Assembly (NCBI RefSeq): GCF_013168275.1
Contig: NZ_AP019547.1
Coordinates: 1,178,001-1,242,000, forward strand
Reading direction: 5' to 3'
DNA: 64,000 nucleotides
Source of the DNA: Candidatus Nitrotoga sp. AM1P
GTDB taxonomy: Bacteria; Pseudomonadota; Gammaproteobacteria; Burkholderiales; Gallionellaceae
Shown: positions 1-64,000 of the stretch, in pieces
Layout: the number at the start of each line of letters is the position of its first letter
Position numbering within the stretch: the stretch's first letter is position 1
Made by a program: the position numbers and the translations under genes
Notes under the pieces: model-generated
Told to the model about the DNA's origin: nothing
Database searches by the model: none
Seen by the model: the letters and a program-made list of their open reading frames with translations, nothing else

Positions 1-884
1 CGGCAAGCACGAAATTCATCGACTAATGCAACCAGCGACGCATGACGATCTCCGTCTGCAACCAACGGGGCAAGCATCTCGACTTGCCGCTTGGCTTTCA
101 GCACGGCCTCGTGTGCGCGGCTTAGATCATCGAAGTGGCCAATCAAAGCGGTGATGCGCGGCGCAACGTCAAATGGTTCCAGCATGTGGCTGCGCACAAA
201 ATCAGTAAGGTTACCCACTGATTTCATCGACACGGTTTGGTGAAATAATTCCAGTGCCTGTTCGTTTTCAATGCCGAAACGACGCCGAAACCATGCCCCG
301 TAAGGTGGGAAGCTGTCGAATATTTCCGCGCCCATTCCTCTCAGTTTTTTCCTGAGTTGAACGATGTCCGAACCAAAATGTGCGAAGTCAGCCGTAATCG
401 ACAGTGCCCGTTCTGCACAGACAAAGAAGCGTGCAGGCTGTGCCTGGGCATCCTTCATCCAGAACACCTGCGCCAGCGTCACCGTTTGGTCATAGCCCGC
501 GTTATGAAAAACACCCAAAATAACCGAGTAACTATTGTGATCGCGCAGCGCTACAGGCTTGGCCGTTCCACTCACCTCATTGCGTTCGGACTTGTAATGC
601 CCAAGCACATAAGAGCGCAACGTGCGCTCTTTATTGTCAGCACCGGCAGCCTTGTTGTAAGCGATACGATACGCCGGAACCAACAGTGTGGTAACGGCAT
701 CCACCAGCGTGGATTTCCCCGATCCAATGTCCCCAGTGAGCAAGGCATTCTTACCATTGAGGTTCAGCGTCCATACCCTTGCATCAAAAGTGCCCCAATT
801 AAACACTTCCAAACGATGCAAGCGGAATCCGGATAGCGCATCATCGCTGACAAAATCCAGCCCCAATGTTTGCATCTCATCCAT
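1..884 (-). CDS. jetC: JetC, SMC/MukB-like ATPase of a type I Wadjet system (3' part cut by window edge)
   Basis: This reading frame runs open from an ATG at 884 to the left edge, so only the N-terminal ~294 residues are visible. It starts Met-Asp-Glu-Met-Gln, and a Walker A loop GDIGSGKST follows near residue 50, after a stretch typical of SbcC/MukB-like ATPase heads. In Wadjet (Jet/MksBEF/EptABCD) this is the motor subunit, which extrudes DNA loops so that the JetD nuclease can cut circular plasmids. The start overlaps the jetB stop by 8 bases, which implies translational coupling. Identification rests on the Walker A motif plus the DUF3375-DUF4194 order immediately upstream. jetD is expected just left of the window. 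Confidence 0.85.
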
Positions 885-1518
885 TGGAATCACCTGCTGA
901 AGTTGCATTGATCTGTACCTGATACGCTGACAGCCGCATATCGAAATCATTCAGCCACTGCGCATCCACAAAAGCTTTGATGATGCGACGCACCTCGAAT
1001 GCGGTGGGTTGTCCTGCGCCAGTTTTAAGTTTGCGCAAAAATCCCAACTCGACAATCTTGTTGAGATGCGTCTCAATCTGGTCGATAAGCTTCGCCTCAT
1101 TACTGCTGTCGGGCAAGAACACACGAACCAGCTCGACGAGTTGATCACGAGTCAACACGAGACGTGTGTCACCACCACTTGCATCGAACTCAGCCAATTT
1201 CTTGCGCAACAGCGCCAGCAGCAAGCTCACAGGGAAAGTCAGCGGACGGCGCGCTACCAGTCGTGGTAGCTTTGCAGCACCTTCGTCTTCACTTTCCAAA
1301 CGTGCTCGCAAGAATGCATACCCCTCGGACTCGTCCAGCACCAATTCCAGGCCCAACACGGTCACGTAATCACGCACGCGAGCTTGTAGATTGAGCAAGG
1401 CATTCCAAAGGCTGGTCTCTCCTTCCTGGTAAATCACGCCTTTGAGCAAAGTGATGACCAAGGCTGATAACTCATTCGTTGCAGCGGCATTTTCTGGTTT
1501 AAGCCCTTGCTCTGTCAT
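877..1518 (-). CDS. jetB: JetB, DUF4194 subunit of Wadjet
   Basis: The 213-residue protein matches the size and character of DUF4194 proteins (JetB/MksE-type kite subunit), which bridge the kleisin-like JetA and the JetC ATPase. It is soluble, mostly helical and has no signal peptide. The ATG at 1518 lies 2 bases after the jetA stop, and the stop overlaps the jetC start, so the three genes form one tightly coupled unit. I saw no broken residue or frameshift. Function is assigned from family recognition and gene order; no catalytic motif is expected in this subunit. Confidence 0.85.
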
Positions 1519-1520
1519 GC

Positions 1521-2975
1521 TTATCTCACAAAAATCACGCGCGGCAAACGTGCCCGTTTCACTTGTTCTTGGCCATCCGATTCTTCTCTGCGCCAGAAAA
1601 TTTCATCAGTCACCTCTTCATCCACCACGACCTTGAAAGTGTCACCCGCAAGCTGGAGGTAGGCCACCAGTTCTGCCAGTCCGCGTTGTAGCGGCTGCAT
1701 TCCGCACAGCTCACGCAACGTGACTTGCGAGCGATCCTGCAAAGCATGTCGGATATGTCTAACCAGTTGCGCCTTATCAATAACGACTTGCGAGTACAAG
1801 GCTCCTGCATCTATTTCGACATCTCCCTCTTCCAGCACGATATCGGCAATTTGTGGTTTGATGGAAGGTGTGTGTAGTGGTCGTTCCATCGGCAACTCGA
1901 CATCAGCAGCTGTATCTGCAATGTCCATCATCACACCTGACGGCTGAGATTCGCGCACTGCTAACGCTTTAGTTTCGATGCCGTGCAGAATGTCCATGAT
2001 GCGGCGGTTTTCCAGCCAGGCTTGATCGTCAAGAAAACGCCGCAGTTGTTGCGAAAGTTGGGCGACGGTCCGCTGTGTATGCTCTCCAGCCTCCAGCCAA
2101 TCATAATGTACACGACGTGTTCGGCTGTCAGGCTTAAGTTCAATGACAGGTGGCAGAGCCAACACACGCTCAAGCAATTCCGACAGTTCCTCCTGCCGTC
2201 GACTGGACATCAAAAAATCCCAGAATGCGCGAAAACTGCGTCCCTGGTCCGAGTCGGAAATTGCATCTCGCTCGCCCATGATCTCTTCCAGTAGCGTTCC
2301 TTTTGAGCCTTGCCACAGTGCGATGCGCTCCCGCACGCGCCGATCCAAACCACGAAAGTTATGCTCTACCTCACGAAAATCGCTCAGCAGCTCCCGCGCC
2401 AATTGCGTGAATTGCTGGAAGCGGTCTTTCAATGCGGTGTTATCTAACAGCGGAATGTCACCCGACAATATTCGCTCGATTTCCCTATCAATTTCATCAC
2501 GCCGTTTGTGTAATTCAGCAACACGCGTTTGAGGATCGGATTCAGATCCTTCACTCATCTGCTTAAGCAACTCGAACAGCGTAAGCAGGCGCGACTCCGT
2601 GCCCACAAAGCTGCGCTGGGTGAGCGTTGCAGGCCAGGTAATCGCTTTTTCGGTCGGTGGGGAAAGATCGAAATGCGGTTCATCCGATCCTTGAACATAG
2701 AATTTGCGCAACCACCCCTTCTCAGTGCTCGCCCAGTCGTTGAGGTATTCAAGTGCAGATTTTGGAAAAGCATCTAAGCCTAGACTCTCGCGTAAGGCAA
2801 ACAGTTCGTCTTCGAGTGATTCTGCCAAATCAGCTTGCGCCATAACGCGCACATTCGGCACGATAAACACTCGCTGCAAAAAACTCGCTACCAACGGTGC
2901 ATGATCCGAGCGTAACAAACGCCACGCCGGATGGCTTTGGCGCAATAGATCAAGAGTGGCAAAGTCGAAATTCAT
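1521..2975 (-). CDS. jetA: JetA, DUF3375 kleisin-like subunit of Wadjet
   Basis: The 484-residue protein begins MNFDFATLDLLRQSHPAW, a typical DUF3375 N-terminus. The middle is charged and helical (roughly residues 160-340), with a winged-helix-like C-terminal part. DUF3375 proteins are the JetA/MksB kleisin-like component of Wadjet, which protects against plasmid transformation. It is the first jet gene. Only 43 bases separate it from the stop of the Type III restriction gene upstream on the same strand, so it may be read through from that operon or use a promoter inside the res 3' end. Confidence 0.87.
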   Translation of the reverse strand: MNFDFATLDLLRQSHPAWRLLRSDHAPLVASFLQRVFIVPNVRVMAQADLAESLEDELFALRESLGLDAFPKSALEYLNDWASTEKGWLRKFYVQGSDEPHFDLSPPTEKAITWPATLTQRSFVGTESRLLTLFELLKQMSEGSESDPQTRVAELHKRRDEIDREIERILSGDIPLLDNTALKDRFQQFTQLARELLSDFREVEHNFRGLDRRVRERIALWQGSKGTLLEEIMGERDAISDSDQGRSFRAFWDFLMSSRRQEELSELLERVLALPPVIELKPDSRTRRVHYDWLEAGEHTQRTVAQLSQQLRRFLDDQAWLENRRIMDILHGIETKALAVRESQPSGVMMDIADTAADVELPMERPLHTPSIKPQIADIVLEEGDVEIDAGALYSQVVIDKAQLVRHIRHALQDRSQVTLRELCGMQPLQRGLAELVAYLQLAGDTFKVVVDEEVTDEIFWRREESDGQEQVKRARLPRVIFVR

Positions 2976-3018
2976 TGAAAATACAATTCACGTTTTAAGC
3001 AACTGCCATATGGCATCA

Positions 3019-5724
3019 TCAACTTCGCAAGTCCTCATAGCATCCAAACTGTCCTGCCAATCCATCCAGTATCATATTGACCGCAATCGCGGTATGCGGG
3101 ATCAGCGCATACCGCCAAGGCTTGCCACCATTGGCTGCTGCGTAGTCCGAAGCATTCTTGCACCACTTGATTGCCGCTTCCTTTTTGGCTAGAACAGTGG
3201 CATCTTCCATCTGATTGCTGGCCTTTGGCTCCAGCATGTAGATCGCATTTTTCGTCTCTGCCACGAAATCGGGCTGATATTCCAGATGGTTTGCGCCCTG
3301 CTTGTAGAAAAGCTGAAACTGCCCCTTGGCAGGTTTGAACCATTTGTCGGCATCGCGATCAAGGATAACCGCCAACACGCGCTCCGCTTCTGAGTCAAAC
3401 TTCTGCACCGGGTACAAGCAACGCCTGAAACCGCCGAACACATACTTCGACATATTGCTCTTATCCGCAGGCGAAACCCGATAATCAGTGGACGGCTCAT
3501 TAACAGCATAGGTGTAGGCACTGGGTTTGAATTCCGTGAATCCTTTACTCACCACCACTTCGTAATCAACGGAATCTTCCCAGCTATGCTCCTGCATTTG
3601 TGCATGGATAAACTGCGCAATCGGTCTCTGGTAGCAACGCAACACCTTACGCGTGTCATCCTCGGATAAGTATGAGCAAAAATGCTTAATGGTTTGCGCT
3701 GCTAATTCATAAAGAAGATCAGCCTGATCGTCATAAGAAACATCGTCGAAGTCCACCAGACCACTGACGACATAATCTTCCATATTCTTTTCTTCCATAC
3801 CGCCATTGCCTAACGTCATCACTTCAAGCTGGCTTGTACGCAGATGTTGAATCCATAGTTCCTCTAAGACAGCCGGGTAATTCAGCGCCTCCAGCTTCAG
3901 TGTGAACGGTTTGAATCCGGCTTTCACCTCGCCCTTGGGCACAACCAGAATCCGTGGAATATCTATCGTCTGTTGCGTCACCAACTCCACCGTTTTTGCC
4001 ACAATGGCCACGAAATCCGGTTGCTTGGTCACACCTTCCAATTCTATCTGCGCAGGCCGATGCTGTTCTTGCACTGCCTTGACAATGGCCGTCTGAATCT
4101 CCGGGTTTTTCAGATGCGCCAGCGTTGGCACAGTCGTCGGCTGATTCTCCAGCTTGCGAATCACTTCATAAGCGATTTGTGCGACCTTCTGCTCTTCCGG
4201 CTTGATAAAAATGGGCTGCACATCCTGCCCTGCCATCTGCGTGCTGCCAGCCGCATCGGCTGGTTTCAACCCCAGCTTGGTGGCCAGTTGCGATTGCGAA
4301 ACGATGGTCGCCGTTTTTTGCCCAAAAACATCATCATCCAGTATCACCTCTTTCAGGTGAATGGCGGAATCAGGCCGGTTCGCCTCGTTGATGATTTCCT
4401 GGAACTTGTCATGCGCGATGATGTTTAATCTGTCTACCGCCGTCACGCCGGTGCGTTTGCCATACGGCAAGCGCAAGCCGCGCCCGATGGATTGCTCGAT
4501 CAGGATGCGCGCATTGGCCGCACGCAATGGCACGATGGTGTAAAGGTTGGTCACGTCCCAACCTTCTTTCAGCATGTTGACGTGGATCACGATCTCCGTT
4601 GGCTCATCGGTGTGTTCGACCTTCAGCAGCCGCGCGATCATTGCCTCCTCTTCGGCACCGGTACGGCTCGAATCTACTTGTATGACCTTGTCCTTGTAAC
4701 GCCCCTCGAAAAACTCATGCGACTGAATCAACGCCAGCAACTGCCCGGCATGGGTCGTATCCCGCGCGATCACAAGCAGGAAAGGTTTAACGATGGAATT
4801 ACTGGTTTCGCGGGCATAAGTTTCCAGCTCCACCTTCACGCTCTCGTGCAAGCGCACACCATCTTCCAGTTTCATGCGTTCGATCTCTTCGGGCGACATC
4901 CCCGCCGGATTGAAATTCTTGCGCGTTACTACGGCAGGCTCTTTCACAAAGCCATCCGCCATCGCTTTGCCCAGCGGGTAATCAAAAATAATATTCTTAA
5001 ACGGCACCGACCCCTTAGCGGTCTCCACGAACGGAGTAGCCGTCAGCTCCAGCCCCAGGATTGGCTTCAGCTCGTTGATCGCCTTGATTCCCGCACTGGC
5101 ACGGTAACGATGCGATTCATCCATCAGCAGCACCAGATCAGGCAACCCGGCCAGATAATCGAAATAACTCTCGCCGATATATTCCGACAGCCGCTTGATG
5201 CGCGGAGCTTTGCCGCCGCGCACCTCAGAATTGATTTTCGAGATATTAAAAATGTTGATCCGCACCCCGCCGAACAACGTGCCGCTGGCCGGGTCGTGCT
5301 GGTCGTAGTTGTCGCCGGTGATGATGGAAGGCGCATCAATGGCGAATTCCGAGATGCCCTTGAACACATACTTAGGATGTGTGCGGTCGCTGAAATCTGT
5401 GATCAACTTATTATAGATAGTCAGGTTCGGGGCCAGAACGAAAAAATTATTGATGCCATGCGCCAGATGCAGATAGCTGATAAATGCACCCATCAGCCGC
5501 GTCTTACCCACACCCGTAGCCAACGCAAAGCACAGCGACGGGAAGTCGCGCTCGAAGTCGGTCACCGATGGAAATTCGCTGCGGATAATCTCCAGCGCGG
5601 CAGCAACGTCCGCCCCTTTTTTGGGTGGAATGATTTCAGTTATACGATCCAGAATCTCCAATGAGCGGCGTTGCGGAGCACGCAAGCTCAAGCGCCCGGC
5701 AATAGCATTAACGTGGCGGTTCAT
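3019..5724 (-). CDS. res: Type III restriction endonuclease Res subunit
   Basis: The 901-residue protein is a superfamily 2 helicase-nuclease. Walker A ATGVGKTRL is at about residues 69-77, the DESH Walker B box is at 202-205, and a helicase C-terminal region includes the arginine-rich stretch QSIGRGLRLP. Near the C-terminus PDFVAET followed by LEPKA fits the PD-(D/E)xK nuclease of Type III Res proteins. With Mod it translocates on or slides along DNA after ATP hydrolysis and cuts near unmethylated sites. Its ATG overlaps the rhuM stop by 4 bases. Length and motifs look complete, so the enzyme is probably active. Confidence 0.92.
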   Translation of the reverse strand: MNRHVNAIAGRLSLRAPQRRSLEILDRITEIIPPKKGADVAAALEIIRSEFPSVTDFERDFPSLCFALATGVGKTRLMGAFISYLHLAHGINNFFVLAPNLTIYNKLITDFSDRTHPKYVFKGISEFAIDAPSIITGDNYDQHDPASGTLFGGVRINIFNISKINSEVRGGKAPRIKRLSEYIGESYFDYLAGLPDLVLLMDESHRYRASAGIKAINELKPILGLELTATPFVETAKGSVPFKNIIFDYPLGKAMADGFVKEPAVVTRKNFNPAGMSPEEIERMKLEDGVRLHESVKVELETYARETSNSIVKPFLLVIARDTTHAGQLLALIQSHEFFEGRYKDKVIQVDSSRTGAEEEAMIARLLKVEHTDEPTEIVIHVNMLKEGWDVTNLYTIVPLRAANARILIEQSIGRGLRLPYGKRTGVTAVDRLNIIAHDKFQEIINEANRPDSAIHLKEVILDDDVFGQKTATIVSQSQLATKLGLKPADAAGSTQMAGQDVQPIFIKPEEQKVAQIAYEVIRKLENQPTTVPTLAHLKNPEIQTAIVKAVQEQHRPAQIELEGVTKQPDFVAIVAKTVELVTQQTIDIPRILVVPKGEVKAGFKPFTLKLEALNYPAVLEELWIQHLRTSQLEVMTLGNGGMEEKNMEDYVVSGLVDFDDVSYDDQADLLYELAAQTIKHFCSYLSEDDTRKVLRCYQRPIAQFIHAQMQEHSWEDSVDYEVVVSKGFTEFKPSAYTYAVNEPSTDYRVSPADKSNMSKYVFGGFRRCLYPVQKFDSEAERVLAVILDRDADKWFKPAKGQFQLFYKQGANHLEYQPDFVAETKNAIYMLEPKASNQMEDATVLAKKEAAIKWCKNASDYAAANGGKPWRYALIPHTAIAVNMILDGLAGQFGCYEDLRS

Positions 5725-6740
5725 GGCTTCTCCTCGCCCTTCAAGTAGCGCGCCAACTTCAAGTCGAAATCGGACTGGTAGTCCAAATCTTGTTGCACGC
5801 GAAATTTGTCATATTCGGCATGAGCCTTGGTACGCGCCATCTCCTGCGAAATTTTTCCGGCGTTTTCCAGCACCTGCTGATCGGTGAAATTCAGGAAACG
5901 CTCTACCCACTCCAGCCAGTTTTTCATGGTCATGACCTGGCGATTCAGCGCACGCACTTCGGCAAAGTCTATAAACAGGGAAACCAGCCGGTTCAGCTTA
6001 TCAAGCTCAGACTGGTTCAGATAATTCTTGGCGATGGTGACATCGCCCTTGAGGATTTTCCCGCGCGGGGCATTCTTCCAGGTCGTCAGGCCCATGAAGG
6101 GCTTGTTCGCATCGGCACGGCTGTGCACAATCTCGGCAGCGGTTTTCCCCGTGCTGGCGAAATGCAGCTTGTTCTGCATCATCTGGAAGAACAACTGTGT
6201 CTCCTCGCTGTTGCCCTGATAGTCGCTGCTGCACTGCTCGAACACATCGGCTATCTTCTGGTAAGCACGGCGTTCGCTGGCGCGAATCTCGCGGATGCGC
6301 TCCAGCAGTTCGTCGAAGTAATCCTGACCAAAGGCGCGCCCGTTCTTGAGCATCTCATCATTGAGAGCGAAGCCCTTGACCATATATTCGCGCAAGGTCT
6401 GCGTCGCCCAGATGCGGAAATGCGTGGCCTTGATCGAATTCACTCGATAACCCACCGCAATCACGGCGTCAAGATTGTAGAAACGGGTGGCGTAGGTCTT
6501 GCCATCGGCCGCAGTTGTTTCCAAAATGGAAACAACTGCATCTTCTACCAACTCGCCTGTGGTAAAAATGTTCTTCAAGTGTTTATTCACGGCTGGCGTT
6601 TTCACCCCGAACAGCTCCGCCATCGTCTTCTGGGTCAGCCAGAAATTATCGTTGGCAAACCAGACATCCACCGTGACCTTACCATCCCCGGTGGTATAAA
6701 GAATGACAGGGCTGATCGTGCGGGTAGTCAGTTCACTCAT
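5721..6740 (-). CDS. rhuM: RhuM family protein inside the Type III R-M operon
   Basis: The 339-residue protein matches the RhuM family (named from a Salmonella pathogenicity island gene). The conserved N-terminal part contains WFANDNFWLTQKTMAELFGV and later FYNLDAVIAVGYRVNS, which resemble a phage antirepressor-like DNA-binding fold. RhuM has no established biochemical function. It overlaps mod upstream and res downstream by 4 bases each (ATGA junctions), so all three are co-translated. That placement argues for a role linked to restriction or its control, such as an accessory defence or toxin-like component, but this is inference. Confidence 0.85.
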   Translation of the reverse strand: MSELTTRTISPVILYTTGDGKVTVDVWFANDNFWLTQKTMAELFGVKTPAVNKHLKNIFTTGELVEDAVVSILETTAADGKTYATRFYNLDAVIAVGYRVNSIKATHFRIWATQTLREYMVKGFALNDEMLKNGRAFGQDYFDELLERIREIRASERRAYQKIADVFEQCSSDYQGNSEETQLFFQMMQNKLHFASTGKTAAEIVHSRADANKPFMGLTTWKNAPRGKILKGDVTIAKNYLNQSELDKLNRLVSLFIDFAEVRALNRQVMTMKNWLEWVERFLNFTDQQVLENAGKISQEMARTKAHAEYDKFRVQQDLDYQSDFDLKLARYLKGEEKP

Positions 6741-8443
6741 ACCTCGCCCTCCTCGAACAATCCACCCTGTGCCACATTGGCAGGTCTCGATTTTCTCCCC
6801 TCGCCCGCTTGCGGGGAGAGCGAAGCGAGGGGGGCGAAGCCGGCCGGGAGAGAGGGCGGGGCCTTCGGCAAATTCTCAACCCGCAGCGAATAATCATCAT
6901 GTCCCCACTCGCAGCGCGACAGCACCTGCTTAGGAATTTTCTTCACGGTAAGGTTCGGATGCTCGCCCCATCCACGGAAAGCGGTACACAACACCAGCAG
7001 GCTGCGCTCCGCTCCCACTTCATCCGAAAGCTGTTGCAACTGCTCGTGATTCAGATTCGCCGTGGTGACGTAGATAAAATCCCGCTCGGTGGAATGCCCG
7101 TGCATCCAGTAATGCGCATCGCTTGGCGCATAGGTAAAGCCCTCCAGCTTGCACAAGGCTTGCGCCAGCATCTCCGCGTTGAATTCCTTGTTGATGATCC
7201 ACTGCCCGTAAGCATCCTGACGCAACAGGCTGGGCGCGAGTTTGTAATAGCGGAAACCGCCGCCCCCTTGCCAGTTCACTGCATCGGAAATGCCGCCCTT
7301 ATCTTCGCCATCAATCACCTTTTGCAGGCGCGGAATGATGTGCGTGTGGCAGTGCTCGCCCAGCTCCACCATGATCCAGCGGCGGCCCATCTTGTGTGCC
7401 ACTGCGCCGGTGGTGCCGGAACCGGCGAAGGAATCGAGGACGAGGTCGCCGGGGTTAGTGGCGATTTGTAGAAGTTTCCCTAAAAGTCGTTCTGGTTTCG
7501 GTGTCGTGAACACGTCCTGATCATTAAAAGCCAACATTTCTCGCTTAGCATCTTGGTTATCACCAGAATCTTCGCGCAACCATAAAGTATCAGGAACAAG
7601 ACCAGTGCCAACTTTTTTTAGGAAGGACTTCAATCTGGGCTTATCTTTTTCTTGATTTCCCCCCCACCAAACTAGCCCTTCTTGCACATGTTCCGCATGT
7701 CGTTTTTCGTCATAACCCCAGACACGCGATTCACTAGGAAAAACAAGTTCCCCAGTTTTTGGATGTTTGATCCCATAAAATAAATTTGGACGCTCAGCAC
7801 GCGTTTTAGCGCACGTATAGACAACAGATTGCCACAGCCCGCGCGGGTCGCCATCTCGATTGGAATATCCCTTTAGTTGATCCTCAGTTCGTTCAATTGC
7901 GTTCGGCTTCCAATTGTCTTTGCGCTTCGCGTACAACAACACATGATCGTGACTCACGCTCAACCACTTTGCATCGTTCTGCTTTGAATATTTTTTTTGC
8001 CACACTACGTTAGCTACAAAATTTGGACGGCCAAACACCTCATCACACAACACTTTCAAGTAATGCGCCTCGTTGTCATCAATCGTGATCCACAACGAAC
8101 CATCCTCCGACAGCAACTGCCGGATAATCTCCAGCCGGTCGCGCATCAGCGACAACCAGATTGAATGCTCCACCCCATCGTCGTAATGCGTGAACGCGCT
8201 GCCAGTGTTATACGGCGGATCAATAAATACGCACTTCACCTTCCCCGCAAACTCCGCCTCCAAAGCCTTCAACGCCAGCAAGTTGTCGCCGAAGATCAGC
8301 TGGTTGTCAAAGATATCGTCATCCGTCACCCGATGCTTCACGTGATAACTCTTCGCCGTGTCTTCCAGCAAAATGCGCGACTCCAGCTTAGGCCGGTTCT
8401 CCTTCCCGATCCATGTGAGTTCGAGTTTTGTTTTTTTTGTCAT
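6737..8443 (-). CDS. mod: Type III DNA methyltransferase Mod subunit (adenine-N6, beta class)
   Basis: The 568-residue protein has catalytic motif DPPYNTGS at residues 75-82 and the SAM-binding motif SFAGSGTTG near residue 340. The catalytic motif comes first, as in beta-class N6-adenine methyltransferases. It recognises the target sequence for the Type III system, methylates it for self-protection, and is required by Res for cleavage. The middle (~150-300), between the motifs, is the likely target-recognition region. Near the C-terminus (~530-553) the protein reads through a palindromic repeat, giving a Pro/Ala/Ser-rich insertion before the conserved-looking end GGLFEEGEV. The ATG at 8443 heads the mod-rhuM-res operon. 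Confidence 0.92.
   Translation of the reverse strand: MTKKTKLELTWIGKENRPKLESRILLEDTAKSYHVKHRVTDDDIFDNQLIFGDNLLALKALEAEFAGKVKCVFIDPPYNTGSAFTHYDDGVEHSIWLSLMRDRLEIIRQLLSEDGSLWITIDDNEAHYLKVLCDEVFGRPNFVANVVWQKKYSKQNDAKWLSVSHDHVLLYAKRKDNWKPNAIERTEDQLKGYSNRDGDPRGLWQSVVYTCAKTRAERPNLFYGIKHPKTGELVFPSESRVWGYDEKRHAEHVQEGLVWWGGNQEKDKPRLKSFLKKVGTGLVPDTLWLREDSGDNQDAKREMLAFNDQDVFTTPKPERLLGKLLQIATNPGDLVLDSFAGSGTTGAVAHKMGRRWIMVELGEHCHTHIIPRLQKVIDGEDKGGISDAVNWQGGGGFRYYKLAPSLLRQDAYGQWIINKEFNAEMLAQALCKLEGFTYAPSDAHYWMHGHSTERDFIYVTTANLNHEQLQQLSDEVGAERSLLVLCTAFRGWGEHPNLTVKKIPKQVLSRCEWGHDDYSLRVENLPKAPPSLPAGFAPLASLSPQAGEGRKSRPANVAQGGLFEEGEV
6795..6862. repeat. GC-rich palindromic repeat inside mod
   Basis: This stretch is far more GC-rich than its surroundings and is built of nested inverted repeats. 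CCCCTCGC at 6797-6804 pairs with GCGAGGGG at 6825-6832, and CCCGC/GCGGG flank a TT loop at 6804-6815. Such CTCCCC...GGGGAG palindromes are common dispersed intergenic repeats in Proteobacteria. Here the copy lies in frame within the mod 3' end. Confidence 0.7.
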
Positions 8444-8607
8444 GATTAAGGCTTGCTTCCTTACGGCTGGGCTGAACCTTTGCGTTTCTTGATAGACCCA
8501 ATTAGCTACGAAAATTAATTAGGGCTCCGCCCTCATATCAATCAGGGAATGAAAAAATTGTCACCGCCCCTTTGATTTATCACGGCTGTTATAACTTATT
8601 GGTCTAC

Positions 8608-8817
8608 TTATACTTTTGAATACCGATACGTCCCCTTGATCCTAGCCGCTAAATATCCGCCAACAGAATCCGCGTCGCGCAATTCGGTAAACACATTCTC
8701 AGGCACATCGAAATACTGATACGTCGCGCCATTTTTAAATTCTATCTCCAGTGTCGAGCTATCCTCGTCATAACCGATTGACTCGACATTACTTGATGTT
8801 ACAGGTGTTTTTTCCAT
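8608..8817 (-). CDS. KTSC domain protein
   Basis: The 69-residue protein consists almost entirely of a KTSC domain: the core LEIEFKNGATYQYFDVPENV is followed by a helical part and the closing YRYSKV. KTSC domains are small folds found alone or fused to nucleic-acid enzymes; their role is unclear. The ATG is 9 bases downstream of the herA stop, so it is the last gene of the DUF2130-SIR2-HerA operon. The 164 bases before mod contain no other gene. No catalytic residues can be named. Confidence 0.8.
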   Translation of the reverse strand: MEKTPVTSSNVESIGYDEDSSTLEIEFKNGATYQYFDVPENVFTELRDADSVGGYLAARIKGTYRYSKV

Positions 8818-8826
8818 GGCTTCCTC

Positions 8827-10701
8827 CTATGGTTTTACTTTATCGATTTTCGGATTTTGAGCTCTCCAAGTTTCAACTAATTCCTTGTAATTGGGATCGG
8901 CCTCCATCTTGATACCCCATCCACCAGGATTTTGTGAGTCATCTACGGATGTCTCATCATAAATAACGGGGTCTTGGCTATCTGGCCTTCTATGCTTCGG
9001 CGGTGCTTCTATTGTTGTCCGCATCGGCAATTTGACCGCTTCGCCCAATATTATTGCTTCGCCCGTTCGCAAAATGGGCAGCATACTTGTTAGGCCGTCC
9101 AAGTTGTCTGATAACGCAGATGTAATATGACTTCTATCCGAGGCGTTAGTTAACCTGAGCGCAAAGAATGTGCCGCATTGCGAAAGGATTGTAGGATTAA
9201 TTTCAGATGGCCTTTGGCTCACAATCATTGCGCCTATTCCATACTTCCGTCCTTCTTTGACAATGCGCTGAACTACCTTTGACGCCATTCCCTTGAAATC
9301 GTCATTTAAATAAATATGCGCTTCTTCCATGACTACTAGCAGGGGTCTGTGTCTTCCACCTTGAGACAAATTCCTAGCCCAAAACAATGCCTCATACAGT
9401 ATTCTGAGAAGAGCACCTATCGTTGTTTGCAGAATATCGGGGGGTACACCAGACAGGTCTAATATCGTAACTGGCCTGTCACTTCCTATCCAATTCTTTA
9501 GCAGACAATCCAAATCTTGCGCGACTTTTCCGTCGTCCTCAGGCATCCAACCATTGGGCTTAAAAATAAAATCATACCTAGGGATTCTTAGTTTGGTTCC
9601 CAACAATAGAACTTGCTTTCCCAGATTTAAAGAGCCTGGCAAGTAGTTAATCTTTTCTTCATTAGCTTCTGTTACGACATTCTTAAAGATTGGTGGTATC
9701 CCCTCCATAGGATTACCTTTTAATTCATTTCCGTTGGCGTCTTTTTCGTAAGCCAAATTATCAATTGGTTTGCCGCCTTTCCCTTTATAGTAAGTTCCAA
9801 ATGTCTCAATGAATAATTCATGCCAAAGCTTATGAATGCTGAAAGGTATTGGGGAGTCGACACTAAGCGCATCGGCTGACGCACCTTTTCTGGGATATTT
9901 GGCTAGAGAATCGTTTTTATATTTCTGCACCCTCTCCAAGACTATATTTTTATCTTTTTCATTACTAAACTCGCCGAAGCTGATCTCACATAGCTCGTCA
10001 AAGTTTAACGCCCAAAATGGTATATGCAGTTCTTTTTCTTTTAACTTTGAAGATGTATCGCTATTGATTTTATAAATATATGATTTTTCTTTTAACGTAT
10101 GGCCGTATTCACCGTGCAGGTCTAGCATAATTATTCTAGAAGACGGATACCTATCGCTGCCAGACAACGCATTAATGATGCTTGCCACTGTCGTTGATTT
10201 CCCGGAACCTGTTGTTCCAACGACCGCTGAATGCCTGGTAATCAGCTTGTTTATATCGATCAATGCAGGAATAGAATCTGCATTTGAGATGTGGCCTAGC
10301 CTTACAAAATACGGTTTATCCGGTTGACCATAAATATTCTTGAGCTCTTTCTCTGACACCAAGTGAACTTCATCGCCAATGGTTGGGTACTGAGAAAGTC
10401 CTCTTTGAAATACTCCATTCCTCGGACCTTCTCCTATTAGCTGAATTGTCATCCATCCATTACCATGACTCTTATTTTCGGCCAGGTTTTTAGGAACGGC
10501 GCTTGCACCTACTTGGCTGATAATTCCGAACAAGTCATTAAAGCCGATAGGTATCCGAATAAAACTACCTATCTGACCGACCCTATATCCTTGGCCGTCA
10601 ATGTATACAAATCCCGTTAATGATTCCTTCGATAAAGAAATACTAACCGTGGTCCCATGAACATCTTGCACGTCACCAAGATAGGTTTCTTTGCTAGACA
10701 T
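8827..10701 (-). CDS. HerA-like hexameric ATPase of a SIR2-HerA defence system
   Basis: The 624-residue protein has an N-terminal beta-barrel (HAS-barrel-like) region, then Walker A VGTTGSGKST at 161-170. A Walker B LLVVMEEAHIYL lies near residue 455, and SQRPSEINP sits in the sensor region. This layout is that of HerA/DUF87 translocases. HerA partners of SIR2 form large complexes that degrade NAD+ and nucleic acid during phage infection (the system called SIR2-HerA or Nezha). Its start overlaps the SIR2 gene by 8 bases. All expected ATPase motifs are present. Confidence 0.88.
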   Translation of the reverse strand: MSSKETYLGDVQDVHGTTVSISLSKESLTGFVYIDGQGYRVGQIGSFIRIPIGFNDLFGIISQVGASAVPKNLAENKSHGNGWMTIQLIGEGPRNGVFQRGLSQYPTIGDEVHLVSEKELKNIYGQPDKPYFVRLGHISNADSIPALIDINKLITRHSAVVGTTGSGKSTTVASIINALSGSDRYPSSRIIMLDLHGEYGHTLKEKSYIYKINSDTSSKLKEKELHIPFWALNFDELCEISFGEFSNEKDKNIVLERVQKYKNDSLAKYPRKGASADALSVDSPIPFSIHKLWHELFIETFGTYYKGKGGKPIDNLAYEKDANGNELKGNPMEGIPPIFKNVVTEANEEKINYLPGSLNLGKQVLLLGTKLRIPRYDFIFKPNGWMPEDDGKVAQDLDCLLKNWIGSDRPVTILDLSGVPPDILQTTIGALLRILYEALFWARNLSQGGRHRPLLVVMEEAHIYLNDDFKGMASKVVQRIVKEGRKYGIGAMIVSQRPSEINPTILSQCGTFFALRLTNASDRSHITSALSDNLDGLTSMLPILRTGEAIILGEAVKLPMRTTIEAPPKHRRPDSQDPVIYDETSVDDSQNPGGWGIKMEADPNYKELVETWRAQNPKIDKVKP

Positions 10702-11923
10702 TCTGGTCTTCCTTGGACGTCCCTATTATTTTCTTCAGGAAGTCTGTAAGCACAGAGAAATCGCCCAGCTTAATTAGTTCTTCAATACTATCTGACCCAT
10801 CAGTTTCCTTGTGGTGGCAAACAAATTTTAAAAGGTCTAAATCATCGCTATCGTCTTTATTTTTCACGCTATGCCAGTGGCCCAAATTTGTTCCTATTAT
10901 GGCTTTGTCAAATGTCCAGATATTTAGATTGTGCTGATTTTCAGCTAATCGGTATGCGGCTGGGTATCTTTCGACAGGATCATCAGCACCAGATATTTTC
11001 TCATATCGGTCATACATTAGCCCAAGCACCATCGCCGTAGGGTTTGCCTTTAGTGCATTGACAATCGAATCGTTCAAATGACCGTCGTTAAACGAATAAC
11101 CCGACAAGATTAAGAAAGATGATTTTTTTCGAATGAATCTGTTCAATTGGTCGATCAATGCCAAGTAGGGCATCTTACGACTTTCTTCATATTTCAAATG
11201 AGATGGATAAATTAAATGCGATGCATCTGGCTTAATCTCTGATGACCGATATACTTTTCTCTGGTCTCCTATTTTTTCCTGATACCAATTAATTGACCCA
11301 TGTATCTTCCATAATCTCGACCAGTGAATTGGTATCAAATTATCTTCCAGCGCTCTAAGGTCAAAAAACGATCTCCGTGACCCCACAAAACCATCGAAGT
11401 AGGGGACCTCCAATTCCTCCAACGCTTGCTCCATTAATAAATCGTAATTTGTTGTAAATAGTTCTACTGCGATTTTTCGATCTATTGACTTCATCCACTT
11501 ACAAAGGCGGTGATATGGGGTTTCCCCCTCAGGTAAATTTACATCAAGTTTTTTCACAATCGTTGCGCAAATTTCCCGTTCCAACTCCAATAAATCCTTT
11601 TCGCACAGTCCTCTTACATCGCCACCCTTAGATACCGCTAATAAGCTCCGAAGAAAACTTAAAACGTCTTCGATATTCCGGATGTTCTTTTCTGCCTTTT
11701 CTAATTCTGATAGTAGTACCGTATATTTTTCGTTGCCTTTCAGCTGCTCGTTAATATAGATGGAAAGATTCTCAACGCCAGGTATTAGCGGCCAATTCCC
11801 TTCTGGCATAACTACGGACAAAGGGCATCCCGCCGAAATGAAAAAGCCGATTGACTCATTATCTTGCGACAGTGATTGCCGAAGATATTTTAAATGTCGA
11901 ATGGGGTCATGAAAATTATCCAT
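10694..11923 (-). CDS. SIR2-family NADase of a SIR2-HerA defence system
   Basis: The 409-residue protein has a SIR2 Rossmann fold. FFISAGCPLSV at residues 27-37 occupies the NAD-binding loop position, with Ser-Ala-Gly in place of the usual Gly-Ala-Gly. ELFTTNYDLLME is at ~154-165, and the catalytic-type histidine is in WKIHGSINW (His208). Such proteins are NAD+ hydrolases that deplete NAD on phage sensing. It overlaps herA by 8 bases and lies 4 bases downstream of the DUF2130 gene. The residue order fits defence SIR2s rather than protein deacetylases, since the zinc-binding cysteines are absent. Confidence 0.88.
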   Translation of the reverse strand: MDNFHDPIRHLKYLRQSLSQDNESIGFFISAGCPLSVVMPEGNWPLIPGVENLSIYINEQLKGNEKYTVLLSELEKAEKNIRNIEDVLSFLRSLLAVSKGGDVRGLCEKDLLELEREICATIVKKLDVNLPEGETPYHRLCKWMKSIDRKIAVELFTTNYDLLMEQALEELEVPYFDGFVGSRRSFFDLRALEDNLIPIHWSRLWKIHGSINWYQEKIGDQRKVYRSSEIKPDASHLIYPSHLKYEESRKMPYLALIDQLNRFIRKKSSFLILSGYSFNDGHLNDSIVNALKANPTAMVLGLMYDRYEKISGADDPVERYPAAYRLAENQHNLNIWTFDKAIIGTNLGHWHSVKNKDDSDDLDLLKFVCHHKETDGSDSIEELIKLGDFSVLTDFLKKIIGTSKEDQNV

Positions 11924-11927
11924 CTGA

Positions 11928-13235
11928 TTACTCCCCTGTTAATTTGATGCTTTTAATCCCAACGTCATCCGCGCTAAGTGCCTTTAGTTCCAGTCCCTCA
12001 ATCTCCTGCAACGACTTCCCCGCAATTCCCTGCAAATCTCCATACATTCCCACCGTCGCCCCCATCACCCGCTCAATCTGCTCTTCTCGCTTGGCCCATT
12101 GCTTCATGATGACTTTTCTTTCCTTGTCGAGATCTTCCTGCATGGTGGAAAAGGCTTCAACGATGGCTTCAACGCGCTGGCGAAAACGCGGGCCGGTGAG
12201 GTACTGGTAGACCATTTCGGTCTTAGTCTGTTGACCTTCGGTGGACTGCCGCGCAAGGGCAAGCTCCAGCAATGACTGGCGCAAAACCATAGCTACCGGC
12301 AATGCGGCGCGAGGATGTGTTACCCAGACGCCCTCTACCATTTCAAAGGTTTCAACGCCTTTCGGCAATATCTGGCTCACGATCACTGCGATCTCTGCCT
12401 TTGCGGTCCGCTGGTCTCCGCGAAGCTTTACCAGCCAGGCATCGCTCCAGTTTTTGGTGCGCTTGAACTCCCACAAAATGGTGCCGCCGGAATGGCCGCC
12501 TGCTCCGACAACACGGTGCAGCACATCCCCGCCATATTCACCCTTTGGTACTGGCTCGATGGCATCGAAAGGAAATTTAGTGCGCAACAGGTTTTCAAGC
12601 TCCAGTTCCTGGACTTCGCCCTGCAATTGTTGTGATCCTTGCTCGGCCCGGCGCTTGAGGTCTTCAATCTGTTTCTGCATCGCGGCAATGGTCTGTTCTT
12701 TCTCCATTACCTTGAGCTTCTGTTCGTCCTCGGCTTCCTTTTTGGCTTGCATGCGGACATCAGTTAATCCGTCCTGTACCCGCTTTGCTACTGTGAGCTC
12801 CAGTTCGCGCTTGGCATCATCGAGTTCACGCTGCTTCTTGATGAGCTCGGCTTGCGCCTTCTGTGCCTCTGCCAGTTTTTCGTTGTTTGTTTTAAGCACC
12901 TCTTGCAATTCGAACAGCTCACGGGCCTTGTTCTCCAGTTCGACGGCACTGGCAAGTTTAGCTTTTCTGGATTCCTCAGTAATAACGCGAAAGCGTTCTG
13001 CTTTTAACTGTGTCGCAACTTGATCGGCCACCTGATCGTCAAGTTTGCGCTTGTCTTCCGCAAGCTGCTTTTCCTTGTCGCGCATAGCCTGTTCACGCTG
13101 TACGATTTCATTGTTCTTCTGCGCGAGTTGTTGCTCAAATTGCTTACGTGTAGCCGCGATCAGAGGTGCTGCCAGCGATTCAGTGAGTTTGATTTCAGTC
13201 TTGCAACTTGGACAGATAATGATAGGTTCGGTCAT
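11928..13235 (-). CDS. DUF2130 protein (zinc-ribbon, coiled coil, nuclease-like C-terminus)
   Basis: The 435-residue protein starts with a half zinc ribbon (CPSCKTEIKL, residues ~8-17). A long Gln/Lys/Glu-rich coiled coil follows to about residue 210, then the DUF2130 domain. In the latter, GGDVLHRV followed by TILWEFKRTKNW resembles the D...ExK core of PD-(D/E)xK nucleases, with ExK as EFK. The cellular function of DUF2130 is not established. It is the first gene of the operon leading into SIR2 and HerA (4-base gap), so it may be an extra effector or sensor of that system. Confidence 0.8.
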   Translation of the reverse strand: MTEPIIICPSCKTEIKLTESLAAPLIAATRKQFEQQLAQKNNEIVQREQAMRDKEKQLAEDKRKLDDQVADQVATQLKAERFRVITEESRKAKLASAVELENKARELFELQEVLKTNNEKLAEAQKAQAELIKKQRELDDAKRELELTVAKRVQDGLTDVRMQAKKEAEDEQKLKVMEKEQTIAAMQKQIEDLKRRAEQGSQQLQGEVQELELENLLRTKFPFDAIEPVPKGEYGGDVLHRVVGAGGHSGGTILWEFKRTKNWSDAWLVKLRGDQRTAKAEIAVIVSQILPKGVETFEMVEGVWVTHPRAALPVAMVLRQSLLELALARQSTEGQQTKTEMVYQYLTGPRFRQRVEAIVEAFSTMQEDLDKERKVIMKQWAKREEQIERVMGATVGMYGDLQGIAGKSLQEIEGLELKALSADDVGIKSIKLTGE

Positions 13236-13405
13236 GCTTGCCCTTTCTGGATTTGTTCGTCATTTTGCCAATAAACCGCCTGCTTCACGGTCAGCCACCC
13301 GAACGATTGGGTAACTGGCGAAGCAATAGAGACGGTAATCTCGACATCACGCCAGCCTCATGTGCAGTTATCCTCATGCTAATTGATTTGTAGCGTTTGT
13401 TTAGA

Positions 13406-14526
13406 GAAACGCTGAATAATTCACCTCGCCATAGGCCTTGGGGTGAGTTTTGTAGTTTTTGTCAAAAAATTGGCTTGTTTCTAGTATGAATCGCGGCGAT
13501 TTTCGAGTCATTTTCCTTATTTCCCGTTTTCAAAACGCACCTTGGGTGTGTACGCTGAGTAACCACCGACGAGCCAGCATCAAATTAGCGAGACCAAACA
13601 GTGAGAGCAACTGGGCGGTATTTTTAGCCAATCCTTTGTAGCGCGCCTTGCGATGACGAAACAAGTTCTTCACCACATGGAAGGGATGCTCGACCTTGGC
13701 ACGAATGCTAGCTTGGGTATGCTCAATCTTTTTCAGTAGTTCGCCCTCTGTCATGTTGGGCAATGCCTTGCGTTTCCCCGGTCGCATCGCGACATGCCAG
13801 GTCACGGGTAGCGCCAGGTTCTCTTCCCGCTTCTCGACTCCCGGATAGCCTGCGTCGCCAAAGACGTCGATTTCACCACCGTGCAGGAGCACCTGGGCTT
13901 GGGTGATGTCGTGTACGTTGGCCGCTGTGCCAATAACGGTATGAACGAGCCCTGACTGGGCATCGACACCAATGTGCGCTTCCATGCCGAAATGCCACTG
14001 GTTACCTTTCCTGGTCTGGTGCATCTCACCGTCCCGCTTCTCGTCCTTGTTCTTGGTTGAGGGCGCTGCTGCGATCAGTGTGGCATCGACGATCGTGCCT
14101 TCCCGAAGAAACAGACCTTTCTCGGCAAGATGGGCGTTGGTCGTATTGAAGACCGACTCAGTCAATTGATGCGTTTCCAGTAAATGGCGGAAGTTGAGAA
14201 GTGTGGTGGCATCCAGGGTTGTTTCGCAGCTTAAATCAACATCGACAAAGCGACGGATGGCCTGACTGTCATAAAGCGCATCTTCTATCCATTCGTCAGA
14301 TAACCTAAAGCATTGCTGCACAACATATTTTTCCAATTCAGTCCAAGGCGTGATCACTTCGATTTCATTCAAAAATCGATCCCGGCGGGTCTGCTTCTTC
14401 CTGGCCGTGTATTCCAGTTCAGAAAAACTCGTTTACATCACTTTCTTCTCCTGAAAATCAGTTCAGTAACATTCTCTCAGATTGACCAATTATTCCAACC
14501 AGCGCGCGGGAATAAATCAGTGTTTC
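13406..14526 (-). mobile_element. IS5-family insertion sequence (about 1.12 kb)
   Basis: Imperfect 17-bp terminal inverted repeats (14/17 identical) bound the element. The left end reads gaaacgctgaataattc at 13406-13422, and the right end, read on the minus strand, is gaaacactgatttattc (14526-14510). A single IS5-type transposase lies between them on the minus strand. I could not fix a target-site duplication, so the true outer boundary may differ by a few bases. A partial relative with the same terminus lies at 17218. Confidence 0.8.
13530..14438 (-). pseudogene. IS5-family DDE transposase with a stop at codon 2
   Basis: From residue 2 on, the frame encodes a complete-looking IS5 transposase. 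DDE residues fall in VDATLIAAAP, FGDAGYPGVEK and KVEHPFHVVK. The natural start is ATG at 14438-14436, preceded by a good ribosome site (AGGAG at 14452-14448). The second codon is TAA, and the frame then continues ACG AGT TTT with clear IS5 N-terminal homology. The related remnant at 17303 has CAA at that codon, suggesting a CAA-to-TAA change. Weak internal starts (TTG at 14372) might give a shortened protein, so loss of activity is likely but not certain. Confidence 0.75.
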
Positions 14527-14633
14527 CATAGGTTTGGCGCTAGATCTGGATTGCTCATCGGTTCAACGTTTGGCACTTAAAGTGAAATTTCATTAATCAT
14601 TACTTCTTCAATCCGACCCTTCTAACCATCAGG

Positions 14634-15485
14634 TCAATTACCTCGCCTAGTTGCTGCAAATATATTGCACTGAGCCGGGTCGCCGGTTTCCATCCCGCGC
14701 TTAAACCAGGCGACACGTTGTTCCGATGATCCGTGAGTAAAGGTCTCAGGCACTGCATACCCAAGTGCTTTCTTTTGGAGAGTATCATCTCCAATCGCGG
14801 TGGCCGCCGCAATAGCTTGCTCAATTTCACCGGGTTCGAGAATATGTTTCTGACTATCCGTGCGCTGCGCCCAAACTCCGGCATAACAGTCTGCCTGTAG
14901 CTCCAGTTTTACGCTCGCAGCATTCGCCTCTGCTTTGCTTGATGCCCGTTGTTTGATGGCATTAACCCTGGCGGAAATCCCTAGAAGATTCTGGACGTGG
15001 TGGCCCACCTCATGCGCCAGCACATAGGCTTCCGCAAATTCACCCGGCGCATGAAAACGATTTTGAAGTTCCGAGAAGAACGATAGATCGATATAGATTT
15101 TGCTGTCCAACGGGCAGTAAAACGGCCCCATGGCAGCGGCACCGTTACCGCATGCAGTTGTTGTGCTACCGGTAAAAAGCACTAGCTTCGGCTTGCGATA
15201 TTCCTTGCCCTTTGCCGCAAATACTTCGCCCCATGTATCTTCCGTTTCTGCGAGAATCTTCGACACAAAAACGGCTGTCTTGTCATTTGCAGCAGGCTTG
15301 TGTGCGCTAACCTGCTGAACAGGGGCCGTCTGCTCCATCAAACCCAACAAAGTGGCCGGGTTCACGCCGGTTAAATAGCTTCCAATCAAGGCAAGCAAAA
15401 CGCTTCCAATACCAATCCCTTTAATAAGCCCGCCGCCACGACGATCCTCAATATTTTCACTTTCTCTTTCATTGTCTAGCAGCAT
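14634..15485 (-). CDS. ypfJ: YpfJ/KPN_02809-family neutral zinc metallopeptidase
   Basis: The 283-residue protein has one N-terminal membrane segment (about residues 22-42). The conserved blocks CGNGAAAMGPFYCPLD and YVLAHEVGHHVQN carry the zinc-binding HEVGH motif at 158-162. The C-terminal FTHGSSEQRVAWF is also typical. The family is an uncharacterised membrane-anchored peptidase, probably facing the periplasm. It stands alone between the IS5 element and an intergenic gap. Length is normal and all family motifs are present. Confidence 0.88.
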   Translation of the reverse strand: MLLDNERESENIEDRRGGGLIKGIGIGSVLLALIGSYLTGVNPATLLGLMEQTAPVQQVSAHKPAANDKTAVFVSKILAETEDTWGEVFAAKGKEYRKPKLVLFTGSTTTACGNGAAAMGPFYCPLDSKIYIDLSFFSELQNRFHAPGEFAEAYVLAHEVGHHVQNLLGISARVNAIKQRASSKAEANAASVKLELQADCYAGVWAQRTDSQKHILEPGEIEQAIAAATAIGDDTLQKKALGYAVPETFTHGSSEQRVAWFKRGMETGDPAQCNIFAATRRGN

Positions 15486-15923
15486 GATCTATCAGCATCC
15501 AAATTTTGGGGGGTATTTCATGAAACAGATTATAACTATGCACCTAGCAAACGGGTTGGGCGACAAACTGGTTCATCGCTGAATTTCGCTCAAAGTGAGA
15601 TGTTCACGAAAATGCATCCACCTTATCTTTGCGAATACGACCTTGGTAATCACCTTTGTTTACTTACGCTTAAAAATTAAGCAGGATGTATGGATTATGT
15701 GGTCAAAAATCCACCAACACAACGACCGTTTTCCATCTCAATTTATCATGCAAAAAACAGCACGCAGTATTTTTGTCTATGGCCGATTTAACAGCAATGT
15801 TCCCTACCTCTAATCTGAAGTTCTTACTCGCTTTTTGACATAATGGAAGAGACTTCCAATTGCATCGCCACGTTGCAAAGCGTATTCTTTAGCTAACCCA
15901 ACCAATAGAAATAGAAGCCGAGT
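15486..15923. other. Intergenic region with one inverted repeat
   Basis: I see no convincing gene here. The only structured element is a perfect 6-bp inverted repeat, TGGAAG-AGA-CTTCCA at 15844-15858, about 65 bases before the mechanosensitive-channel remnant. It could be an operator, but no regulator is assigned. Confidence 0.4.
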
Positions 15924-16005
15924 CATGCCGAATCTAATCCCTCTCATTGAACAAGTACGGAGCATTCTCGTGGACCTAGCCATCAAATTTGGCTGCCGCG
16001 TTTGA
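15924..16005 (+). pseudogene. Possible N-terminal remnant of a MscS-type channel
   Basis: A 26-codon frame starts at ATG 15924 and ends TGA at 16003-16005. Its product contains LIEQVRSILVDLAIKFG, which resembles the start of small mechanosensitive channel proteins. The similarity ends abruptly where the MFS transporter frame takes over. The likeliest reading is a channel gene truncated by a deletion that joined it to the MFS gene. The assignment is from memory of the family and is weak; the short frame might instead act as a leader peptide. Confidence 0.35.
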
Positions 16006-17216
16006 CATCTCCATTGCGCAACAGCAGCTTTATCAAGCTGCTAATTTTCCGCTTTCAGATTTCGCTGGCCTACCAGATGATCGCCGTGGTTGTCGGCTGG
16101 CACGTCTATCAATTAACGCACGACCCTTTTGCGCTGGGTCTGGTCGGATTGGCGGAAGTGATTCCCTACTTTTGTTGTGCGCTATTCGCGGGTTACGTCG
16201 TAGACCATCACTCCAGGCGAATGTTTGGTGTGCTGGCAAGCATCGTGCTAAGTTGCAATGCTCTGGTGCTGGTGTTTGTAGCCAGCGGCTGGATAGCGGG
16301 CACCACGCTAGTGTGGATCTATGGATCAATCGCCGCTGGTGGTATCGCCCGCGCCTTCATCGGCCCCTCTTACAGCGCACTGCTTGCTCTGACTTTGCCG
16401 CGTGAGCACTATGCGCGTGCCGCCGGTATCAGTAGTTCGGTTTTTCAGTCTGCGCTGGTGCTTGGTCCTACGTTGGGGGGAATACTCGTTGGCTGGGCCA
16501 GCCTTACTACTGCTTACATGGTGGCTTCGATCCTCAGCATCAGTGCCGCCGCTTCTTTATTCATGCTGCGCATCGCAGAGCCACCGAGAGCTGTGAGCGC
16601 ACCGGTATTTTCCAGCATTGCTGAGGGGCTGCGCTTTGTGTTCAGCAACCAGATCATTCTAGGCGCGCAAGTGCTGGATATGTTCGCCGTGTTATTCGGC
16701 GGCGCGGTCGCCATGTTGCCAGTATTTATCCACGATGTATTCCATTATGGTCCAGAAGGCTTGGGCATCCTGCGCGCAGCACCTGCGATAGGCGCCATCA
16801 CCACCGGTGTTTTACTTGCACGCCATCCCGTGAACCAGAATGCAGGCAGGATATTATTGGCATCTGTCGCCGGGTTTGGTGTATGCATCATTTTGTTCGC
16901 TCTCACCAGCCATTTTTGGGTGGCGGCCTTCTTGCTGATGCTCTCTGGCGTGTGCGATGGCGTTTCGATGGTGCTGCGTACCACTATTATGCAGTTGATG
17001 ACGCCAGACGCTATGCGGGGTCGTGTTTCTGCGATCAACGGCATTTTTATCGGCTCGTCCAACGAGCTGGGCGCTTTCGAATCCGGCTTGGCTGCCCGGG
17101 TGATGGGATTAGTTCCCTCTGTAATTTTTGGTGGAGTAATGTCTTTGGCTATCGTCGCAGCAACGGCGCGTCTGGCACCTAAATTGCGCAAATTGAATCT
17201 GCAACAGTTACGCTAG
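16002..17216 (+). CDS. MFS transporter
   Basis: The 404-residue, very hydrophobic protein has roughly twelve membrane segments and the MFS signature-like loop AGYVVDHHSRRMFG between the second and third segments. It resembles the enterobactin-exporter/DHA3-like group of small MFS exporters; the substrate cannot be told. No ATG is available in frame near the N-terminus: the frame opens after a TGA at 15948, and the best start is TTG at 16002 (or TTG at 16014). This suggests that the original 5' end was lost when the upstream deletion occurred. The stop is followed directly by an IS5 terminal repeat. Confidence 0.8.
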   Translation: MTSPLRNSSFIKLLIFRFQISLAYQMIAVVVGWHVYQLTHDPFALGLVGLAEVIPYFCCALFAGYVVDHHSRRMFGVLASIVLSCNALVLVFVASGWIAGTTLVWIYGSIAAGGIARAFIGPSYSALLALTLPREHYARAAGISSSVFQSALVLGPTLGGILVGWASLTTAYMVASILSISAAASLFMLRIAEPPRAVSAPVFSSIAEGLRFVFSNQIILGAQVLDMFAVLFGGAVAMLPVFIHDVFHYGPEGLGILRAAPAIGAITTGVLLARHPVNQNAGRILLASVAGFGVCIILFALTSHFWVAAFLLMLSGVCDGVSMVLRTTIMQLMTPDAMRGRVSAINGIFIGSSNELGAFESGLAARVMGLVPSVIFGGVMSLAIVAATARLAPKLRKLNLQQLR

Positions 17217-17217
17217 G

Positions 17218-17400
17218 GAAACGCTGATTTATCCATCCGTTCTAATGATTTTGGATCATGGATTTTGGAAAATACTTCGGGGTTGATCGCAGAAGCCAGG
17301 TCATGCAAACTTGTTTTTCCGAACAGGAATACGCAGCAGAAAGAAACAAACTCGCGCGACCGATTTCTGACTGCGAAAGAAGCAGTAATTCCGTGAACGT
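17218..17400 (+). mobile_element. 5' remnant of an IS5-family element
   Basis: The terminal repeat gaaacgctgatttatcc at 17218-17234 matches the ends of the IS5 copy at 13406-14526. ATG at 17303, 85 bases inside, begins MQTCFSEQEYAA, matching the transposase N-terminus. After one frameshift the similarity continues as SRDRFLTAKEAVIP and then stops near 17394. The rest of the element is missing, so it is a dead fragment pointing rightward. Confidence 0.65.
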
Positions 17401-17608
17401 GTGCTATCAGGTTACCGTCAAGAAAAAAGCAATAGGAAATTAAAATTGACTCAATCCATTATTCACCCTGATAATCTGCTCATGACCTCCCTAAAAGCCG
17501 TTTCACACAACAAAGTTCTGCTGAACGCACACCCTCGAGTGGTGTGGCATATGAGTATTGTGGCCTGGAGAATTAGCAGTTAAGTACTATCGACATTAGC
17601 AGTTTCCG

Positions 17609-17640
17609 AAGGCCACAGAGTATTTCTGTGGCCTTTTTGT
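17609..17640 (+). terminator. Rho-independent terminator
   Basis: An 11-bp perfect stem (aaggccacaga at 17609-17619 with tctgtggcctt at 17625-17635) has a 5-base loop and is followed by a T-rich run. It lies just upstream of the DMT transporter gene and would end transcription arriving from the MFS/IS side. No gene lies in the ~200 bases before it. Confidence 0.75.
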
Positions 17641-17664
17641 TTTTATATCGTTTGGAGTACAAGT

Positions 17665-18534
17665 ATGTCGCTTCCCGCCGCATTTGTTTCAGTCATTCTT
17701 ATCTGGTCTACTACACCGCTTGCCATCAAGTGGAGCGCAATAGGGGTCGGCTTTAGTTTTGCAGTTCTTTCGCGCATGGCAATAGGCGCGCTATTATGTG
17801 TTGCACTGCTGGTTATACTGCGTATTCGTTTCCCATTGCATCGTAAGGCGCGTCTAAGCTATCTGGCCAGCGGATTAAGCATGTTCGGTACGATGGCACT
17901 GACGTATTGGTCTTCCCAGTATGTCAGTTCCGGCATGATCTCCGTACTATTTGGTTTATCGCCGTTAATTACCAGCTTGGGAGCGGCTTTGTGGCTAAAG
18001 GAAGAAGCAATAACTCCGAGCAAAATAGTAGGTATGTTGCTGGGCCTGGCCGGTCTGGTTCTAGTGTTTCGCGGTGGGTTGGATCTAGGTAATGGCGCAA
18101 CTGTGGGTTTGGTCGCACTATTCATTGCGGTGGTAATGCAATCTCTCGGTTTGGTATGGATCAAACGGATAAGCGATGATAGTCCGCCGCTGGCGATGAC
18201 GCTTGGCACTTTGATTGTGGCATTGCCGCTGTTTTTATTGGTATGGTGGCTGGCTGATGGGCACTGGCCTGCTTTGTTACCCGAACGGGCAGTAGCGGCT
18301 ACTTTGTACTTGGGAATATTCGGATCGCTATTAGGCTTTACACTGTATTACTACATGATCAAACATATGCAAGCAGGGCGAATAGCTTTGATAACGCTCG
18401 TAACACCGGTGTTGGCATTGCTACTTGGCCATGGCTTGAATAATGAGACGGTGCTGCCACATGTATGGATGGGTACGGCAAGTATTGCGCTCGGATTATG
18501 CCTGCATCGCTGGGGAGGGCGGTGGCTAGCTTGA
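17665..18534 (+). CDS. EamA/DMT-superfamily transporter
   Basis: The 289-residue membrane protein shows two EamA halves (about 1-138 and 148-285) with ten hydrophobic segments, the standard DMT layout. Family members export or import small metabolites such as amino acids; the substrate is not predictable here. ATG at 17665 follows GTTTGGAGTAC, which gives a modest ribosome site. It stands alone behind a strong terminator, so it has its own promoter or is read weakly. Confidence 0.85.
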   Translation: MSLPAAFVSVILIWSTTPLAIKWSAIGVGFSFAVLSRMAIGALLCVALLVILRIRFPLHRKARLSYLASGLSMFGTMALTYWSSQYVSSGMISVLFGLSPLITSLGAALWLKEEAITPSKIVGMLLGLAGLVLVFRGGLDLGNGATVGLVALFIAVVMQSLGLVWIKRISDDSPPLAMTLGTLIVALPLFLLVWWLADGHWPALLPERAVAATLYLGIFGSLLGFTLYYYMIKHMQAGRIALITLVTPVLALLLGHGLNNETVLPHVWMGTASIALGLCLHRWGGRWLA

Positions 18535-18866
18535 CTGAGTGTTGCAAGCCGGATGGGTATACACGATATCTATTTTCTATATCTCAATTCATTATTCAAT
18601 AATACAGGCAGGGACATTTGTTCAGAACTATTAACCTGACTTCTACTATCAATCATAACATGTAAGGGTTAAGCAGTGAGCAGTGTTGCATAGTAGAGCT
18701 GCGTAAATTTTGCAGGATGCAGATAGCCCAATCTTTTCGGATATGTTGCCTAATGTAGAAGATCCAGATGTACTCGCCAATCTCCTGTTTTGCTTGTTGC
18801 TGTATCTTGAATTTATCGTAATGCACTAGTTTAAACTCTAGCGTTCCTCAAAAAATTTTCGTCGGC
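18535..18866. other. Intergenic region, nothing recognised
   Basis: 332 bases between the convergent DMT transporter and sensor kinase genes. I found no gene, clear hairpin terminator or repeat. Confidence 0.5.
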
Positions 18867-20261
18867 TTATGCTTGCATCATCCAGAATTCAAAACGTATG
18901 CGACCACTTTTAGTGCTCACAGAAATACCTCCACCATGGACCTCAATAATGGATTTTGTTATGGCTAGTCCCAGCCCTGCACCCGCATTGTTTCCTTGAC
19001 GTGAGGGATCAATATGATAAAAACGATCAAACAACCGATCCAAATGCTCTTTATCAATATCGGCACAGGGGTTTTCAATAATTAGGCAAATTTTCTTTTC
19101 ATCTTTCACTCGGATATCAACTGTGATTACCTGATCAATGGGTGTGTGTTGTATCGCGTTGGACATCAGATTATTAATCGCCCGCCGTATCATAAGCTTA
19201 TCACCCGAAATAATAGTCGCTCCATGACTAACCATCTGTATACACTTTTCCTCGGTAAGGGGTTCATAAAACTCAATTAATTGAGCAACCTCTTTAGCCA
19301 AATCTATGGGTTCCCGGTGTGGAATAATTAAGTCATTTTCTGCTTTGGCCAGAAATAACATATCGGAAACCATCCGGGCCAGCCTGTCATATTCCTCAAG
19401 ATTTGAAATCAATATTTCTTGATAGTCTTCCAAAGATCTTGGCTTAGCTAACATGACTTGAGTTTGCGTCATTAAATTACTGACCGGCGTACGCAACTCA
19501 TGCGCCAAATCGGAAGAAAAATCTGATAATCGTTGAAAAGATTTTTCAAGTCTAGACAACATCTTATTGAAAGACTCAGCCATATGCATCAATTCTTTAG
19601 GGAGACTTTCAACCTTCAATCTTTCAGAAAGACGATTGGCTGTGATAATTTGGGTGAGATGATCAAAATCGCGAATTGGAGATAGGCCTCGACGGACAGC
19701 CAACCAACCCAGCAAACTCATAAGCAAGATGCCTATAATGAGAGCGAGCCATAATGTTTGATTGAAGCGAGTAATGAATTTCTGGTGATGCGCAATATCC
19801 AGCGCAATTGCAACGATCAGGGTGGGGCTTTGCTTGTCATGGGAAGACATTGAAACTGCGAGGCCACGATAAGTTTGAGAGCCATCTCGCCATTTATATA
19901 ACTTGGCTTCTTCACTCCCTCCAGACAAGGAACGTTGGTCGATAATTGTATTAGGGAAATTCGCTTCGCCTCGGCCATAGATTTTTTCACCTGTGGCTGT
20001 ATACACCGCAACCGAAAGCGCATGATGACCAATTAAGGCGTCATTGAGCTGCGAAGGTACAGATTTAAGCGCTGATACGGATTCAATCTTCTGCAAGGCA
20101 TAACGGATGAGCTCAAGCTTCCCATGAATTTCGGCTATATCCTCTTCAGCAAAATGGCGTTCAACAGACAATCCGGCGATAGTACCTACGGTGATAAGAA
20201 CAGTACTTGAGAGTGCCGCAAACAGAAGAGTAATTCGCCATGTGATTGATGGGCGCAACAT
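18867..20261 (-). CDS. Heavy-metal (CusS-type) sensor histidine kinase
   Basis: The 464-residue kinase has a first membrane segment at ~10-32, a periplasmic sensing domain to ~165, a second membrane segment at ~169-188 and a HAMP linker. The phosphoacceptor is in DLAHELRTPVSN (His254), and an ATPase domain follows with NNLMSNAIQHTP and GAGLGLAITKSI. It belongs to the heavy-metal sensor kinase group (CusS/CopS). The ATG abuts the stop of the response regulator with no gap. With the adjacent copper genes it most likely senses periplasmic copper or silver. Confidence 0.9.
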   Translation of the reverse strand: MLRPSITWRITLLFAALSSTVLITVGTIAGLSVERHFAEEDIAEIHGKLELIRYALQKIESVSALKSVPSQLNDALIGHHALSVAVYTATGEKIYGRGEANFPNTIIDQRSLSGGSEEAKLYKWRDGSQTYRGLAVSMSSHDKQSPTLIVAIALDIAHHQKFITRFNQTLWLALIIGILLMSLLGWLAVRRGLSPIRDFDHLTQIITANRLSERLKVESLPKELMHMAESFNKMLSRLEKSFQRLSDFSSDLAHELRTPVSNLMTQTQVMLAKPRSLEDYQEILISNLEEYDRLARMVSDMLFLAKAENDLIIPHREPIDLAKEVAQLIEFYEPLTEEKCIQMVSHGATIISGDKLMIRRAINNLMSNAIQHTPIDQVITVDIRVKDEKKICLIIENPCADIDKEHLDRLFDRFYHIDPSRQGNNAGAGLGLAITKSIIEVHGGGISVSTKSGRIRFEFWMMQA

Positions 20262-20939
20262 TTAGTCATCTAGGTCCATAAGTACATAGCCCATGCCACG
20301 TACAGTTCGAATGAGTTTGGGTTCGAAGTGATCATCCATTTTAGCTCGTAGGCGACGGACAGCCACCTCAATGACATTTGTGTCACTGTCAAAATTCATA
20401 TCCCAAATTTGGGATGCGATCAAGGAACGAGGTAAAATTTCACCACGACGCCGAAGCAATAATTCCAACAAAGCAAACTCTTTTCCCGTAAGCTCTATTC
20501 GCTTTCCGCCTCGCTTGAGTTTCCGACGTTGAAGATCTAATACCAAGTCAGCGACTTGTACAATGTCCGGGTCTCTTACCTTACCTCTCCGTAACAATGT
20601 CCTCACTCGTGCCAGCAATTCTGAGAAGGCAAATGGTTTGATCAGATAATCATCTGCGCCCAGCTCCAACCCTTTAACTCTGTCATCTATCCCATCTCTG
20701 GCTGTCAGGAATAAGACTGGCATATTTTTATCAGCTCGACGTATGGTTTGAATGATCTCCCAACCATTAATGTTTGGCAGCATGACATCCAGTATTATCA
20801 AATCATAAGCTTCCGTCAGCGCCAGATGTTTTCCATCCAAACCATCTCTTACGAGATCTGTGACAAAGCCTGCTTCAGATAAACCTTGTTTGAGGTATTT
20901 ACCCGTTTTGGGTTCGTCTTCAACAATCAGAATTCTCAT
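20262..20939 (-). CDS. Heavy-metal (CusR/CopR-type) response regulator
   Basis: The 225-residue OmpR-class regulator has a receiver domain with the phosphoacceptor in [15 protein letters not shown] (about Asp51). A winged-helix DNA-binding domain follows, ending in [10 protein letters not shown]. It is first in the two-gene operon with the kinase, zero bases apart. It is transcribed away from the TolC-multicopper oxidase genes, and the 240-base divergent region contains a palindrome suited to such a regulator. Predicted role: copper-induced activation of both transcripts. Confidence 0.9.
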
Positions 20940-21011
20940 AAATAAATGCGTCTAATGGTCAACCTGAATTCTGCATGAATATTTCTTTGACCGGTACCAT
21001 TTTGCCTAATC

Positions 21012-21025
21012 TTACAATTTTGTAA
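21012..21025. promoter_or_regulatory. Candidate CusR/CopR-type operator
   Basis: Perfect inverted repeat TTACAA-TT-TTGTAA in the divergent region between the response regulator and the TolC-type gene. Heavy-metal OmpR-family regulators commonly bind TTACA/TGTAA-like half sites, so this is a plausible box controlling both directions. Confidence 0.5.
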
Positions 21026-21209
21026 TCTTCAGGTAATCATTTTGACAGCTTCGAAGTTCTAATATGTTCGCTTTGCTATTCAGCAGCTCGGATTGGTAGC
21101 AAGCACAACTTAGTAACCCAGCTTGCTATTAACATTGAGCGGCTCTGCAGTTAGATGAAGAATCAAAACTGGCACATCAACATTAATGAGATGGAATTTG
21201 AATTTGAGT

Positions 21210-22646
21210 ATGACTATTCCTATGGCTTCAAGTTTGGTGAGTATTCCAAGAGTGCTAGTTACCTTATTTTTTATCAGTGTAACCCTCAACGGTTGCGCGT
21301 CTTTTTCCAAAGACGGAGGACTTGGCGCAGTTCAGAAAACCACTAAAGACTTTATAAGTAAGGATATTCAGTGGGTCAAATCTCTAGAAGACCAGGATTC
21401 TGTGCAATCTCGTACTGAAGAGCTATTAAAAAAACCACTCACGGTAAATGATGCAGTGCAGATTGCCTTATTCAACAATAAAGGTCTACAGGCGGCATTC
21501 TATGATTTAGGCATCTCTGAAGCAGATCTGGTACAGACAGGCAAACTACCTAATCCACGCTTTGCCATGCTGCATACCAAAAATAATGGTGACTACAAAA
21601 TCGAACAATCATTCACATTTAATATTTTTTCTTTACTGACCATGCCCAAAGCACTCCAGATCGAAAAACGGCTGTTTGAGCAAACACAACGACAAACTGC
21701 GATGGAAGTATTACGGTTGGCTAATGAGACCCGCAAAGCATATTTCAAGGCAGTGGCTGCAGATCAAAGCACGCATTACATGCAACAAGTTAGAACTGCG
21801 GCAGAAGCCAGTGCAGAACTGGCCCGTAATATGGTGAAGGCCGGCAATTGGAGAAAACTAGACCAGGCACGGGAACAAGGATTTTATGCAGATGCTGCAC
21901 TGGGAGTTGCTCGTGCCGAGCGGAACAAAATCACTGCCTACGAAGAGTTGACCAGGCTTATGGGCCTATGGGGCAAACAGACTCAGTTCACGCTTCCTGA
22001 AAGATTGCCGGACTTACCGTTAACTGTAGATGAATCAAACAACATCGAACAAACCGCCATGGATCAGCGTCTTGATCTGCAGTCCCTCCGATTACAAACT
22101 GAAGCGCTAGCCAATCAGCTGGGCTTAACCAAAGCCACGCGCTTTATCAATGTATTGGAAGTTGGACCTGCACGCGTACTTGAAGGTAAAAGATCAGACC
22201 CTTACAAGAAAGGCTTCGAGATTACCTTTGAGATACCCATTTTCGATTGGGGCACCGCTCGGGTAGCCAGAGCCGAAGCAATTTATATGCAGGCCATAAA
22301 TATTCTTGCTGAGACAGCGGTAAATGCACGTTCAGAGGTGCGCCAAAGCTACAAGCTATATCGTTCCAATTATGATATTGCAAAGCATTATCGGGATGAG
22401 ATTGTACCTATTCGCAAACGTATTTCTGCTGAAAACCAGCTTCGTTATAACGGCATGTTGATCAGTGCATTCGAATTATTAGTGAATGCTCAATTACAAG
22501 TCAGCACTGTCAACAGCTATATCGAAGCGCTGCGTGATTTTTGGTTATCGCAAAGCGATTTAGAAATGGCCCTGATTGGTAAACCTCTGTTTTCCAGTGG
22601 GACTGGCTCACCAATGAGGGACAACCAGATGAGCATGAGTCATTAG
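21210..22646 (+). CDS. TolC-family outer-membrane lipoprotein
   Basis: The 478-residue protein (start at ATG 21210; an in-frame ATG at 21186 would add eight polar residues) has a lipoprotein signal ending in VTLNGCA. Two long helical repeats typical of outer-membrane efflux proteins follow. A TolC trimer forms the exit duct of efflux pumps. No RND pump or membrane-fusion gene is next to it; a multicopper oxidase follows 30 bases downstream. It probably works with a pump encoded elsewhere or is kept for copper resistance in this module. Confidence 0.85.
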   Translation: MTIPMASSLVSIPRVLVTLFFISVTLNGCASFSKDGGLGAVQKTTKDFISKDIQWVKSLEDQDSVQSRTEELLKKPLTVNDAVQIALFNNKGLQAAFYDLGISEADLVQTGKLPNPRFAMLHTKNNGDYKIEQSFTFNIFSLLTMPKALQIEKRLFEQTQRQTAMEVLRLANETRKAYFKAVAADQSTHYMQQVRTAAEASAELARNMVKAGNWRKLDQAREQGFYADAALGVARAERNKITAYEELTRLMGLWGKQTQFTLPERLPDLPLTVDESNNIEQTAMDQRLDLQSLRLQTEALANQLGLTKATRFINVLEVGPARVLEGKRSDPYKKGFEITFEIPIFDWGTARVARAEAIYMQAINILAETAVNARSEVRQSYKLYRSNYDIAKHYRDEIVPIRKRISAENQLRYNGMLISAFELLVNAQLQVSTVNSYIEALRDFWLSQSDLEMALIGKPLFSSGTGSPMRDNQMSMSH

Positions 22647-22676
22647 GCAAGTATTCCAGAAATAAGGATATTAGAT

Positions 22677-24056
22677 ATGGTCACAAGGCGTAACTTCCTG
22701 TTGGGAGCAAGTGCAGCAGGGGTTGCTTTATCAGCAGCCAAGGTAAGTTCAGTGGCAATGGCTGCCTTGCCTCAAATTGTCTCAATGGAAACCCCGGATA
22801 CACAGCCGCCGTTAATGCCAGAAAATGGACGCCCTTACAACCCCGTTGTTACGCTCAATGGCTGGACATTGCCATGGCGCATGAACAACGGCGTCAAAGA
22901 ATTTCATCTAGTGGCAGAACCGGTAGTTCGTGAGATGGCTCCGGGCATGAAAGCGCATCTATGGGGCTATAACGGCCAAAGCCCAGGACCTACCATTGAA
23001 GTTGTAGAGGGTGATCGAGTGCGTATATTTGTTACCAACCGTTTACCTGAACATACGTCTATCCATTGGCATGGACAGCGATTGCCGAACGGTATGGATG
23101 GCGTCACAGGGTTGACCCAAGCTGGTATCAATCCCGGTAAGACATTTGTTTATGAATTTGAAGCCAAACGACCCGGCACTTTCATGTATCACCCGCATGC
23201 TGATGAAATGACGCAAATGGCCATGGGCATGATGGGCTTCTGGGTGACCCATCCAAAGAATCCCAAATTCATGGCGGTAGATCGTGATTTCGTATTTTTA
23301 CTTAATTCTTTCGACATCGATCCCGGTAGCTATACGCCAAAGATTACCACCATGCTCGACTTCAACTTGTGGGCATTTAATAGCAGGGTTGCTCCAGGAA
23401 TTTCACCCATGGTGGCTGGCCAGGGGGATCGAGTACGTATCCGTGTGGGTAACCTAACGATGACCAACCATCCGATGCATTTACACGGTCACGAATTTGT
23501 TGTTGTTGGGACAGACGGAGGATGGACGCCACCAAATTCTCGCTGGCCGGAAGTTACCGCTGATATAGCAGTGGGCCAAATGCGCGCGTTTGAATTTATT
23601 GCTGATGAGCCTGGTGATTGGGCATTTCATTGTCACAAGAGCCATCACACTATGAATGCCATGGGTCATGACGTACCTACAATGATTGGAGTGGATCAAA
23701 GCAAGCTTGTCGACAGAATAACATCGCTGATTCCTGATTACATGAGCATGGGTGAAAGCGGCATGGCGGATATGGAGACGATGGAAATGCCTTTGCCAGA
23801 TAACACCTTACCGATGATGTCCGGTCAGGGGCAGTTCGGTGGCATCGGAATGGGCGGAATGTTTACGACCGTTAAAATCCGCGAAGGTCTTGCGCGTAAC
23901 GATTACAAAGACCCCGGTGCTTATCAGCATCCTGTTGGCACCGTGGCTTATGAAATGAATAGTGAATTACCGCCTGTACAAAGGCAAACTGCAACCCTAT
24001 CTGGAGATGAGATAGAATTTAAAGCGCGTAAACCCGTAAGTCATGGTGAACATTAG
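22677..24056 (+). CDS. Multicopper oxidase, Tat-exported, copper resistance type
   Basis: The 459-residue protein begins with a Tat signal (TRRNFLLGASAAGVAL) and is periplasmic. All copper ligand motifs are present: HWHGQ and YHPHADEM in domain 1, then HPMHLHGHEF and FHCHKSHHTMNAM, whose final Met fits the type-1 axial ligand. A Met-rich segment (about 355-405) resembles those that bind Cu(I) in CopA/CueO-like oxidases. It likely oxidises periplasmic Cu(I) to Cu(II). It shares an operon with the upstream TolC gene. Confidence 0.9.
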   Translation: MVTRRNFLLGASAAGVALSAAKVSSVAMAALPQIVSMETPDTQPPLMPENGRPYNPVVTLNGWTLPWRMNNGVKEFHLVAEPVVREMAPGMKAHLWGYNGQSPGPTIEVVEGDRVRIFVTNRLPEHTSIHWHGQRLPNGMDGVTGLTQAGINPGKTFVYEFEAKRPGTFMYHPHADEMTQMAMGMMGFWVTHPKNPKFMAVDRDFVFLLNSFDIDPGSYTPKITTMLDFNLWAFNSRVAPGISPMVAGQGDRVRIRVGNLTMTNHPMHLHGHEFVVVGTDGGWTPPNSRWPEVTADIAVGQMRAFEFIADEPGDWAFHCHKSHHTMNAMGHDVPTMIGVDQSKLVDRITSLIPDYMSMGESGMADMETMEMPLPDNTLPMMSGQGQFGGIGMGGMFTTVKIREGLARNDYKDPGAYQHPVGTVAYEMNSELPPVQRQTATLSGDEIEFKARKPVSHGEH

Positions 24057-24191
24057 AAACGTTGGTACAACAAGTTTCCTCATGTTTCTGTTTTCACTCG
24101 TTGCTGCTGAAAGTTATTGTCAATTCGATTAATGTGCGCTCAGCCCAATGCTTCAGCCTTCATGTAGACAGGGGAAATATAATAATCGATA

Positions 24192-24611
24192 TCAATGTGC
24201 TGTAGACCCACCCGTAAACGCTGAGATGATAGGGCAAGGTTTAGTTCGACCCGTATCTTCGCATTCGTGGATTAAATGAGTGAGGATACCTTGCATGCGT
24301 TCAAGGTCGACGATCCGCTTATTAATATCGCCGAGACGGGTGCTTGCAATCTTACGAATTGCAGCCCTGTCAGTACCGTGCTCCAATGCGAGCAAGGATG
24401 CAACTTCAGCCAATGTAAAACCAAGATCTTGTGATCGTTTTATAAACCGTATGCGCTCAACGAGGGCAAGCGGATACTGCCGGAACGCCATACCATTTGG
24501 CACAGGTGTAGGGAGCAGATTCAATTTTTGATAATAACGGACCGTCTCAATACCAACTTCCGCAGCACGAGCCAAGCGGCCGATCGTTAACTGTTCAACT
24601 TCTTTTTTCAT
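24192..24611 (-). CDS. MerR-family metal regulator lacking the first metal cysteine
   Basis: The 139-residue regulator has the MerR helix-turn-helix (LTIGRLARAAEVGIETVRYY), a dimerisation helix and a C-terminal metal loop. Cys117 and Cys126 stand at the same numbers as the Tn501 MerR mercury ligands. Position 82, the third ligand in MerR, is Arg in GTDRAA. A mercury site is therefore incomplete, and another metal such as copper is more likely. It is divergent from the copper ATPase gene with an appropriately long-spaced promoter between them. CueR-type and lead-type relatives remain alternatives. Confidence 0.85.
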   Translation of the reverse strand: MKKEVEQLTIGRLARAAEVGIETVRYYQKLNLLPTPVPNGMAFRQYPLALVERIRFIKRSQDLGFTLAEVASLLALEHGTDRAAIRKIASTRLGDINKRIVDLERMQGILTHLIHECEDTGRTKPCPIISAFTGGSTAH

Positions 24612-24638
24612 GAATTTTCTCCGGTGTTAAAATAACGC

Positions 24639-24670
24639 TTGACTCTGGGGTTGGGCACAGGGTTTAGGAT
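24639..24670 (+). promoter_or_regulatory. MerR-type promoter of the copper ATPase gene
   Basis: TTGACT at 24639-24644 and TAGGAT at 24665-24670 are separated by 20 bases. This long spacing (19-20 instead of 17) is the hallmark of promoters that MerR-family activators untwist. The ATPase gene starts 36 bases downstream. I did not find a clean dyad, so the operator itself is unproven. Confidence 0.65.
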
Positions 24671-24705
24671 GGACCTGTCTTCAAACTATGTCAAGAGGTG
24701 GAGTT

Positions 24706-27162
24706 ATGAAAAGCAATGAACAAGGCGCTTGTTGCAACCATTCAAGTCATGAAAAAAAGATTATTGCCGAACCCGCGATTTCTGAAAAATCGTACATCGA
24801 TCCCGTCTGTGGGATGAAGGTATCGGCCAACAGCAAAAAGTCGGTTGAATTTGACGGCACCGTCTACTATTTTTGTAGCGACAGCTGTGTTGCCAAATTC
24901 CGTGTCAATCCCAAGCAATACCTGAACAAGTTGGCAGCGACCGATATCAAGCAGACGGTGTCGCAGCATGAAGTTGCAAAGGACGCAATCTTTACCTGCC
25001 CGATGCACCCTGAGGTGCAGCAAGTTGGTCCCGGCAGTTGCCCGAAGTGCGGGATGGCACTGGAGCCGATGGAGGTAACTGCAGAAGAAGATACCACCGA
25101 GCTTGACGATATGACCCGTCGCCTTTGGGTGAGCACAGCACTGACCGTACCGTTGCTGATACTGACAATGGGTGAAATGATTCCAGGGCTAAACTTTCAG
25201 AATTGGCTAGGAATGACCGTCTTTAGCTGGTTGCAAGCCGCGCTTGCGACACCGGTCGTTCTGTGGGCAGGATGGCCATTTTTTGAGCGCGCCTTGGCAT
25301 CATTCCGTACTTGGAATCTTAATATGTTCAGTCTGATTGGACTGGGTACTGGGACGGCCTTTGTGTTCAGTGTAGGGTCGCTTTTGTTTCCTGAATTACT
25401 TCCAGCTGCTTTCAAAATGAACGGTATGGCGCCGCTTTACTTTGAGGCTGCTGCCGCCATTATCACGCTCGTGCTCGTGGGGCAGGTGCTGGAACTACGA
25501 GCGCGGTCACGTACCAACAGCGCGATCAAATCGCTTCTGGGGCTTGTCCCAAATACGGCCGTTCGTCTCAGACTCGACGGTAGTGAAGAAGAAGTACATC
25601 TGGACGAAATCCATGTAGGCGATCGTCTGCGTGTGAAACCGGGCGACAAAGTACCGGTCGACGGTGAAGTGGTCGAAGGCAGATCAAATATCGACGAATC
25701 GATGATCACCGGCGAACCCATACCATCTGAGAAAACGGTGGGAAGCAAAGTGTCTGCTGGCACCGTTAATCAAACGGGTTCATTCGTATTCACGGCACAG
25801 AAAGTGGGCGCGGAAACCTTGCTTGCGCATATCGTAAAAATGGTCAACGACGCCAGCCGCTCCCGTGCACCCATCCAAAAAATTGCCGATGCGGTTGCCG
25901 GCTGGTTTGTGCCGGTGGTCATGGGAGTCGCCCTCATGGCCTTCGTTATCTGGGCTTTTTTTGGCTCGCCACCTGCGCTTGCACATGCACTTGTAGCAGC
26001 CGTCTCGGTACTTATCATTGCCTGCCCTTGTGCTCTTGGTTTGGCCACGCCGATTTCAATCATGGTGGGCATTGGCCGTGGCGCGCAAGAAGGCATTTTG
26101 ATTAAAGACGCAGAAGCACTGGAACTGATGGAAAAAGTGGATACCTTAGTGGTTGATAAAACTGGCACGCTTACCGAAGGACGTCCCAAAGTTCAGGACA
26201 TAATCGCTATCAATGGATTTACTGAAAATGAAGTTTTGTCATTGGCGGCTTCTCTTGAACAACACAGTGAACACCCTCTTGCGCAGGCTATTGTCGAGCA
26301 CGCTAAAGAAAAGAATATCAAGGTTGTAGAAGCCAAAGATTTTGATTCGATTACCGGCAAGGGAATACGGGGGGTTATTGATGGCCAGTCGGTTACTGTT
26401 GGCAACGCCGTGCTCATGTCAGATGTTGGCGTCGACATTACGTCACTTCAAAGTAAAACACAAAAATTGCAGGCGTTAGCAAAGTCGGTGATGTTTCTAG
26501 CCATTGATGGAAAGGCAGCGGGACTGCTGAGCGTTGCCGATCCAATCAAACCTACGGCAGCACGTGCTATAGCAGAACTGAAGGCTGCTGGCATTCGAAT
26601 AGTATTACTCACGGGCGATAACGTTGCGACCGCTTTATCGGTTGCGCGGCAACTGGGCATTGATGATGTCAAAGCGAACGTCATGCCCGTGGATAAATAT
26701 AGCCATGTGCAAACGCTACAGGCAGCGGGCCACATCGTGGCAATGGCGGGCGACGGTGTCAATGACGCGCCAGCACTTACTCAAGCGAATGTGGGCATCG
26801 CTATGGGGACCGGAACCGACATTGCGATGAATAGTGCGCGCATTGTTTTAGTGAAGGGCGATCTATTGGGTATAGTGCGTGTAAGTTCGCTCAGCCAGGC
26901 AACTATGCGAAATATTAAACAGAATTTATTTTTTGCATTTTCTTATAACCTGATTGGTGTACCCATTGCTGCGGGAGCACTGTACCCCTGGTTTGGTCTG
27001 CTATTAAACCCAATGATCGCGAGTGCTGCGATGGCCTTAAGTTCGGTATCAGTGATAGGCAATGCTCTGCGGTTACGTAGTGCGACTCTTGGCCACACAC
27101 CGCTGGCCACACACCACGGTACGGTTGCCATCGTTAATAAAAAAGGCATAAAACGAAATTAA
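24706..27162 (+). CDS. copA: Copper-transporting P1B-type ATPase with YHS and heavy-metal-binding N-terminal domains
   Basis: The 818-residue pump carries a YHS domain (DPVCGMKVS ... FCSDSC) and then a four-cysteine/histidine heavy-metal-binding domain (CPMHPEV ... CPKCGMAL). Eight membrane segments follow, with CPC in [12 protein letters not shown], phosphorylation site [16 protein letters not shown], and [10 protein letters not shown]. The CPC motif and neighbours indicate Cu(I)/Ag(I) export from the cytoplasm. The start is ATG 24706, because AGAGGTGGAG sits just before it; an upstream ATG at 24688 lacks a ribosome site. It is the last gene before the tRNA-Arg fragment. Confidence 0.93.
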
Positions 27163-27212
27163 TTTGTGTTGCAGATTATTGATAATAAATATATTAAATT
27201 AGCATGTGGCTT

Positions 27213-27257
27213 CTACGAACCAAAGAATCGGGCGTTCGAATCGCTCCAGGCGCACCA
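27213..27257 (+). other. Attachment-site remnant: 3' half of tRNA-Arg(ACG)
   Basis: These 45 bases match the 3' part of a tRNA. They contain the anticodon loop ctacgaa (anticodon ACG), anticodon-stem strand CCAAA, T-arm GGGCG-TTCGAAT-CGCTC, acceptor strand CAGGCGC, discriminator A and CCA. The 5' half is absent: the preceding bases do not pair. Integrases commonly leave such a repeat at the far end of an island inserted into a tRNA. The orientation predicts the intact tRNA, and so the island, to the left. Confidence 0.8.
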
Positions 27258-27262
27258 GTATC

Positions 27263-27294
27263 AAAGGCTTTCAGCAATGGAAGCCTTTTGTTTT
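27263..27294 (+). terminator. Terminator of the former tRNA gene
   Basis: AAAGGCTT (27263-27270) pairs with AAGCCTTT (27281-27288), followed by TGTTTT. It lies 6 bases after the tRNA fragment CCA, as a native tRNA terminator would. About 240 bases without a recognisable gene follow. Confidence 0.7.
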
Positions 27295-27532
27295 GCACGG
27301 CGGATTCAAGTTCGAAGTGCAACAGCTCATGTTGGCTTGGTGTAGCACACCTCTACCCCAATGAGTTTTGCTTAGGTAAGTGTATTAATGGGTTAGTGCA
27401 TGCTGCAAATAATGATATCTATAGAATCGTTGACGTTATTGTTGGCCGTTGCAGAACATGGGTATACTTTCTAAATCATAGATGCAAGCGGCGCGCACAT
27501 TGATTGTAGCGCTGGGTCTCGTGATATCAACA

Positions 27533-27919
27533 TCATCCTTCATGTAGATGCGATAACACGTCCCGTAAAACCACTGCCTGATTATGCTCCTTGTCTTTTG
27601 CCCCATAAATAAGTGTAATTATTCGACCATCCGCTTCGGATAATAAGCGCCGTATTTGCTCCCGCTTCTCTTCAGTATCAAGTTCGCTCCGGTAGCCTTG
27701 CTGGAAGCCTTCCCAGCGCTTCGGGTCGTGTCCAAACCATTTGCGCAAATCAGCACTTGGCGCGAGGTCGCGCGCCCACTGATCGAGTTTAAGCGTCTCT
27801 TTGCTGCGTCCTCGAGGCCAGATGCGGTCGACGAGGACACGATAACCGTCCTCCGGTATCGCATTTTCGTACGCTCGTTTTATGACAATATTTAATTTTT
27901 TGCTATTTACATGCGACAT
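27533..27919 (-). CDS. DUF488 family protein
   Basis: The 128-residue cytoplasmic protein matches DUF488. It contains YRVLVDRIWPRGRSKE near the start, DLAPSADLRKWFGHDP in the middle and ITLIYGAKDKEHNQA toward the end. The family has no settled function. The start is ATG 27919, because GGAGGAAAG immediately precedes it; an ATG four codons upstream is part of that ribosome site. It is followed by a broken uracil-DNA glycosylase gene on the same strand. Confidence 0.85.
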   Translation of the reverse strand: MSHVNSKKLNIVIKRAYENAIPEDGYRVLVDRIWPRGRSKETLKLDQWARDLAPSADLRKWFGHDPKRWEGFQQGYRSELDTEEKREQIRRLLSEADGRIITLIYGAKDKEHNQAVVLRDVLSHLHEG

Positions 27920-27953
27920 TCTTTCCTCCATTGGGCAAGATATACTCTACCTT

Positions 27954-28435
27954 TTATTTAACCTGTCTCAAGTCACGCGTCACCAATGATTCGACCCTCC
28001 CACGCAGCATGAGAAGAACTTCGCATTCGAACCACAGTTGCCTCTGAAACCATGCCTGGTTACGCGGGGTGATGGGTGCGGCAATGGAATGATGGCAGGC
28101 GCGTATTCCTGCCATGCTCTGACTGTTTCCGATAGCGATGACTTGCGACTGTTGCCCAGCAAATGATGTTGCACGTATTGACCAATCAGCAATGTCAATT
28201 GAATCTCCGGCAGCTTTTCCAATAGTCTATCTAGCCACAGCTGTGCGCACTCGCGGCGTGGCGGTTTATCCGCATGCACACGGACGCCAGGCGCCTGCCC
28301 GACAATGAGGATGCGTGCATCGGCCCCTGTCCGTACTATCGGATGGGGGCCAAGTGGCAGTTCCTGCTCGCATGCGCGACAAGCATGCACCTCAGCCAAA
28401 TGCGCATTAAGGGAAGAATATTGGAGTTTATTCAC
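27954..28435 (-). pseudogene. Uracil-DNA glycosylase family gene, internally deleted and frameshifted
   Basis: The N-terminus has a Cys pair (HACRACEQELPLG) and ARILIVGQAPGVRVH, typical of UDG superfamily proteins. The frame then jumps to PPRRECAQLWLDRLL, so the ~40 residues that normally hold the WNDPSGDRL region are missing. Near the C-terminus, two extra bases after CCCCGC (~28063) shift the frame. In the other frame the expected sequence continues NQAWFQRQLWFECEVLL and ends at 27954. With the catalytic segment gone and the frame shifted, it is almost certainly inactive. Confidence 0.8.
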
Positions 28436-28546
28436 TGAATACCCTTTTTATGCAAGATGCGACATTACAATTTTGTTTCTGCTTGAGATATAAACCGACT
28501 GATGGATTAATCGCTTCTCGTGCTATCCCCAAAGATATTTAGGCAA

Positions 28547-30415
28547 CTATATTTCTATACGAGTACCCATTTCAATAACCCGATTTGTTGGAATCTTAAA
28601 GAACTCCGTCGCGTTCATCGCATTTTTGGACATCATAATAAATATCCATTCACGCCATTTCATCATGCCGGGAGTCGGCGCTGAAACGATCAAAGCGCGA
28701 GACGTAAAGAAGGTGGTATCCATCATGTCGAATGACAACCCCAGCGGCGCACATAAACCCAAAGCGGCAGGCACATCGGGAGTTTGCATGAATCCGTAGA
28801 AAACCCTCACTCGATAAAAACCCTTGCCCAGGTCATTAATTAATAGACGGTTTCCCTTCGTAACAAAAGGTTTGTCTTCAATAATGACGGAAAGCAAAAC
28901 ATTGCGTTCATGCAGCACTTGGTTGTGTTTTAGGTTGTGTAGTAATGCGGCGGGTGCCCCTTCATTAACACCCACCAGGAAGACGGCAGTTCCATGCGCC
29001 CGGTTAACTTCGCCCACATAGTCGACAATTGTCTGAATAGGGATGGATCGACGGGAAATCTCTTCGAACAACAACTTTCTTCCACGCTTCCAAGTGGTGA
29101 GAACAACAAATGAAACAAGAGCGATACCCAACGGGAACCAACCGCCCTGCGGAATCTTAATAGCGTTGGCCGTAAAATAGGCTAAGTCAACGCAAAAAAA
29201 TGTGCCTACCAGAGGAATAACCAGCCATGGGGACCAACGCCAAGCAATGAGTACAAAGGTAATTAGTATTGTGTCGATCATCATCGTTCCAGTAACAGCA
29301 ATACCGTAGGCTGCCGCCAGATTGCTGGAGCTTTGGAAGGTGAATACCAAATAAATGACTGCCAGATAGAGCGTCCAATTAGTAAATGGAACGTAAATCT
29401 GACCATGCGCTTTACTGGAAGTTTGGCGAATTTCCATTCGTGGCAAAAAACCCATCTGTACCGACTGACTTGCCACTGAAAATGCACCTGAAATCACTGC
29501 CTGCGAAGCAATCACTGTTGCCGCAGTTGCAAGCAGCACCATTGGAATGATGGCCCACTCAGGCGCCAGCAGAAAAAATGGGCTTTTGACGGCTTGTGGG
29601 TTATCCAGCAATAGTGCACCTTGCCCGAAATAATTGAACACCAGCGCAGGGAGCACAAAGGAGAACCAGGTCAGCCTAATTGGAAACCGTCCAAAGTGCC
29701 CCATGTCGGTATATAAAGCTTCGCCCCCCGTAACGGCAAGCACGACTGAACCAAGGGTAAAAAATGAAAGCCAAGGGTCAAGAAAAAGGAATTGGTAGGC
29801 ATAAACAGGGTTGAGTGCCAAAAGTACGTGCGGGTTGTGTGCTATAGATAAAGCACCTAGAACGCCCAAGGTTGAGAACCAAAGGATCATGATGGGGCCG
29901 AATGCCATTCCCATCGCGCCAGTACCTCGTTTCTGCACAAAGAACAATGCGGTGAGCACCATAATGGTGATCGGTAGCACATAGCTATCCAGTTGAGGTG
30001 CGATAACACTCAGACCTTCGACGGCTGATAGCACCGAAATAGCGGGGGTAATCATGCTATCGCCATAAAACAATGCTGCGGCAAATACTCCAAGCATTGC
30101 GAGCAACCACTTGGATTTGGGTTTGTTAGCGTTTAATTCACTAGCCAAGGCTAGCAAAGCCAATGACCCTCCCTCACCATGATTGTCGGCTCGCATTATG
30201 ATGGTCACATATTTCAGTGACACCAAGACCATGATAGTCCAGAACATAATCGAGAGAACACCAAGAACGTTAGCCTCGGTAATTGGCAACGGATGATGCC
30301 CCGCAAAGGTTTCCTTCAACGCATAGAGGGGGCTGGTGCCGATGTCGCCATACACGACACCAATTGCGCCCAACATAAGCGTAGAGAGATTTTGCTGCGT
30401 TTGTGGGCTGCTCAT
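28547..30415 (-). CDS. kup: Kup potassium uptake transporter
   Basis: The 622-residue protein has the Kup N-terminal signature [17 protein letters not shown] and about twelve membrane segments. A ~170-residue cytoplasmic C-terminal domain ends in a region typical of bacterial Kup ([17 protein letters not shown]). It imports K+ with protons at low pH or osmotic stress. Length and motifs are complete. It stands alone, with a 600-base mostly gene-free region upstream. Confidence 0.95.
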
Positions 30416-30709
30416 ATACTCTACTTTTCACCTTACTCAAAGGGGGCGGAACTCTACGCGTAATTAATTAAAAAAACAAATTGCACTTAACAGATCACAT
30501 AAATTGAATTGCTCTCAATGAGACGAATGAATTGCAAATGTCTAACGGCAACCATTTCAAGCATGATTAAGTTTTCTTGTAATGTGATGAGTGGTGTGAT
30601 GATAAATCTAGCCGAGAGAAAAGGGGAAGCGGGCATTAGAGATTAATCAGCACCTAGAAGTTACCCACCCGCTCAGCCGCAGATGAAAGATGCAACATAA
30701 GAAACCTAC

Positions 30710-30931
30710 ATGCCTGTTTTGAAATATCACGACTCGCGAATGCACAAAACCTATACGACTAAAATCACTGATTGTGTAAATAACTCCATAAAAAACTTGA
30801 TTCTCGCTGTTGTAGTGATAGCTGGATTTGCAAGCAGCTTTGCCCAAGCAGAAGACAAAGAATCGGATACCGCATTAACCCTTAACGGGTATGCTGAAAC
30901 ATACTATATACGGGGACTATTTTCTACGTAA
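30710..30931 (+). pseudogene. 5' fragment of an outer-membrane porin gene
   Basis: The 73-codon frame encodes a signal peptide (VVVIAGFASSFAQA) followed by the first beta-strand-like segment ALTLNGYAETYY, which resembles the start of small OmpL/porin-type barrels. It stops soon after. No barrel continuation is visible before the CYTH-CHAD gene that lies in the opposite direction. The natural start may be ATG 30740. The rest of 30416-31027 holds nothing I recognise. Confidence 0.55.
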
Positions 30932-31027
30932 TACTCTGGGGACTTTTCAGTGGCTTAACAATCTGGTCTCTATCAACGTTCAAGCCACGTAATGCGAGAA
31001 GCCGCAGCATTTCCGCTAGCAGCCGCA

Positions 31028-32509
31028 TTATTTCCAGAATACCTTTTGCCGCATAAAATTACGCCATGCATAACGTAATTTTTGCAAATTCACCCCGTTC
31101 GAGCAGGCCGTCCATCCAATGACGATACCTGCTGCTTGCCCGCGTTGTGCAGACAAATCTGCTAACAGCCGCTGTGTAACAGAGGCATCGTTAAGTATGC
31201 CAAGCACATCCTGTAACGCAGCCAGAGCCTCAAGGTAGAGGCGCACACGCTTAGGTGGGTAAATACCAGAGAAAAACTCCGCCGTATAGCGTAGCTTCTT
31301 AGCTGCGATCCGTAGCGCATGACGTTCAGCGGTGTTCAGCGCAGCATGGAGCCGCCCTTTGCGGCGCACGCACTTGTGTTGCCAGGAGAGGGTCTGGGTA
31401 GTAAGTCCGCCAAGCACAATGGGTATTCCTGGCAGCTCGGCCTGGCGCGCGAGCTGAAGGCCGAGCGTCAGCACCAACCGTGTGTAGCGCTGTGACAGTA
31501 CGGCTTCAAGCGCTGCCTGTCGGCAGGTATCGCGAAATTTGGCGGCATCCGCCTGCAACTGTGCCAGCGCCCGATTATCAGACAACTGTTCGGCAATGTG
31601 TGGCAGCGTTTGCGTAACGAATACGTCCCAATCCCGCGCTGGCCCGAGACAACCCATGAGCCAGCGCAGCTCCTCCACGACGCTGACGTACGCCTCGGGG
31701 AATACCGCTTCAAACACGCCTAGCACCGAGCGTAATCGTCTCACCGCGACGCGCGCCTGGTGCAGGTATTCCGGATCTTGCCCCAGTTCCACCACATTTC
31801 CCTGAAGCTGCGAGAGGCATTCCCTCGCAATGTGCTGAAATGCTTCCGCAACCGGCATTTCTGGCGTCAGCGGCACGTGCTGCGCCTTACATGGTAACGA
31901 CGTCTTTCCGCTGCATAGCATATAGCCGCGCTGTGCCTTGCTTTTGTCTTCTACCCAGAGCGGCACATGTTCCTGTATGGCCAGCGCGACTTCAAACAGG
32001 CTCGCCGCTTCGCCCGTCTTCAGTTCGAGTTCTATTTCGCTGATCGGCTGACGGGCGTCGCCCGCATGCACGTCACCTTGGTCCAGTACCAATTCGATTT
32101 CGGCCCCTTGCGCTGTGCGAAGCTGCCATATCGTGCGCCAGTAGTCAGTAACGAACAGCGGGCGCAGCCGCGCCAGCAATTTGGGCGTCAACAGCTTAAA
32201 ATCTGAGGCAATCGACGCCAATTCTGGCTCCCCACCGCACACCGGCCATTCCCACTCATTGCGTTGATGCAGCCCCGCTTCAGCGCCCCCGCCGCTCTTT
32301 ACCGTTTGTATCCAGTTTCCATTCATTCTGCGCAGACGGAGGGTCATACCAGCACGCTGCAAATCCTGATCGGACGTATCAAAATAGACGTTGTGAAGCT
32401 TGTGACGGCGAGGTTTGCTTAACGCCATGGATGCCAGCACAGAATGATGCCGAAAACGCGCAACATGCGCGGGATCTATGGTCAGTTTCAGCTCAATTTC
32501 AATGGCCAT
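31028..32509 (-). CDS. CYTH-CHAD protein (inorganic triphosphatase-like)
   Basis: The 493-residue protein opens with the CYTH signature MAIEIELKL (ExExK) and continues through a triphosphate tunnel-type domain to about residue 200. It then has a CHAD domain rich in conserved histidines and arginines (HQARVAVRRLRSVL, KKLRYTAEFF). CYTH-CHAD enzymes (YgiF-like) hydrolyse inorganic triphosphate, and CHAD domains bind polyphosphate. It is cytoplasmic, monocistronic by appearance, and lies 80 bases downstream of the HD-GYP gene on the same strand. Confidence 0.9.
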   Translation of the reverse strand: MAIEIELKLTIDPAHVARFRHHSVLASMALSKPRRHKLHNVYFDTSDQDLQRAGMTLRLRRMNGNWIQTVKSGGGAEAGLHQRNEWEWPVCGGEPELASIASDFKLLTPKLLARLRPLFVTDYWRTIWQLRTAQGAEIELVLDQGDVHAGDARQPISEIELELKTGEAASLFEVALAIQEHVPLWVEDKSKAQRGYMLCSGKTSLPCKAQHVPLTPEMPVAEAFQHIARECLSQLQGNVVELGQDPEYLHQARVAVRRLRSVLGVFEAVFPEAYVSVVEELRWLMGCLGPARDWDVFVTQTLPHIAEQLSDNRALAQLQADAAKFRDTCRQAALEAVLSQRYTRLVLTLGLQLARQAELPGIPIVLGGLTTQTLSWQHKCVRRKGRLHAALNTAERHALRIAAKKLRYTAEFFSGIYPPKRVRLYLEALAALQDVLGILNDASVTQRLLADLSAQRGQAAGIVIGWTACSNGVNLQKLRYAWRNFMRQKVFWK

Positions 32510-32590
32510 GCTCGCGATAGATAATAAAAGTTTTAGCCATCAAAAAGTGCAATTCATTCCTCTGACGACCAATATTTAGATATTAACAAT

Positions 32591-33958
32591 CTAAATGATG
32601 GTCCGACTTTGATTAGTGGCGATTTCGATCTGATCGGCACGCACGTGAATCACGACTCTTTGTTCCTCGTAACGGGTGTAACCCCTGATCTGCTTTATCA
32701 GACTGTCGTCGAGAAGAAAATCTGCTGCGAGCAGTAAAGCACTCTCACGGCTAACCAGATCGCGGCTCAGTACCATGCCCTGCCTGAGGGAATTTGGATC
32801 CAACGCCCACTCCTTCTGTGCTTTATCAACGATCTCACTGTCATTCAGGCTGGCAAAAGCATCGAGCACCTGCGGGTCATAGCGTTTGCCCCGCGACTGC
32901 TGGAGGAAAGCGAGCGCCTCTACTGAAGTCAGACGTTTGGTACTGAAACTTCCGATCTGCAAGCCGTCGTAGTCGTTGGCAAGGGCGAGAATGCGAGCAC
33001 CCAGCGGAATATCCGTGGCACTCAAACCATCGGGATAGCCTTGACCGTCATAGCGCTCATGATGCGAGCGCAACAAGCGAGCGGCGCTGCGCAGGCTGTC
33101 GAGCGCCATCAGGGCTAATTCTCCCTTGATCGGGTGTTTCTTAAACAGCATAAACTCTTCTGTGTTCATCTGGCTTGCCGACTTTGCGAGCAGGGCGTCG
33201 GGCATGCCGATCTTGCCGATGTCGTGGAGGAGACCGGCGAGCATCACATCCTGCGTCGCAGTTTGATTCAGCCCTATTTTGACGGCGATGTGTCGGGCCA
33301 GGTCAGCGACACGACGCGAATGTCCCGAACGTGGCCCTTCGGTCACCTCGATCAGGTTCGATAAAACCTTGATCGAGGTAAGAAAGCTGGTCTTCAGTTT
33401 CTCGTTGGCAGCCGCAAGCGCATCATGTGTAAAACGCAATTCAGCGGTGCGCTCTTCGACTCGAGCTTCAAGGCTGGCATTCAGCTCGCGCAGTTCCTCG
33501 TTCTACCGTTGGGTCAAGGCCTCGAGACGTCGCTTGTCACGCTCCAGCTACTTGTGTTCGAGCGCATGACGCACGATCAGGCGCACGTCCTGATCGTGCC
33601 AAGGCTTGGAAATGTAGCGGAAAATCTGGCCCTGATTGATCGCCTCAATGGTTGAAGTGATATCGGCATGGCCGGTGAGCAGAATGCGTGAGGTGTCCGG
33701 CCAGCGGCTACTGACCACCTCAAGAAAACGGACTCCGTCCATTTCCGGCATGCGCATATCGGAGATCACCAGGTCAACCTGCTCGCTCTCCAAAAACTTG
33801 ATTCCCGCGTTACCGCTGATGGCTGTCAGCACACGGTAGCCGTCCTGACGGAATAATCGGCGCATGGCGGAAAGAATGTTTTGCTCGTCGTCGACGCACA
33901 ACAGGGTCGCACTCGCTTTGTCTGCAGCAGGCGGCAGCAAGATATTTGTATCACTCAC
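32591..33958 (-). pseudogene. Response regulator with HD-GYP domain, split by two in-frame amber codons
   Basis: One continuous frame encodes a receiver domain (LLCVDDEQ; phosphoacceptor in LVISDMRMPEMDG), a coiled-coil linker and an HD-GYP c-di-GMP phosphodiesterase with LLHDIGKIGMPD and HHERYDGQGYPDG. Two TAG codons interrupt the linker at 33550-33548 and 33505-33503, exactly 15 codons apart. Reading each as Gln restores LEHKQLERDK and LTQRQNEEL. Both domains are otherwise intact. It is either a recent pseudogene or a split gene making a free receiver and, from an internal start, a free HD-GYP protein. It overlaps the upstream kinase gene by 4 bases. Confidence 0.8.
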
Positions 33959-36153
33959 GGTGCTTCCTCTTGGGTCGATTCATGACTCTGCCGCTGCGGT
34001 AAAATGACACGAAAAGTCGTGCCTGTACCCACCTTGCTGTCCACCTCTATGCTGCCGCCATGCTTTGTTACGATTCCGTAGGAGAGAGAAAGGCCTAAGC
34101 CCGTACCCTTGCCGATCGGCTTGGTGGTGAAGAAAGGGTCGAAGATGCGCTTCAGATTTTCCGGCGCGATACCGCTGCCAGTGTCAGCAACCTCAATCCA
34201 GACGCGTAGATCGTCGCAGCCACTGCGCAGTGTGATGATACCGCGCTCGACATCAGCTATTGCCTGGGCGGCATTGACCAGGAGATTGAGAAACACCTGG
34301 TTGATCTCCGATGGCAGGCACTCGATCTCGGGTAATGTGCCATATTCCTTGACTACTTCAGCTTTGTATTTGATCTCGTTGTTGACTACATTGAGGGTCG
34401 AGTTTAATCCTTGATGCAGGTCAACCCACTTCCACTCCTGGCTGCTATTGACGTAAGAAAAATCTTTCAGATCCTGGACGATCTTGCTTACGCGCGAGAT
34501 ACCTTCCTTAGACTCTGCCATAAGCAGCGGAATATCCGTACGCAGAAAATCCAAATTAAGTTCCGCCTTGAGTCTCTGTAGTTCGGCATGCGCCGCTGCG
34601 TCGATCATCAGCACATTCTCTGTACTGGCATAAGCGTCGAGGATTAGGAACAGGTCATTCAGATAGGTCTCCAGCGCCCCAATATTGGAATGCACATAGC
34701 CAATCGGGTTATTGATCTCATGTGCAACACCGGCGGCTAGCTGGCCGATCGAGGCCATTTTCTCGTTTTGCAGCAGATGCTCCTGCACCACATTAAGACG
34801 AGCATTAAGCTCACTTAGTTGCATATTGCGCCGCAACAGAACTGCTTCGGCCCGTTCTCGGTTCCGCACGTCCGCTGCCAACCGAAGGTTCGCCTGCTCA
34901 AGCTCGGCGGTACGACTTTGGACCAACTGCTCCAGGTCGCGGTGCGCATGATTCAGCTCCTCTTCAAAAAATTTTTGCTTGGTGATATCCCTGAATGTCG
35001 TAAGAGCGCCAACAACCTGCTTTTGTTCGTTTATCAGAGGGGCCGCGGTGCAACTCAACCAGAGGCCATGCTCACCCAAAGAAGGATGGAAAATATCGAC
35101 ATTGTAAGCACCATCGGGCAACGGAAAACATCGCGGATTGCTGTAATGTGACTCGACGATTTCAGCCTCGCTGACGCCATTAACCACCAGGTCAGACAGC
35201 ACCAGCCGCCGCTCTGTGTAGAAGGCACGCCAGTGATTGTTCGTGCCAACCATATCGGCCGCACTAATGCCAGTGATCATCTCGCAGGCCTTATTCCAGT
35301 GCGTTACGACACAATTGGCATCGATAACAAACTTGGGCATCGGATTTGCATTGACGATCTGGGCCAGCACCTGCTGCGCATGCAGTTGCGCCGCTTCGGC
35401 GCGCTTAGTATCAGTGATACCCGTAACGAGCACCGCTGACTCCCTTGGGTGTTCAATGTTTGTGACACTGCTCTCCACCCCGGCTTCAGCGCCTCTATTG
35501 GTATTAATAAGATACTCAGAATGGGCATCCATCACTTCACCACGCCGGTACGCCAATTCGCGCGAGTCGGGATGGGCGAGTTCCCAGTAATTCATGCTTA
35601 ACAGTTCAGCATGCGTATAGTTGGTGAGTTCGGTTACTGGATTTGCATGGGTCAGCTTACTACCGCAAGGCGGTATCACGTCTGCGGCAACGGTCTCAGA
35701 CAACCCGCGGGACAATTGCTGGCTGCCTTGCCATTCCTCCTGCATCTTTACCTGCGCAGTAATGTCGGTGCAGATCGCAACATACTTATGGAGTTGCCCA
35801 TTTTCACCCAAGAAAGGCACGATTGTGGTCGACACCCAGTAAAATTCGCCGTTCTTACGTCGATTACGAATATTGCTTTGCCATACCTTGCCAGCACCAA
35901 TAGTGAGCCACATGCCCTCGAAAAAACTCTTGAGATGGTAACCAGAATTGAGCATGCGGTGATCATGGCCGATGAGTTCTTCACGGGAAAAACCACTGAT
36001 CCTGGAAAATAATTCGTTAGCATCGAGGATGCACCCGGCGGCATCGGTGACACTGAGGATGGCATGCTGGTCAAAGACAAACTTATAATTCTCCAGTTCG
36101 CGCTGCTGACTACTCGGCACAACGACATTTAACCCATCCCGCTCTGTTTCCAT
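33955..36153 (-). CDS. PAS-domain sensor histidine kinase
   Basis: The ~732-residue kinase has no membrane segment. Three PAS-like domains cover about 25-400 ([16 protein letters not shown], then two more with PAC-like ends), followed by a coiled coil. The phosphoacceptor is in [16 protein letters not shown], and the ATPase domain has [12 protein letters not shown] and [14 protein letters not shown]. The start is ATG 36153 behind AAAGGG; an in-frame GTG at 36192 would overlap the HDOD gene more. Its partner should be the receiver protein encoded next, whose gene is interrupted. Confidence 0.88.
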
Positions 36154-36176
36154 GCTGTCGCCATTCCCTTTCTTCT

Positions 36177-37016
36177 TTAGCTTAGCATCCACTCCGCCTC
36201 ATCGCGCTGAGCGTCTACCTCGCCCAACAGGCGCTTGAATTCAACCCAGCCGATGCCTAGCCTGTTCCAGGCGACGTCGGATAAGCATGGCACCAGATCA
36301 TCATTGCCACCCGAAAATTCCAGCACATGCGCCATTACGTCGGCCAGATGTATCAGATCGACGAGAGAGTTTGCGGGTATATCCATCGGGTTGTGATGAT
36401 TGGCGATCGCCACCGCTATCTCGGCAGGAAATTTCCAACGCACAGCGAGTGCCGCACCAATCTGAGTATGGTCAAAGCCCAAAACTTCTTGCTCTGCTTC
36501 AATAGGGTAGCAATCGTGCTCGGCACGGTATGCCATCACGCTACGGTACTTTTCTGGAAAACGTGCCGCGAGGATAAGCCGACCTATATCATGGAGCAAG
36601 CCGGCGGTGAAAGAATTTTCCATATTGGTACCCAGCTCGCGGGCCAGCGCACGCGCGCAAAGTGCGGTCCCTGCACTGTGCAGCCAGAAGGCGCGTTGAT
36701 CGTAGCCCGCCACTACCAAAGTCTGAAAATGGGTTACCACGGCGGCCCCGATGATCAGGGTACGGGCAGCGCGTAACCCTAGCACTGTCAAGGCATCCGG
36801 TATCGTTGCTACCTGCCTCTGCAAGCCGTAAAAAGAAGAATTGGCAACACGCAACAATTTAGCTGCCAGGGCCGGATCCCGCGCGATCCTGTAGGCGACT
36901 TGGCCGACATCCACTTCAGAACGCTGCAGGTAGGCCATGAGATCCTGCACCACTTCAGGCAAGGCCGGCAGCTGATCTAGATCGGCCACCACCATTTGCA
37001 GTGTGATCTCACTCAC
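36177..37016 (-). CDS. HDOD-domain signalling protein
   Basis: The 279-residue protein is an HDOD (degenerate HD) domain protein, with LDQLPALPEVVQDLMAYL at the start, LLRVANSSFYG and GLLHDIGRLILA. HDOD proteins act as non-catalytic or weakly catalytic output and adaptor modules beside two-component and c-di-GMP systems. It overlaps the small upstream gene by 4 bases and is followed closely by the kinase. The motif HDIG retains the HD pair, so residual phosphodiesterase activity cannot be excluded. Confidence 0.87.
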   Translation of the reverse strand: MSEITLQMVVADLDQLPALPEVVQDLMAYLQRSEVDVGQVAYRIARDPALAAKLLRVANSSFYGLQRQVATIPDALTVLGLRAARTLIIGAAVVTHFQTLVVAGYDQRAFWLHSAGTALCARALARELGTNMENSFTAGLLHDIGRLILAARFPEKYRSVMAYRAEHDCYPIEAEQEVLGFDHTQIGAALAVRWKFPAEIAVAIANHHNPMDIPANSLVDLIHLADVMAHVLEFSGGNDDLVPCLSDVAWNRLGIGWVEFKRLLGEVDAQRDEAEWMLS

Positions 37017-37324
37017 TTGAATTTCTCCAGCCGGTATTCAAGCACTGCGCGCCGCAGGGCCTGCATGGTCACATTCGAACCAGCCCGTCTGAACAAACGC
37101 TCTACCCGCTCGCGTAGCACTTCACGCTGCTCATTGATCTCCGCAGCGGAAAGCTCGCTCGGCGCCAGCACAACTATCTCGCTCACGCCGCAACGACGCA
37201 AACTATCAATATGTACATCGTTGATTACCGTGCCGAGCGGCAGCAGCATATTGCTGCCGCTCATCACTTCTGCGCCCAGCACCATGCCGGGTAATATCTG
37301 GTCGAGCGGAATTATTTGAATCAT
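37013..37324 (-). CDS. Small conserved protein resembling HD-GYP N-terminal modules
   Basis: The 103-residue protein (ATG 37324; a TTG at 37339 is in frame but overlaps the upstream gene) reads IPLDQILPGMVLGAEVM with LLPLGTVINDVHIDSLRRCG. This is the kind of segment found ahead of HD-GYP domains, where a leading beta-rich module precedes the phosphodiesterase. The C-terminal half is a charged helix. Its separate role is unknown. The 4-base overlap with the HDOD gene indicates the two proteins are made together. Confidence 0.6.
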   Translation of the reverse strand: MIQIIPLDQILPGMVLGAEVMSGSNMLLPLGTVINDVHIDSLRRCGVSEIVVLAPSELSAAEINEQREVLRERVERLFRRAGSNVTMQALRRAVLEYRLEKFK

Positions 37325-37335
37325 TACTGGCTTAA

Positions 37336-40300
37336 TCAAAGAACAAGCGGCAGCAGCACGAGCAGCACACCACGCGAGCGGGAGTGCTCACCCATGCTAT
37401 TGCCGCGCAAACGATAGCGGATACCATTAATATCAATATCCGTTTCTGCCACCATGGATGAACCCAACGCCGCGAGGAGCGACGCCGGTAGTGAAGCGTA
37501 CATATTCCGGCCCAGAAGCGGCTTACCCTCGCCGCAAATCACATCGGCAGCGGTGTTGGCCAAGGCGACAATGAACTCATCGTCGATACCGATAATCGGC
37601 CAGGGTAGTTGCTGCAGTACTTCTTGCACGATGTTGAGCAAAGACTCGTCGCGCATCACCTGCAAATCCTTGTTCACAAGCATCTTCTGTAGCTGCTCAT
37701 TGACCACTGTCATTTGGTTATTGGCCAACGCCAACCCTGTATGCAGGCGACGGTTCTCGTCGGCCATTTCCTTGTTACGGAAGGCTTCCTCGATGTTGGC
37801 CCGAAGAATGCCGTCATCCCAGGGCTTGGACAGGAATTTGTAGATCGCCCCCTCATTGATCGCGTCCGTCACCGCCTGTAGATCGGTGTAGCCGGAAAGT
37901 ACCAGGCGTACCGTATCTGGGTGTAGCGTTTTGACCCGGCGCAGAAACTCGACCCCACTCATGCCAGGCATGAGCTGGTCGGAAATAATCACGTCGACCC
38001 GATGGCTGGCGAGCACTTCCAGCCCCTGCTCTGCGCTCATGGCAGTAAGAATGTCGTAACCGTCGCGGCGCAGCAGCCGCTTCAACGCAGAAAGAATATT
38101 TGCTTCGTCGTCGACCAACAGCAGCGTCCGACTCGGCTTCAGGCCGGCCATCATCCGGCTGTCCAGCGATCGACCCTCGCGCAGTAAAGCGGTTGCTTCC
38201 TCGACTGGCAGCGGACGGCTAAAATAATAGCCTTGGACCTCGTCGCAATGGTTGGCGATCAGGAGACCCAACTGCCCCTGAGTCTCAACCCCCTCAGCCA
38301 CCACCTTAAGCTTCAGATTATGTGCCAGAGTAATGATGGCGCGAGTTATCGAAACATCATTAGGGTCGGCGATAATGTCCTGAACGAAGGCCTTGTCGAC
38401 CTTCAAACTGTCGATTGGAAAGCGCTTAAGATAGGCCAGGCTGGAATAACCGGTACCAAAATCGTCCACCGTAATCTTCACGCCGATCTCCTTGATCCGC
38501 TCCAGAACACCGATGACGCCATCAACATCTTTCATCAACTGACTCTCGGTCAGCTCCAGCTCCAAGTAAATAGGCGCCAGCCCGCTAGCCGCTAGCGCTT
38601 GTCGCACCGTCTCGCACAGATCAGCAACATGGATCTGTCTCTCAGAGACATTGACCGCCATGCTCGGCGTCCCCAATCCCTCATCGTGCCAACATCGCAA
38701 CTGTGCACAGGCAGTAGTTAGCACCCATTCGCCGACAGGAACGATCAAACCGGTTTCCTCCAACAACGGAATGAACTCGTCGGGTCCCACCAGCCCACGC
38801 GCAGAATGCTGCCACCGCAGCAGCGCCTCAAAGCCGGTAATTTTTCCCGTGATGCAACTCACTTTAGGCTGGTAATAGAGCAGGAACTCGCCATTGACCA
38901 ACGCGTAGCGCAGGTCTGTTTCCAGACGCATCTTGTCTTGCGCGTTCCGGTTCATCTCCATGGTAAAAAACTGGTAGGTATTGCGTCCCTGATTCTTGGC
39001 CCGGTACATCGCTGTATGAGCGTTGTGGATCAGAGACGCACTATCGTCGGCATCGTCCGGGAACAAGGTGATGCCAACACTAGCCCATACGAACAGATCG
39101 TTGCCGTCAATCAGATACGGCCCGGCGCAACTATCGATCACTTTACGCGCTACCATCGTCGCGTCCTCACTACGGGCAATCTCCGGCAGAATGATGCAGA
39201 ACTCATCCACGCCCAGACATCCCACTGTGCCCGTATCATCCAAACAGGCCGTGAGGCGGCGTGCAACTTCCTGCAGCAGACCGTCGCCGATACTGTGCCC
39301 TAACGTATCTAATGACCACCTTGAAATTATCTAAACTGACTGACAATACCGCCAACAGCCACTTGTTACGCCGTGCCGCCATCACCCCTTGATCCAGGCG
39401 GTCGTGAATCAGGGTACGGTTGGGCAGTCCGGTGACGACGTCGTAGTAAGCCAGATAATTTAGCTGCTGCTCTTTTTTGATGTGATCAATCGCAAATGCG
39501 ATGTCGCCAGTCAATTCGGTCAACAGCTTCATTTCTTCCTCATGGAAGAATTCACTCTCGCTAGCGTACAGCGCAAATACACCTGCTACTTCATCCGAAA
39601 CAATGAGTGGCAAAACAGCCATCGAACGAACTTCTGATTCGATATACTTCTTGTTGAACAAAACTCTGGGATCGTTTTTCGAATCGTTGGCCACGACGGA
39701 TTTTTTCTCTCTTACCGCCCGCGCGAGCATGGTATTGGGTGCAGTCTCACTTGATGACAATATGTCTTTAATCGCAGCCAGGAGCGCCTCGTCTTTGCCC
39801 GCAGAGGCGATCGGGACAGTTTTCAGGGTGTTTTGATCCACAATGGCTATCAAGGCCATGCGGAATCCACCTACTTCGACCGCTATCCGGCACGTTTCCC
39901 GGAACACTTCGTCGAGCTCGCGCACCCGTACGATGAGCGTGTTGATACCACTGAGCATGGCATATACACGGTTGAGATAGATGATACTGGCTTGCGCTTT
40001 CTTACGTTCAGTGATGTCTTCGCCGATGCTAGCCGTTCCGATCACATCACCGGCTCCCGAGCGTAACACCGAATTGTTCCAGCGAATTAACCGGCGCTCA
40101 CCCGAACGTGTAAGGATCTCGTTCTCGTGATGCCTTGTTCCGGGCTGGTTAGCAAGGAGCGCCACGAACAAAGAGCTTCTTAAATCGTTAACTTCTGGTG
40201 GTATGAAAAGCTCAAACCAGTTTCGCCCGATAACTTCCCCGAGTTGCCAATCGGTCAGGCGCAATAAATACTCGTTACAGTACGTAATCTTCCCTTCGCA

Positions 40301-40933
40301 GTCGAGCATCAATGAAATCAACTCTATATTTCCCAACAGGTCGCTAAAGCGACGTTGGCTTTCGTGCAGTTCCTGCGCGACCTTTTTTCGCTCCGTTATG
40401 TTCAAGTGCATGACCACAACGCCATTCGGATGATCATCAGCGAGGGGGGCTACCGTCAACAGGAACCAGTACTGTTCTGTTGGCAAATGACAGGAATATT
40501 CAAGCGAAAAATTTTTAACGCCGCCACCCAGTACTGATCGAATCCCTGCAGCGGCCTGATGCGCTTCAAATGCGCCCTCTCCTCTTGCACTATCGCAAAC
40601 CTCCAGGTAATTAGCGCCGATCCCATGCCCTTGGCCCTGGATCGCATTCGTACTGGCAAATCGCCGCCATGCCTCGTTCACCGATACGATAAGTCCTTGG
40701 ACATCAAGCAAAGCGACATGCGCGGGCAATGCGTTGAGAATGGCGGCCTCGCTGTGACGCATGTGATCCTGGGCGCGCCGCAGCAAGAATGGCCGGCCAT
40801 CATGATCCGCCACCGTATCCACTTCCCCTGCTGTTAGTTCCTCCAAGCGTTGCTCGGTATGGCGTAGCGTCTCGATTAACGCAGAAACTTTCTCATTCGA
40901 GTCTTCCGGAGGTAACGGGTCTTTTGGGTTCAT
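37336..40933 (-). pseudogene. PAS-GAF-GGDEF-EAL-receiver protein, frameshifted inside GGDEF
   Basis: Two overlapping frames together encode ~1190 residues: PAS domains (~40-320), GAF (~340-500), GGDEF, EAL, a receiver domain and a C-terminal PAS-like part. At ~39312 one extra base in ATTAGATACG breaks the GGDEF domain. Removing it joins DNFKVVI to DTLGHSIGDGLLQEVARRL. The GGDEF signature itself is GVDEF, so diguanylate cyclase activity is doubtful anyway. EAL looks active (EALLRW, DDFGTGYSSL, EGVE). The ATG at 40933 overlaps the upstream small gene. Without the frameshift fix, the EAL-receiver part could still be made from an internal start. Confidence 0.8.
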
Positions 40934-41295
40934 GGCGCAACGATTTCCAGATTCAAAGCACGCAATATGGTCTGAGTCTGACTGAGTGAACCTACGATTA
41001 TTTGGACCGGGGACGGCGCCAGTTTGATCAGAGTCGAGGAACGAGGCCTGACGTTTACCAAGCATTGCTTTGAAGGGAGAGGCGAATAACCTTGAATCAC
41101 GACTCGACTCGAATCAGATAGACACAGTGTTGGAGACCTCCAGCGTCGTAGTCGAGAACGGAAGCACTGGGATTGCTGGCAGACATATATAGTCTCCTGT
41201 TGAAACATGGAATGGTCCCGAATACAGATCACGCAGAAAAAGTCACGTGCAAGTATGGAAAAATGGGTTAGGTCAGGAGAATGATGATGATCCAT
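40930..41295 (-). CDS. Hypothetical protein translationally coupled to the c-di-GMP gene
   Basis: The 121-residue protein is not recognised. Its stop overlaps the start of the large PAS-GGDEF-EAL gene in an ATGA junction, the same coupling used throughout this operon, which argues that the frame is real. The C-terminal third (SSTLIKLAPSPVQIIVGSL) looks like ordinary protein. The N-terminal part is rich in His, Cys and Arg and may not be native. It could be the end of a damaged first operon gene. Confidence 0.35.
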   Translation of the reverse strand: MDHHHSPDLTHFSILARDFFCVICIRDHSMFQQETIYVCQQSQCFRSRLRRWRSPTLCLSDSSRVVIQGYSPLPSKQCLVNVRPRSSTLIKLAPSPVQIIVGSLSQTQTILRALNLEIVAP

Positions 41296-41563
41296 AACTG
41301 CTTAAAGTATATCATCTTGTTTGCTATAGCTGAATACGCGATAACACACATGAATTACCCCTCTAATCGGGCAGCTCCCCATAGAAAATTTCTGTATTAT
41401 TTGATTAATTCTAAAATAAAATCAGCTGGTCCTCGTCCTCTCCGTGTTCGATTTTGAATTCGCCTCAGATAACTTCACATCTGAAGCAGATCAACTTCTC
41501 TGACTCGTTGAAATTGATTACCCGTCTGCAAAGCAGCTGCCATCCCTAGCCCTGTTGCAATTG

Positions 41564-42052
41564 TTATACAGGCCGCATTATCGCCTTGACTCTGGCAATC
41601 AACGATTTAATGGTTTTCTTGACCATTTGATAGGCTGGCCATTGATCCAGGTAAGTGTGAATAAGGTTGAGATACAACATTACTTTATTATATAACCCAG
41701 CAAACCAACGAACTTGCATGAGTGCCGGTCGAGTCAAGTTAAAAATACGGGAAAACAGTGCCACACCAAGCAGTTTGGCCACCACAAAAATTGCGGCACC
41801 AAAAAACCAATGCCCAGATGCAATAGCATGTAATCCGATGAATTTGGCCGAAATTAATATTAAGCTGGGTAGCAAAAAAACAAACATAGCCCAGCGGGGT
41901 GGCAGTGCCACGATATGACGTTCTATCGCATGGATCAAGGATAGCGTTCCAAGCCGAGCCATCAGCCGTTCTGTTTGATCCCAGATAAACTCTTCAATCA
42001 AAAAGAACATGGCAGCCAGCCAAGTGAGTGGAACGAGGATGAAGCGTTTCAT
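41564..42052 (-). CDS. Small membrane protein of unknown function
   Basis: The 162-residue protein has a hydrophobic N-terminus (FILVPLTWLAAMFFLIEEF) and two more membrane segments (~52-74 and 82-102). A basic amphipathic C-terminus includes KKTIKSLIARVKAIM. I do not recognise a named family. It stands alone, and its ATG has a GGAGG-like ribosome site just upstream. No partner gene suggests a role. Confidence 0.7.
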   Translation of the reverse strand: MKRFILVPLTWLAAMFFLIEEFIWDQTERLMARLGTLSLIHAIERHIVALPPRWAMFVFLLPSLILISAKFIGLHAIASGHWFFGAAIFVVAKLLGVALFSRIFNLTRPALMQVRWFAGLYNKVMLYLNLIHTYLDQWPAYQMVKKTIKSLIARVKAIMRPV

Positions 42053-42550
42053 TTTGGAGGAATTTTTATAGGGGCGATTTGTTGCCTATAGTAGCCTAGC
42101 CAAACTACAACGGTTAAGATTCGTAGCTTAGTCACCCAGACAATAATCGTCTCGCTCGTTACCTAGTATTCAATAATAATCATATCCTTAAAATATTCCG
42201 AAGTTGCGTTCTCAGTATCCATGAGCCTGAACCATCCGATTCATCTATCCGACAATAGAAAATCGCCATGCTAAAAGCTATCGAAAATGGTGCGAAGCCG
42301 CGCTCTAGAGCGGGCGCTTCGTGTTGATGGCAGCGAATGGGGCGAGCGATGCCGACTTGATTGAGACTAAATAACTAACCAGCGTAAAATCATAAAGCTC
42401 GGACTAGTACTTTAAATTCCATGCAAATTTCAGAATGCATCGAAAGTAAATCTTTCAGTTCAGCCCGTTAATCCGCAAATGATGTGTTTTTATTGTGTTG
42501 CCGGCATTAATACTTGTAGCGTTACTACTGAATCAGCAAACGAAAGAATA
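42053..42550. other. Intergenic region with one strong hairpin
   Basis: No gene is recognised in these ~500 bases. A near-perfect GC-rich hairpin lies at 42293-42321: CGAAGC pairs with GCTTCG around the 12-base palindrome CGCTCTAGAGCG at 42301-42312. It has no T run, so it is not a typical terminator; it may be a dispersed repeat unit or remnant. Confidence 0.45.
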
Positions 42551-42883
42551 TCAAGAATGTAATGGGCAGTTCGGACATTTTGATTCTTCAATTTTTTTGC
42601 TAAAGCAGCATTCCAGCGACTGCGCCAGATAGCTTGTGGATCGACGGCAAGCTATAAAGGGTATGCCTTGGACTTGCGCCACGTTACGAAAATGGCGCAT
42701 CACGTTATGGCCCAAAAAATCCGTGAATAATATTAAAAGCTCTGTATTCCTTGGCAATCCATGTTGTTTGCGCTGATGTGATACATGCCGTCCAGTGATA
42801 TGACGGGTAATGTTTATGTTCCAATCAGAAAGTAATTCAGGAATATTTCCCAAGCGATCCGCACCTATTAAAATTGCATTCAT
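42551..42883 (-). CDS. DUF2325 protein at the edge of the molybdenum locus
   Basis: The 110-residue protein matches DUF2325. It contains AILIGADRLGNIPELL at the start, the basic GRHVSHQRK, the hydrophobic ILFTDFLGHNVMRHF, and ACRRSTSYLAQSL. The family is a small Rossmann-like protein of unknown function, often encoded near metal or nitrogen-metabolism genes. The start is ATG 42883 behind AGGTGAT; an ATG three codons upstream is less well placed. It is divergent from modE, with a ModE-box-like site about 130 bases upstream of its start. Confidence 0.8.
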   Translation of the reverse strand: MNAILIGADRLGNIPELLSDWNINITRHITGRHVSHQRKQHGLPRNTELLILFTDFLGHNVMRHFRNVAQVQGIPFIACRRSTSYLAQSLECCFSKKIEESKCPNCPLHS

Positions 42884-43010
42884 CACAATCACCTAAATAA
42901 TTAACGGGTTACATTAACGGACTGCATTTGCTGCTTCTTAACCAAGGCGAAATGTCATGGTCAATATGAAAACTAAATTCAATCTCTACGAAACAAGCAG
43001 TCCGTGAAAG

Positions 43011-43034
43011 CGTAATATACACTTAAATATAACG
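43011..43034. promoter_or_regulatory. Candidate ModE operator 1 (DUF2325 / modE divergent region)
   Basis: Half sites CGTAATAT (43011-43018) and ATATAACG (43027-43034) are separated by 8 bases. The Escherichia coli ModE operator has the same 8-8-8 plan with CGTTATAT and a ATATAACG-like right half. Seven and eight of eight positions agree with that ideal pair. Confidence 0.65.
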
Positions 43035-43197
43035 ATAATTCAAGCCGTTTCCGCAATAATACTGAGCGACTGAATTATTGACTTATAATATTATTTATAA
43101 TCAATAAATTATGTACAAACACCGGACGTCTGCCCGTTCGATTGAAAATCGACTAATGGATTTATTTGGGATAAACCTTATTTATTTTTGCAGTCGC

Positions 43198-43212
43198 ATA
43201 ACGTGTCGTTAT
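43198..43212. promoter_or_regulatory. Perfect palindrome upstream of modE
   Basis: ATAACG-TGT-CGTTAT is a perfect inverted repeat 229 bases before modE. Its half sites are the outer blocks of a ModE box in reversed order, so it may be a second regulatory site or a coincidence. Confidence 0.35.
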
Positions 43213-43440
43213 CTTGCTGTTGCAGGATGGTCTGGAACGGCAATTCGTTCTTTTTGGTAGCATTCAAAATTTCATAATGAACGCATATAGCACTACAGAA
43301 AAAACACAAAATGAAACTTATTCCTCCTCATTAAATTGGGTAAATTACAAGGTAAACTAACCTGTTACCATGGTGTATGCAGTCAATACAGCTAGTTCCC
43401 GGTATACTTTCAAATTACAAAATGGAGTGGACATTAAGAT

Positions 43441-44253
43441 ATGGAGCCAAAAGAAAGTTCGATTGAATTACATGGTTCAGTATGGATGACGGTGGGAGGT
43501 GAAAATTTTGGTGGCCCAGGCCGCATTGGCTTGCTCTCTAAAATCGCCGAATGCGGCTCCATTTCCCAAGCAGCCAAGTCCATCAAGATGAGTTACAAGG
43601 CCGCTTGGGATGCCATAGACAACATGAACAATTTGTCAGGCGAACCATTGGTGGAACGGGTAACGGGGGGCAAGGGCGGCGGCGGTACCCGATTGACTCG
43701 GCGCGGCGAACAATTAGTAGAAAGCTTTAGAATCATTGAACGGGAACATCGTGAATTTGTTGATCGACTCAGTCGGCAGGCTGAGGGAGTTGCGAGCGAT
43801 TTTTTATTGATTAAACGAATGAACATGAAAACCAGTGCCCGCAACCAGTTTCTAGGCAAGGTCACAGCAATCAAACGCGGAGTTGCCAACGACGAAATCG
43901 AACTGAAAATAGTCGGAGGAGAAAAAATTGTCGCTATCATTACTCATGAAAGCACAGAGGCACTTGGGCTGTGTCTCGATTCAGAAATATTCGCACTCAT
44001 CAAATCATCATCGGTAATTGTCGTAATAGATGATAAAAACACTAATTTTTCCGCCCGCAATCGTTTATACGGCACCATTTCTCGCGTGAACTCTGGGGCA
44101 GTCAATACAGAAGTAATCATTGATTTGGCTGGCGGAGGCTCATTTGCTGCCATCATCACAAACGAAAGCGCTATTTCGCTCAGACTCGTTGTTGGGGCGC
44201 AAGCCATGGGAATTTTCAAAGCATCCAGTGTGATTTTGGGTATCACCGCATAA
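43441..44253 (+). CDS. modE: ModE, molybdate-responsive transcription regulator
   Basis: The 270-residue protein has the ModE N-terminal winged helix (RIGLLSKIAECGSISQAAKS ... GGGGTRLTRRG, about 25-100). Two Mop/TOBE molybdate-binding domains follow, starting at MKTSARNQFLGKV (~125) and FSARNRLYGTI (~202). Molybdate binding drives dimer binding to operators. ATG 43441 follows GGAGTGG. It faces away from DUF2325 and is followed by mosBA on the same strand. It is the most likely reader of the ModE boxes listed here. Length and domains are those of full ModE. Confidence 0.92.
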   Translation: MEPKESSIELHGSVWMTVGGENFGGPGRIGLLSKIAECGSISQAAKSIKMSYKAAWDAIDNMNNLSGEPLVERVTGGKGGGGTRLTRRGEQLVESFRIIEREHREFVDRLSRQAEGVASDFLLIKRMNMKTSARNQFLGKVTAIKRGVANDEIELKIVGGEKIVAIITHESTEALGLCLDSEIFALIKSSSVIVVIDDKNTNFSARNRLYGTISRVNSGAVNTEVIIDLAGGGSFAAIITNESAISLRLVVGAQAMGIFKASSVILGITA

Positions 44254-44391
44254 GCTGGTGTAAGTGGTGCGCTTGATTGAACTTGTGAAGCTGCGAAATA
44301 TACTTTGCCAACAATCACATGACGATGTTGGAGAGTGACCCAAGACGCATATTTACCACGGCATTGACAATCCCGCGTGTAACGCTTTTAT

Positions 44392-44427
44392 GGTTATATT
44401 GACTCCAATATAAAGCTATACCATAAT
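44392..44427 (+). promoter_or_regulatory. mosB promoter overlapped by candidate ModE operator 2
   Basis: GGTTATAT (44392-44399), an 8-base spacer and ATATAAAG (44408-44415) form a ModE-like dyad; the inner TTATATT/AATATAA repeat is perfect. A sigma-70-like promoter, TTGACT (44399-44404) with 17-base spacing to CATAAT (44422-44427), lies across the right part. A protein bound here would cover the -35 box, which suggests repression. mosB starts 153 bases downstream. Confidence 0.65.
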
Positions 44428-44580
44428 CATCCAGCCAGGAAGTTTATATTACAGGCACATCGGGGCATCACTGAAAAACCTCTCGATTGCTATCCTGGAT
44501 AGTTAACCAAGCTGTTGCCGGGGTGGCTCGCGGATCCGCCGAGAAGCGCCACAGTGAATAAATACAACGAAAGGAAATCC

Positions 44581-45393
44581 ATGACCAACATTACAGCGGG
44601 GCTCGAAGAGCTCCTGATGCAGCGCTCGCTGACCGATGCACAGCTTCAAAAGGCAGCGTCGGCAGCAGCAAATTTCCGGATATTGCCGGATGCGACGGTG
44701 ATCAAGATCGGTGGGCAGAGCGTCATCGACCGCGGCCGCGCAGCCGTCTACCCGCTCGTGGACGAGATTGTCGCGGCCCGCAAGGCTCACAAGCTGCTGA
44801 TCGGTACCGGCGCCGGTACCCGGGCCCGGCACCTTTACTCGATCGCGGCGGGGCTTGGCCTGCCGGCGGGCGTGCTCGCGCAGTTTGGCGCCTCGGTGGC
44901 CGATCAGAACGCCGCCATGTTAGGACAACTCCTCGCAAAGCACGGTATCTGCACGGTCAGTGGTGCCGGATTATCGGCAGTGCCGCTCTTCCTGGCCGAG
45001 GTGCACGCCGTCATTTTTAGCGGCATGCCGCCCTACAGTCTCTGGATGCGCCCGCCCGCCGAGGGCGTCATCCCGCCCTATCGTACCGACGCCGGTTGTT
45101 TCCTGCTCGCCGAGCAGTTCGGCTGCAAGGCAATGATCTTCGTGAAAGACGAGGATGGCCTCTATACCGCCAATCCGAAAACCTCGAAAAAGCCCACCTT
45201 CATCCCGAAGATTTCGGTTGACGAGATGAAAGCGAAGGGACTACATGACTCAATCATCGAGTTCCCGGTGCTCGACCTCCTCCAGGCGGCAACCCACGTC
45301 CGCCAGGTGCAGGTTGTAAACGGCCTCGTCCCCGGCAACCTGACCCGCGCACTTGCCGGCGAGCACGTCGGCACCATCATCACCGCAAATTGA
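44581..45393 (+). CDS. mosB: Molybdenum storage protein subunit beta (MosB)
   Basis: The 270-residue protein is the MoSto beta subunit, an amino-acid-kinase fold protein. [20 protein letters not shown] forms the nucleotide-site start, and [37 protein letters not shown] and [14 protein letters not shown] follow. With MosA it forms an (alpha-beta)3 cage that packs dozens of molybdate or tungstate ions as polyoxometalate using ATP. ATG 44581 behind AAAGGAAAT gives 270 residues, the length of the Azotobacter protein, so I reject the longer frame from 44515. Base composition is clearly GC-richer than in modE. Confidence 0.95.
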
Positions 45394-45404
45394 GGACCAC
45401 CACC

Positions 45405-46238
45405 ATGACTAATACCACCAATACCATCAAGCATGTCGCCTCGCCGCTCGCACGCCAGACCCTCCAGGATAGCGATCTGACCCGTCCCGTCGCGGGCATA
45501 CGCCCGATCCGGATCCTTCCCTGGCTGCAGGTCGTCAAGATCGGCGGGCGCTCCATCATGGACCGCGGTGCCGAAGCGATCCTGCCGATCGTGGACGAGT
45601 TGCGCAAGCTCCTGCCTGAGCACCGCCTGCTCATCCTGACCGGCGCCGGCATTCGCGCCCGCCACCTCTACGGCGTCGGCCTCGACCTCGGCCTGCCGGT
45701 CGGCTCTCTTGCTCCGCTCGCCGCCAGCGAGGCCGGTCAAAACGGTCACATCCTCGCCTCGCTGCTCGCACCGGAGGGCGTCTCTTACGTCGAGCACCCG
45801 ACCATTGCCAGCCAGCTCGCGATTCACCTTGCTGCGGCCCGTGCGGTCGTGGGCAGCGCGTTTCCGCCGTACCACCATCACGAGTTCCCGAACTCGCGCA
45901 TCCCGACCCACCGGGCCGACACGGGTGCCTTCCTGCTCGCCGACGCGCTCGGAGCGGCCGGCCTGACGATTGTCGAGGATGTGGATGGGATATACACCGC
46001 CGATCCCAATGGTTCCGACAGCAAGCAGGCGCAGTTTCTCCGCGAAACGAGCATTGCGGACCTCACAAAACTCAAGGGGACGTTACCGTTCGACCGTGCC
46101 CTCCTCGAGGTCATGGCGACTGCGCGCCATATCGAGCGCGTGCAGGTCGTGAACGGACTCGTCCCGGGCCGGCTCACCGCCGCGCTGCGCGGCGAGCACG
46201 TCGGAACGATCATCCACACCGGCGCACGTCCGGTTTAA
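45405..46238 (+). CDS. mosA: Molybdenum storage protein subunit alpha (MosA)
   Basis: The 277-residue partner of MosB has the same kinase fold: [40 protein letters not shown], a His-rich loop [15 protein letters not shown] and [14 protein letters not shown]. In the characterised storage protein, alpha and beta together bind ATP and line the cavity where Mo-oxide clusters grow. It starts 11 bases after mosB at ATG 45405, behind TGAGGA. Like mosB it is GC-rich with different codon use from its neighbours, and the pair probably arrived together by transfer. Confidence 0.95.
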
Positions 46239-46325
46239 GCGCACACTTCTGGGCGGCCCCCTGCCCCTAGGCGGGCCGCCGGTGTTACAACTCCGTCGGC
46301 AAGCGGTGCCGTCACGAAATAGCAC

Positions 46326-46811
46326 ATGCGAAGTACCGAGCATGACCCTCAAGCGGCGCAAGTAATTAACAACTTAATGAATATGAAAACCAGTGCCCAT
46401 AACCAATTTCAAGGCAAGGTAACGAATATCAAGAAAGGTTCTGTCAACGACGAGATTGAGCTGGAAGTGGCTGGCGGGAAGAAAATCGTCGCTATAGTCA
46501 CTCATCAGAGTGTAGATGGGCTTGGATTACAAGTTGGGACAAAGGCATTCGCACTCATCAACTCTTCATCAGTCATTATTGCGACTGACGATAAGGGAGC
46601 AAAGTTTTCTGCCCGTAATCATCTGAAGGGCACAATTTCACAAGTGAAATCGGGTGCAGTTAATTCTGAAGTAATAATCGGATTTGAAGGTGGCGCTTCT
46701 GTTGCGGCTATTATCACTAACGAAAGTTGCAAGTTACTCGGGCTCGCTACTGGTATGCCCGCTACCGCAATTTTCAAAGCATCCAGCGTGATCATAGGGA
46801 CTCAAGCGTAA
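46326..46811 (+). CDS. Tandem-Mop molbindin downstream of mosBA
   Basis: The protein is two Mop/TOBE domains in a row: MKTSAHNQFQGKV (from about residue 20) and FSARNHLKGTI (about 94), each closing with a SSVII motif. Such dimop proteins bind molybdate or tungstate in the cytoplasm as small buffers. The start is uncertain: ATG 46326 gives 161 residues, while ATG 46377 or 46383 would start directly at the domain and fits family length better. It resembles the modE C-terminal half closely, so duplication of that half is likely. A terminator follows at 46868. Confidence 0.85.
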   Translation: MRSTEHDPQAAQVINNLMNMKTSAHNQFQGKVTNIKKGSVNDEIELEVAGGKKIVAIVTHQSVDGLGLQVGTKAFALINSSSVIIATDDKGAKFSARNHLKGTISQVKSGAVNSEVIIGFEGGASVAAIITNESCKLLGLATGMPATAIFKASSVIIGTQA

Positions 46812-46867
46812 CTTTCAAGTTATTCCTAACAAAATATGTCGTTCAATCAGGGCAGATTCAAAAATCA

Positions 46868-46908
46868 AACGCCGCCTGCTTTTGCAATCGAACAGGCGGT
46901 TGTTTCGT
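46868..46908 (+). terminator. Terminator after the mosBA-mop unit
   Basis: CCGCCTG (46872-46878) pairs with CAGGCGG (46893-46899), followed by TTGTTTCGTTT. It ends the transcript from mosB through the molbindin gene. The remaining ~280 bases to the next gene hold only the ModE-like site at 47193. Confidence 0.7.
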
Positions 46909-47192
46909 TTATGCTGATAAATTGATCATTTTGTTGACACACTAAATATACGACAATCCTGCTCTAGGCATGGCATCTTGCAGGCACAACGCTTGAGCCT
47001 TGAAATTTTAATGCGCTTTAATTCTCGTCTCTGCAAAAACTACTAATAACACGATCCAATTTCTATTTTTGCTATCGACCCGGTCTAAATAGTTTCAAGC
47101 GGCATGTTTGACACGTGAATCCAAGGAGAAAAAGCGCCTTGGTATCCATTCTTACTATGCAATTTTGGCGGGATTATGTTTTTTTTGCCATG

Positions 47193-47216
47193 CGTTATTT
47201 AGTGTGATACATTTCG
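47193..47216 (+). promoter_or_regulatory. Candidate ModE operator 3 (before the stand-alone HTH gene)
   Basis: CGTTATTT (47193-47200), an 8-base spacer and ACATTTCG (47209-47216) keep the 8-8-8 layout; the left half agrees at 7 of 8 positions, the right half less well. It ends 3 bases before the assumed ATG 47220, so a bound protein would block transcription or translation directly. Confidence 0.5.
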
Positions 47217-47219
47217 CTA

Positions 47220-47573
47220 ATGCCATACCAAAATAAAATTGGAAATTTTAGGGCATCACTGTCACTTTGCTTAAACAGTGGCGGATGGATTTCCCCGCGA
47301 AGACTCGAATTACTCGCCGCTATTGGTCGAACAAATTCAATTAGCAATGGCGCAAAAGCGGTCGGCATGACTTACAGAGGGGCTTGGGTAGCAGTTGAAG
47401 AAATGAACAGCCTGGCTGGAGTACCTCTAGTCAAGTCATGGCAAGGGGGACACAGGGGTGGCGGGGCAGAACTAACTGAGGTAGGGCAACAACTAGTAGT
47501 TGAATTGAGTCGTCTTAGTGCATTACAAACACAGTTATTTCAGTCAGTTGCAGTATTTAATGAATTCGATTAA
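47220..47573 (+). CDS. Stand-alone ModE-type helix-turn-helix protein
   Basis: The 117-residue protein equals only the DNA-binding half of ModE: RLELLAAIGRTNSISNGAKA, GMTYRGAWVAVEEMNSLAG and GGGAELTEVGQQLV. It has no molybdate-binding domain. A separate tandem-Mop protein begins 43 bases downstream, so the two halves of a ModE-like regulator are encoded as two proteins. ATG 47220 has no good ribosome site, because the operator-like dyad lies there; a leaderless or downstream start is possible. Confidence 0.8.
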   Translation: MPYQNKIGNFRASLSLCLNSGGWISPRRLELLAAIGRTNSISNGAKAVGMTYRGAWVAVEEMNSLAGVPLVKSWQGGHRGGGAELTEVGQQLVVELSRLSALQTQLFQSVAVFNEFD

Positions 47574-47616
47574 TAACAACGCTGAATAATTTTCATAAAC
47601 TGCCAAGGTAATTTAA

Positions 47617-48045
47617 ATGAGAACGAGTGCACGTAATACGTTGAAAGGAATTGTTGAAACAGTTATCGATGGAATTGTTAATTCAGAGGTTACACTTAGA
47701 TTAGAAAGTGGTACTGCTGTATATGCTATTGTAACAATTGAAAGTGCACGGTTACTCGGTCTTGTGCCAGGAAAAGTTGCCTATGCGTTAATCAAATCAT
47801 CGTGGGTGATATTGGCACTGGCGGACGAAAAGATCACAACCTCGGCACGTAATCGACTGTGCGGAGTGGTCAGCAGAATCGAAAAGGGTGCGGTAAATAC
47901 TGAAGTGGCAATTGATCTTGGCAATGACAATAGTCTGGTTTCAATCATCACCAATGAATCGCAAAATTTCCTCAAATTCTCGATTGGTAGTCCAGCTTGT
48001 GCATTAATCAAAGCTTCTCATATTCTTCTTGCCGTTGATGAATAA
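47617..48045 (+). CDS. Tandem-Mop molbindin paired with the stand-alone HTH protein
   Basis: The 142-residue protein consists of two Mop/TOBE domains, MRTSARNTLKGIV (residues 1-68) and TSARNRLCGVV (about 73-142). This is the minimal dimop length. ATG 47617 is preceded by AAGGTAATTTAA. It may bind molybdate as a buffer or act as the ligand-binding partner of the HTH protein just upstream, which lacks its own sensor. A terminator follows 21 bases after the stop. Confidence 0.87.
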   Translation: MRTSARNTLKGIVETVIDGIVNSEVTLRLESGTAVYAIVTIESARLLGLVPGKVAYALIKSSWVILALADEKITTSARNRLCGVVSRIEKGAVNTEVAIDLGNDNSLVSIITNESQNFLKFSIGSPACALIKASHILLAVDE

Positions 48046-48066
48046 CTGTAAAAGATAAGTAGTATT

Positions 48067-48090
48067 ACCGCAACTTTTGCGGTTTTTTTT
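48067..48090 (+). terminator. Rho-independent terminator
   Basis: ACCGCAA (48067-48073) pairs with TTGCGGT (48077-48083) across a 3-base loop, followed by a run of eight Ts. It separates the HTH/molbindin unit from the porin-modABC unit. Confidence 0.85.
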
Positions 48091-48096
48091 AATTAT

Positions 48097-48120
48097 CGTT
48101 GTATATATTTTTATATTTCG
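48097..48120 (+). promoter_or_regulatory. Candidate ModE operator 4 (porin-modABC)
   Basis: CGTTGTAT (48097-48104), an 8-base spacer and ATATTTCG (48113-48120) repeat the 8-8-8 layout, with a right half nearly identical to operator 3. It lies 28 bases before the porin gene, in line with ModE repression of molybdate uptake genes. Confidence 0.6.
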
Positions 48121-48148
48121 AGTTTAGATAGTTTACTCAGGGGAGATC

Positions 48149-49888
48149 ATGATCAAAACTTTTTATTGCCCATTAGGCAAAAAAATTAATAAGGCTAGCA
48201 ATTTCAACAAGATTACAAAATTAATAGAATTTCGAGATTTAAATATTTTCAAAATTAAAATGTCTGAATCGAGTATAAGAACTGGCATTCTGGCGAGTAG
48301 TTTGTTAGTGGCATCCCCCTATTCCGCGGCGCTGGAAAATATGCAGTTAAAACCACAAAAAGAGGAATCAAACCAGGAAATATCGGCAATAGAACAACCG
48401 CTGGTCATTGCCCAAGCGGATACCGCCTTGCCAGTACAAAAAACGACTAAAACTGAAACATCAGAAGTTAAAGCCCCCGCTAAGGCTCCGGCTCAGACGC
48501 CTAGTTATTATGTTCAATTTCGTAGTTCTGGCTTAGCCATACAAACTGAACCCCCTCGCTATGTCAAGCAAGCCAATAAAACATGGCTTAAAGATATTGA
48601 CGGTTGGCAAGATGTTAATTGGTTGGACATTGGTGTGGAAGCTCGACTTCGTTATGAATCTCGTGAAAATGACTATCGCCGAAAAACAGATACAGTGGAT
48701 GAACCCATTTCATTACGAACACGCCTTTATGCTGCTGTAAAAAACAAATTTGACCCATTACGCGCTACCTTTGAATTCCAGGATTCTAGACGTTTTAACC
48801 AGGGATACCCGTATACCAATTTGGAGGTCAATAAAACAGAATTTATTCAAGGTTATGGAGAACTGTTCTTTAAAGATGCGCTGGGGGTAGATGATCGGGG
48901 CAACGACAGGCCGCTCAGCCTGCGAGCGGGGCGTATGGCTTTTGAGTTAACAGATAAACGCTTGGTTGCACGAAATGAATATCGTAATACCACGAATAAT
49001 TTCCAAGGTTACCGTGCAGTTCTAGGCCAGAAAAATAGCGACTGGCAAGGAACTGTCTTTGCCTTTAATCCAATAGTTCGTTTTATGGAGCAAGCGGACA
49101 AAGCCAATGAAGCTCAGTGGTTCTACGGGGCTATGTTTGATGTGCGCAAATGGTCAAACGTGGTCACATTCCAACCTTATTACTACTTACTACAACAAAA
49201 TGGCAGTAAGGTAAAATATGCTTCGACGGGCGCACTTGCCACCGCAGCCGACAAAACAAATCGTGAAATTAACACTGGGGGCTTGCGGGCCTATGGGATA
49301 GTAGCCAATACCGGCATCGACTGGGACTTGAACTATGTCAAGCAATGGGGTACCGATAACAAACAGGATCACGATGCCTATGGTTATAACATGGAATCAG
49401 GCTATACCTTCAAGCATGCATGGAAACCCCGTGTCATGGCTAATTTAAGCTATGCCAGCGGCGATAAAAATCCAAATGACAATAAAAGTCAACGTTTTGA
49501 GCGTTTATTCGGCTTTGCCAGACCGTGGTCCCACACTGATTATATCCAGATGGAAAATATCCGCGCCACTAAGATTCGCGGAGAACTCAACCCTACCGCT
49601 ACCTTAAAACTTGATTTTGGCTATAGCTGGTACAAACTGGCCAGTGCTACAGACCGCTGGGCTGGGGGAAACAACTTACGCGACGCAACGGGAAAAAGCG
49701 GCAAGGATATAGGTGATGAATTTGACATGCGTGCACAATTTCCAGTCAATAAACACTTATCGATGGTTGTAGGCTATTCCTACTTCATGGCGGGAGATTT
49801 TGCCAAAGCAACATCCCAGAAAGTAATGCCTGGACGAGGGGAAAACTCACACCTAGTGTGGATAGACGCTACTGTAGTTGCATTTTAA
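48149..49888 (+). CDS. Alginate-export-type outer-membrane porin in the modABC operon
   Basis: The 579-residue protein has a long basic N-terminus, a hydrophobic signal (GILASSLLVASPYSAA) and a Pro/Ala/Gln-rich linker. A beta-barrel follows with VEARLRYESRENDY, LRAGRMAFELTDKR and a closing aromatic strand (LVWIDATVVAF). This is the AlgE/alginate-export barrel group, used by many bacteria for uptake of small anions or acids. ATG 48149 has a strong AGGGGAG site. Only 27 bases separate it from modA, so it is probably the outer-membrane entry route for molybdate, which is inference from context. Confidence 0.8.
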   Translation: MIKTFYCPLGKKINKASNFNKITKLIEFRDLNIFKIKMSESSIRTGILASSLLVASPYSAALENMQLKPQKEESNQEISAIEQPLVIAQADTALPVQKTTKTETSEVKAPAKAPAQTPSYYVQFRSSGLAIQTEPPRYVKQANKTWLKDIDGWQDVNWLDIGVEARLRYESRENDYRRKTDTVDEPISLRTRLYAAVKNKFDPLRATFEFQDSRRFNQGYPYTNLEVNKTEFIQGYGELFFKDALGVDDRGNDRPLSLRAGRMAFELTDKRLVARNEYRNTTNNFQGYRAVLGQKNSDWQGTVFAFNPIVRFMEQADKANEAQWFYGAMFDVRKWSNVVTFQPYYYLLQQNGSKVKYASTGALATAADKTNREINTGGLRAYGIVANTGIDWDLNYVKQWGTDNKQDHDAYGYNMESGYTFKHAWKPRVMANLSYASGDKNPNDNKSQRFERLFGFARPWSHTDYIQMENIRATKIRGELNPTATLKLDFGYSWYKLASATDRWAGGNNLRDATGKSGKDIGDEFDMRAQFPVNKHLSMVVGYSYFMAGDFAKATSQKVMPGRGENSHLVWIDATVVAF

Positions 49889-49915
49889 TTCCAACCAATG
49901 AAAAGGAGCTTTACC

Positions 49916-50680
49916 ATGATTAAAATTTTTCACACCTTTGCTATCGCAGTAGCATTCGCATTGGGATCCAGCATCGCCATGGCGGAAAACATCACGATTG
50001 TCGTCGCTTCCAGTATGAAATTCGCTATGACCGATATCGTGAATAAATTTAATGCCGAACACCGCAATGATGAGGTAAAGACTATCTATGGCGCATCAGG
50101 AAAGTTCACCTCACAAATTCAGAATGGTGCGCCTTTTGATATGCTTTTTGCGGCGGACACTAATTTTCCGCAGATACTGAAGAATGAGGGGCTAACAAGC
50201 ACTGATCCAGTAGTTTATGCGATTGGCCGACTGGTAATTTGGTCTTCAACGACGGATGCCACTAAGCTGGCCCTGCAAAAACTGTCTGAATCGACCATTC
50301 GTAAACTGGCCATCGCCAACCCCGAAATTGCACCCTACGGTATGCGTGCCAAAGAAGCGATGAAATCAGCCGGAGTGTGGGAAAAAATCAAGGACAAGCT
50401 CGTCTTTGGTGAAAATGTTGAACATACCGCACAGATGGTAAGTACCGGGGCAGCCGATGCCGGGCTTATTCCCCTTTCGCTGGCGCTTAATCCTACAATG
50501 GTTAAACAAGGTGGCTATAGCTTGATTGATGACGGTCTTCATGAACCATTGGCCCAAGCCTTCGTAATCACTAAACGAGCGAAGGACAGTGTACTGGCAC
50601 GGCAATTTGCGGCTTATTTCCAGACGCCCGAATCGCGCAAAATCGTGGAAAGCTATGGTTTTGTGGTGCCTAAAAAATAA
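49916..50680 (+). CDS. modA: ModA, periplasmic molybdate-binding protein
   Basis: The 254-residue protein (ATG 49916 behind AAAAGGAGC; an ATG at 49898 lies upstream of that site) has a signal peptide ending SSIAMA. The ModA pattern follows: VVASSMKFAMTDIV, YGASGKFTSQIQNGAPFD and FAADTNFPQIL. The serines in these loops normally hold the oxyanion. It delivers molybdate or tungstate to ModBC. It follows the porin and precedes modB by 11 bases. Confidence 0.93.
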   Translation: MIKIFHTFAIAVAFALGSSIAMAENITIVVASSMKFAMTDIVNKFNAEHRNDEVKTIYGASGKFTSQIQNGAPFDMLFAADTNFPQILKNEGLTSTDPVVYAIGRLVIWSSTTDATKLALQKLSESTIRKLAIANPEIAPYGMRAKEAMKSAGVWEKIKDKLVFGENVEHTAQMVSTGAADAGLIPLSLALNPTMVKQGGYSLIDDGLHEPLAQAFVITKRAKDSVLARQFAAYFQTPESRKIVESYGFVVPKK

Positions 50681-50691
50681 CAGATTGGAAA

Positions 50692-51417
50692 ATGGATGTT
50701 GGAGTATTGATATTGGAATACTTAAGACAAAGCTTGAGTTTGAGTGCAGAGGATTGGACGGCAATCTGGCTTACGCTCCGGCTTTGTCTATACACCACCT
50801 TAATTTTAATGGTGATTGCCACACCGATTGCGTGGTGGTTGGCTAGCGGGCGTTCTACCTATCGAACCGCCGTGCAGGCTGTGGTTGCCTTGCCGCTGGT
50901 ATTACCACCCACCGTGCTTGGATTTTATCTCTTGATCACGCTTGGCCCGCGCGGCTTCATCGGCGGAGCGTTAGAGGATATGGGGCTCCATCATCTTGCC
51001 TTTACTTTTGAGGGCATATTGATCGGCTCAATATTGTATTCCATGCCATTTGCCGTACAACCCTTGCAGCAAGCCTTCACTAATCTGGGGCGACGCCCGA
51101 TCGAGGTGGCGGCTTCGCTGGGGGCTGGTCTAATAGATCGTTTCATTAGCGTCATTTTACCGATGACCAAAGGGGGCTTTATCGTCGCCATGACGCTCAC
51201 TTTCGCTCACACCATGGGCGAGTTCGGGGTCATCCTGATGGTGGGCGGCAATATTCCGGGCGTGACCCACGTCTTATCAACCACAATCTATGGCTATACT
51301 GAGGGCATGCAGTATGCCGCTGCGGGAAGACTGAGTCTGATGCTATTGATCTTCGCATTTATCGTGCTGTTTGTGGTGTACCGGTTTAATCGAGGTTTTG
51401 AGATGGTAAAACCATGA
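50692..51417 (+). CDS. modB: ModB, molybdate ABC transporter permease
   Basis: The 241-residue permease has five to six membrane segments, the ModB pattern PLVLPPTVLGFYLL, and the EAA loop EVAASLGAGLIDRFISVILP, which contacts ModC. It forms the inner-membrane channel for molybdate. Its stop overlaps the modC start by 4 bases. The first residues are uncertain: ATG 50692 is used here, but TTG 50707 would also fit. Confidence 0.93.
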   Translation: MDVGVLILEYLRQSLSLSAEDWTAIWLTLRLCLYTTLILMVIATPIAWWLASGRSTYRTAVQAVVALPLVLPPTVLGFYLLITLGPRGFIGGALEDMGLHHLAFTFEGILIGSILYSMPFAVQPLQQAFTNLGRRPIEVAASLGAGLIDRFISVILPMTKGGFIVAMTLTFAHTMGEFGVILMVGGNIPGVTHVLSTTIYGYTEGMQYAAAGRLSLMLLIFAFIVLFVVYRFNRGFEMVKP

Positions 51418-52484
51418 CCTTGTCGGTACGTGCCCGAATTACCCATTCAAATTTTATTTTTGATGTCGACGTTGATTGGCCAGCGGAAGGTGTCACCGTT
51501 CTGTTTGGACGTTCCGGCTCGGGTAAGACGACATTGCTGCGACTGATTGCCGGTCTGGAGCGTCCGAACGACGCGCGCGTCAGCTTTCGTCATGAAGTTT
51601 GGCTGAATGGACGCCACTGGGTTCCATTGCATCGGCGACGGATCGCCATGGTTTTTCAAGAGGCCAGTTTATTACCCCATCTGTCTGTACGCGAAAATCT
51701 CCTCTACGGTTACAAACGCACACCAATTGCGGAGCGTAAACTCCATCTGGATGAAGTGGTTCGTATGTTGGGCATCGAAAATATTATTGAGCGTAATATT
51801 AATAAACTTTCCGGTGGAGAGCGTCAGCGTGTTGCGTTGGGGCGTGCGCTGTTGACCAGTCCGCGCCTGCTCTTGATGGATGAGCCCCTTTCGGCGCTCG
51901 ACACGCAAACCAAGCGTGAGATTCTCCCCTATCTCGAGCGCCTGGTTGAAGAAGCGGATGTACCGATTGTCTATGTTACCCATGCGCCCGCCGAAGTAGA
52001 GCGTCTTGCAAACCGGGTGGTGTTTCTACGGGATGGACGCATTGATCGCGTTGAAACGCTTAAACACACCTTATCTCGGTCGGATTCCCCGCTGTTTCAC
52101 GATGATGGTGTGGTGTCAGTTATCAAGGGCCAGCTGGGGCAGAAAGAGCATGGGTTAACGTCTTTTTATGTTGGCCAGGATTGTTTTTGGTTGAGCACCC
52201 CTATTTATTCAGACAGCGTTGGCAAGTCACAACGTTTGCGTATTCTTGCGAAGGATGTTGGGATCGCGCTCACGAAACCGGAGAACACCAGTCTGTTGAA
52301 TGTATTGCCCGTGACCGTGCAGCGTATAGACCCCGCTCGTGAGGGGCACGTGCTGCTGGGTTTACGGTTAAGTGAAGGGCAAAATCTGTTCGCTGAAATC
52401 ACTGCATGGTCACGTGATCGACTCGACTTACGCAAGGGACTTATCGTGTATGCCATGATCAAGACGGTTGCGTTGGCAGAGTAA
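51414..52484 (+). CDS. modC: ModC, molybdate ABC transporter ATPase
   Basis: The 356-residue ATPase has Walker A GRSGSGKTTLL (about 33-43), signature LSGGERQRVALGRAL and Walker B LLLMDEPLSALD. A C-terminal TOBE/Mop-like domain follows from about residue 290, as in other ModC proteins, where molybdate binding inhibits transport. It closes the porin-modABC operon. All catalytic motifs are intact. The next gene is convergent, and I see no obvious terminator in the 80 bases between them. Confidence 0.93.
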   Translation: MTLSVRARITHSNFIFDVDVDWPAEGVTVLFGRSGSGKTTLLRLIAGLERPNDARVSFRHEVWLNGRHWVPLHRRRIAMVFQEASLLPHLSVRENLLYGYKRTPIAERKLHLDEVVRMLGIENIIERNINKLSGGERQRVALGRALLTSPRLLLMDEPLSALDTQTKREILPYLERLVEEADVPIVYVTHAPAEVERLANRVVFLRDGRIDRVETLKHTLSRSDSPLFHDDGVVSVIKGQLGQKEHGLTSFYVGQDCFWLSTPIYSDSVGKSQRLRILAKDVGIALTKPENTSLLNVLPVTVQRIDPAREGHVLLGLRLSEGQNLFAEITAWSRDRLDLRKGLIVYAMIKTVALAE

Positions 52485-52565
52485 ATGTATTCCGGGTATG
52501 TTGAAAATAGCGAAATAAATGGAATTAGGGCTCAATTTTATCTTTTAGAGAAGGGTTTAATTTCG

Positions 52566-53645
52566 TTAATGTGAGCCTAATGAAGGTTTACTGGCTTTCT
52601 TTCTGTTCAGCGTCGGTATTATCTCCTGGGCAAAGAGAAGCAGCGAGCGATGCAGGGCCACTGGTGGCAGATAACCAAAAAAGGCGGGTAGCAAGTTGAA
52701 GTGACGAATGCCTATGCTGTCGCGCAACTCGATTATTTTTTGACGGCAAGTGTCTGGAGAACCGGCCACAACCATATGCTTGATAAACAAATCTGGTTCG
52801 AGATTAGCCATGTCAATCACGCCTTTTGCCCGTTGGGACTGCCCCACCATGCGCAGTTTGGCCAGCAATTGCGGCAGTACCGGCAACAAATCACGTCGAG
52901 CGGCTTCATCTGATTCGGCGACATAAGTGAAACGTCCAAAAGGTACCATTGACGGATCGCCCCCGGCTTCAACGAAGCAAAGCAAATTATCGCGCGCATG
53001 GGCCGCCGACTGGATGCCGTGAATGATTAAACAATGTCCGTTAATGGCAGTCCAGCGTACCATTTCCTCGCTGTAGCTACCGATGTACAGTGGTAAATGT
53101 GGCTGTTGTACAGGTTTCGGCTGCACGTCGAGCGGCGCTCCGGCCACCATTATTGGGTGCTTTCCCCAACAATCCAGGACTTGTTGCAGTACAGAAGGAA
53201 AATCCTTGGATGCTTTCACCCTGTCTACCCCAAATGCCTCAAGATACCGTTCGTTACCTCCACGAGAGACGCCGAAATCAACCCGGCCGCGTGACAAACA
53301 ATCCAGGCTGGCCAGTTCTTCAGCTAGCCTGATCGGGTGGTGCAACGGTAACAGCAATACCGAAAAACCTAAGCGGATGGTACGAGTGCGCGCTGCCATC
53401 GCCGCCGCTGCCACCAGCGGCGATAATACATAACGACCGCCGTGGCGCTTTTGCCGCGACTGAAAATGCTCTTCATTCAGCCAGAGGGAATGGAAACCTT
53501 GACGCTCGGCACGCCGAGCCAAAGCTGGCCACAATGCCGGGGCACTTGATTCAAATCCAGCGCCTGAACCGGAAAGTCCAAAGACCATGTCTTGTTTGCT
53601 AACGAGTTCGGGACTTTGCGAGTTAGTAATAGATTTTTTTTTCAT
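52566..53645 (-). CDS. Luciferase-like (LLM class) flavin-dependent oxidoreductase
   Basis: The 359-residue protein is a bacterial luciferase-like TIM barrel: FHSLWLNEEHFQSR near the N-terminus, RLGFSVLLLPLHHPIRLAEE and GRVDFGVSRGG follow. Such enzymes use reduced flavin (FMNH2 or F420) to oxidise small substrates; the actual substrate is unknown. It ends the long minus-strand metal-chelate operon, 44 bases after the ABC ATPase. In that context it could modify or break down a chelator, but this is only a suggestion. Confidence 0.82.
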   Translation of the reverse strand: MKKKSITNSQSPELVSKQDMVFGLSGSGAGFESSAPALWPALARRAERQGFHSLWLNEEHFQSRQKRHGGRYVLSPLVAAAAMAARTRTIRLGFSVLLLPLHHPIRLAEELASLDCLSRGRVDFGVSRGGNERYLEAFGVDRVKASKDFPSVLQQVLDCWGKHPIMVAGAPLDVQPKPVQQPHLPLYIGSYSEEMVRWTAINGHCLIIHGIQSAAHARDNLLCFVEAGGDPSMVPFGRFTYVAESDEAARRDLLPVLPQLLAKLRMVGQSQRAKGVIDMANLEPDLFIKHMVVAGSPDTCRQKIIELRDSIGIRHFNLLPAFFGYLPPVALHRSLLLFAQEIIPTLNRKKASKPSLGSH

Positions 53646-53689
53646 AAATGATCTCCTTTTAGATAAGCAAGATAAGAGAGCTGTAGATT

Positions 53690-54454
53690 TCAGATGCGGG
53701 GTACGCAGGCAACCGGCTTACCGTGAATTGCTACCACGTCAATTGCAGTGCAGTACAAGTCTGACAACATTTCGGAACGAAGGACTTCGGCTGCTTGACC
53801 CGCTATAGCAATACGTCCATTTGCGATGGTGACAACACGCGTACCGAGAAGTAATGCATGTTCAGGCTGGTGGGTAGTGAAAAGTATCGCCATGCCGTCT
53901 GCGGCAAGATCACGGATAGTACATAGGACGCGTGCTTGATTGCCAAGGTCAAGGCTTGCAGTCGGTTCATCCATCAGGAGAATGCGTGGCTCCTGTGCTA
54001 ACGCGCGAGCGATCAGGGCCAGTTGGCGCTCACCCCCACTAACTTGGTTAAAGGGTCGTTGTGCGAGGTGATCAATTCCAATGCGGGCCAATGCCGAGTA
54101 TGCAATATGTCGGTCATATTGCCCGGGCAGGCCCAGTGGTGTCAGGTGCGGCGTGCGCCCCATCAGAACCATGTCTAAAAGTGTCAACGAACTATCGACA
54201 CTGGCTTGCGGCACATAAGCCATTATGCGTGCCAATTGACGTGCAGAGCTGAATACATAGCCATCAATGCACACCTTACCGCGTTCGGCGCGCAGGGCTC
54301 CGATCAGACAGCGCAACAAAGTTGTTTTGCCGGTGCCGTTAGGGCCGAGCAGACAAAGCATTTCTCCTGGCGTCAATGTAAGATTGATGCCATCCAGCAC
54401 GGGCGGCAGATCCGCGGCACGGCGATACACCAAGTTTTCTACTGTTAAAACCAT
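53690..54454 (-). CDS. ABC ATPase of the FecE/BtuD type
   Basis: The ~254-residue ATPase has Walker A GPNGTGKTTLLRC (about 37-49), signature VSGGERQLALIARAL and Walker B ILLMDEPTASLD. It belongs to the iron-siderophore/B12/molybdate-chelate ABC group that pairs with FecCD permeases. The start is ATG 54454, overlapping the permease stop by 10 bases. The identical TGGTT(T/C)T(A/G)A junction occurs at the other permease, whose ATPase is missing. It therefore probably powers whichever permease is functional in this operon. Confidence 0.88.
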   Translation of the reverse strand: MVLTVENLVYRRAADLPPVLDGINLTLTPGEMLCLLGPNGTGKTTLLRCLIGALRAERGKVCIDGYVFSSARQLARIMAYVPQASVDSSLTLLDMVLMGRTPHLTPLGLPGQYDRHIAYSALARIGIDHLAQRPFNQVSGGERQLALIARALAQEPRILLMDEPTASLDLGNQARVLCTIRDLAADGMAILFTTHQPEHALLLGTRVVTIANGRIAIAGQAAEVLRSEMLSDLYCTAIDVVAIHGKPVACVPRI

Positions 54455-54999
54455 TGACGTTTTATCCACATGAGAACAGTAACAAGTACGGATAACCCCA
54501 ACACTACAGGGATAAATCCCAGCGGTATTTCAGTAGAGAAAACATTACGAAAGAGATAATCAATCAGCAGTAGATAACCGTTAGCCAATATGGCTGATAG
54601 CAGTACTCTAGTGTGCATTGATCCATCTAGAAAACCGGCAAGGTGTGGCACGAGCAAGCCGGCCAAGCTGACCGCACCAACAATGCTGATTGCTATTGCT
54701 ACAGTCAGGCTCGCGACCAGCAGCACCAGTGCTGACTTCTGTGGCGGAAACATTTTCGACATATTGTGTGGCGATTTGAACGGCTCCGAAAGATTTGTCA
54801 TGGATTGTGGAGCGATCAGACGGGCCTGAATAATTTGGCCCAGCGTCTGACGTGCTTGCGACGACATTTGCAGAACAAAAGTAATGACGACAGCGGCCAT
54901 CAGGAAGACACCGAGTAACTGTACAGCTAATTGCGGCCAGCCGATTGGTAACATGCGTGGCAAACCACTAGTACTGTGTAATGCCTCTGTTGGTAACAT
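54445..54999 (-). CDS. Half-length FecCD-type permease
   Basis: The 184-residue protein contains one middle membrane segment (QLAVQLLGVFLMAAVVI), a stretch without similarity, and a good FecCD C-terminal part (IAISIVGAVSLAGLLVPHLAG ending in KRQWF). Normal FecCD permeases are ~330 residues with ten segments, so about half is lost. The ATG shares one base with the DUF364 stop (TAATG), so it is still translated. It is either a decayed duplicate or a small auxiliary membrane protein. Confidence 0.7.
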   Translation of the reverse strand: MLPTEALHSTSGLPRMLPIGWPQLAVQLLGVFLMAAVVITFVLQMSSQARQTLGQIIQARLIAPQSMTNLSEPFKSPHNMSKMFPPQKSALVLLVASLTVAIAISIVGAVSLAGLLVPHLAGFLDGSMHTRVLLSAILANGYLLLIDYLFRNVFSTEIPLGFIPVVLGLSVLVTVLMWIKRQWF

Positions 55000-55757
55000 T
55001 ACACTGCCTTCGTCAAACGCAAGGCAGCGCGCTTTATAGTTTTGCCAAAGAAGTGATCTCCGGAACTGACCTCGGCCAAGATTTCCAGTACCTCGTCCGG
55101 CGCCAGTATGCGGGTGCCTCCAACAACAGTAATGCCACGCCGTGCATAGGGCTCGAAGATCAGCGTCGCCGTCGGGCCGATCACTCCCGCCTCGGCTCGC
55201 AGCCGCAACCGCTTCAGCAGGCCGGTCAGCGTGCTATCGATTGGAGTGCTGGCGGTAGTGACGAATACATCGACACGAGATATCACCTCGGGCGCACGTT
55301 CGGTTAACACACCGAATGGCAGTTTCTCTGATACCAGCGTAGTCATATCGAGTTCGAGAACGTTAAAAGGGTAGCCGCTACTGATCAACTTACGCATGTA
55401 CAGCGGAAAGGCACCGACTAGCGCGACTCGCTGGCGGGGTGCCAGCAACAGCGCGTCGAAAGCATCGCCCTGGTGTAGATTGACCCGGGAAGACGTGCCG
55501 TCGGGCGACCAGGGCGATTCTGCCAAGACGTTCAGCATGGGCTGGGTTGAACTCGGACAAAACACCGTCTCAGGTACGCTTTTTATCGGTATCGCGCGCA
55601 AATCGCCGACGGGGTTATCAAAATCGGTGTCCGTAAAAAATATACCGAGTGTTGGACGTTCCAAATGTAATGAGCCAGCCTCGACCCCGAGACGGTCGAG
55701 CATGGCTGCGCGCAGTTCAGCAATGAGAGAGCAGGTCTTGGTTCTCGTTTCCATCAT
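54999..55757 (-). CDS. DUF364 protein (putative heavy-metal chelation domain)
   Basis: The ~252-residue protein (ATG 55757 behind GAGGGG) has the DUF4213/DUF364 layout: an N-terminal fold with GIFFTDTDFDN, then a Rossmann-like C-terminal part with RVALVGAFP, DVFVTTASTPIDST and TATLIFEPYARRGITVVGG. DUF364 has been called a heavy-metal chelation domain and is often encoded beside FecCD-type metal transporters; its reaction is unknown. It lies 7 bases after the methyltransferase-like gene and is coupled to the half permease. Confidence 0.82.
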   Translation of the reverse strand: MMETRTKTCSLIAELRAAMLDRLGVEAGSLHLERPTLGIFFTDTDFDNPVGDLRAIPIKSVPETVFCPSSTQPMLNVLAESPWSPDGTSSRVNLHQGDAFDALLLAPRQRVALVGAFPLYMRKLISSGYPFNVLELDMTTLVSEKLPFGVLTERAPEVISRVDVFVTTASTPIDSTLTGLLKRLRLRAEAGVIGPTATLIFEPYARRGITVVGGTRILAPDEVLEILAEVSSGDHFFGKTIKRAALRLTKAV

Positions 55758-55764
55758 GCGCCCC

Positions 55765-56826
55765 TCACTCGCTCGCTGGACAATGGGCAAAATGTAGTTT
55801 GGTATTGCCGTACTCGCCAGCCAGGTCATCGCGTTCGGCATTGATCAGCCCGGCCTCATCCAGACATTTGCAGAACTGTTCGACGTGGCATAGCTGGTGG
55901 CTGTTGGTCAGCATTCCCTTGTCCAGATCGCGCATGCCACCCGGGGCGGTTTCGCAAGCTTCGAGGCAGAACCAGTGAGCGCAACACAGTTCACCTCCCG
56001 GTAACAGGCGAGAGGCGATAGCGGCCAGCGAATTGGCAGTGAATTTGCGCACCGAATAAAGGTTGTGAAAAAGAACCGCGTAATCGAATAACTCTGCGGT
56101 CGGTGGATCGAGCGGTGTGCCCGCTACGACGCGGCAGCGTCCAGCTAGTCCGCTTGTAGCGATAATTTCTTCGGTATGCGCCAAAGCGTCCGGCATGACG
56201 ACTACAGTAACGCGCACATTCGTAAATTGTTGGCAGAGCGCAGCGGCGAGCAAGCCGTTGTCTCCATCGAAGCAAAGCAGGTTACGCACGAGAGAGAGAT
56301 CACGGCTTGTTGCCAGGTAGGCAACAAGCCGGCGTGCCTCTCCTAAAAATGGATGTAACGTCAAGGGCAAGGCCTTCGCACGTGTCTTTGGTGTCCATCC
56401 TTCCGACATGAATCCCGTAAGGTCAGACCAGCCGCAGGATGAATCGTACAGATTATCGATCACTTTCGCCTGGCACCATGGACTCGTCGCGCACAAGACA
56501 TCGCTCATTTCTTGCGCCAAGGCATAAGCGCCGTTCTGCCTTACTATCAAGCCGGCGTCTTCAAGTGCCTGCAGGAAACCGCCGAGATGGTTGCCACGCA
56601 GCCTCAGCGAGGCAGCGATTGCTGATTTTTCTGCTGGTCCGTAGCGCTCCAGCCAGTCGAACAGGCCACTCTTATAGCCTGCGCGCAGCACCTGGAAGGC
56701 CTTGAATCCATCACCGATGCGGCGAATGGCAGCAACCGACGGTGGCGGTTCGAGGGTGTTGAGATCAACCTTGCCACTTGTCAGATTGATATCCATATCC
56801 ATCTTCCTATTCGCATTCATCTTCAT
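55765..56826 (-). CDS. Methyltransferase-like protein with winged-helix N-terminus
   Basis: The 353-residue protein looks like a small-molecule O-methyltransferase: an N-terminal dimerisation/winged-helix part (about 30-110; AGYKSGLFDWLERYG), then a Rossmann domain. The SAM loop is unusual: NLLCFDGDNGLLAAAL replaces the common DVGGGTG. Cysteines and histidines are frequent near the end (LCHVEQFCKCLDEAG). It could modify a metallophore or bind metal itself. ATG 56826 has a clear AGGAG site, and the DUF364 gene follows after 7 bases. Confidence 0.7.
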   Translation of the reverse strand: MKMNANRKMDMDINLTSGKVDLNTLEPPPSVAAIRRIGDGFKAFQVLRAGYKSGLFDWLERYGPAEKSAIAASLRLRGNHLGGFLQALEDAGLIVRQNGAYALAQEMSDVLCATSPWCQAKVIDNLYDSSCGWSDLTGFMSEGWTPKTRAKALPLTLHPFLGEARRLVAYLATSRDLSLVRNLLCFDGDNGLLAAALCQQFTNVRVTVVVMPDALAHTEEIIATSGLAGRCRVVAGTPLDPPTAELFDYAVLFHNLYSVRKFTANSLAAIASRLLPGGELCCAHWFCLEACETAPGGMRDLDKGMLTNSHQLCHVEQFCKCLDEAGLINAERDDLAGEYGNTKLHFAHCPASE

Positions 56827-56860
56827 GTTTTATCTCCTAACGTTAATGATGTGAATCAAA

Positions 56861-57886
56861 TCATTTTGCTATTTGCAGGGTGCGTGGTCCGCCCGAAAGA
56901 ATCTCAGTGGCCTGGGATTGCGTGATGGTGATTCCAAAAAGTTCGTGGTAAAAACGCCGCGTTTCAGCTACCAGATCGACGTCTGCAAACAGCTTCGAAT
57001 GAAACTGCTTGGCTGCCCACAAGACAGTGAGCGGTTGCTCAGCCGTACGGTTTCCCCATGTATGCGCGCCGCAGGGCGCCACCAGAATTCTCCCGGCACG
57101 TACTGCTTTAAGGCCAGAAAAGCGTGGCTCACGTCGAACCACCTCGGCCTCTTCGTACCCGGAAACAATCATGATGTCCGGATCCCAGGCAAGCAGTTGT
57201 TCCATGGTGAAGCTGCGTGATTCGACGCTACGATTATCGTTGGTGACACTTTCGCCGCCAGCAGAACGAATCCACCATTCAGCAACCAGATGGGGTTGAG
57301 TCAATGTAGCTGGGCTAAAAAAAAGAACACTCGGTCTTGCGGAAGCGCCATGACGTAACCTTTGGGAAACTTGGGTAAGGATGGCATCGAAATATTTGGC
57401 ATAGCGCTCGGCAGCTTCCGGTTTGTGATAGAGCTGACCGAGTAGACGCACCGCTGTTTTTATATCTTCCGGCTGACGCCAGTTGAGATAGAGTGCCGGC
57501 AGTCCTGTGCGGCGTAGTGCCTCGGTACTTACCCGATCCATGCTCAGTACCGCGTCGGGCGCCGCTCGCAGTATGGATTCAATGTTGGCCGTACGGTCAT
57601 GGTTTTGAAGTGAGTCCAGCAACGCGGTATGGGGAGCGAACACCGTCTGATACCCCCAGCGCGGTTTTTTTGCGAATTCCGGCAGGCCATTTACGATACT
57701 CCGGCCTTCGCCAATAGCAAAAACCAAGCTGTTCAATACTGGCACCGCACCGATAGTGGCAATGCGCTCGACACGCTCCGGAACTGTTATAGGATTGCCC
57801 GCCATGTCGTGCAGCACACGCATTGGCGCGGCCTGCACCAATGGCAGGTATAGAACAAAGATCAAGAACATGATTCGGTTGAGCAC
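56861..57886 (-). CDS. Periplasmic binding protein for a metal chelate (BtuF/FecB-like)
   Basis: The 341-residue protein starts with GTG 57886 behind AAGGAAAC, giving a signal peptide (MFLIFVLYLPLVQA). It has the two-lobed TroA/BtuF-type helical-backbone fold, with VPERVERIATIGAVPVLNSL near the start and AWDPDIMIVSGYEEAEV in the second lobe. It should hand a metal complex or cofactor to the FecCD permease encoded just upstream. A longer open frame to 58192 exists but runs back through the permease gene and is not its true start. Confidence 0.85.
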   Translation of the reverse strand: MLNRIMFLIFVLYLPLVQAAPMRVLHDMAGNPITVPERVERIATIGAVPVLNSLVFAIGEGRSIVNGLPEFAKKPRWGYQTVFAPHTALLDSLQNHDRTANIESILRAAPDAVLSMDRVSTEALRRTGLPALYLNWRQPEDIKTAVRLLGQLYHKPEAAERYAKYFDAILTQVSQRLRHGASARPSVLFFSPATLTQPHLVAEWWIRSAGGESVTNDNRSVESRSFTMEQLLAWDPDIMIVSGYEEAEVVRREPRFSGLKAVRAGRILVAPCGAHTWGNRTAEQPLTVLWAAKQFHSKLFADVDLVAETRRFYHELFGITITQSQATEILSGGPRTLQIAK

Positions 57887-57928
57887 GAGGTTTCCTTGTT
57901 TCAATGTAATGAGACGCAGGCCACCTGA

Positions 57929-57976
57929 AGGCCCCGACGCGAGGTGGATAACCAGATCTTTGACACTCAGAACCAT
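57929..57976 (-). pseudogene. N-terminal scrap of a lost ABC ATPase gene
   Basis: The permease ends TGG TTC TGA, and ATG 57976 overlaps it exactly as the intact ATPase start overlaps its permease at 54454. The scrap reads MVLSVKDLVIHLASG, close to the intact MVLTVENLVYRRA. Similarity to an ATPase then ends, and the binding-protein gene begins about 40 bases on. The ATPase was evidently deleted from this copy. Confidence 0.65.
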
Positions 57977-59016
57977 TGGCGCCTCGTTTTTACCAGTACA
58001 ACGACGAATACAGGCGCGCCAAGTATGGCAGTGACTATGCCAAGAGGCAGTTCTGCCGAAAATGCGCTTCGGCACAGATCGTCTACCAGCAGCAGATAAC
58101 CGGCACCGAGCAGAATTGAGGTGGGCAACAGAACGATATAAGCAGGGCCAACAATGAGGCGGGCGAGATGAGGCACGAGCAGCCCGATCCAACCAACGAC
58201 GCCAGAAATACTCACCGCCGCTGCCGTCATCAAGGTCGCCGCCGCAATCAGCGCGACACGCAAAGTGCTTACTGGCACGCCGAGGGTGCGCGCTTCGTCG
58301 TCACCAGCTTCCAGTACCTGTGTCGGCCAGCGCAGCAAAAACAGCACGGCCATGCCAACAAGCGCAAAAGGGGCTGCCCAAGCGAGATCACCCATACTGA
58401 CGCGACTCAATCCACCCAGCAACCAGAAAACAATGGCCGGCAAGATGTCGGTGGGATCAGCAGCAAATTTTAGTGCCGAAGTCAGTGCCTGGAACAGTGC
58501 CGAGACAACCAGCCCGGCTAGCACCAGCACCAGCGCTGAACCCTGTCCTAAGCGACTGGCGATAAACATCGCCGCGCCGACCGCGATAATGCCACCGGCG
58601 AAGGCTGAACCCTGCATCGCCAGTGCTCCGCCGTGTAGCAGCATGACAAGCGCGGCGCCAAAGCCGGCTCCGGCAGATACACCAAGGATGGCTGGCGAAG
58701 CGAGAGGGTTGCGGAACAGCGTCTGGTAAGCAACCCCCGCTGCTGCGAGGCTGGCGCCTACCAGCATTGCTGCCAATACGCGTGGCAAGCGCACCGCCAG
58801 TACCACATTATGGACAGCCGGCGGCTGCACGGACGGCTCACCCGACAGTGCCGACCAGAGCACGTCGAGCACTGCAGCAGACGAAAGCGAAAAATGGCCG
58901 AGCCCCATGGAGACAATAGCGGTAACCATGACCGCAAACGATAGCAACGCCAAGGTAGCGCTGTGAGCACGCCTGGGCGCCGCCGTCACGGCAATGGAGG
59001 GATTATTATCCATCAT
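57967..59016 (-). CDS. FecCD-family ABC permease, full length
   Basis: The ~349-residue permease has about ten membrane segments, LPRVLAAMLVGASLAAAGVAYQ near the start, NPLASPAILGVSAGAGFGAAL, and VSISGVVGWIGLLVPHLARL before the last segments. This is the normal FecCD/BtuC length and pattern, used for siderophore, B12, heme or molybdate-chelate import. ATG 59016 is favoured (MMDNN); a start at 59046 would add a polar stretch and nearly touch the receptor gene. Its own ATPase has been lost. Confidence 0.88.
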   Translation of the reverse strand: MMDNNPSIAVTAAPRRAHSATLALLSFAVMVTAIVSMGLGHFSLSSAAVLDVLWSALSGEPSVQPPAVHNVVLAVRLPRVLAAMLVGASLAAAGVAYQTLFRNPLASPAILGVSAGAGFGAALVMLLHGGALAMQGSAFAGGIIAVGAAMFIASRLGQGSALVLVLAGLVVSALFQALTSALKFAADPTDILPAIVFWLLGGLSRVSMGDLAWAAPFALVGMAVLFLLRWPTQVLEAGDDEARTLGVPVSTLRVALIAAATLMTAAAVSISGVVGWIGLLVPHLARLIVGPAYIVLLPTSILLGAGYLLLVDDLCRSAFSAELPLGIVTAILGAPVFVVVLVKTRRQWF

Positions 59017-59047
59017 TCTGGCACTCGTCCCGCTCACGCTTCGCACA

Positions 59048-61327
59048 CTAGAATTTTGCGCTTACCGTCATCGCCACCGTTCTTGGTGCACCAGCGTAAT
59101 AGGTGGGATTGGCGTTGAGGTCGAGATCGGTAGCGGATATTTGACCGATATAATTTTTATCGAACAGATTGAGCACCGACATGCTTACGTCAAGATTCTG
59201 CACGAGGGAAATATTACGCCAATGGTAAACCAGATGCAGGTCGGCGAGAAAATAGTCGTCGACCTTCTGTGTATTAAGTGTATCGCCATAGCGCTTACCG
59301 ACATAGCGCATAATTGGCGCGGCATTCCAGTTCCCATAACGCCAGTCAAGGCCGAGCTTGGCGAGTATTTGTGGCGCATTGGGTACCTGTTTGCCATCGG
59401 TAGGTGTAACTGCGCCAGCCTTAGACTGGATATCTCCGTCGAAAGAAAACCTGTTATACGAAAGGGCAAATATGCTGGTTAGACTACTCGTATGGCGGTA
59501 ACTGCCCTCCAGTTCGACGCCGATGGCGATGGCACGCGCCACGCTCTGGAAGTTGCTGACTTTAACCAATTGGTCGTAAATGCTCACTTCCTTATCATGT
59601 GATAGGGAATAATAGAAGTTGGGCGCCAGCGACAAGCGTTCACCTTGATAGCGAAGACCGATGTCGATATTGTCTGAAATTTCTGGCTTCAGGTTGTTAA
59701 ATACCTGTTGCAAGCTAATTCTTTGAGCAACGTAGGCGGCGCGGTTGGAATTATAGTTGGAAGCTGCCGGCCCCCAATCGGCACGCCCAATACGTCGGCT
59801 GTAAGCGGATGTCAGTGCGAGGTCTGATCGCAGTTCATGGCGTAGTGATAGATTGGGTAACCACTCGCGAGTGGTCTTGGCGGCTACTTGTTGCCAAGGA
59901 TCGAGAGACGGATTGTAGGTCCAAATCTGGTCGTAGGATACATCGGGTAGGCCAGCGGTGTTGTAATAAGAGAACGTGGGCTGCTTTTGTTGGGCCAAGC
60001 GGATACCGCCTGAAATGGTCGTTGCGCTGGAGCGATGGGTAACCTGCAAGAATGGATTATTAAACATGTGGGCACTTTGCTTCGAGAGTACTGCCCATTT
60101 TGAAAATACTAGCCCGCCATTTGCTTGCGGGGTGTAATCTTTCTGGTAAACAGGCGGCGGCGGCGATTCCATATTCATCCACCAATAGCCTGCGGAAACA
60201 TCCAGCATCGGCGAAATTTTCAGATCATACTGCGCGATGAAACCCTTCTGCTGATGCTCAACATCCCAACGGCGAACGAGCGCAGTAGTGGGATTCGGGT
60301 TAAACAGGAAATACCCTTTGTTGTCACCCCAATATGGGCGAACGCTGACAAGACCATTATCGCCGACCGGCATCGAAATTTTGGCGAGAACGGCGGTATC
60401 GTCAAAATCACTCCGGTTGTAATCGTACCAAAGCTGGAGGTTACCCGGCGTGAGCGTCTTGTTGAAGTCGAAGTTACGCCAATTCGACTTGACTTGAGCT
60501 TGGGTATAATTCATCGGCCGGTAGTCGTTGCCATCAATGTGGTTGTTTACAGCGAACAATTCAATTCGGGCACCATTGCTAAAGGTCTGGGCAACGCCAG
60601 CGGTAAAATTGACGCGGTTTCCGGGAGGCTCACCCGCTCCCTTCCACTTATCGGCTGTCATGTGAGACACGGAAGCGAAAAACGATGTGCCAGAATCGCC
60701 CAATCGTCCACTATCGAAGCGCGCGAAAGTTCTGTTGAAATTGTAGGATCCGAAGCCTTGGCGAACATAGGCACCTGCTTTTTCGTCGGGCCGGAGAAGA
60801 CTCATGTTCATCGCACCAGTCGTGTTGGATACTCCGAGGCCCGCATAAGCGGGCATGGCACTGCGGTATAATTCAAAGCCAGCTACATTTTCCAGATCGA
60901 AAAGTTCATTATTTCCAACAAGACCGGTAAATGGCACACCTTCAACAGTACGTGCCAAGTGGAAATCGCCCTTGCCACGCACATTGATATTACGCCCGCC
61001 TCTGAGATTAAGTCCGTAACCATCAGACGATTCCGTATTGACCGAAGCCATCAGGTCTGTTAAGCGATATGGGTTGGACTGCACTTGTCCACCCAGAATA
61101 GCGATACCTTCGCGTGAAACTTTACTGACCGTCCAAGGTTGCAAGCTGGGCTGTGACAGCGCTGAGACTTTAGGGGCAGTTACAAAAACCTCGCTTAAAA
61201 CAGGCGCATCTTTGTTGTCAGTGGTGGCGGCATCCAGTGTTACTTTATCGTCGGCAAAGGTTGGTGTGGCTGCAAACAAAACAGCGAGTGCGGCCAGTAA
61301 TGGTTTACATTTAAGTGATTCATGCAT
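59048..61327 (-). CDS. TonB-dependent outer-membrane receptor
   Basis: The 759-residue receptor has a signal peptide (LLAALAVLFAATPTFA) and a plug domain with LNLRGGRNINVRGKGDF. A 22-strand-type barrel ends in the aromatic-terminal strand RTVAMTVSAKF. It imports a chelate too large for porins, driven by TonB. It directly precedes the permease gene, so receptor, binding protein and permease form one import route. The ligand cannot be read from sequence. The 207 bases upstream contain no gene. Confidence 0.9.
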   Translation of the reverse strand: MHESLKCKPLLAALAVLFAATPTFADDKVTLDAATTDNKDAPVLSEVFVTAPKVSALSQPSLQPWTVSKVSREGIAILGGQVQSNPYRLTDLMASVNTESSDGYGLNLRGGRNINVRGKGDFHLARTVEGVPFTGLVGNNELFDLENVAGFELYRSAMPAYAGLGVSNTTGAMNMSLLRPDEKAGAYVRQGFGSYNFNRTFARFDSGRLGDSGTSFFASVSHMTADKWKGAGEPPGNRVNFTAGVAQTFSNGARIELFAVNNHIDGNDYRPMNYTQAQVKSNWRNFDFNKTLTPGNLQLWYDYNRSDFDDTAVLAKISMPVGDNGLVSVRPYWGDNKGYFLFNPNPTTALVRRWDVEHQQKGFIAQYDLKISPMLDVSAGYWWMNMESPPPPVYQKDYTPQANGGLVFSKWAVLSKQSAHMFNNPFLQVTHRSSATTISGGIRLAQQKQPTFSYYNTAGLPDVSYDQIWTYNPSLDPWQQVAAKTTREWLPNLSLRHELRSDLALTSAYSRRIGRADWGPAASNYNSNRAAYVAQRISLQQVFNNLKPEISDNIDIGLRYQGERLSLAPNFYYSLSHDKEVSIYDQLVKVSNFQSVARAIAIGVELEGSYRHTSSLTSIFALSYNRFSFDGDIQSKAGAVTPTDGKQVPNAPQILAKLGLDWRYGNWNAAPIMRYVGKRYGDTLNTQKVDDYFLADLHLVYHWRNISLVQNLDVSMSVLNLFDKNYIGQISATDLDLNANPTYYAGAPRTVAMTVSAKF

Positions 61328-61534
61328 TTAAAACTTTCCTATGCTTTAGATAAATAATGGCACCAAGCTTGATGGCAGATCGGGCGGCTCAACGATTAGC
61401 TGGAGATTGCTGACAGGGTGCACAAAGAAATTCTCAACAAGCGACAGAGCAAGCCTGGTCAATAAACTTATTACGCAGGGCCATCACCTATGTCGATGAC
61501 CCCGGTACCTCCACGCGCCTCTTCGTCGGAGCGA

Positions 61535-62068
61535 TTATTCGACAATCCTGCGTACCTCGATCTCTTTTAGCCACTTGACATGGCGCGGACCGGTGCGGAT
61601 ATCTTTGGTAGAAATCAGTGCGATACGCCCTTCTTCTTTCGCTAAGGGTTGCCCGTCTTTTTCGAAGAACACCATGACTCCTTCTCCGACCGGAGAATTG
61701 AATATTTCATTCAATGAAAATACGACCTTATAGTCATCACTGGCGATAGCGATGATGGCCATTTTTTTGACATCATTGTGATGGTGTGAAACGACTACTG
61801 CCTTTTCTAGAAGGTCACGGAGCAGAACGCCTTTCATTTTTACAGGCTTGCCTCCAAACTGACCGGCAACCTGAGTTTCGCTGATTTGATGAGCGGGAAA
61901 CTGCTTCAAATCGTCTACGTTCAGGGTGAGCTTGTGTTCGACGACGCCAAAAACAGAAATGCTCGTTGTTTCGAACTTGGATGGGTCGGTTACGATACCG
62001 GCAGCAAAGGTGCTTCCGGCCAAAAGGACAGCGGCGAGGCAGAAACTGCTACGAATGAAGTGCATCAT
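61535..62068 (-). CDS. Secreted molybdopterin-oxidoreductase-like small protein
   Basis: The 177-residue protein has a signal peptide (FCLAAVLLAGSTFA) and a fold resembling the molybdopterin-binding (sulfite-oxidase) domain at reduced length: LNVDDLKQFPAHQI, MKGVLLRDLLEKA and IRTGPRHVKWLKEIEVRR. No conserved Cys ligand for Mo remains, and the mature protein contains no cysteine, so it is not a normal molybdoenzyme. It sits between two TonB receptors. A role in periplasmic ligand handling is possible but untested. Confidence 0.7.
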   Translation of the reverse strand: MMHFIRSSFCLAAVLLAGSTFAAGIVTDPSKFETTSISVFGVVEHKLTLNVDDLKQFPAHQISETQVAGQFGGKPVKMKGVLLRDLLEKAVVVSHHHNDVKKMAIIAIASDDYKVVFSLNEIFNSPVGEGVMVFFEKDGQPLAKEEGRIALISTKDIRTGPRHVKWLKEIEVRRIVE

Positions 62069-62084
62069 GGATTTTTCCTTTTAA

Positions 62085-64000
62085 TTAAAATTGATAGCTG
62101 GCTTTGGCAAACCACATACGCCCAGGATTTGGAAACCCGTTTGCGAGCGAGTAATTCTTGTCTGACAGGTTGTTGACGCCCACTTCGGCAAAGAGGCTTT
62201 TGGTGGGACGGTAGACCCCTTTCAGATTCATGGTGGTGAATCCCGCGAGTTCCACCGTGTTTGATACCCATCTACTGCTGTTGTGTTCGACGAAGCCAAC
62301 GAGGTCGATATAGCCATTCAGATGGGCAATTGCATTGGCAGTCAGCTTCTGCCGCGGCACATCAATGACTTTATTCGTCGGATCACTGATATTTTTAAGA
62401 TCGGTATAAGTGTAGTTGCCACCTAATTCCATCCAGGAAAGAACTGAGCTGCGCAATCCAAGCTCAATTCCCGATGCGTGTACCCTGCCAATATTCTGCA
62501 TCTGACATTTGGCAGTAGATATGCAACTGGAAGCGACCGGTCCGACGAATTGCGATTGAATCTTGTCGCTGATATCGCTGTAATAAATGGCCGCCTCAGC
62601 TTTGGCACCTTGCCATGGTTGGCCTTGGTAACCAATCTCATAATTAATGGATTGTTCGGGTTGCAAACCCGGATTTTCAATAAAGGAGCCTAAGCGTTGG
62701 GAATAACGATCCTTGAGGGTAGGCAAACGCGTTTTTTGCGCTACCGTAGTGTAGAACCGAACCTTTTCCGACCAGTCGTAGAACAACCCGGCCTGCGCAT
62801 TATTGGCTGATTTGGCACTGGGTAATGAATACGGATTGCCCAGGTTGAAGACCGTATCAGGCCGAAGTTGATGGTGAGCAAGGCCAAGGGAAAGATTCAG
62901 CGCGGGATTAATCCGGATATTGTCTTCTGCCGCATAGGACACCAGTGTGTCCTTGAAAATGGTGGTAGTACTTGCAAAGGCATCCAATTCCGTATGTTCA
63001 TCGGTCTTGTAGTGTGTGACTAAGCGCACGGTATGTGCACGAAAGCGGACTGACTCCAGCTCAATCGAGCCGCCACTGGTACGGTCGTTGTATATACTGC
63101 GCCCGGTTGCGACACTTCCCGAGCCAGAAGTCTTCAATTTGGTGTAGGTGCCGTCGGTATAGCTGTCGACCTCATTATCAAATTTATCGTGATAAAGGCG
63201 AAATTTCAAAGCTTCGGAGCTTCCCAGTGTGGTTTTTGAAATGAAGTAGAGACTTTCCTTATTCCAGTAGGGCCACTTCCAGTAGCGAGCGGCAGCGGGG
63301 TCGGTAGACTCCGGCTGTCCCTTTTCACCATTCTGTTTGTAGTAACTGATCGTATATTCGTCACTGGCGTTTGGCGTCAGGCCGACCTTGAGGGAAAGTT
63401 TGTCATCCTTGCGGTAAGAGTTATTTCTTTTACCGCCGTTTTCGGTGGCTGTTGGCCTAAAATCGGACGACAGCGGAAAGTAATCGCTCTCCAAGTACGA
63501 TACGCCAGCCTGCAGATACCATTTTCCTTGGTTGGTACCCACATTGACCTGCCCCAACCGCTCATTGCCAGACCCGAAACCAACCGAGGCATCGCCCTCA
63601 AATATGGCTTTTGGCTTACGGGAGATCAAATTAATAGCACCCCCGATGGCATTGGGGCCATACGCGACCGAACTGAATCCTTTAGCAAGCTGGATGGCGG
63701 CAAGATCAGCGGTAGTAAAGCGATTAAAGTCCACATAGCCGTCATACGGGACGTAAACCGGAATGCCGTCAATGAAAAGTGGAACTTGGCGCGAATCGAA
63801 ACCTCGGACCGAGATCATTTTTTCATTGCGGGAGTTGTTCGACAATGTGACACCGGAAAGCAGATTCAGCGCGTCACCAACGTTGTCGCGGTTGAATTGC
63901 CGCATTGCTTTCTGCGTGACAACCGATGCAACCTGATCTTCACCGATTTCGCCGACATGCAAGGGGGTTGCAGAAACAGTGATGGTGCCCAGTTCAAATG
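62085..64000 (-). CDS. TonB-dependent receptor (5' end cut by window edge)
   Basis: The frame is open to the right edge. Visible are the end of the N-terminal region (GTITVSATPLHVGEIGED), the plug (NRDNVGDALNLLSGV, ISVRGFDSRQVPLFIDGIPV, YGPNAIGGAINLISRKPK) and a barrel ending in MWFAKASYQF. It is a second outer-membrane receptor, of the siderophore/vitamin B12 type, 16 bases upstream of the small periplasmic protein gene. It is probably the first or an early gene of the chelate operon. The signal peptide and TonB box lie beyond the window. Confidence 0.9.
   Translation of the reverse strand, partial: FELGTITVSATPLHVGEIGEDQVASVVTQKAMRQFNRDNVGDALNLLSGVTLSNNSRNEKMISVRGFDSRQVPLFIDGIPVYVPYDGYVDFNRFTTADLAAIQLAKGFSSVAYGPNAIGGAINLISRKPKAIFEGDASVGFGSGNERLGQVNVGTNQGKWYLQAGVSYLESDYFPLSSDFRPTATENGGKRNNSYRKDDKLSLKVGLTPNASDEYTISYYKQNGEKGQPESTDPAAARYWKWPYWNKESLYFISKTTLGSSEALKFRLYHDKFDNEVDSYTDGTYTKLKTSGSGSVATGRSIYNDRTSGGSIELESVRFRAHTVRLVTHYKTDEHTELDAFASTTTIFKDTLVSYAAEDNIRINPALNLSLGLAHHQLRPDTVFNLGNPYSLPSAKSANNAQAGLFYDWSEKVRFYTTVAQKTRLPTLKDRYSQRLGSFIENPGLQPEQSINYEIGYQGQPWQGAKAEAAIYYSDISDKIQSQFVGPVASSCISTAKCQMQNIGRVHASGIELGLRSSVLSWMELGGNYTYTDLKNISDPTNKVIDVPRQKLTANAIAHLNGYIDLVGFVEHNSSRWVSNTVELAGFTTMNLKGVYRPTKSLFAEVGVNNLSDKNYSLANGFPNPGRMWFAKASYQF

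Follow-up and report, generated by a model that had tools for sequence, protein, structure and literature searches.

Gene content of the locus

The DNA analysed in this study is a stretch of 64,000 nucleotides (hereafter the window) from the 3.0 Mb genome of Candidatus Nitrotoga, a nitrite oxidiser. At positions 52566–64000, we found the ten same-strand genes described in the earlier note, all on the minus strand (Table 1); the first of them, TBDR1, is truncated by the window end and starts at an ATG at window coordinate 64139 (L004:16139). A chance set of genes is ruled out, since the same ten-gene order is found in Nitrotoga SPKER (L005/L030) and the core of the set recurs in other genera.

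Table 1. Features of the locus and its surroundings (window coordinates).
Feature	Position	Strand	Basis
TBDR1, TonB-dependent receptor, first gene, 684 aa	62085..64000, on to 64139	-	Pfam plug + barrel
OXMOL, small Oxidored_molyb (PF00174) protein	61535..62068	-	Pfam
TBDR2, second TonB-dependent receptor	59048..61327	-	Pfam TonB receptor barrel
FecCD-family permease, complete	57967..59046	-	Pfam full FecCD
Periplasmic binding protein (SBP)	56861..57886	-	Pfam Peripla_BP_2
Methyltransferase-like protein MT-A (MT)	55765..56826	-	Pfam O-methyltransferase dimerisation domain, below cut-off
DUF364 protein, degenerate in Nitrotoga	54999..55757	-	Pfam DUF364
Chimera, TonB-like N-terminal anchor + FecCD C-terminal part	54445..54999	-	Pfam (C-terminal FecCD part only)
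ABC ATPase of FecCD importer	53690..54469	-	Pfam ABC_tran
LLM (luciferase-like) oxidoreductase	52566..53645	-	Pfam Bac_luciferase
modABC, context, convergent with locus	49898..52484	+	
ModE-type box, 3/20 mismatches, 26 nt before porin ORF preceding modABC	48095..48122	.	
Molybdenum storage protein genes, context	44515..46238	+	first, MoSto subunit beta match; second, by resemblance only
modE, full-length regulator, context	43441..44253	+	above TIGR00637 cut-off
ModE-type box, 3/20 mismatches, between DUF2325 gene (116 nt) and modE (404 nt)	43009..43036	.	

By Pfam, TonB-dependent receptors occur at the locus together with a binding protein, a FecCD permease and an ATPase, the gene set of an outer- and inner-membrane import system. 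The second permease gene, earlier called a "half permease", was rejected as a functional permease: its product joins the N-terminus of a TonB-like protein to the C-terminal part of FecCD, and the importer thus has one complete FecCD gene. The chimera is under relaxed selection (dN/dS, window against SPKER), and three TonB_C matches without stops are found elsewhere in the Nitrotoga genome. Comparison of the binding protein with PDB sequences gave 4ovk as the best match (2.7e-32) and HI_1472, which we take to be MolA, as the fourth (E 1.6e-7); its best matches were uncharacterised or iron-type proteins, and MolA is not its closest relative there.

Against the PDB, the two receptors had their best matches with a colicin I receptor (1.8e-16) and at 2.2e-10, with BtuB at 4.1e-13, and all NCBIfam receptor models listed were below cut-off (for the window-truncated TBDR1, 25 of 29 models listed). 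By these sequence comparisons, the receptors are not close to characterised B12 or heme receptors; tight clustering with these would have spoken against the earlier proposal of a metal-chelate system. TBDR2 is related to the receptors of type-A cassettes. In OXMOL, a Cys-ligated Mo centre is unlikely because its only Cys sits in an N-terminus that appears signal-like by eye; an OXMOL homologue occurs near modE/modA in the related locus L017. In the surroundings of the locus, the match of the first molybdenum storage gene to MoSto subunit beta has an E value of 1.1e-156.

A ModE-type operator before the first gene

A published ModE consensus was used to scan the whole 3.0 Mb genome at up to 3 mismatches, with the reversed pattern as a control, and 4 sites were found versus 0 for the control. 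The best of these is a 28-bp site agreeing at 19/20 consensus positions (1 mismatch), located 53 nt before TBDR1 at 64193–64220 (G000:C1:1242193–1242220), just outside the window. The remaining sites lie between DUF2325 and modE, before the porin gene and modABC, and inside an ORF resembling aconitase by eye. The TBDR1 operator, also with 1 mismatch, is present in SPKER and in a further Nitrotoga genome, G006, and hence in three genomes of the genus. The earlier note had suggested looking for Fur or ModE boxes before the first gene; we found this near-perfect ModE operator, and a search of 850 upstream bases gave no Fur box (best 8/19 mismatches to the Fur consensus; 149/200 shuffles had fewer). 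These data suggest that the operon is ModE-controlled, presumably by repression, as far as can be judged from sequence. Two observations go against this: the box near modE is nearer to the divergent DUF2325 gene than to modE, and the operator palindrome, which has a run of T behind it, also scores on the strand of the gene as a hairpin resembling a terminator.

Related loci in other genomes

Other Proteobacteria, Thauera and Accumulibacter among them, have related cassettes that combine a receptor and a binding protein with a FecCD importer, a methyltransferase-like protein and DUF364. A contig scan with the DUF364 of the window alone found no relative, and the scan with a 29-row DUF364 alignment gave 25 loci; L032, a 60-residue match with no cassette, was dropped, and the 24 loci counted include SPKER and are not independent. 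Gene calls at L008–L031 came from our own codon-usage script, which missed the DUF364 of L016, present directly behind the methyltransferase-like gene; in L031 DUF364 is fragmentary, and in L025 the contig ends within it. For recurring families, we tested the names on representative proteins and assigned the other members by BLAST clustering.

The methyltransferase-like gene stands directly before DUF364 at 18/24 loci, and this is the conserved neighbourhood that the earlier note had suggested looking for. Its concern that the enzyme genes might be absent from homologous loci is thus answered for this pair and borne out for the LLM oxidoreductase, which is present at 1/24 loci, that one being Nitrotoga (SPKER). 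As no examined locus of another genus has it, we rejected LLM as a core part of the cassette and regard it as a local addition in Nitrotoga. DUF2478 is found at 11/24 related loci; as a local part it was rejected, having no match in the Nitrotoga genome.

A mod gene or ModE-like box occurs at 14/24 loci, and modABC, modD or modE share gene blocks with the cassette in several genera. At up to 4 mismatches, 13 box sites were found in 10 of the 24 loci versus 2 for the reversed pattern; 11/13 lie within 230 nt before a cassette gene or a DUF2478 gene, and the two in L017 precede other genes. A ModE gene is present at 7/24 loci, whereas its density across 60 genomes of the order would predict 0.085 (43 domains of at least 75 bits over 60 genome sizes, tallied by hand; loci non-independent). 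The other ten loci (L014, L016, L018, L020, L022, L024 and L026–L029), some of them short contigs, lack both a cluster of mod genes and a box at up to 4 mismatches; L024 has a ModA-like protein (26% by tblastn). The cassette is rare in the order, since a search for the methyltransferase-like family at E 1e-40 was positive in 2/399 genomes, our own included (for most genomes, no more than 5 candidates were scored).

The methyltransferase-like protein and DUF364

The structural model of MT-A (mean pLDDT 79.8) had RedM, SibL, PigF and DsyB as its best Foldseek matches (best E 3.5e-16), which shows the general O-methyltransferase fold and nothing more specific. Its motif I is altered (LCFDGDNGL), with the first acidic residue replaced by Cys and the first Gly by Asp in 13/13 aligned family members, so that the canonical SAM motif I is absent from the members aligned; MT-A also carries a conserved Cys/His segment, HWFC.E.C...H..C.

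The DUF364 protein of the window matches PF04016 at 94.8–96.6 bits versus a cut-off of 23; PF13938 gave no match at E 0.001, much of the DUF4213 domain being deleted. Among 107 columns invariant in 25 relatives, 41 are altered or deleted in the Nitrotoga protein, with the metagenome proteins P0002 and P0003 (81% identical) grouped with Nitrotoga. Its dN/dS is 0.35 (relaxed) versus 0.065–0.15 for eight of the ten genes, in a single pairwise comparison of the window and SPKER by our own Nei–Gojobori script. With its degenerate sequence and relaxed selection, a functional partner role of DUF364 in this genome is not supported; in Nitrotoga, the step it would carry out is probably dispensable or breaking down.

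Across the genus, TBDR2 is present in 2/19 and the methyltransferase-like gene in 3/19 genomes, our own included. G006 has lost most of the importer, with a stop in the methyltransferase-like gene and with the binding protein and DUF364 as fragments; the operator, TBDR1 and OXMOL are retained. The two receptors may therefore not serve one pathway.

Interpretation

Based on this evidence, the locus is most likely a ModE-controlled, TonB-dependent import system for a Mo (or W) chelate, a reading to which we give a probability of about 0.7. The gene content, the operator and the conserved neighbourhood stand in the sequences themselves; a metal chelate as the ligand is inferred from the operator and context, and repression and all enzymatic steps that follow are predicted. 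When cell Mo is low, ModE would leave the operator before TBDR1, and the two receptors, drawing energy from a TonB encoded outside the locus, would carry chelated Mo or W into the periplasm. The binding protein would hand the chelate to a FecCD2–ATPase importer of the BtuCD/MolBCA type. Once the chelate is in the cytosol, the methyltransferase-like protein, which at other loci has a full-length DUF364 as its partner, may modify the chelator or free the metal, and this metal could then supply the Mo storage protein, Moco and NXR.

Import of Mo or W is supported by the adjoining ModE, ModABC and Mo storage subunit and by the match of the binding protein to HI_1472. Against it stand the ten related loci that lack mod genes and a box, the closer matches of the binding protein to uncharacterised or iron-type proteins, the loss of the importer but not of TBDR1 and OXMOL in G006, and the decay in Nitrotoga of DUF364, the most suggestive of the enzymes. 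The earlier preference for Mo/W over iron, as candidate ligand class, thus gains from the ModE operator, the lack of a Fur box, and the recurrence of mod genes or boxes and of the DUF364–methyltransferase pair. It had also been proposed that the system might make, modify or strip a metallophore; import with stripping or modification still fits, and making is unsupported because no metallophore biosynthetic gene was recognised at the locus.

An operon under ModE control might nevertheless import an iron chelate, or another ligand matched to Mo status (e.g., for Fe–Mo enzymes like NXR). Fe-siderophore members make up the bulk of the receptor and FecCD families, the receptors have siderophore-type proteins as their best PDB relatives, and the genes regulated by ModE are known to extend beyond transport; however, with no Fur box upstream and with mod genes in the cassette gene blocks of several genera, we consider this rather unlikely. 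A decaying remnant with little function left in Nitrotoga is suggested by the scarcity of TBDR2 and the methyltransferase-like gene in the genus, the broken genes of G006, and the relaxed chimera and DUF364. Yet eight of the ten genes show low dN/dS, the frames of the window are free of stops and the operator is kept in three genomes, which makes a mere remnant quite improbable.

Uptake of an organic cofactor, such as a corrinoid or a pterin/Moco precursor, through the FecCD-type importer deserves very little credence. The permease and ATPase score best against B12 and F420-0 transporter models, and a 2010 structure paper on DUF364 proposed flavin- or pterin-like ligands (PMC2954201); but these transporter scores are less than half or little more than half of the cut-offs, none of the ten genes is a B12 gene, and a ModE operator precedes the operon.

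Beyond the import of a Mo or W chelate as such, we tentatively suggest, as somewhat less probable than not, a molybdophore economy, in which ModE-controlled TonB receptors and a FecCD importer feed a cytosolic unloading step where two proteins, DUF364 and a repurposed methyltransferase-fold protein with its altered SAM motif and conserved Cys/His segment, strip Mo or W from the chelator. If so, DUF364 would gain a defined function.

Significance and comparison with known systems

Fe, B12, Ni and Cu are known substrates of TonB-dependent uptake. A link to lanthanides has also been made (PMC11317620), and a ModE-controlled receptor–importer cassette, if confirmed, would add Mo/W to these substrates. 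The cassette would be a possible new supply route for scarce Mo in a nitrite oxidiser and could shed light on how bacteria that depend on Mo enzymes (NXR, Nap) manage at low Mo, a condition of most freshwaters (PMC3440940). DUF364, named "putative heavy-metal chelation" in Pfam, would obtain a testable substrate. In the open-access PMC literature, the titles and abstract starts among the matches listed held no description of such a ModE–TonB Mo-chelate system.

The likeness to MolBCA, the FecCD-type molybdate/tungstate ABC importer of Haemophilus, lies in the importer type and the periplasmic binding protein, which matches HI_1472; unlike it, the Nitrotoga locus adds TonB receptors, a methyltransferase-like protein, DUF364 and a ModE-type operator, and HI_1472 is not the closest relative. 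ModABC/ModE shares the operator type and adjoins the locus in the window, but belongs to another transporter superfamily, whereas the Nitrotoga locus has a TonB-dependent outer-membrane step. An outer-membrane route for Mo also exists in P. aeruginosa, where ModA secreted by the H2-T6SS acts as carrier together with the outer-membrane IcmP (as cited in PMC11734730), and that passage mentions no FecCD importer, DUF364 or methyltransferase. Siderophore and metallophore import by CirA, CntO/FoxA and FhuBCD likewise combines receptor, binding protein, FecCD permease and ATPase; the Nitrotoga locus differs in its ModE-type rather than Fur-type operator, its cytosolic methyltransferase-like protein and DUF364, and the lack of a recognised synthetase.

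At the level of single proteins, MT-A shares its fold with the class I O-methyltransferases RedM, PigF, DsyB and BchU, from which the Cys/Asp replacements in motif I and the conserved Cys/His segment set its family apart. The Nitrotoga protein is a member of the DUF364 family (Dhaf4260, PF04016) by profile (96.6 bits), but in the Nitrotoga copies much of the DUF4213 domain is missing, as are many residues that relatives conserve; for this family, Mo, W, V and Fe transport neighbours were already noted in 2010 (PMC2954201).

Gene organization and the ModE-type operator

The ten minus-strand genes described in the earlier note are present as reported, with their classes backed by Pfam. Since the intergenic gaps are short (16 nt between the genes for the receptor TBDR1 and the small Oxidored_molyb protein OXMOL, 207 nt between OXMOL and the second receptor, TBDR2, and no more than 80 nt, or a slight overlap, further downstream), the coordinates make one or two transcripts plausible. 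The window also encodes a full ModE, Mop proteins, a molybdenum storage protein subunit (match E 1.1e-156) and ModABC, the last convergent with the locus. Candidatus Nitrotoga, the source of the window, is described in PMC6050957 as a nitrite oxidiser with a Mo cofactor in its key enzyme, NXR.

The whole genome was searched with the E. coli ModE consensus printed in PMC545781, allowing three mismatches, which gave four sites versus none for the reversed pattern. The best, with one mismatch, stands 53 nt upstream of the TBDR1 start, where the earlier note had advised looking for Fur or ModE boxes; no Fur box was found within 850 bases upstream of TBDR1. A ModE-type operator also precedes TBDR1 in Candidatus Nitrotoga sp. 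SPKER and in another genome of the genus, G006. The second site lies 116 nt from the DUF2325 gene on one side and 404 nt from modE on the other, the third 26 nt upstream of a porin ORF preceding modABC, and the fourth, probably a chance match, within a long ORF resembling aconitase by eye. The porin-like protein is perhaps a molybdate channel.

The site before TBDR1 is enclosed in a 44-nt palindrome followed by a T run, which scores as a terminator-like hairpin and could be an operator, an attenuator or both. Because the arms of ModE boxes at eight sites of other genera are lengthened by just 0–2 further bases, the operator reading is favoured.

Features of the window and of related loci
Feature	Position	Remark
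Ten-gene locus, minus strand	52566-64000	TBDR1, the first gene, extends to 64139
DUF2325 protein	42551-42892	Runs divergently from modE; the ModE-type box between them is closer to DUF2325
ModE-like site	44392	Upstream of Mo storage genes; 2/16 half-site mismatches; differs from the published consensus by more than 3 mismatches
Molybdenum storage protein genes	44515-46238	Adjoin Mop proteins
Porin-like protein (by eye)	48149-49888	First gene past the ModE-type box upstream of modABC
Chimera	54445-54999	TonB-like N-terminal anchor, FecCD C-terminal part
Palindrome at TBDR1	L004:16185-16228	Stretch past the window end
Extra TonB receptor and probable PKHD-type hydroxylase (by eye)	L005:713-3713	SPKER, between modC and LLM gene; absent from window
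NapA gene; two genes probably for cytochromes (by eye)	L008:11944-14391	Accumulibacter, between tonB and exbB
Radical SAM protein adjoining type-A cassette	L008:2638-3753; L013:1201; L047:4086-5090
L047, further type-A locus outside the 24	G176:C8:33000-52900	Chitinivorax sp. PXF-14; DUF364-tonB-exbB-exbD
ModE-like box	L047:14424	3 mismatches

Related cassettes in other genera

A single scan covering 84,980 species genomes yielded 25 loci, 24 of which (L008-L031) were counted, SPKER among them. Type A (12 loci; hosts include Accumulibacter, Thauera/Pseudothauera, Thiobacillus, Rhodanobacter and Xanthomonas) comprises receptor, FecCD, ABC, SBP, the methyltransferase-like MT-A and DUF364. Their order varies, and within some fetched stretches the set is incomplete; at three loci (L008, L013, L014) tonB is next and exbBD nearby. 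Type B comprises a TBDR1-like receptor (42–43%), DUF2478, SBP, FecCD, ABC, the counterpart MT-B and DUF364, and at five loci of Acidovorax and relatives (L010, L021, L023, L025, L031) modD, modE and/or modAB accompany it; a short contig, L024, is also type B. Nitrotoga combines a type-A importer with one receptor of each type.

A conserved pairing of DUF364 with this methyltransferase type, which the earlier note had proposed to look for, was borne out, the methyltransferase-like gene immediately preceding DUF364 at 18 of the 24 loci (12 MT-A, 6 MT-B). The LLM oxidoreductase, named there among the possible enzymes, fared otherwise and occurs at just 1/24. SBP is found at 18 loci, FecCD at 17, a receptor at 16, DUF2478 at 11, ModB at 6, ModD at 3, TonB/ExbB/ExbD at 3, and ModA at 6 by clustering or 8 by tblastn. 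ModE is found at 7, versus 0.085 expected from ModE density, a plain excess for which the kinship of the loci makes a formal probability meaningless. With up to four mismatches, 13 ModE-type sites occur in 10 of the loci, versus 2 for the reversed pattern, and 11 of the 13 stand before a cassette or DUF2478 gene. A mod gene or box is present at 14/24 loci and neither at 10/24.

The radical SAM protein is possibly a further pathway enzyme, and NapA in L008 is a Mo enzyme located inside the cassette.

The methyltransferase-like protein

The model of this protein (55765-56826; mean pLDDT 79.8) has an O-methyltransferase fold (RedM, SibL, PigF, DsyB, BchU). Judged against canonical paralogues adjoining MT-A in L014 and L018, all 13 aligned MT-A members carry Cys for the first acidic residue of motif I and Asp for its first glycine. 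The segment HWFC.E.C...H..C is conserved, though its middle (289–313) has pLDDT below 50. MT-A may have a weak affinity for SAM or a different ligand; if it still methylates, catechol O-methylation would abolish chelation, freeing the metal.

Degeneration and patchy retention

The local DUF364 is without much of its DUF4213 part, and 41/107 columns invariant in 25 relatives are altered or deleted, compared with 10/86 columns invariant in 11 relatives for the methyltransferase. Between the window and SPKER, dN/dS is 0.35 for DUF364, 0.44 for the chimera and 0.065–0.15 for the other eight genes. The chimera resembles, at its N-terminus, a TonB whose gene follows DUF364 in L008 (53% over residues 21–65) and, at its C-terminus, a FecCD permease, a pattern that a deletion joining tonB to a second permease would leave. 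It is retained in two Nitrotoga genomes under relaxed selection.

G006 retains the operator, TBDR1 and OXMOL (96%), with a stop in the methyltransferase gene and fragmentary SBP and DUF364; its 20-kb stretch gave no match for TBDR2, FecCD, LLM, MosA or MosB. Among 19 genomes of the genus, the present one included, TBDR2 occurs in 2 and the methyltransferase in 3. Given this pattern of retention, TBDR1 and OXMOL may form a separate module, perhaps one that supplies ModABC with Mo.

Proposed function

The best reading, with a probability of about 0.7, is that a Mo/W chelate would be taken up by TonB-dependent import under ModE control and the metal then unloaded in the cytosol; operator and architecture are read from sequence, and the ligand, repression and chemistry are inferred. 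PMC2954201 had suggested in 2010 a tie between DUF364 and the transport of Mo, W, V and Fe; to this the present analysis adds the operator, the context at receptor level and the methyltransferase as a recurrent partner.
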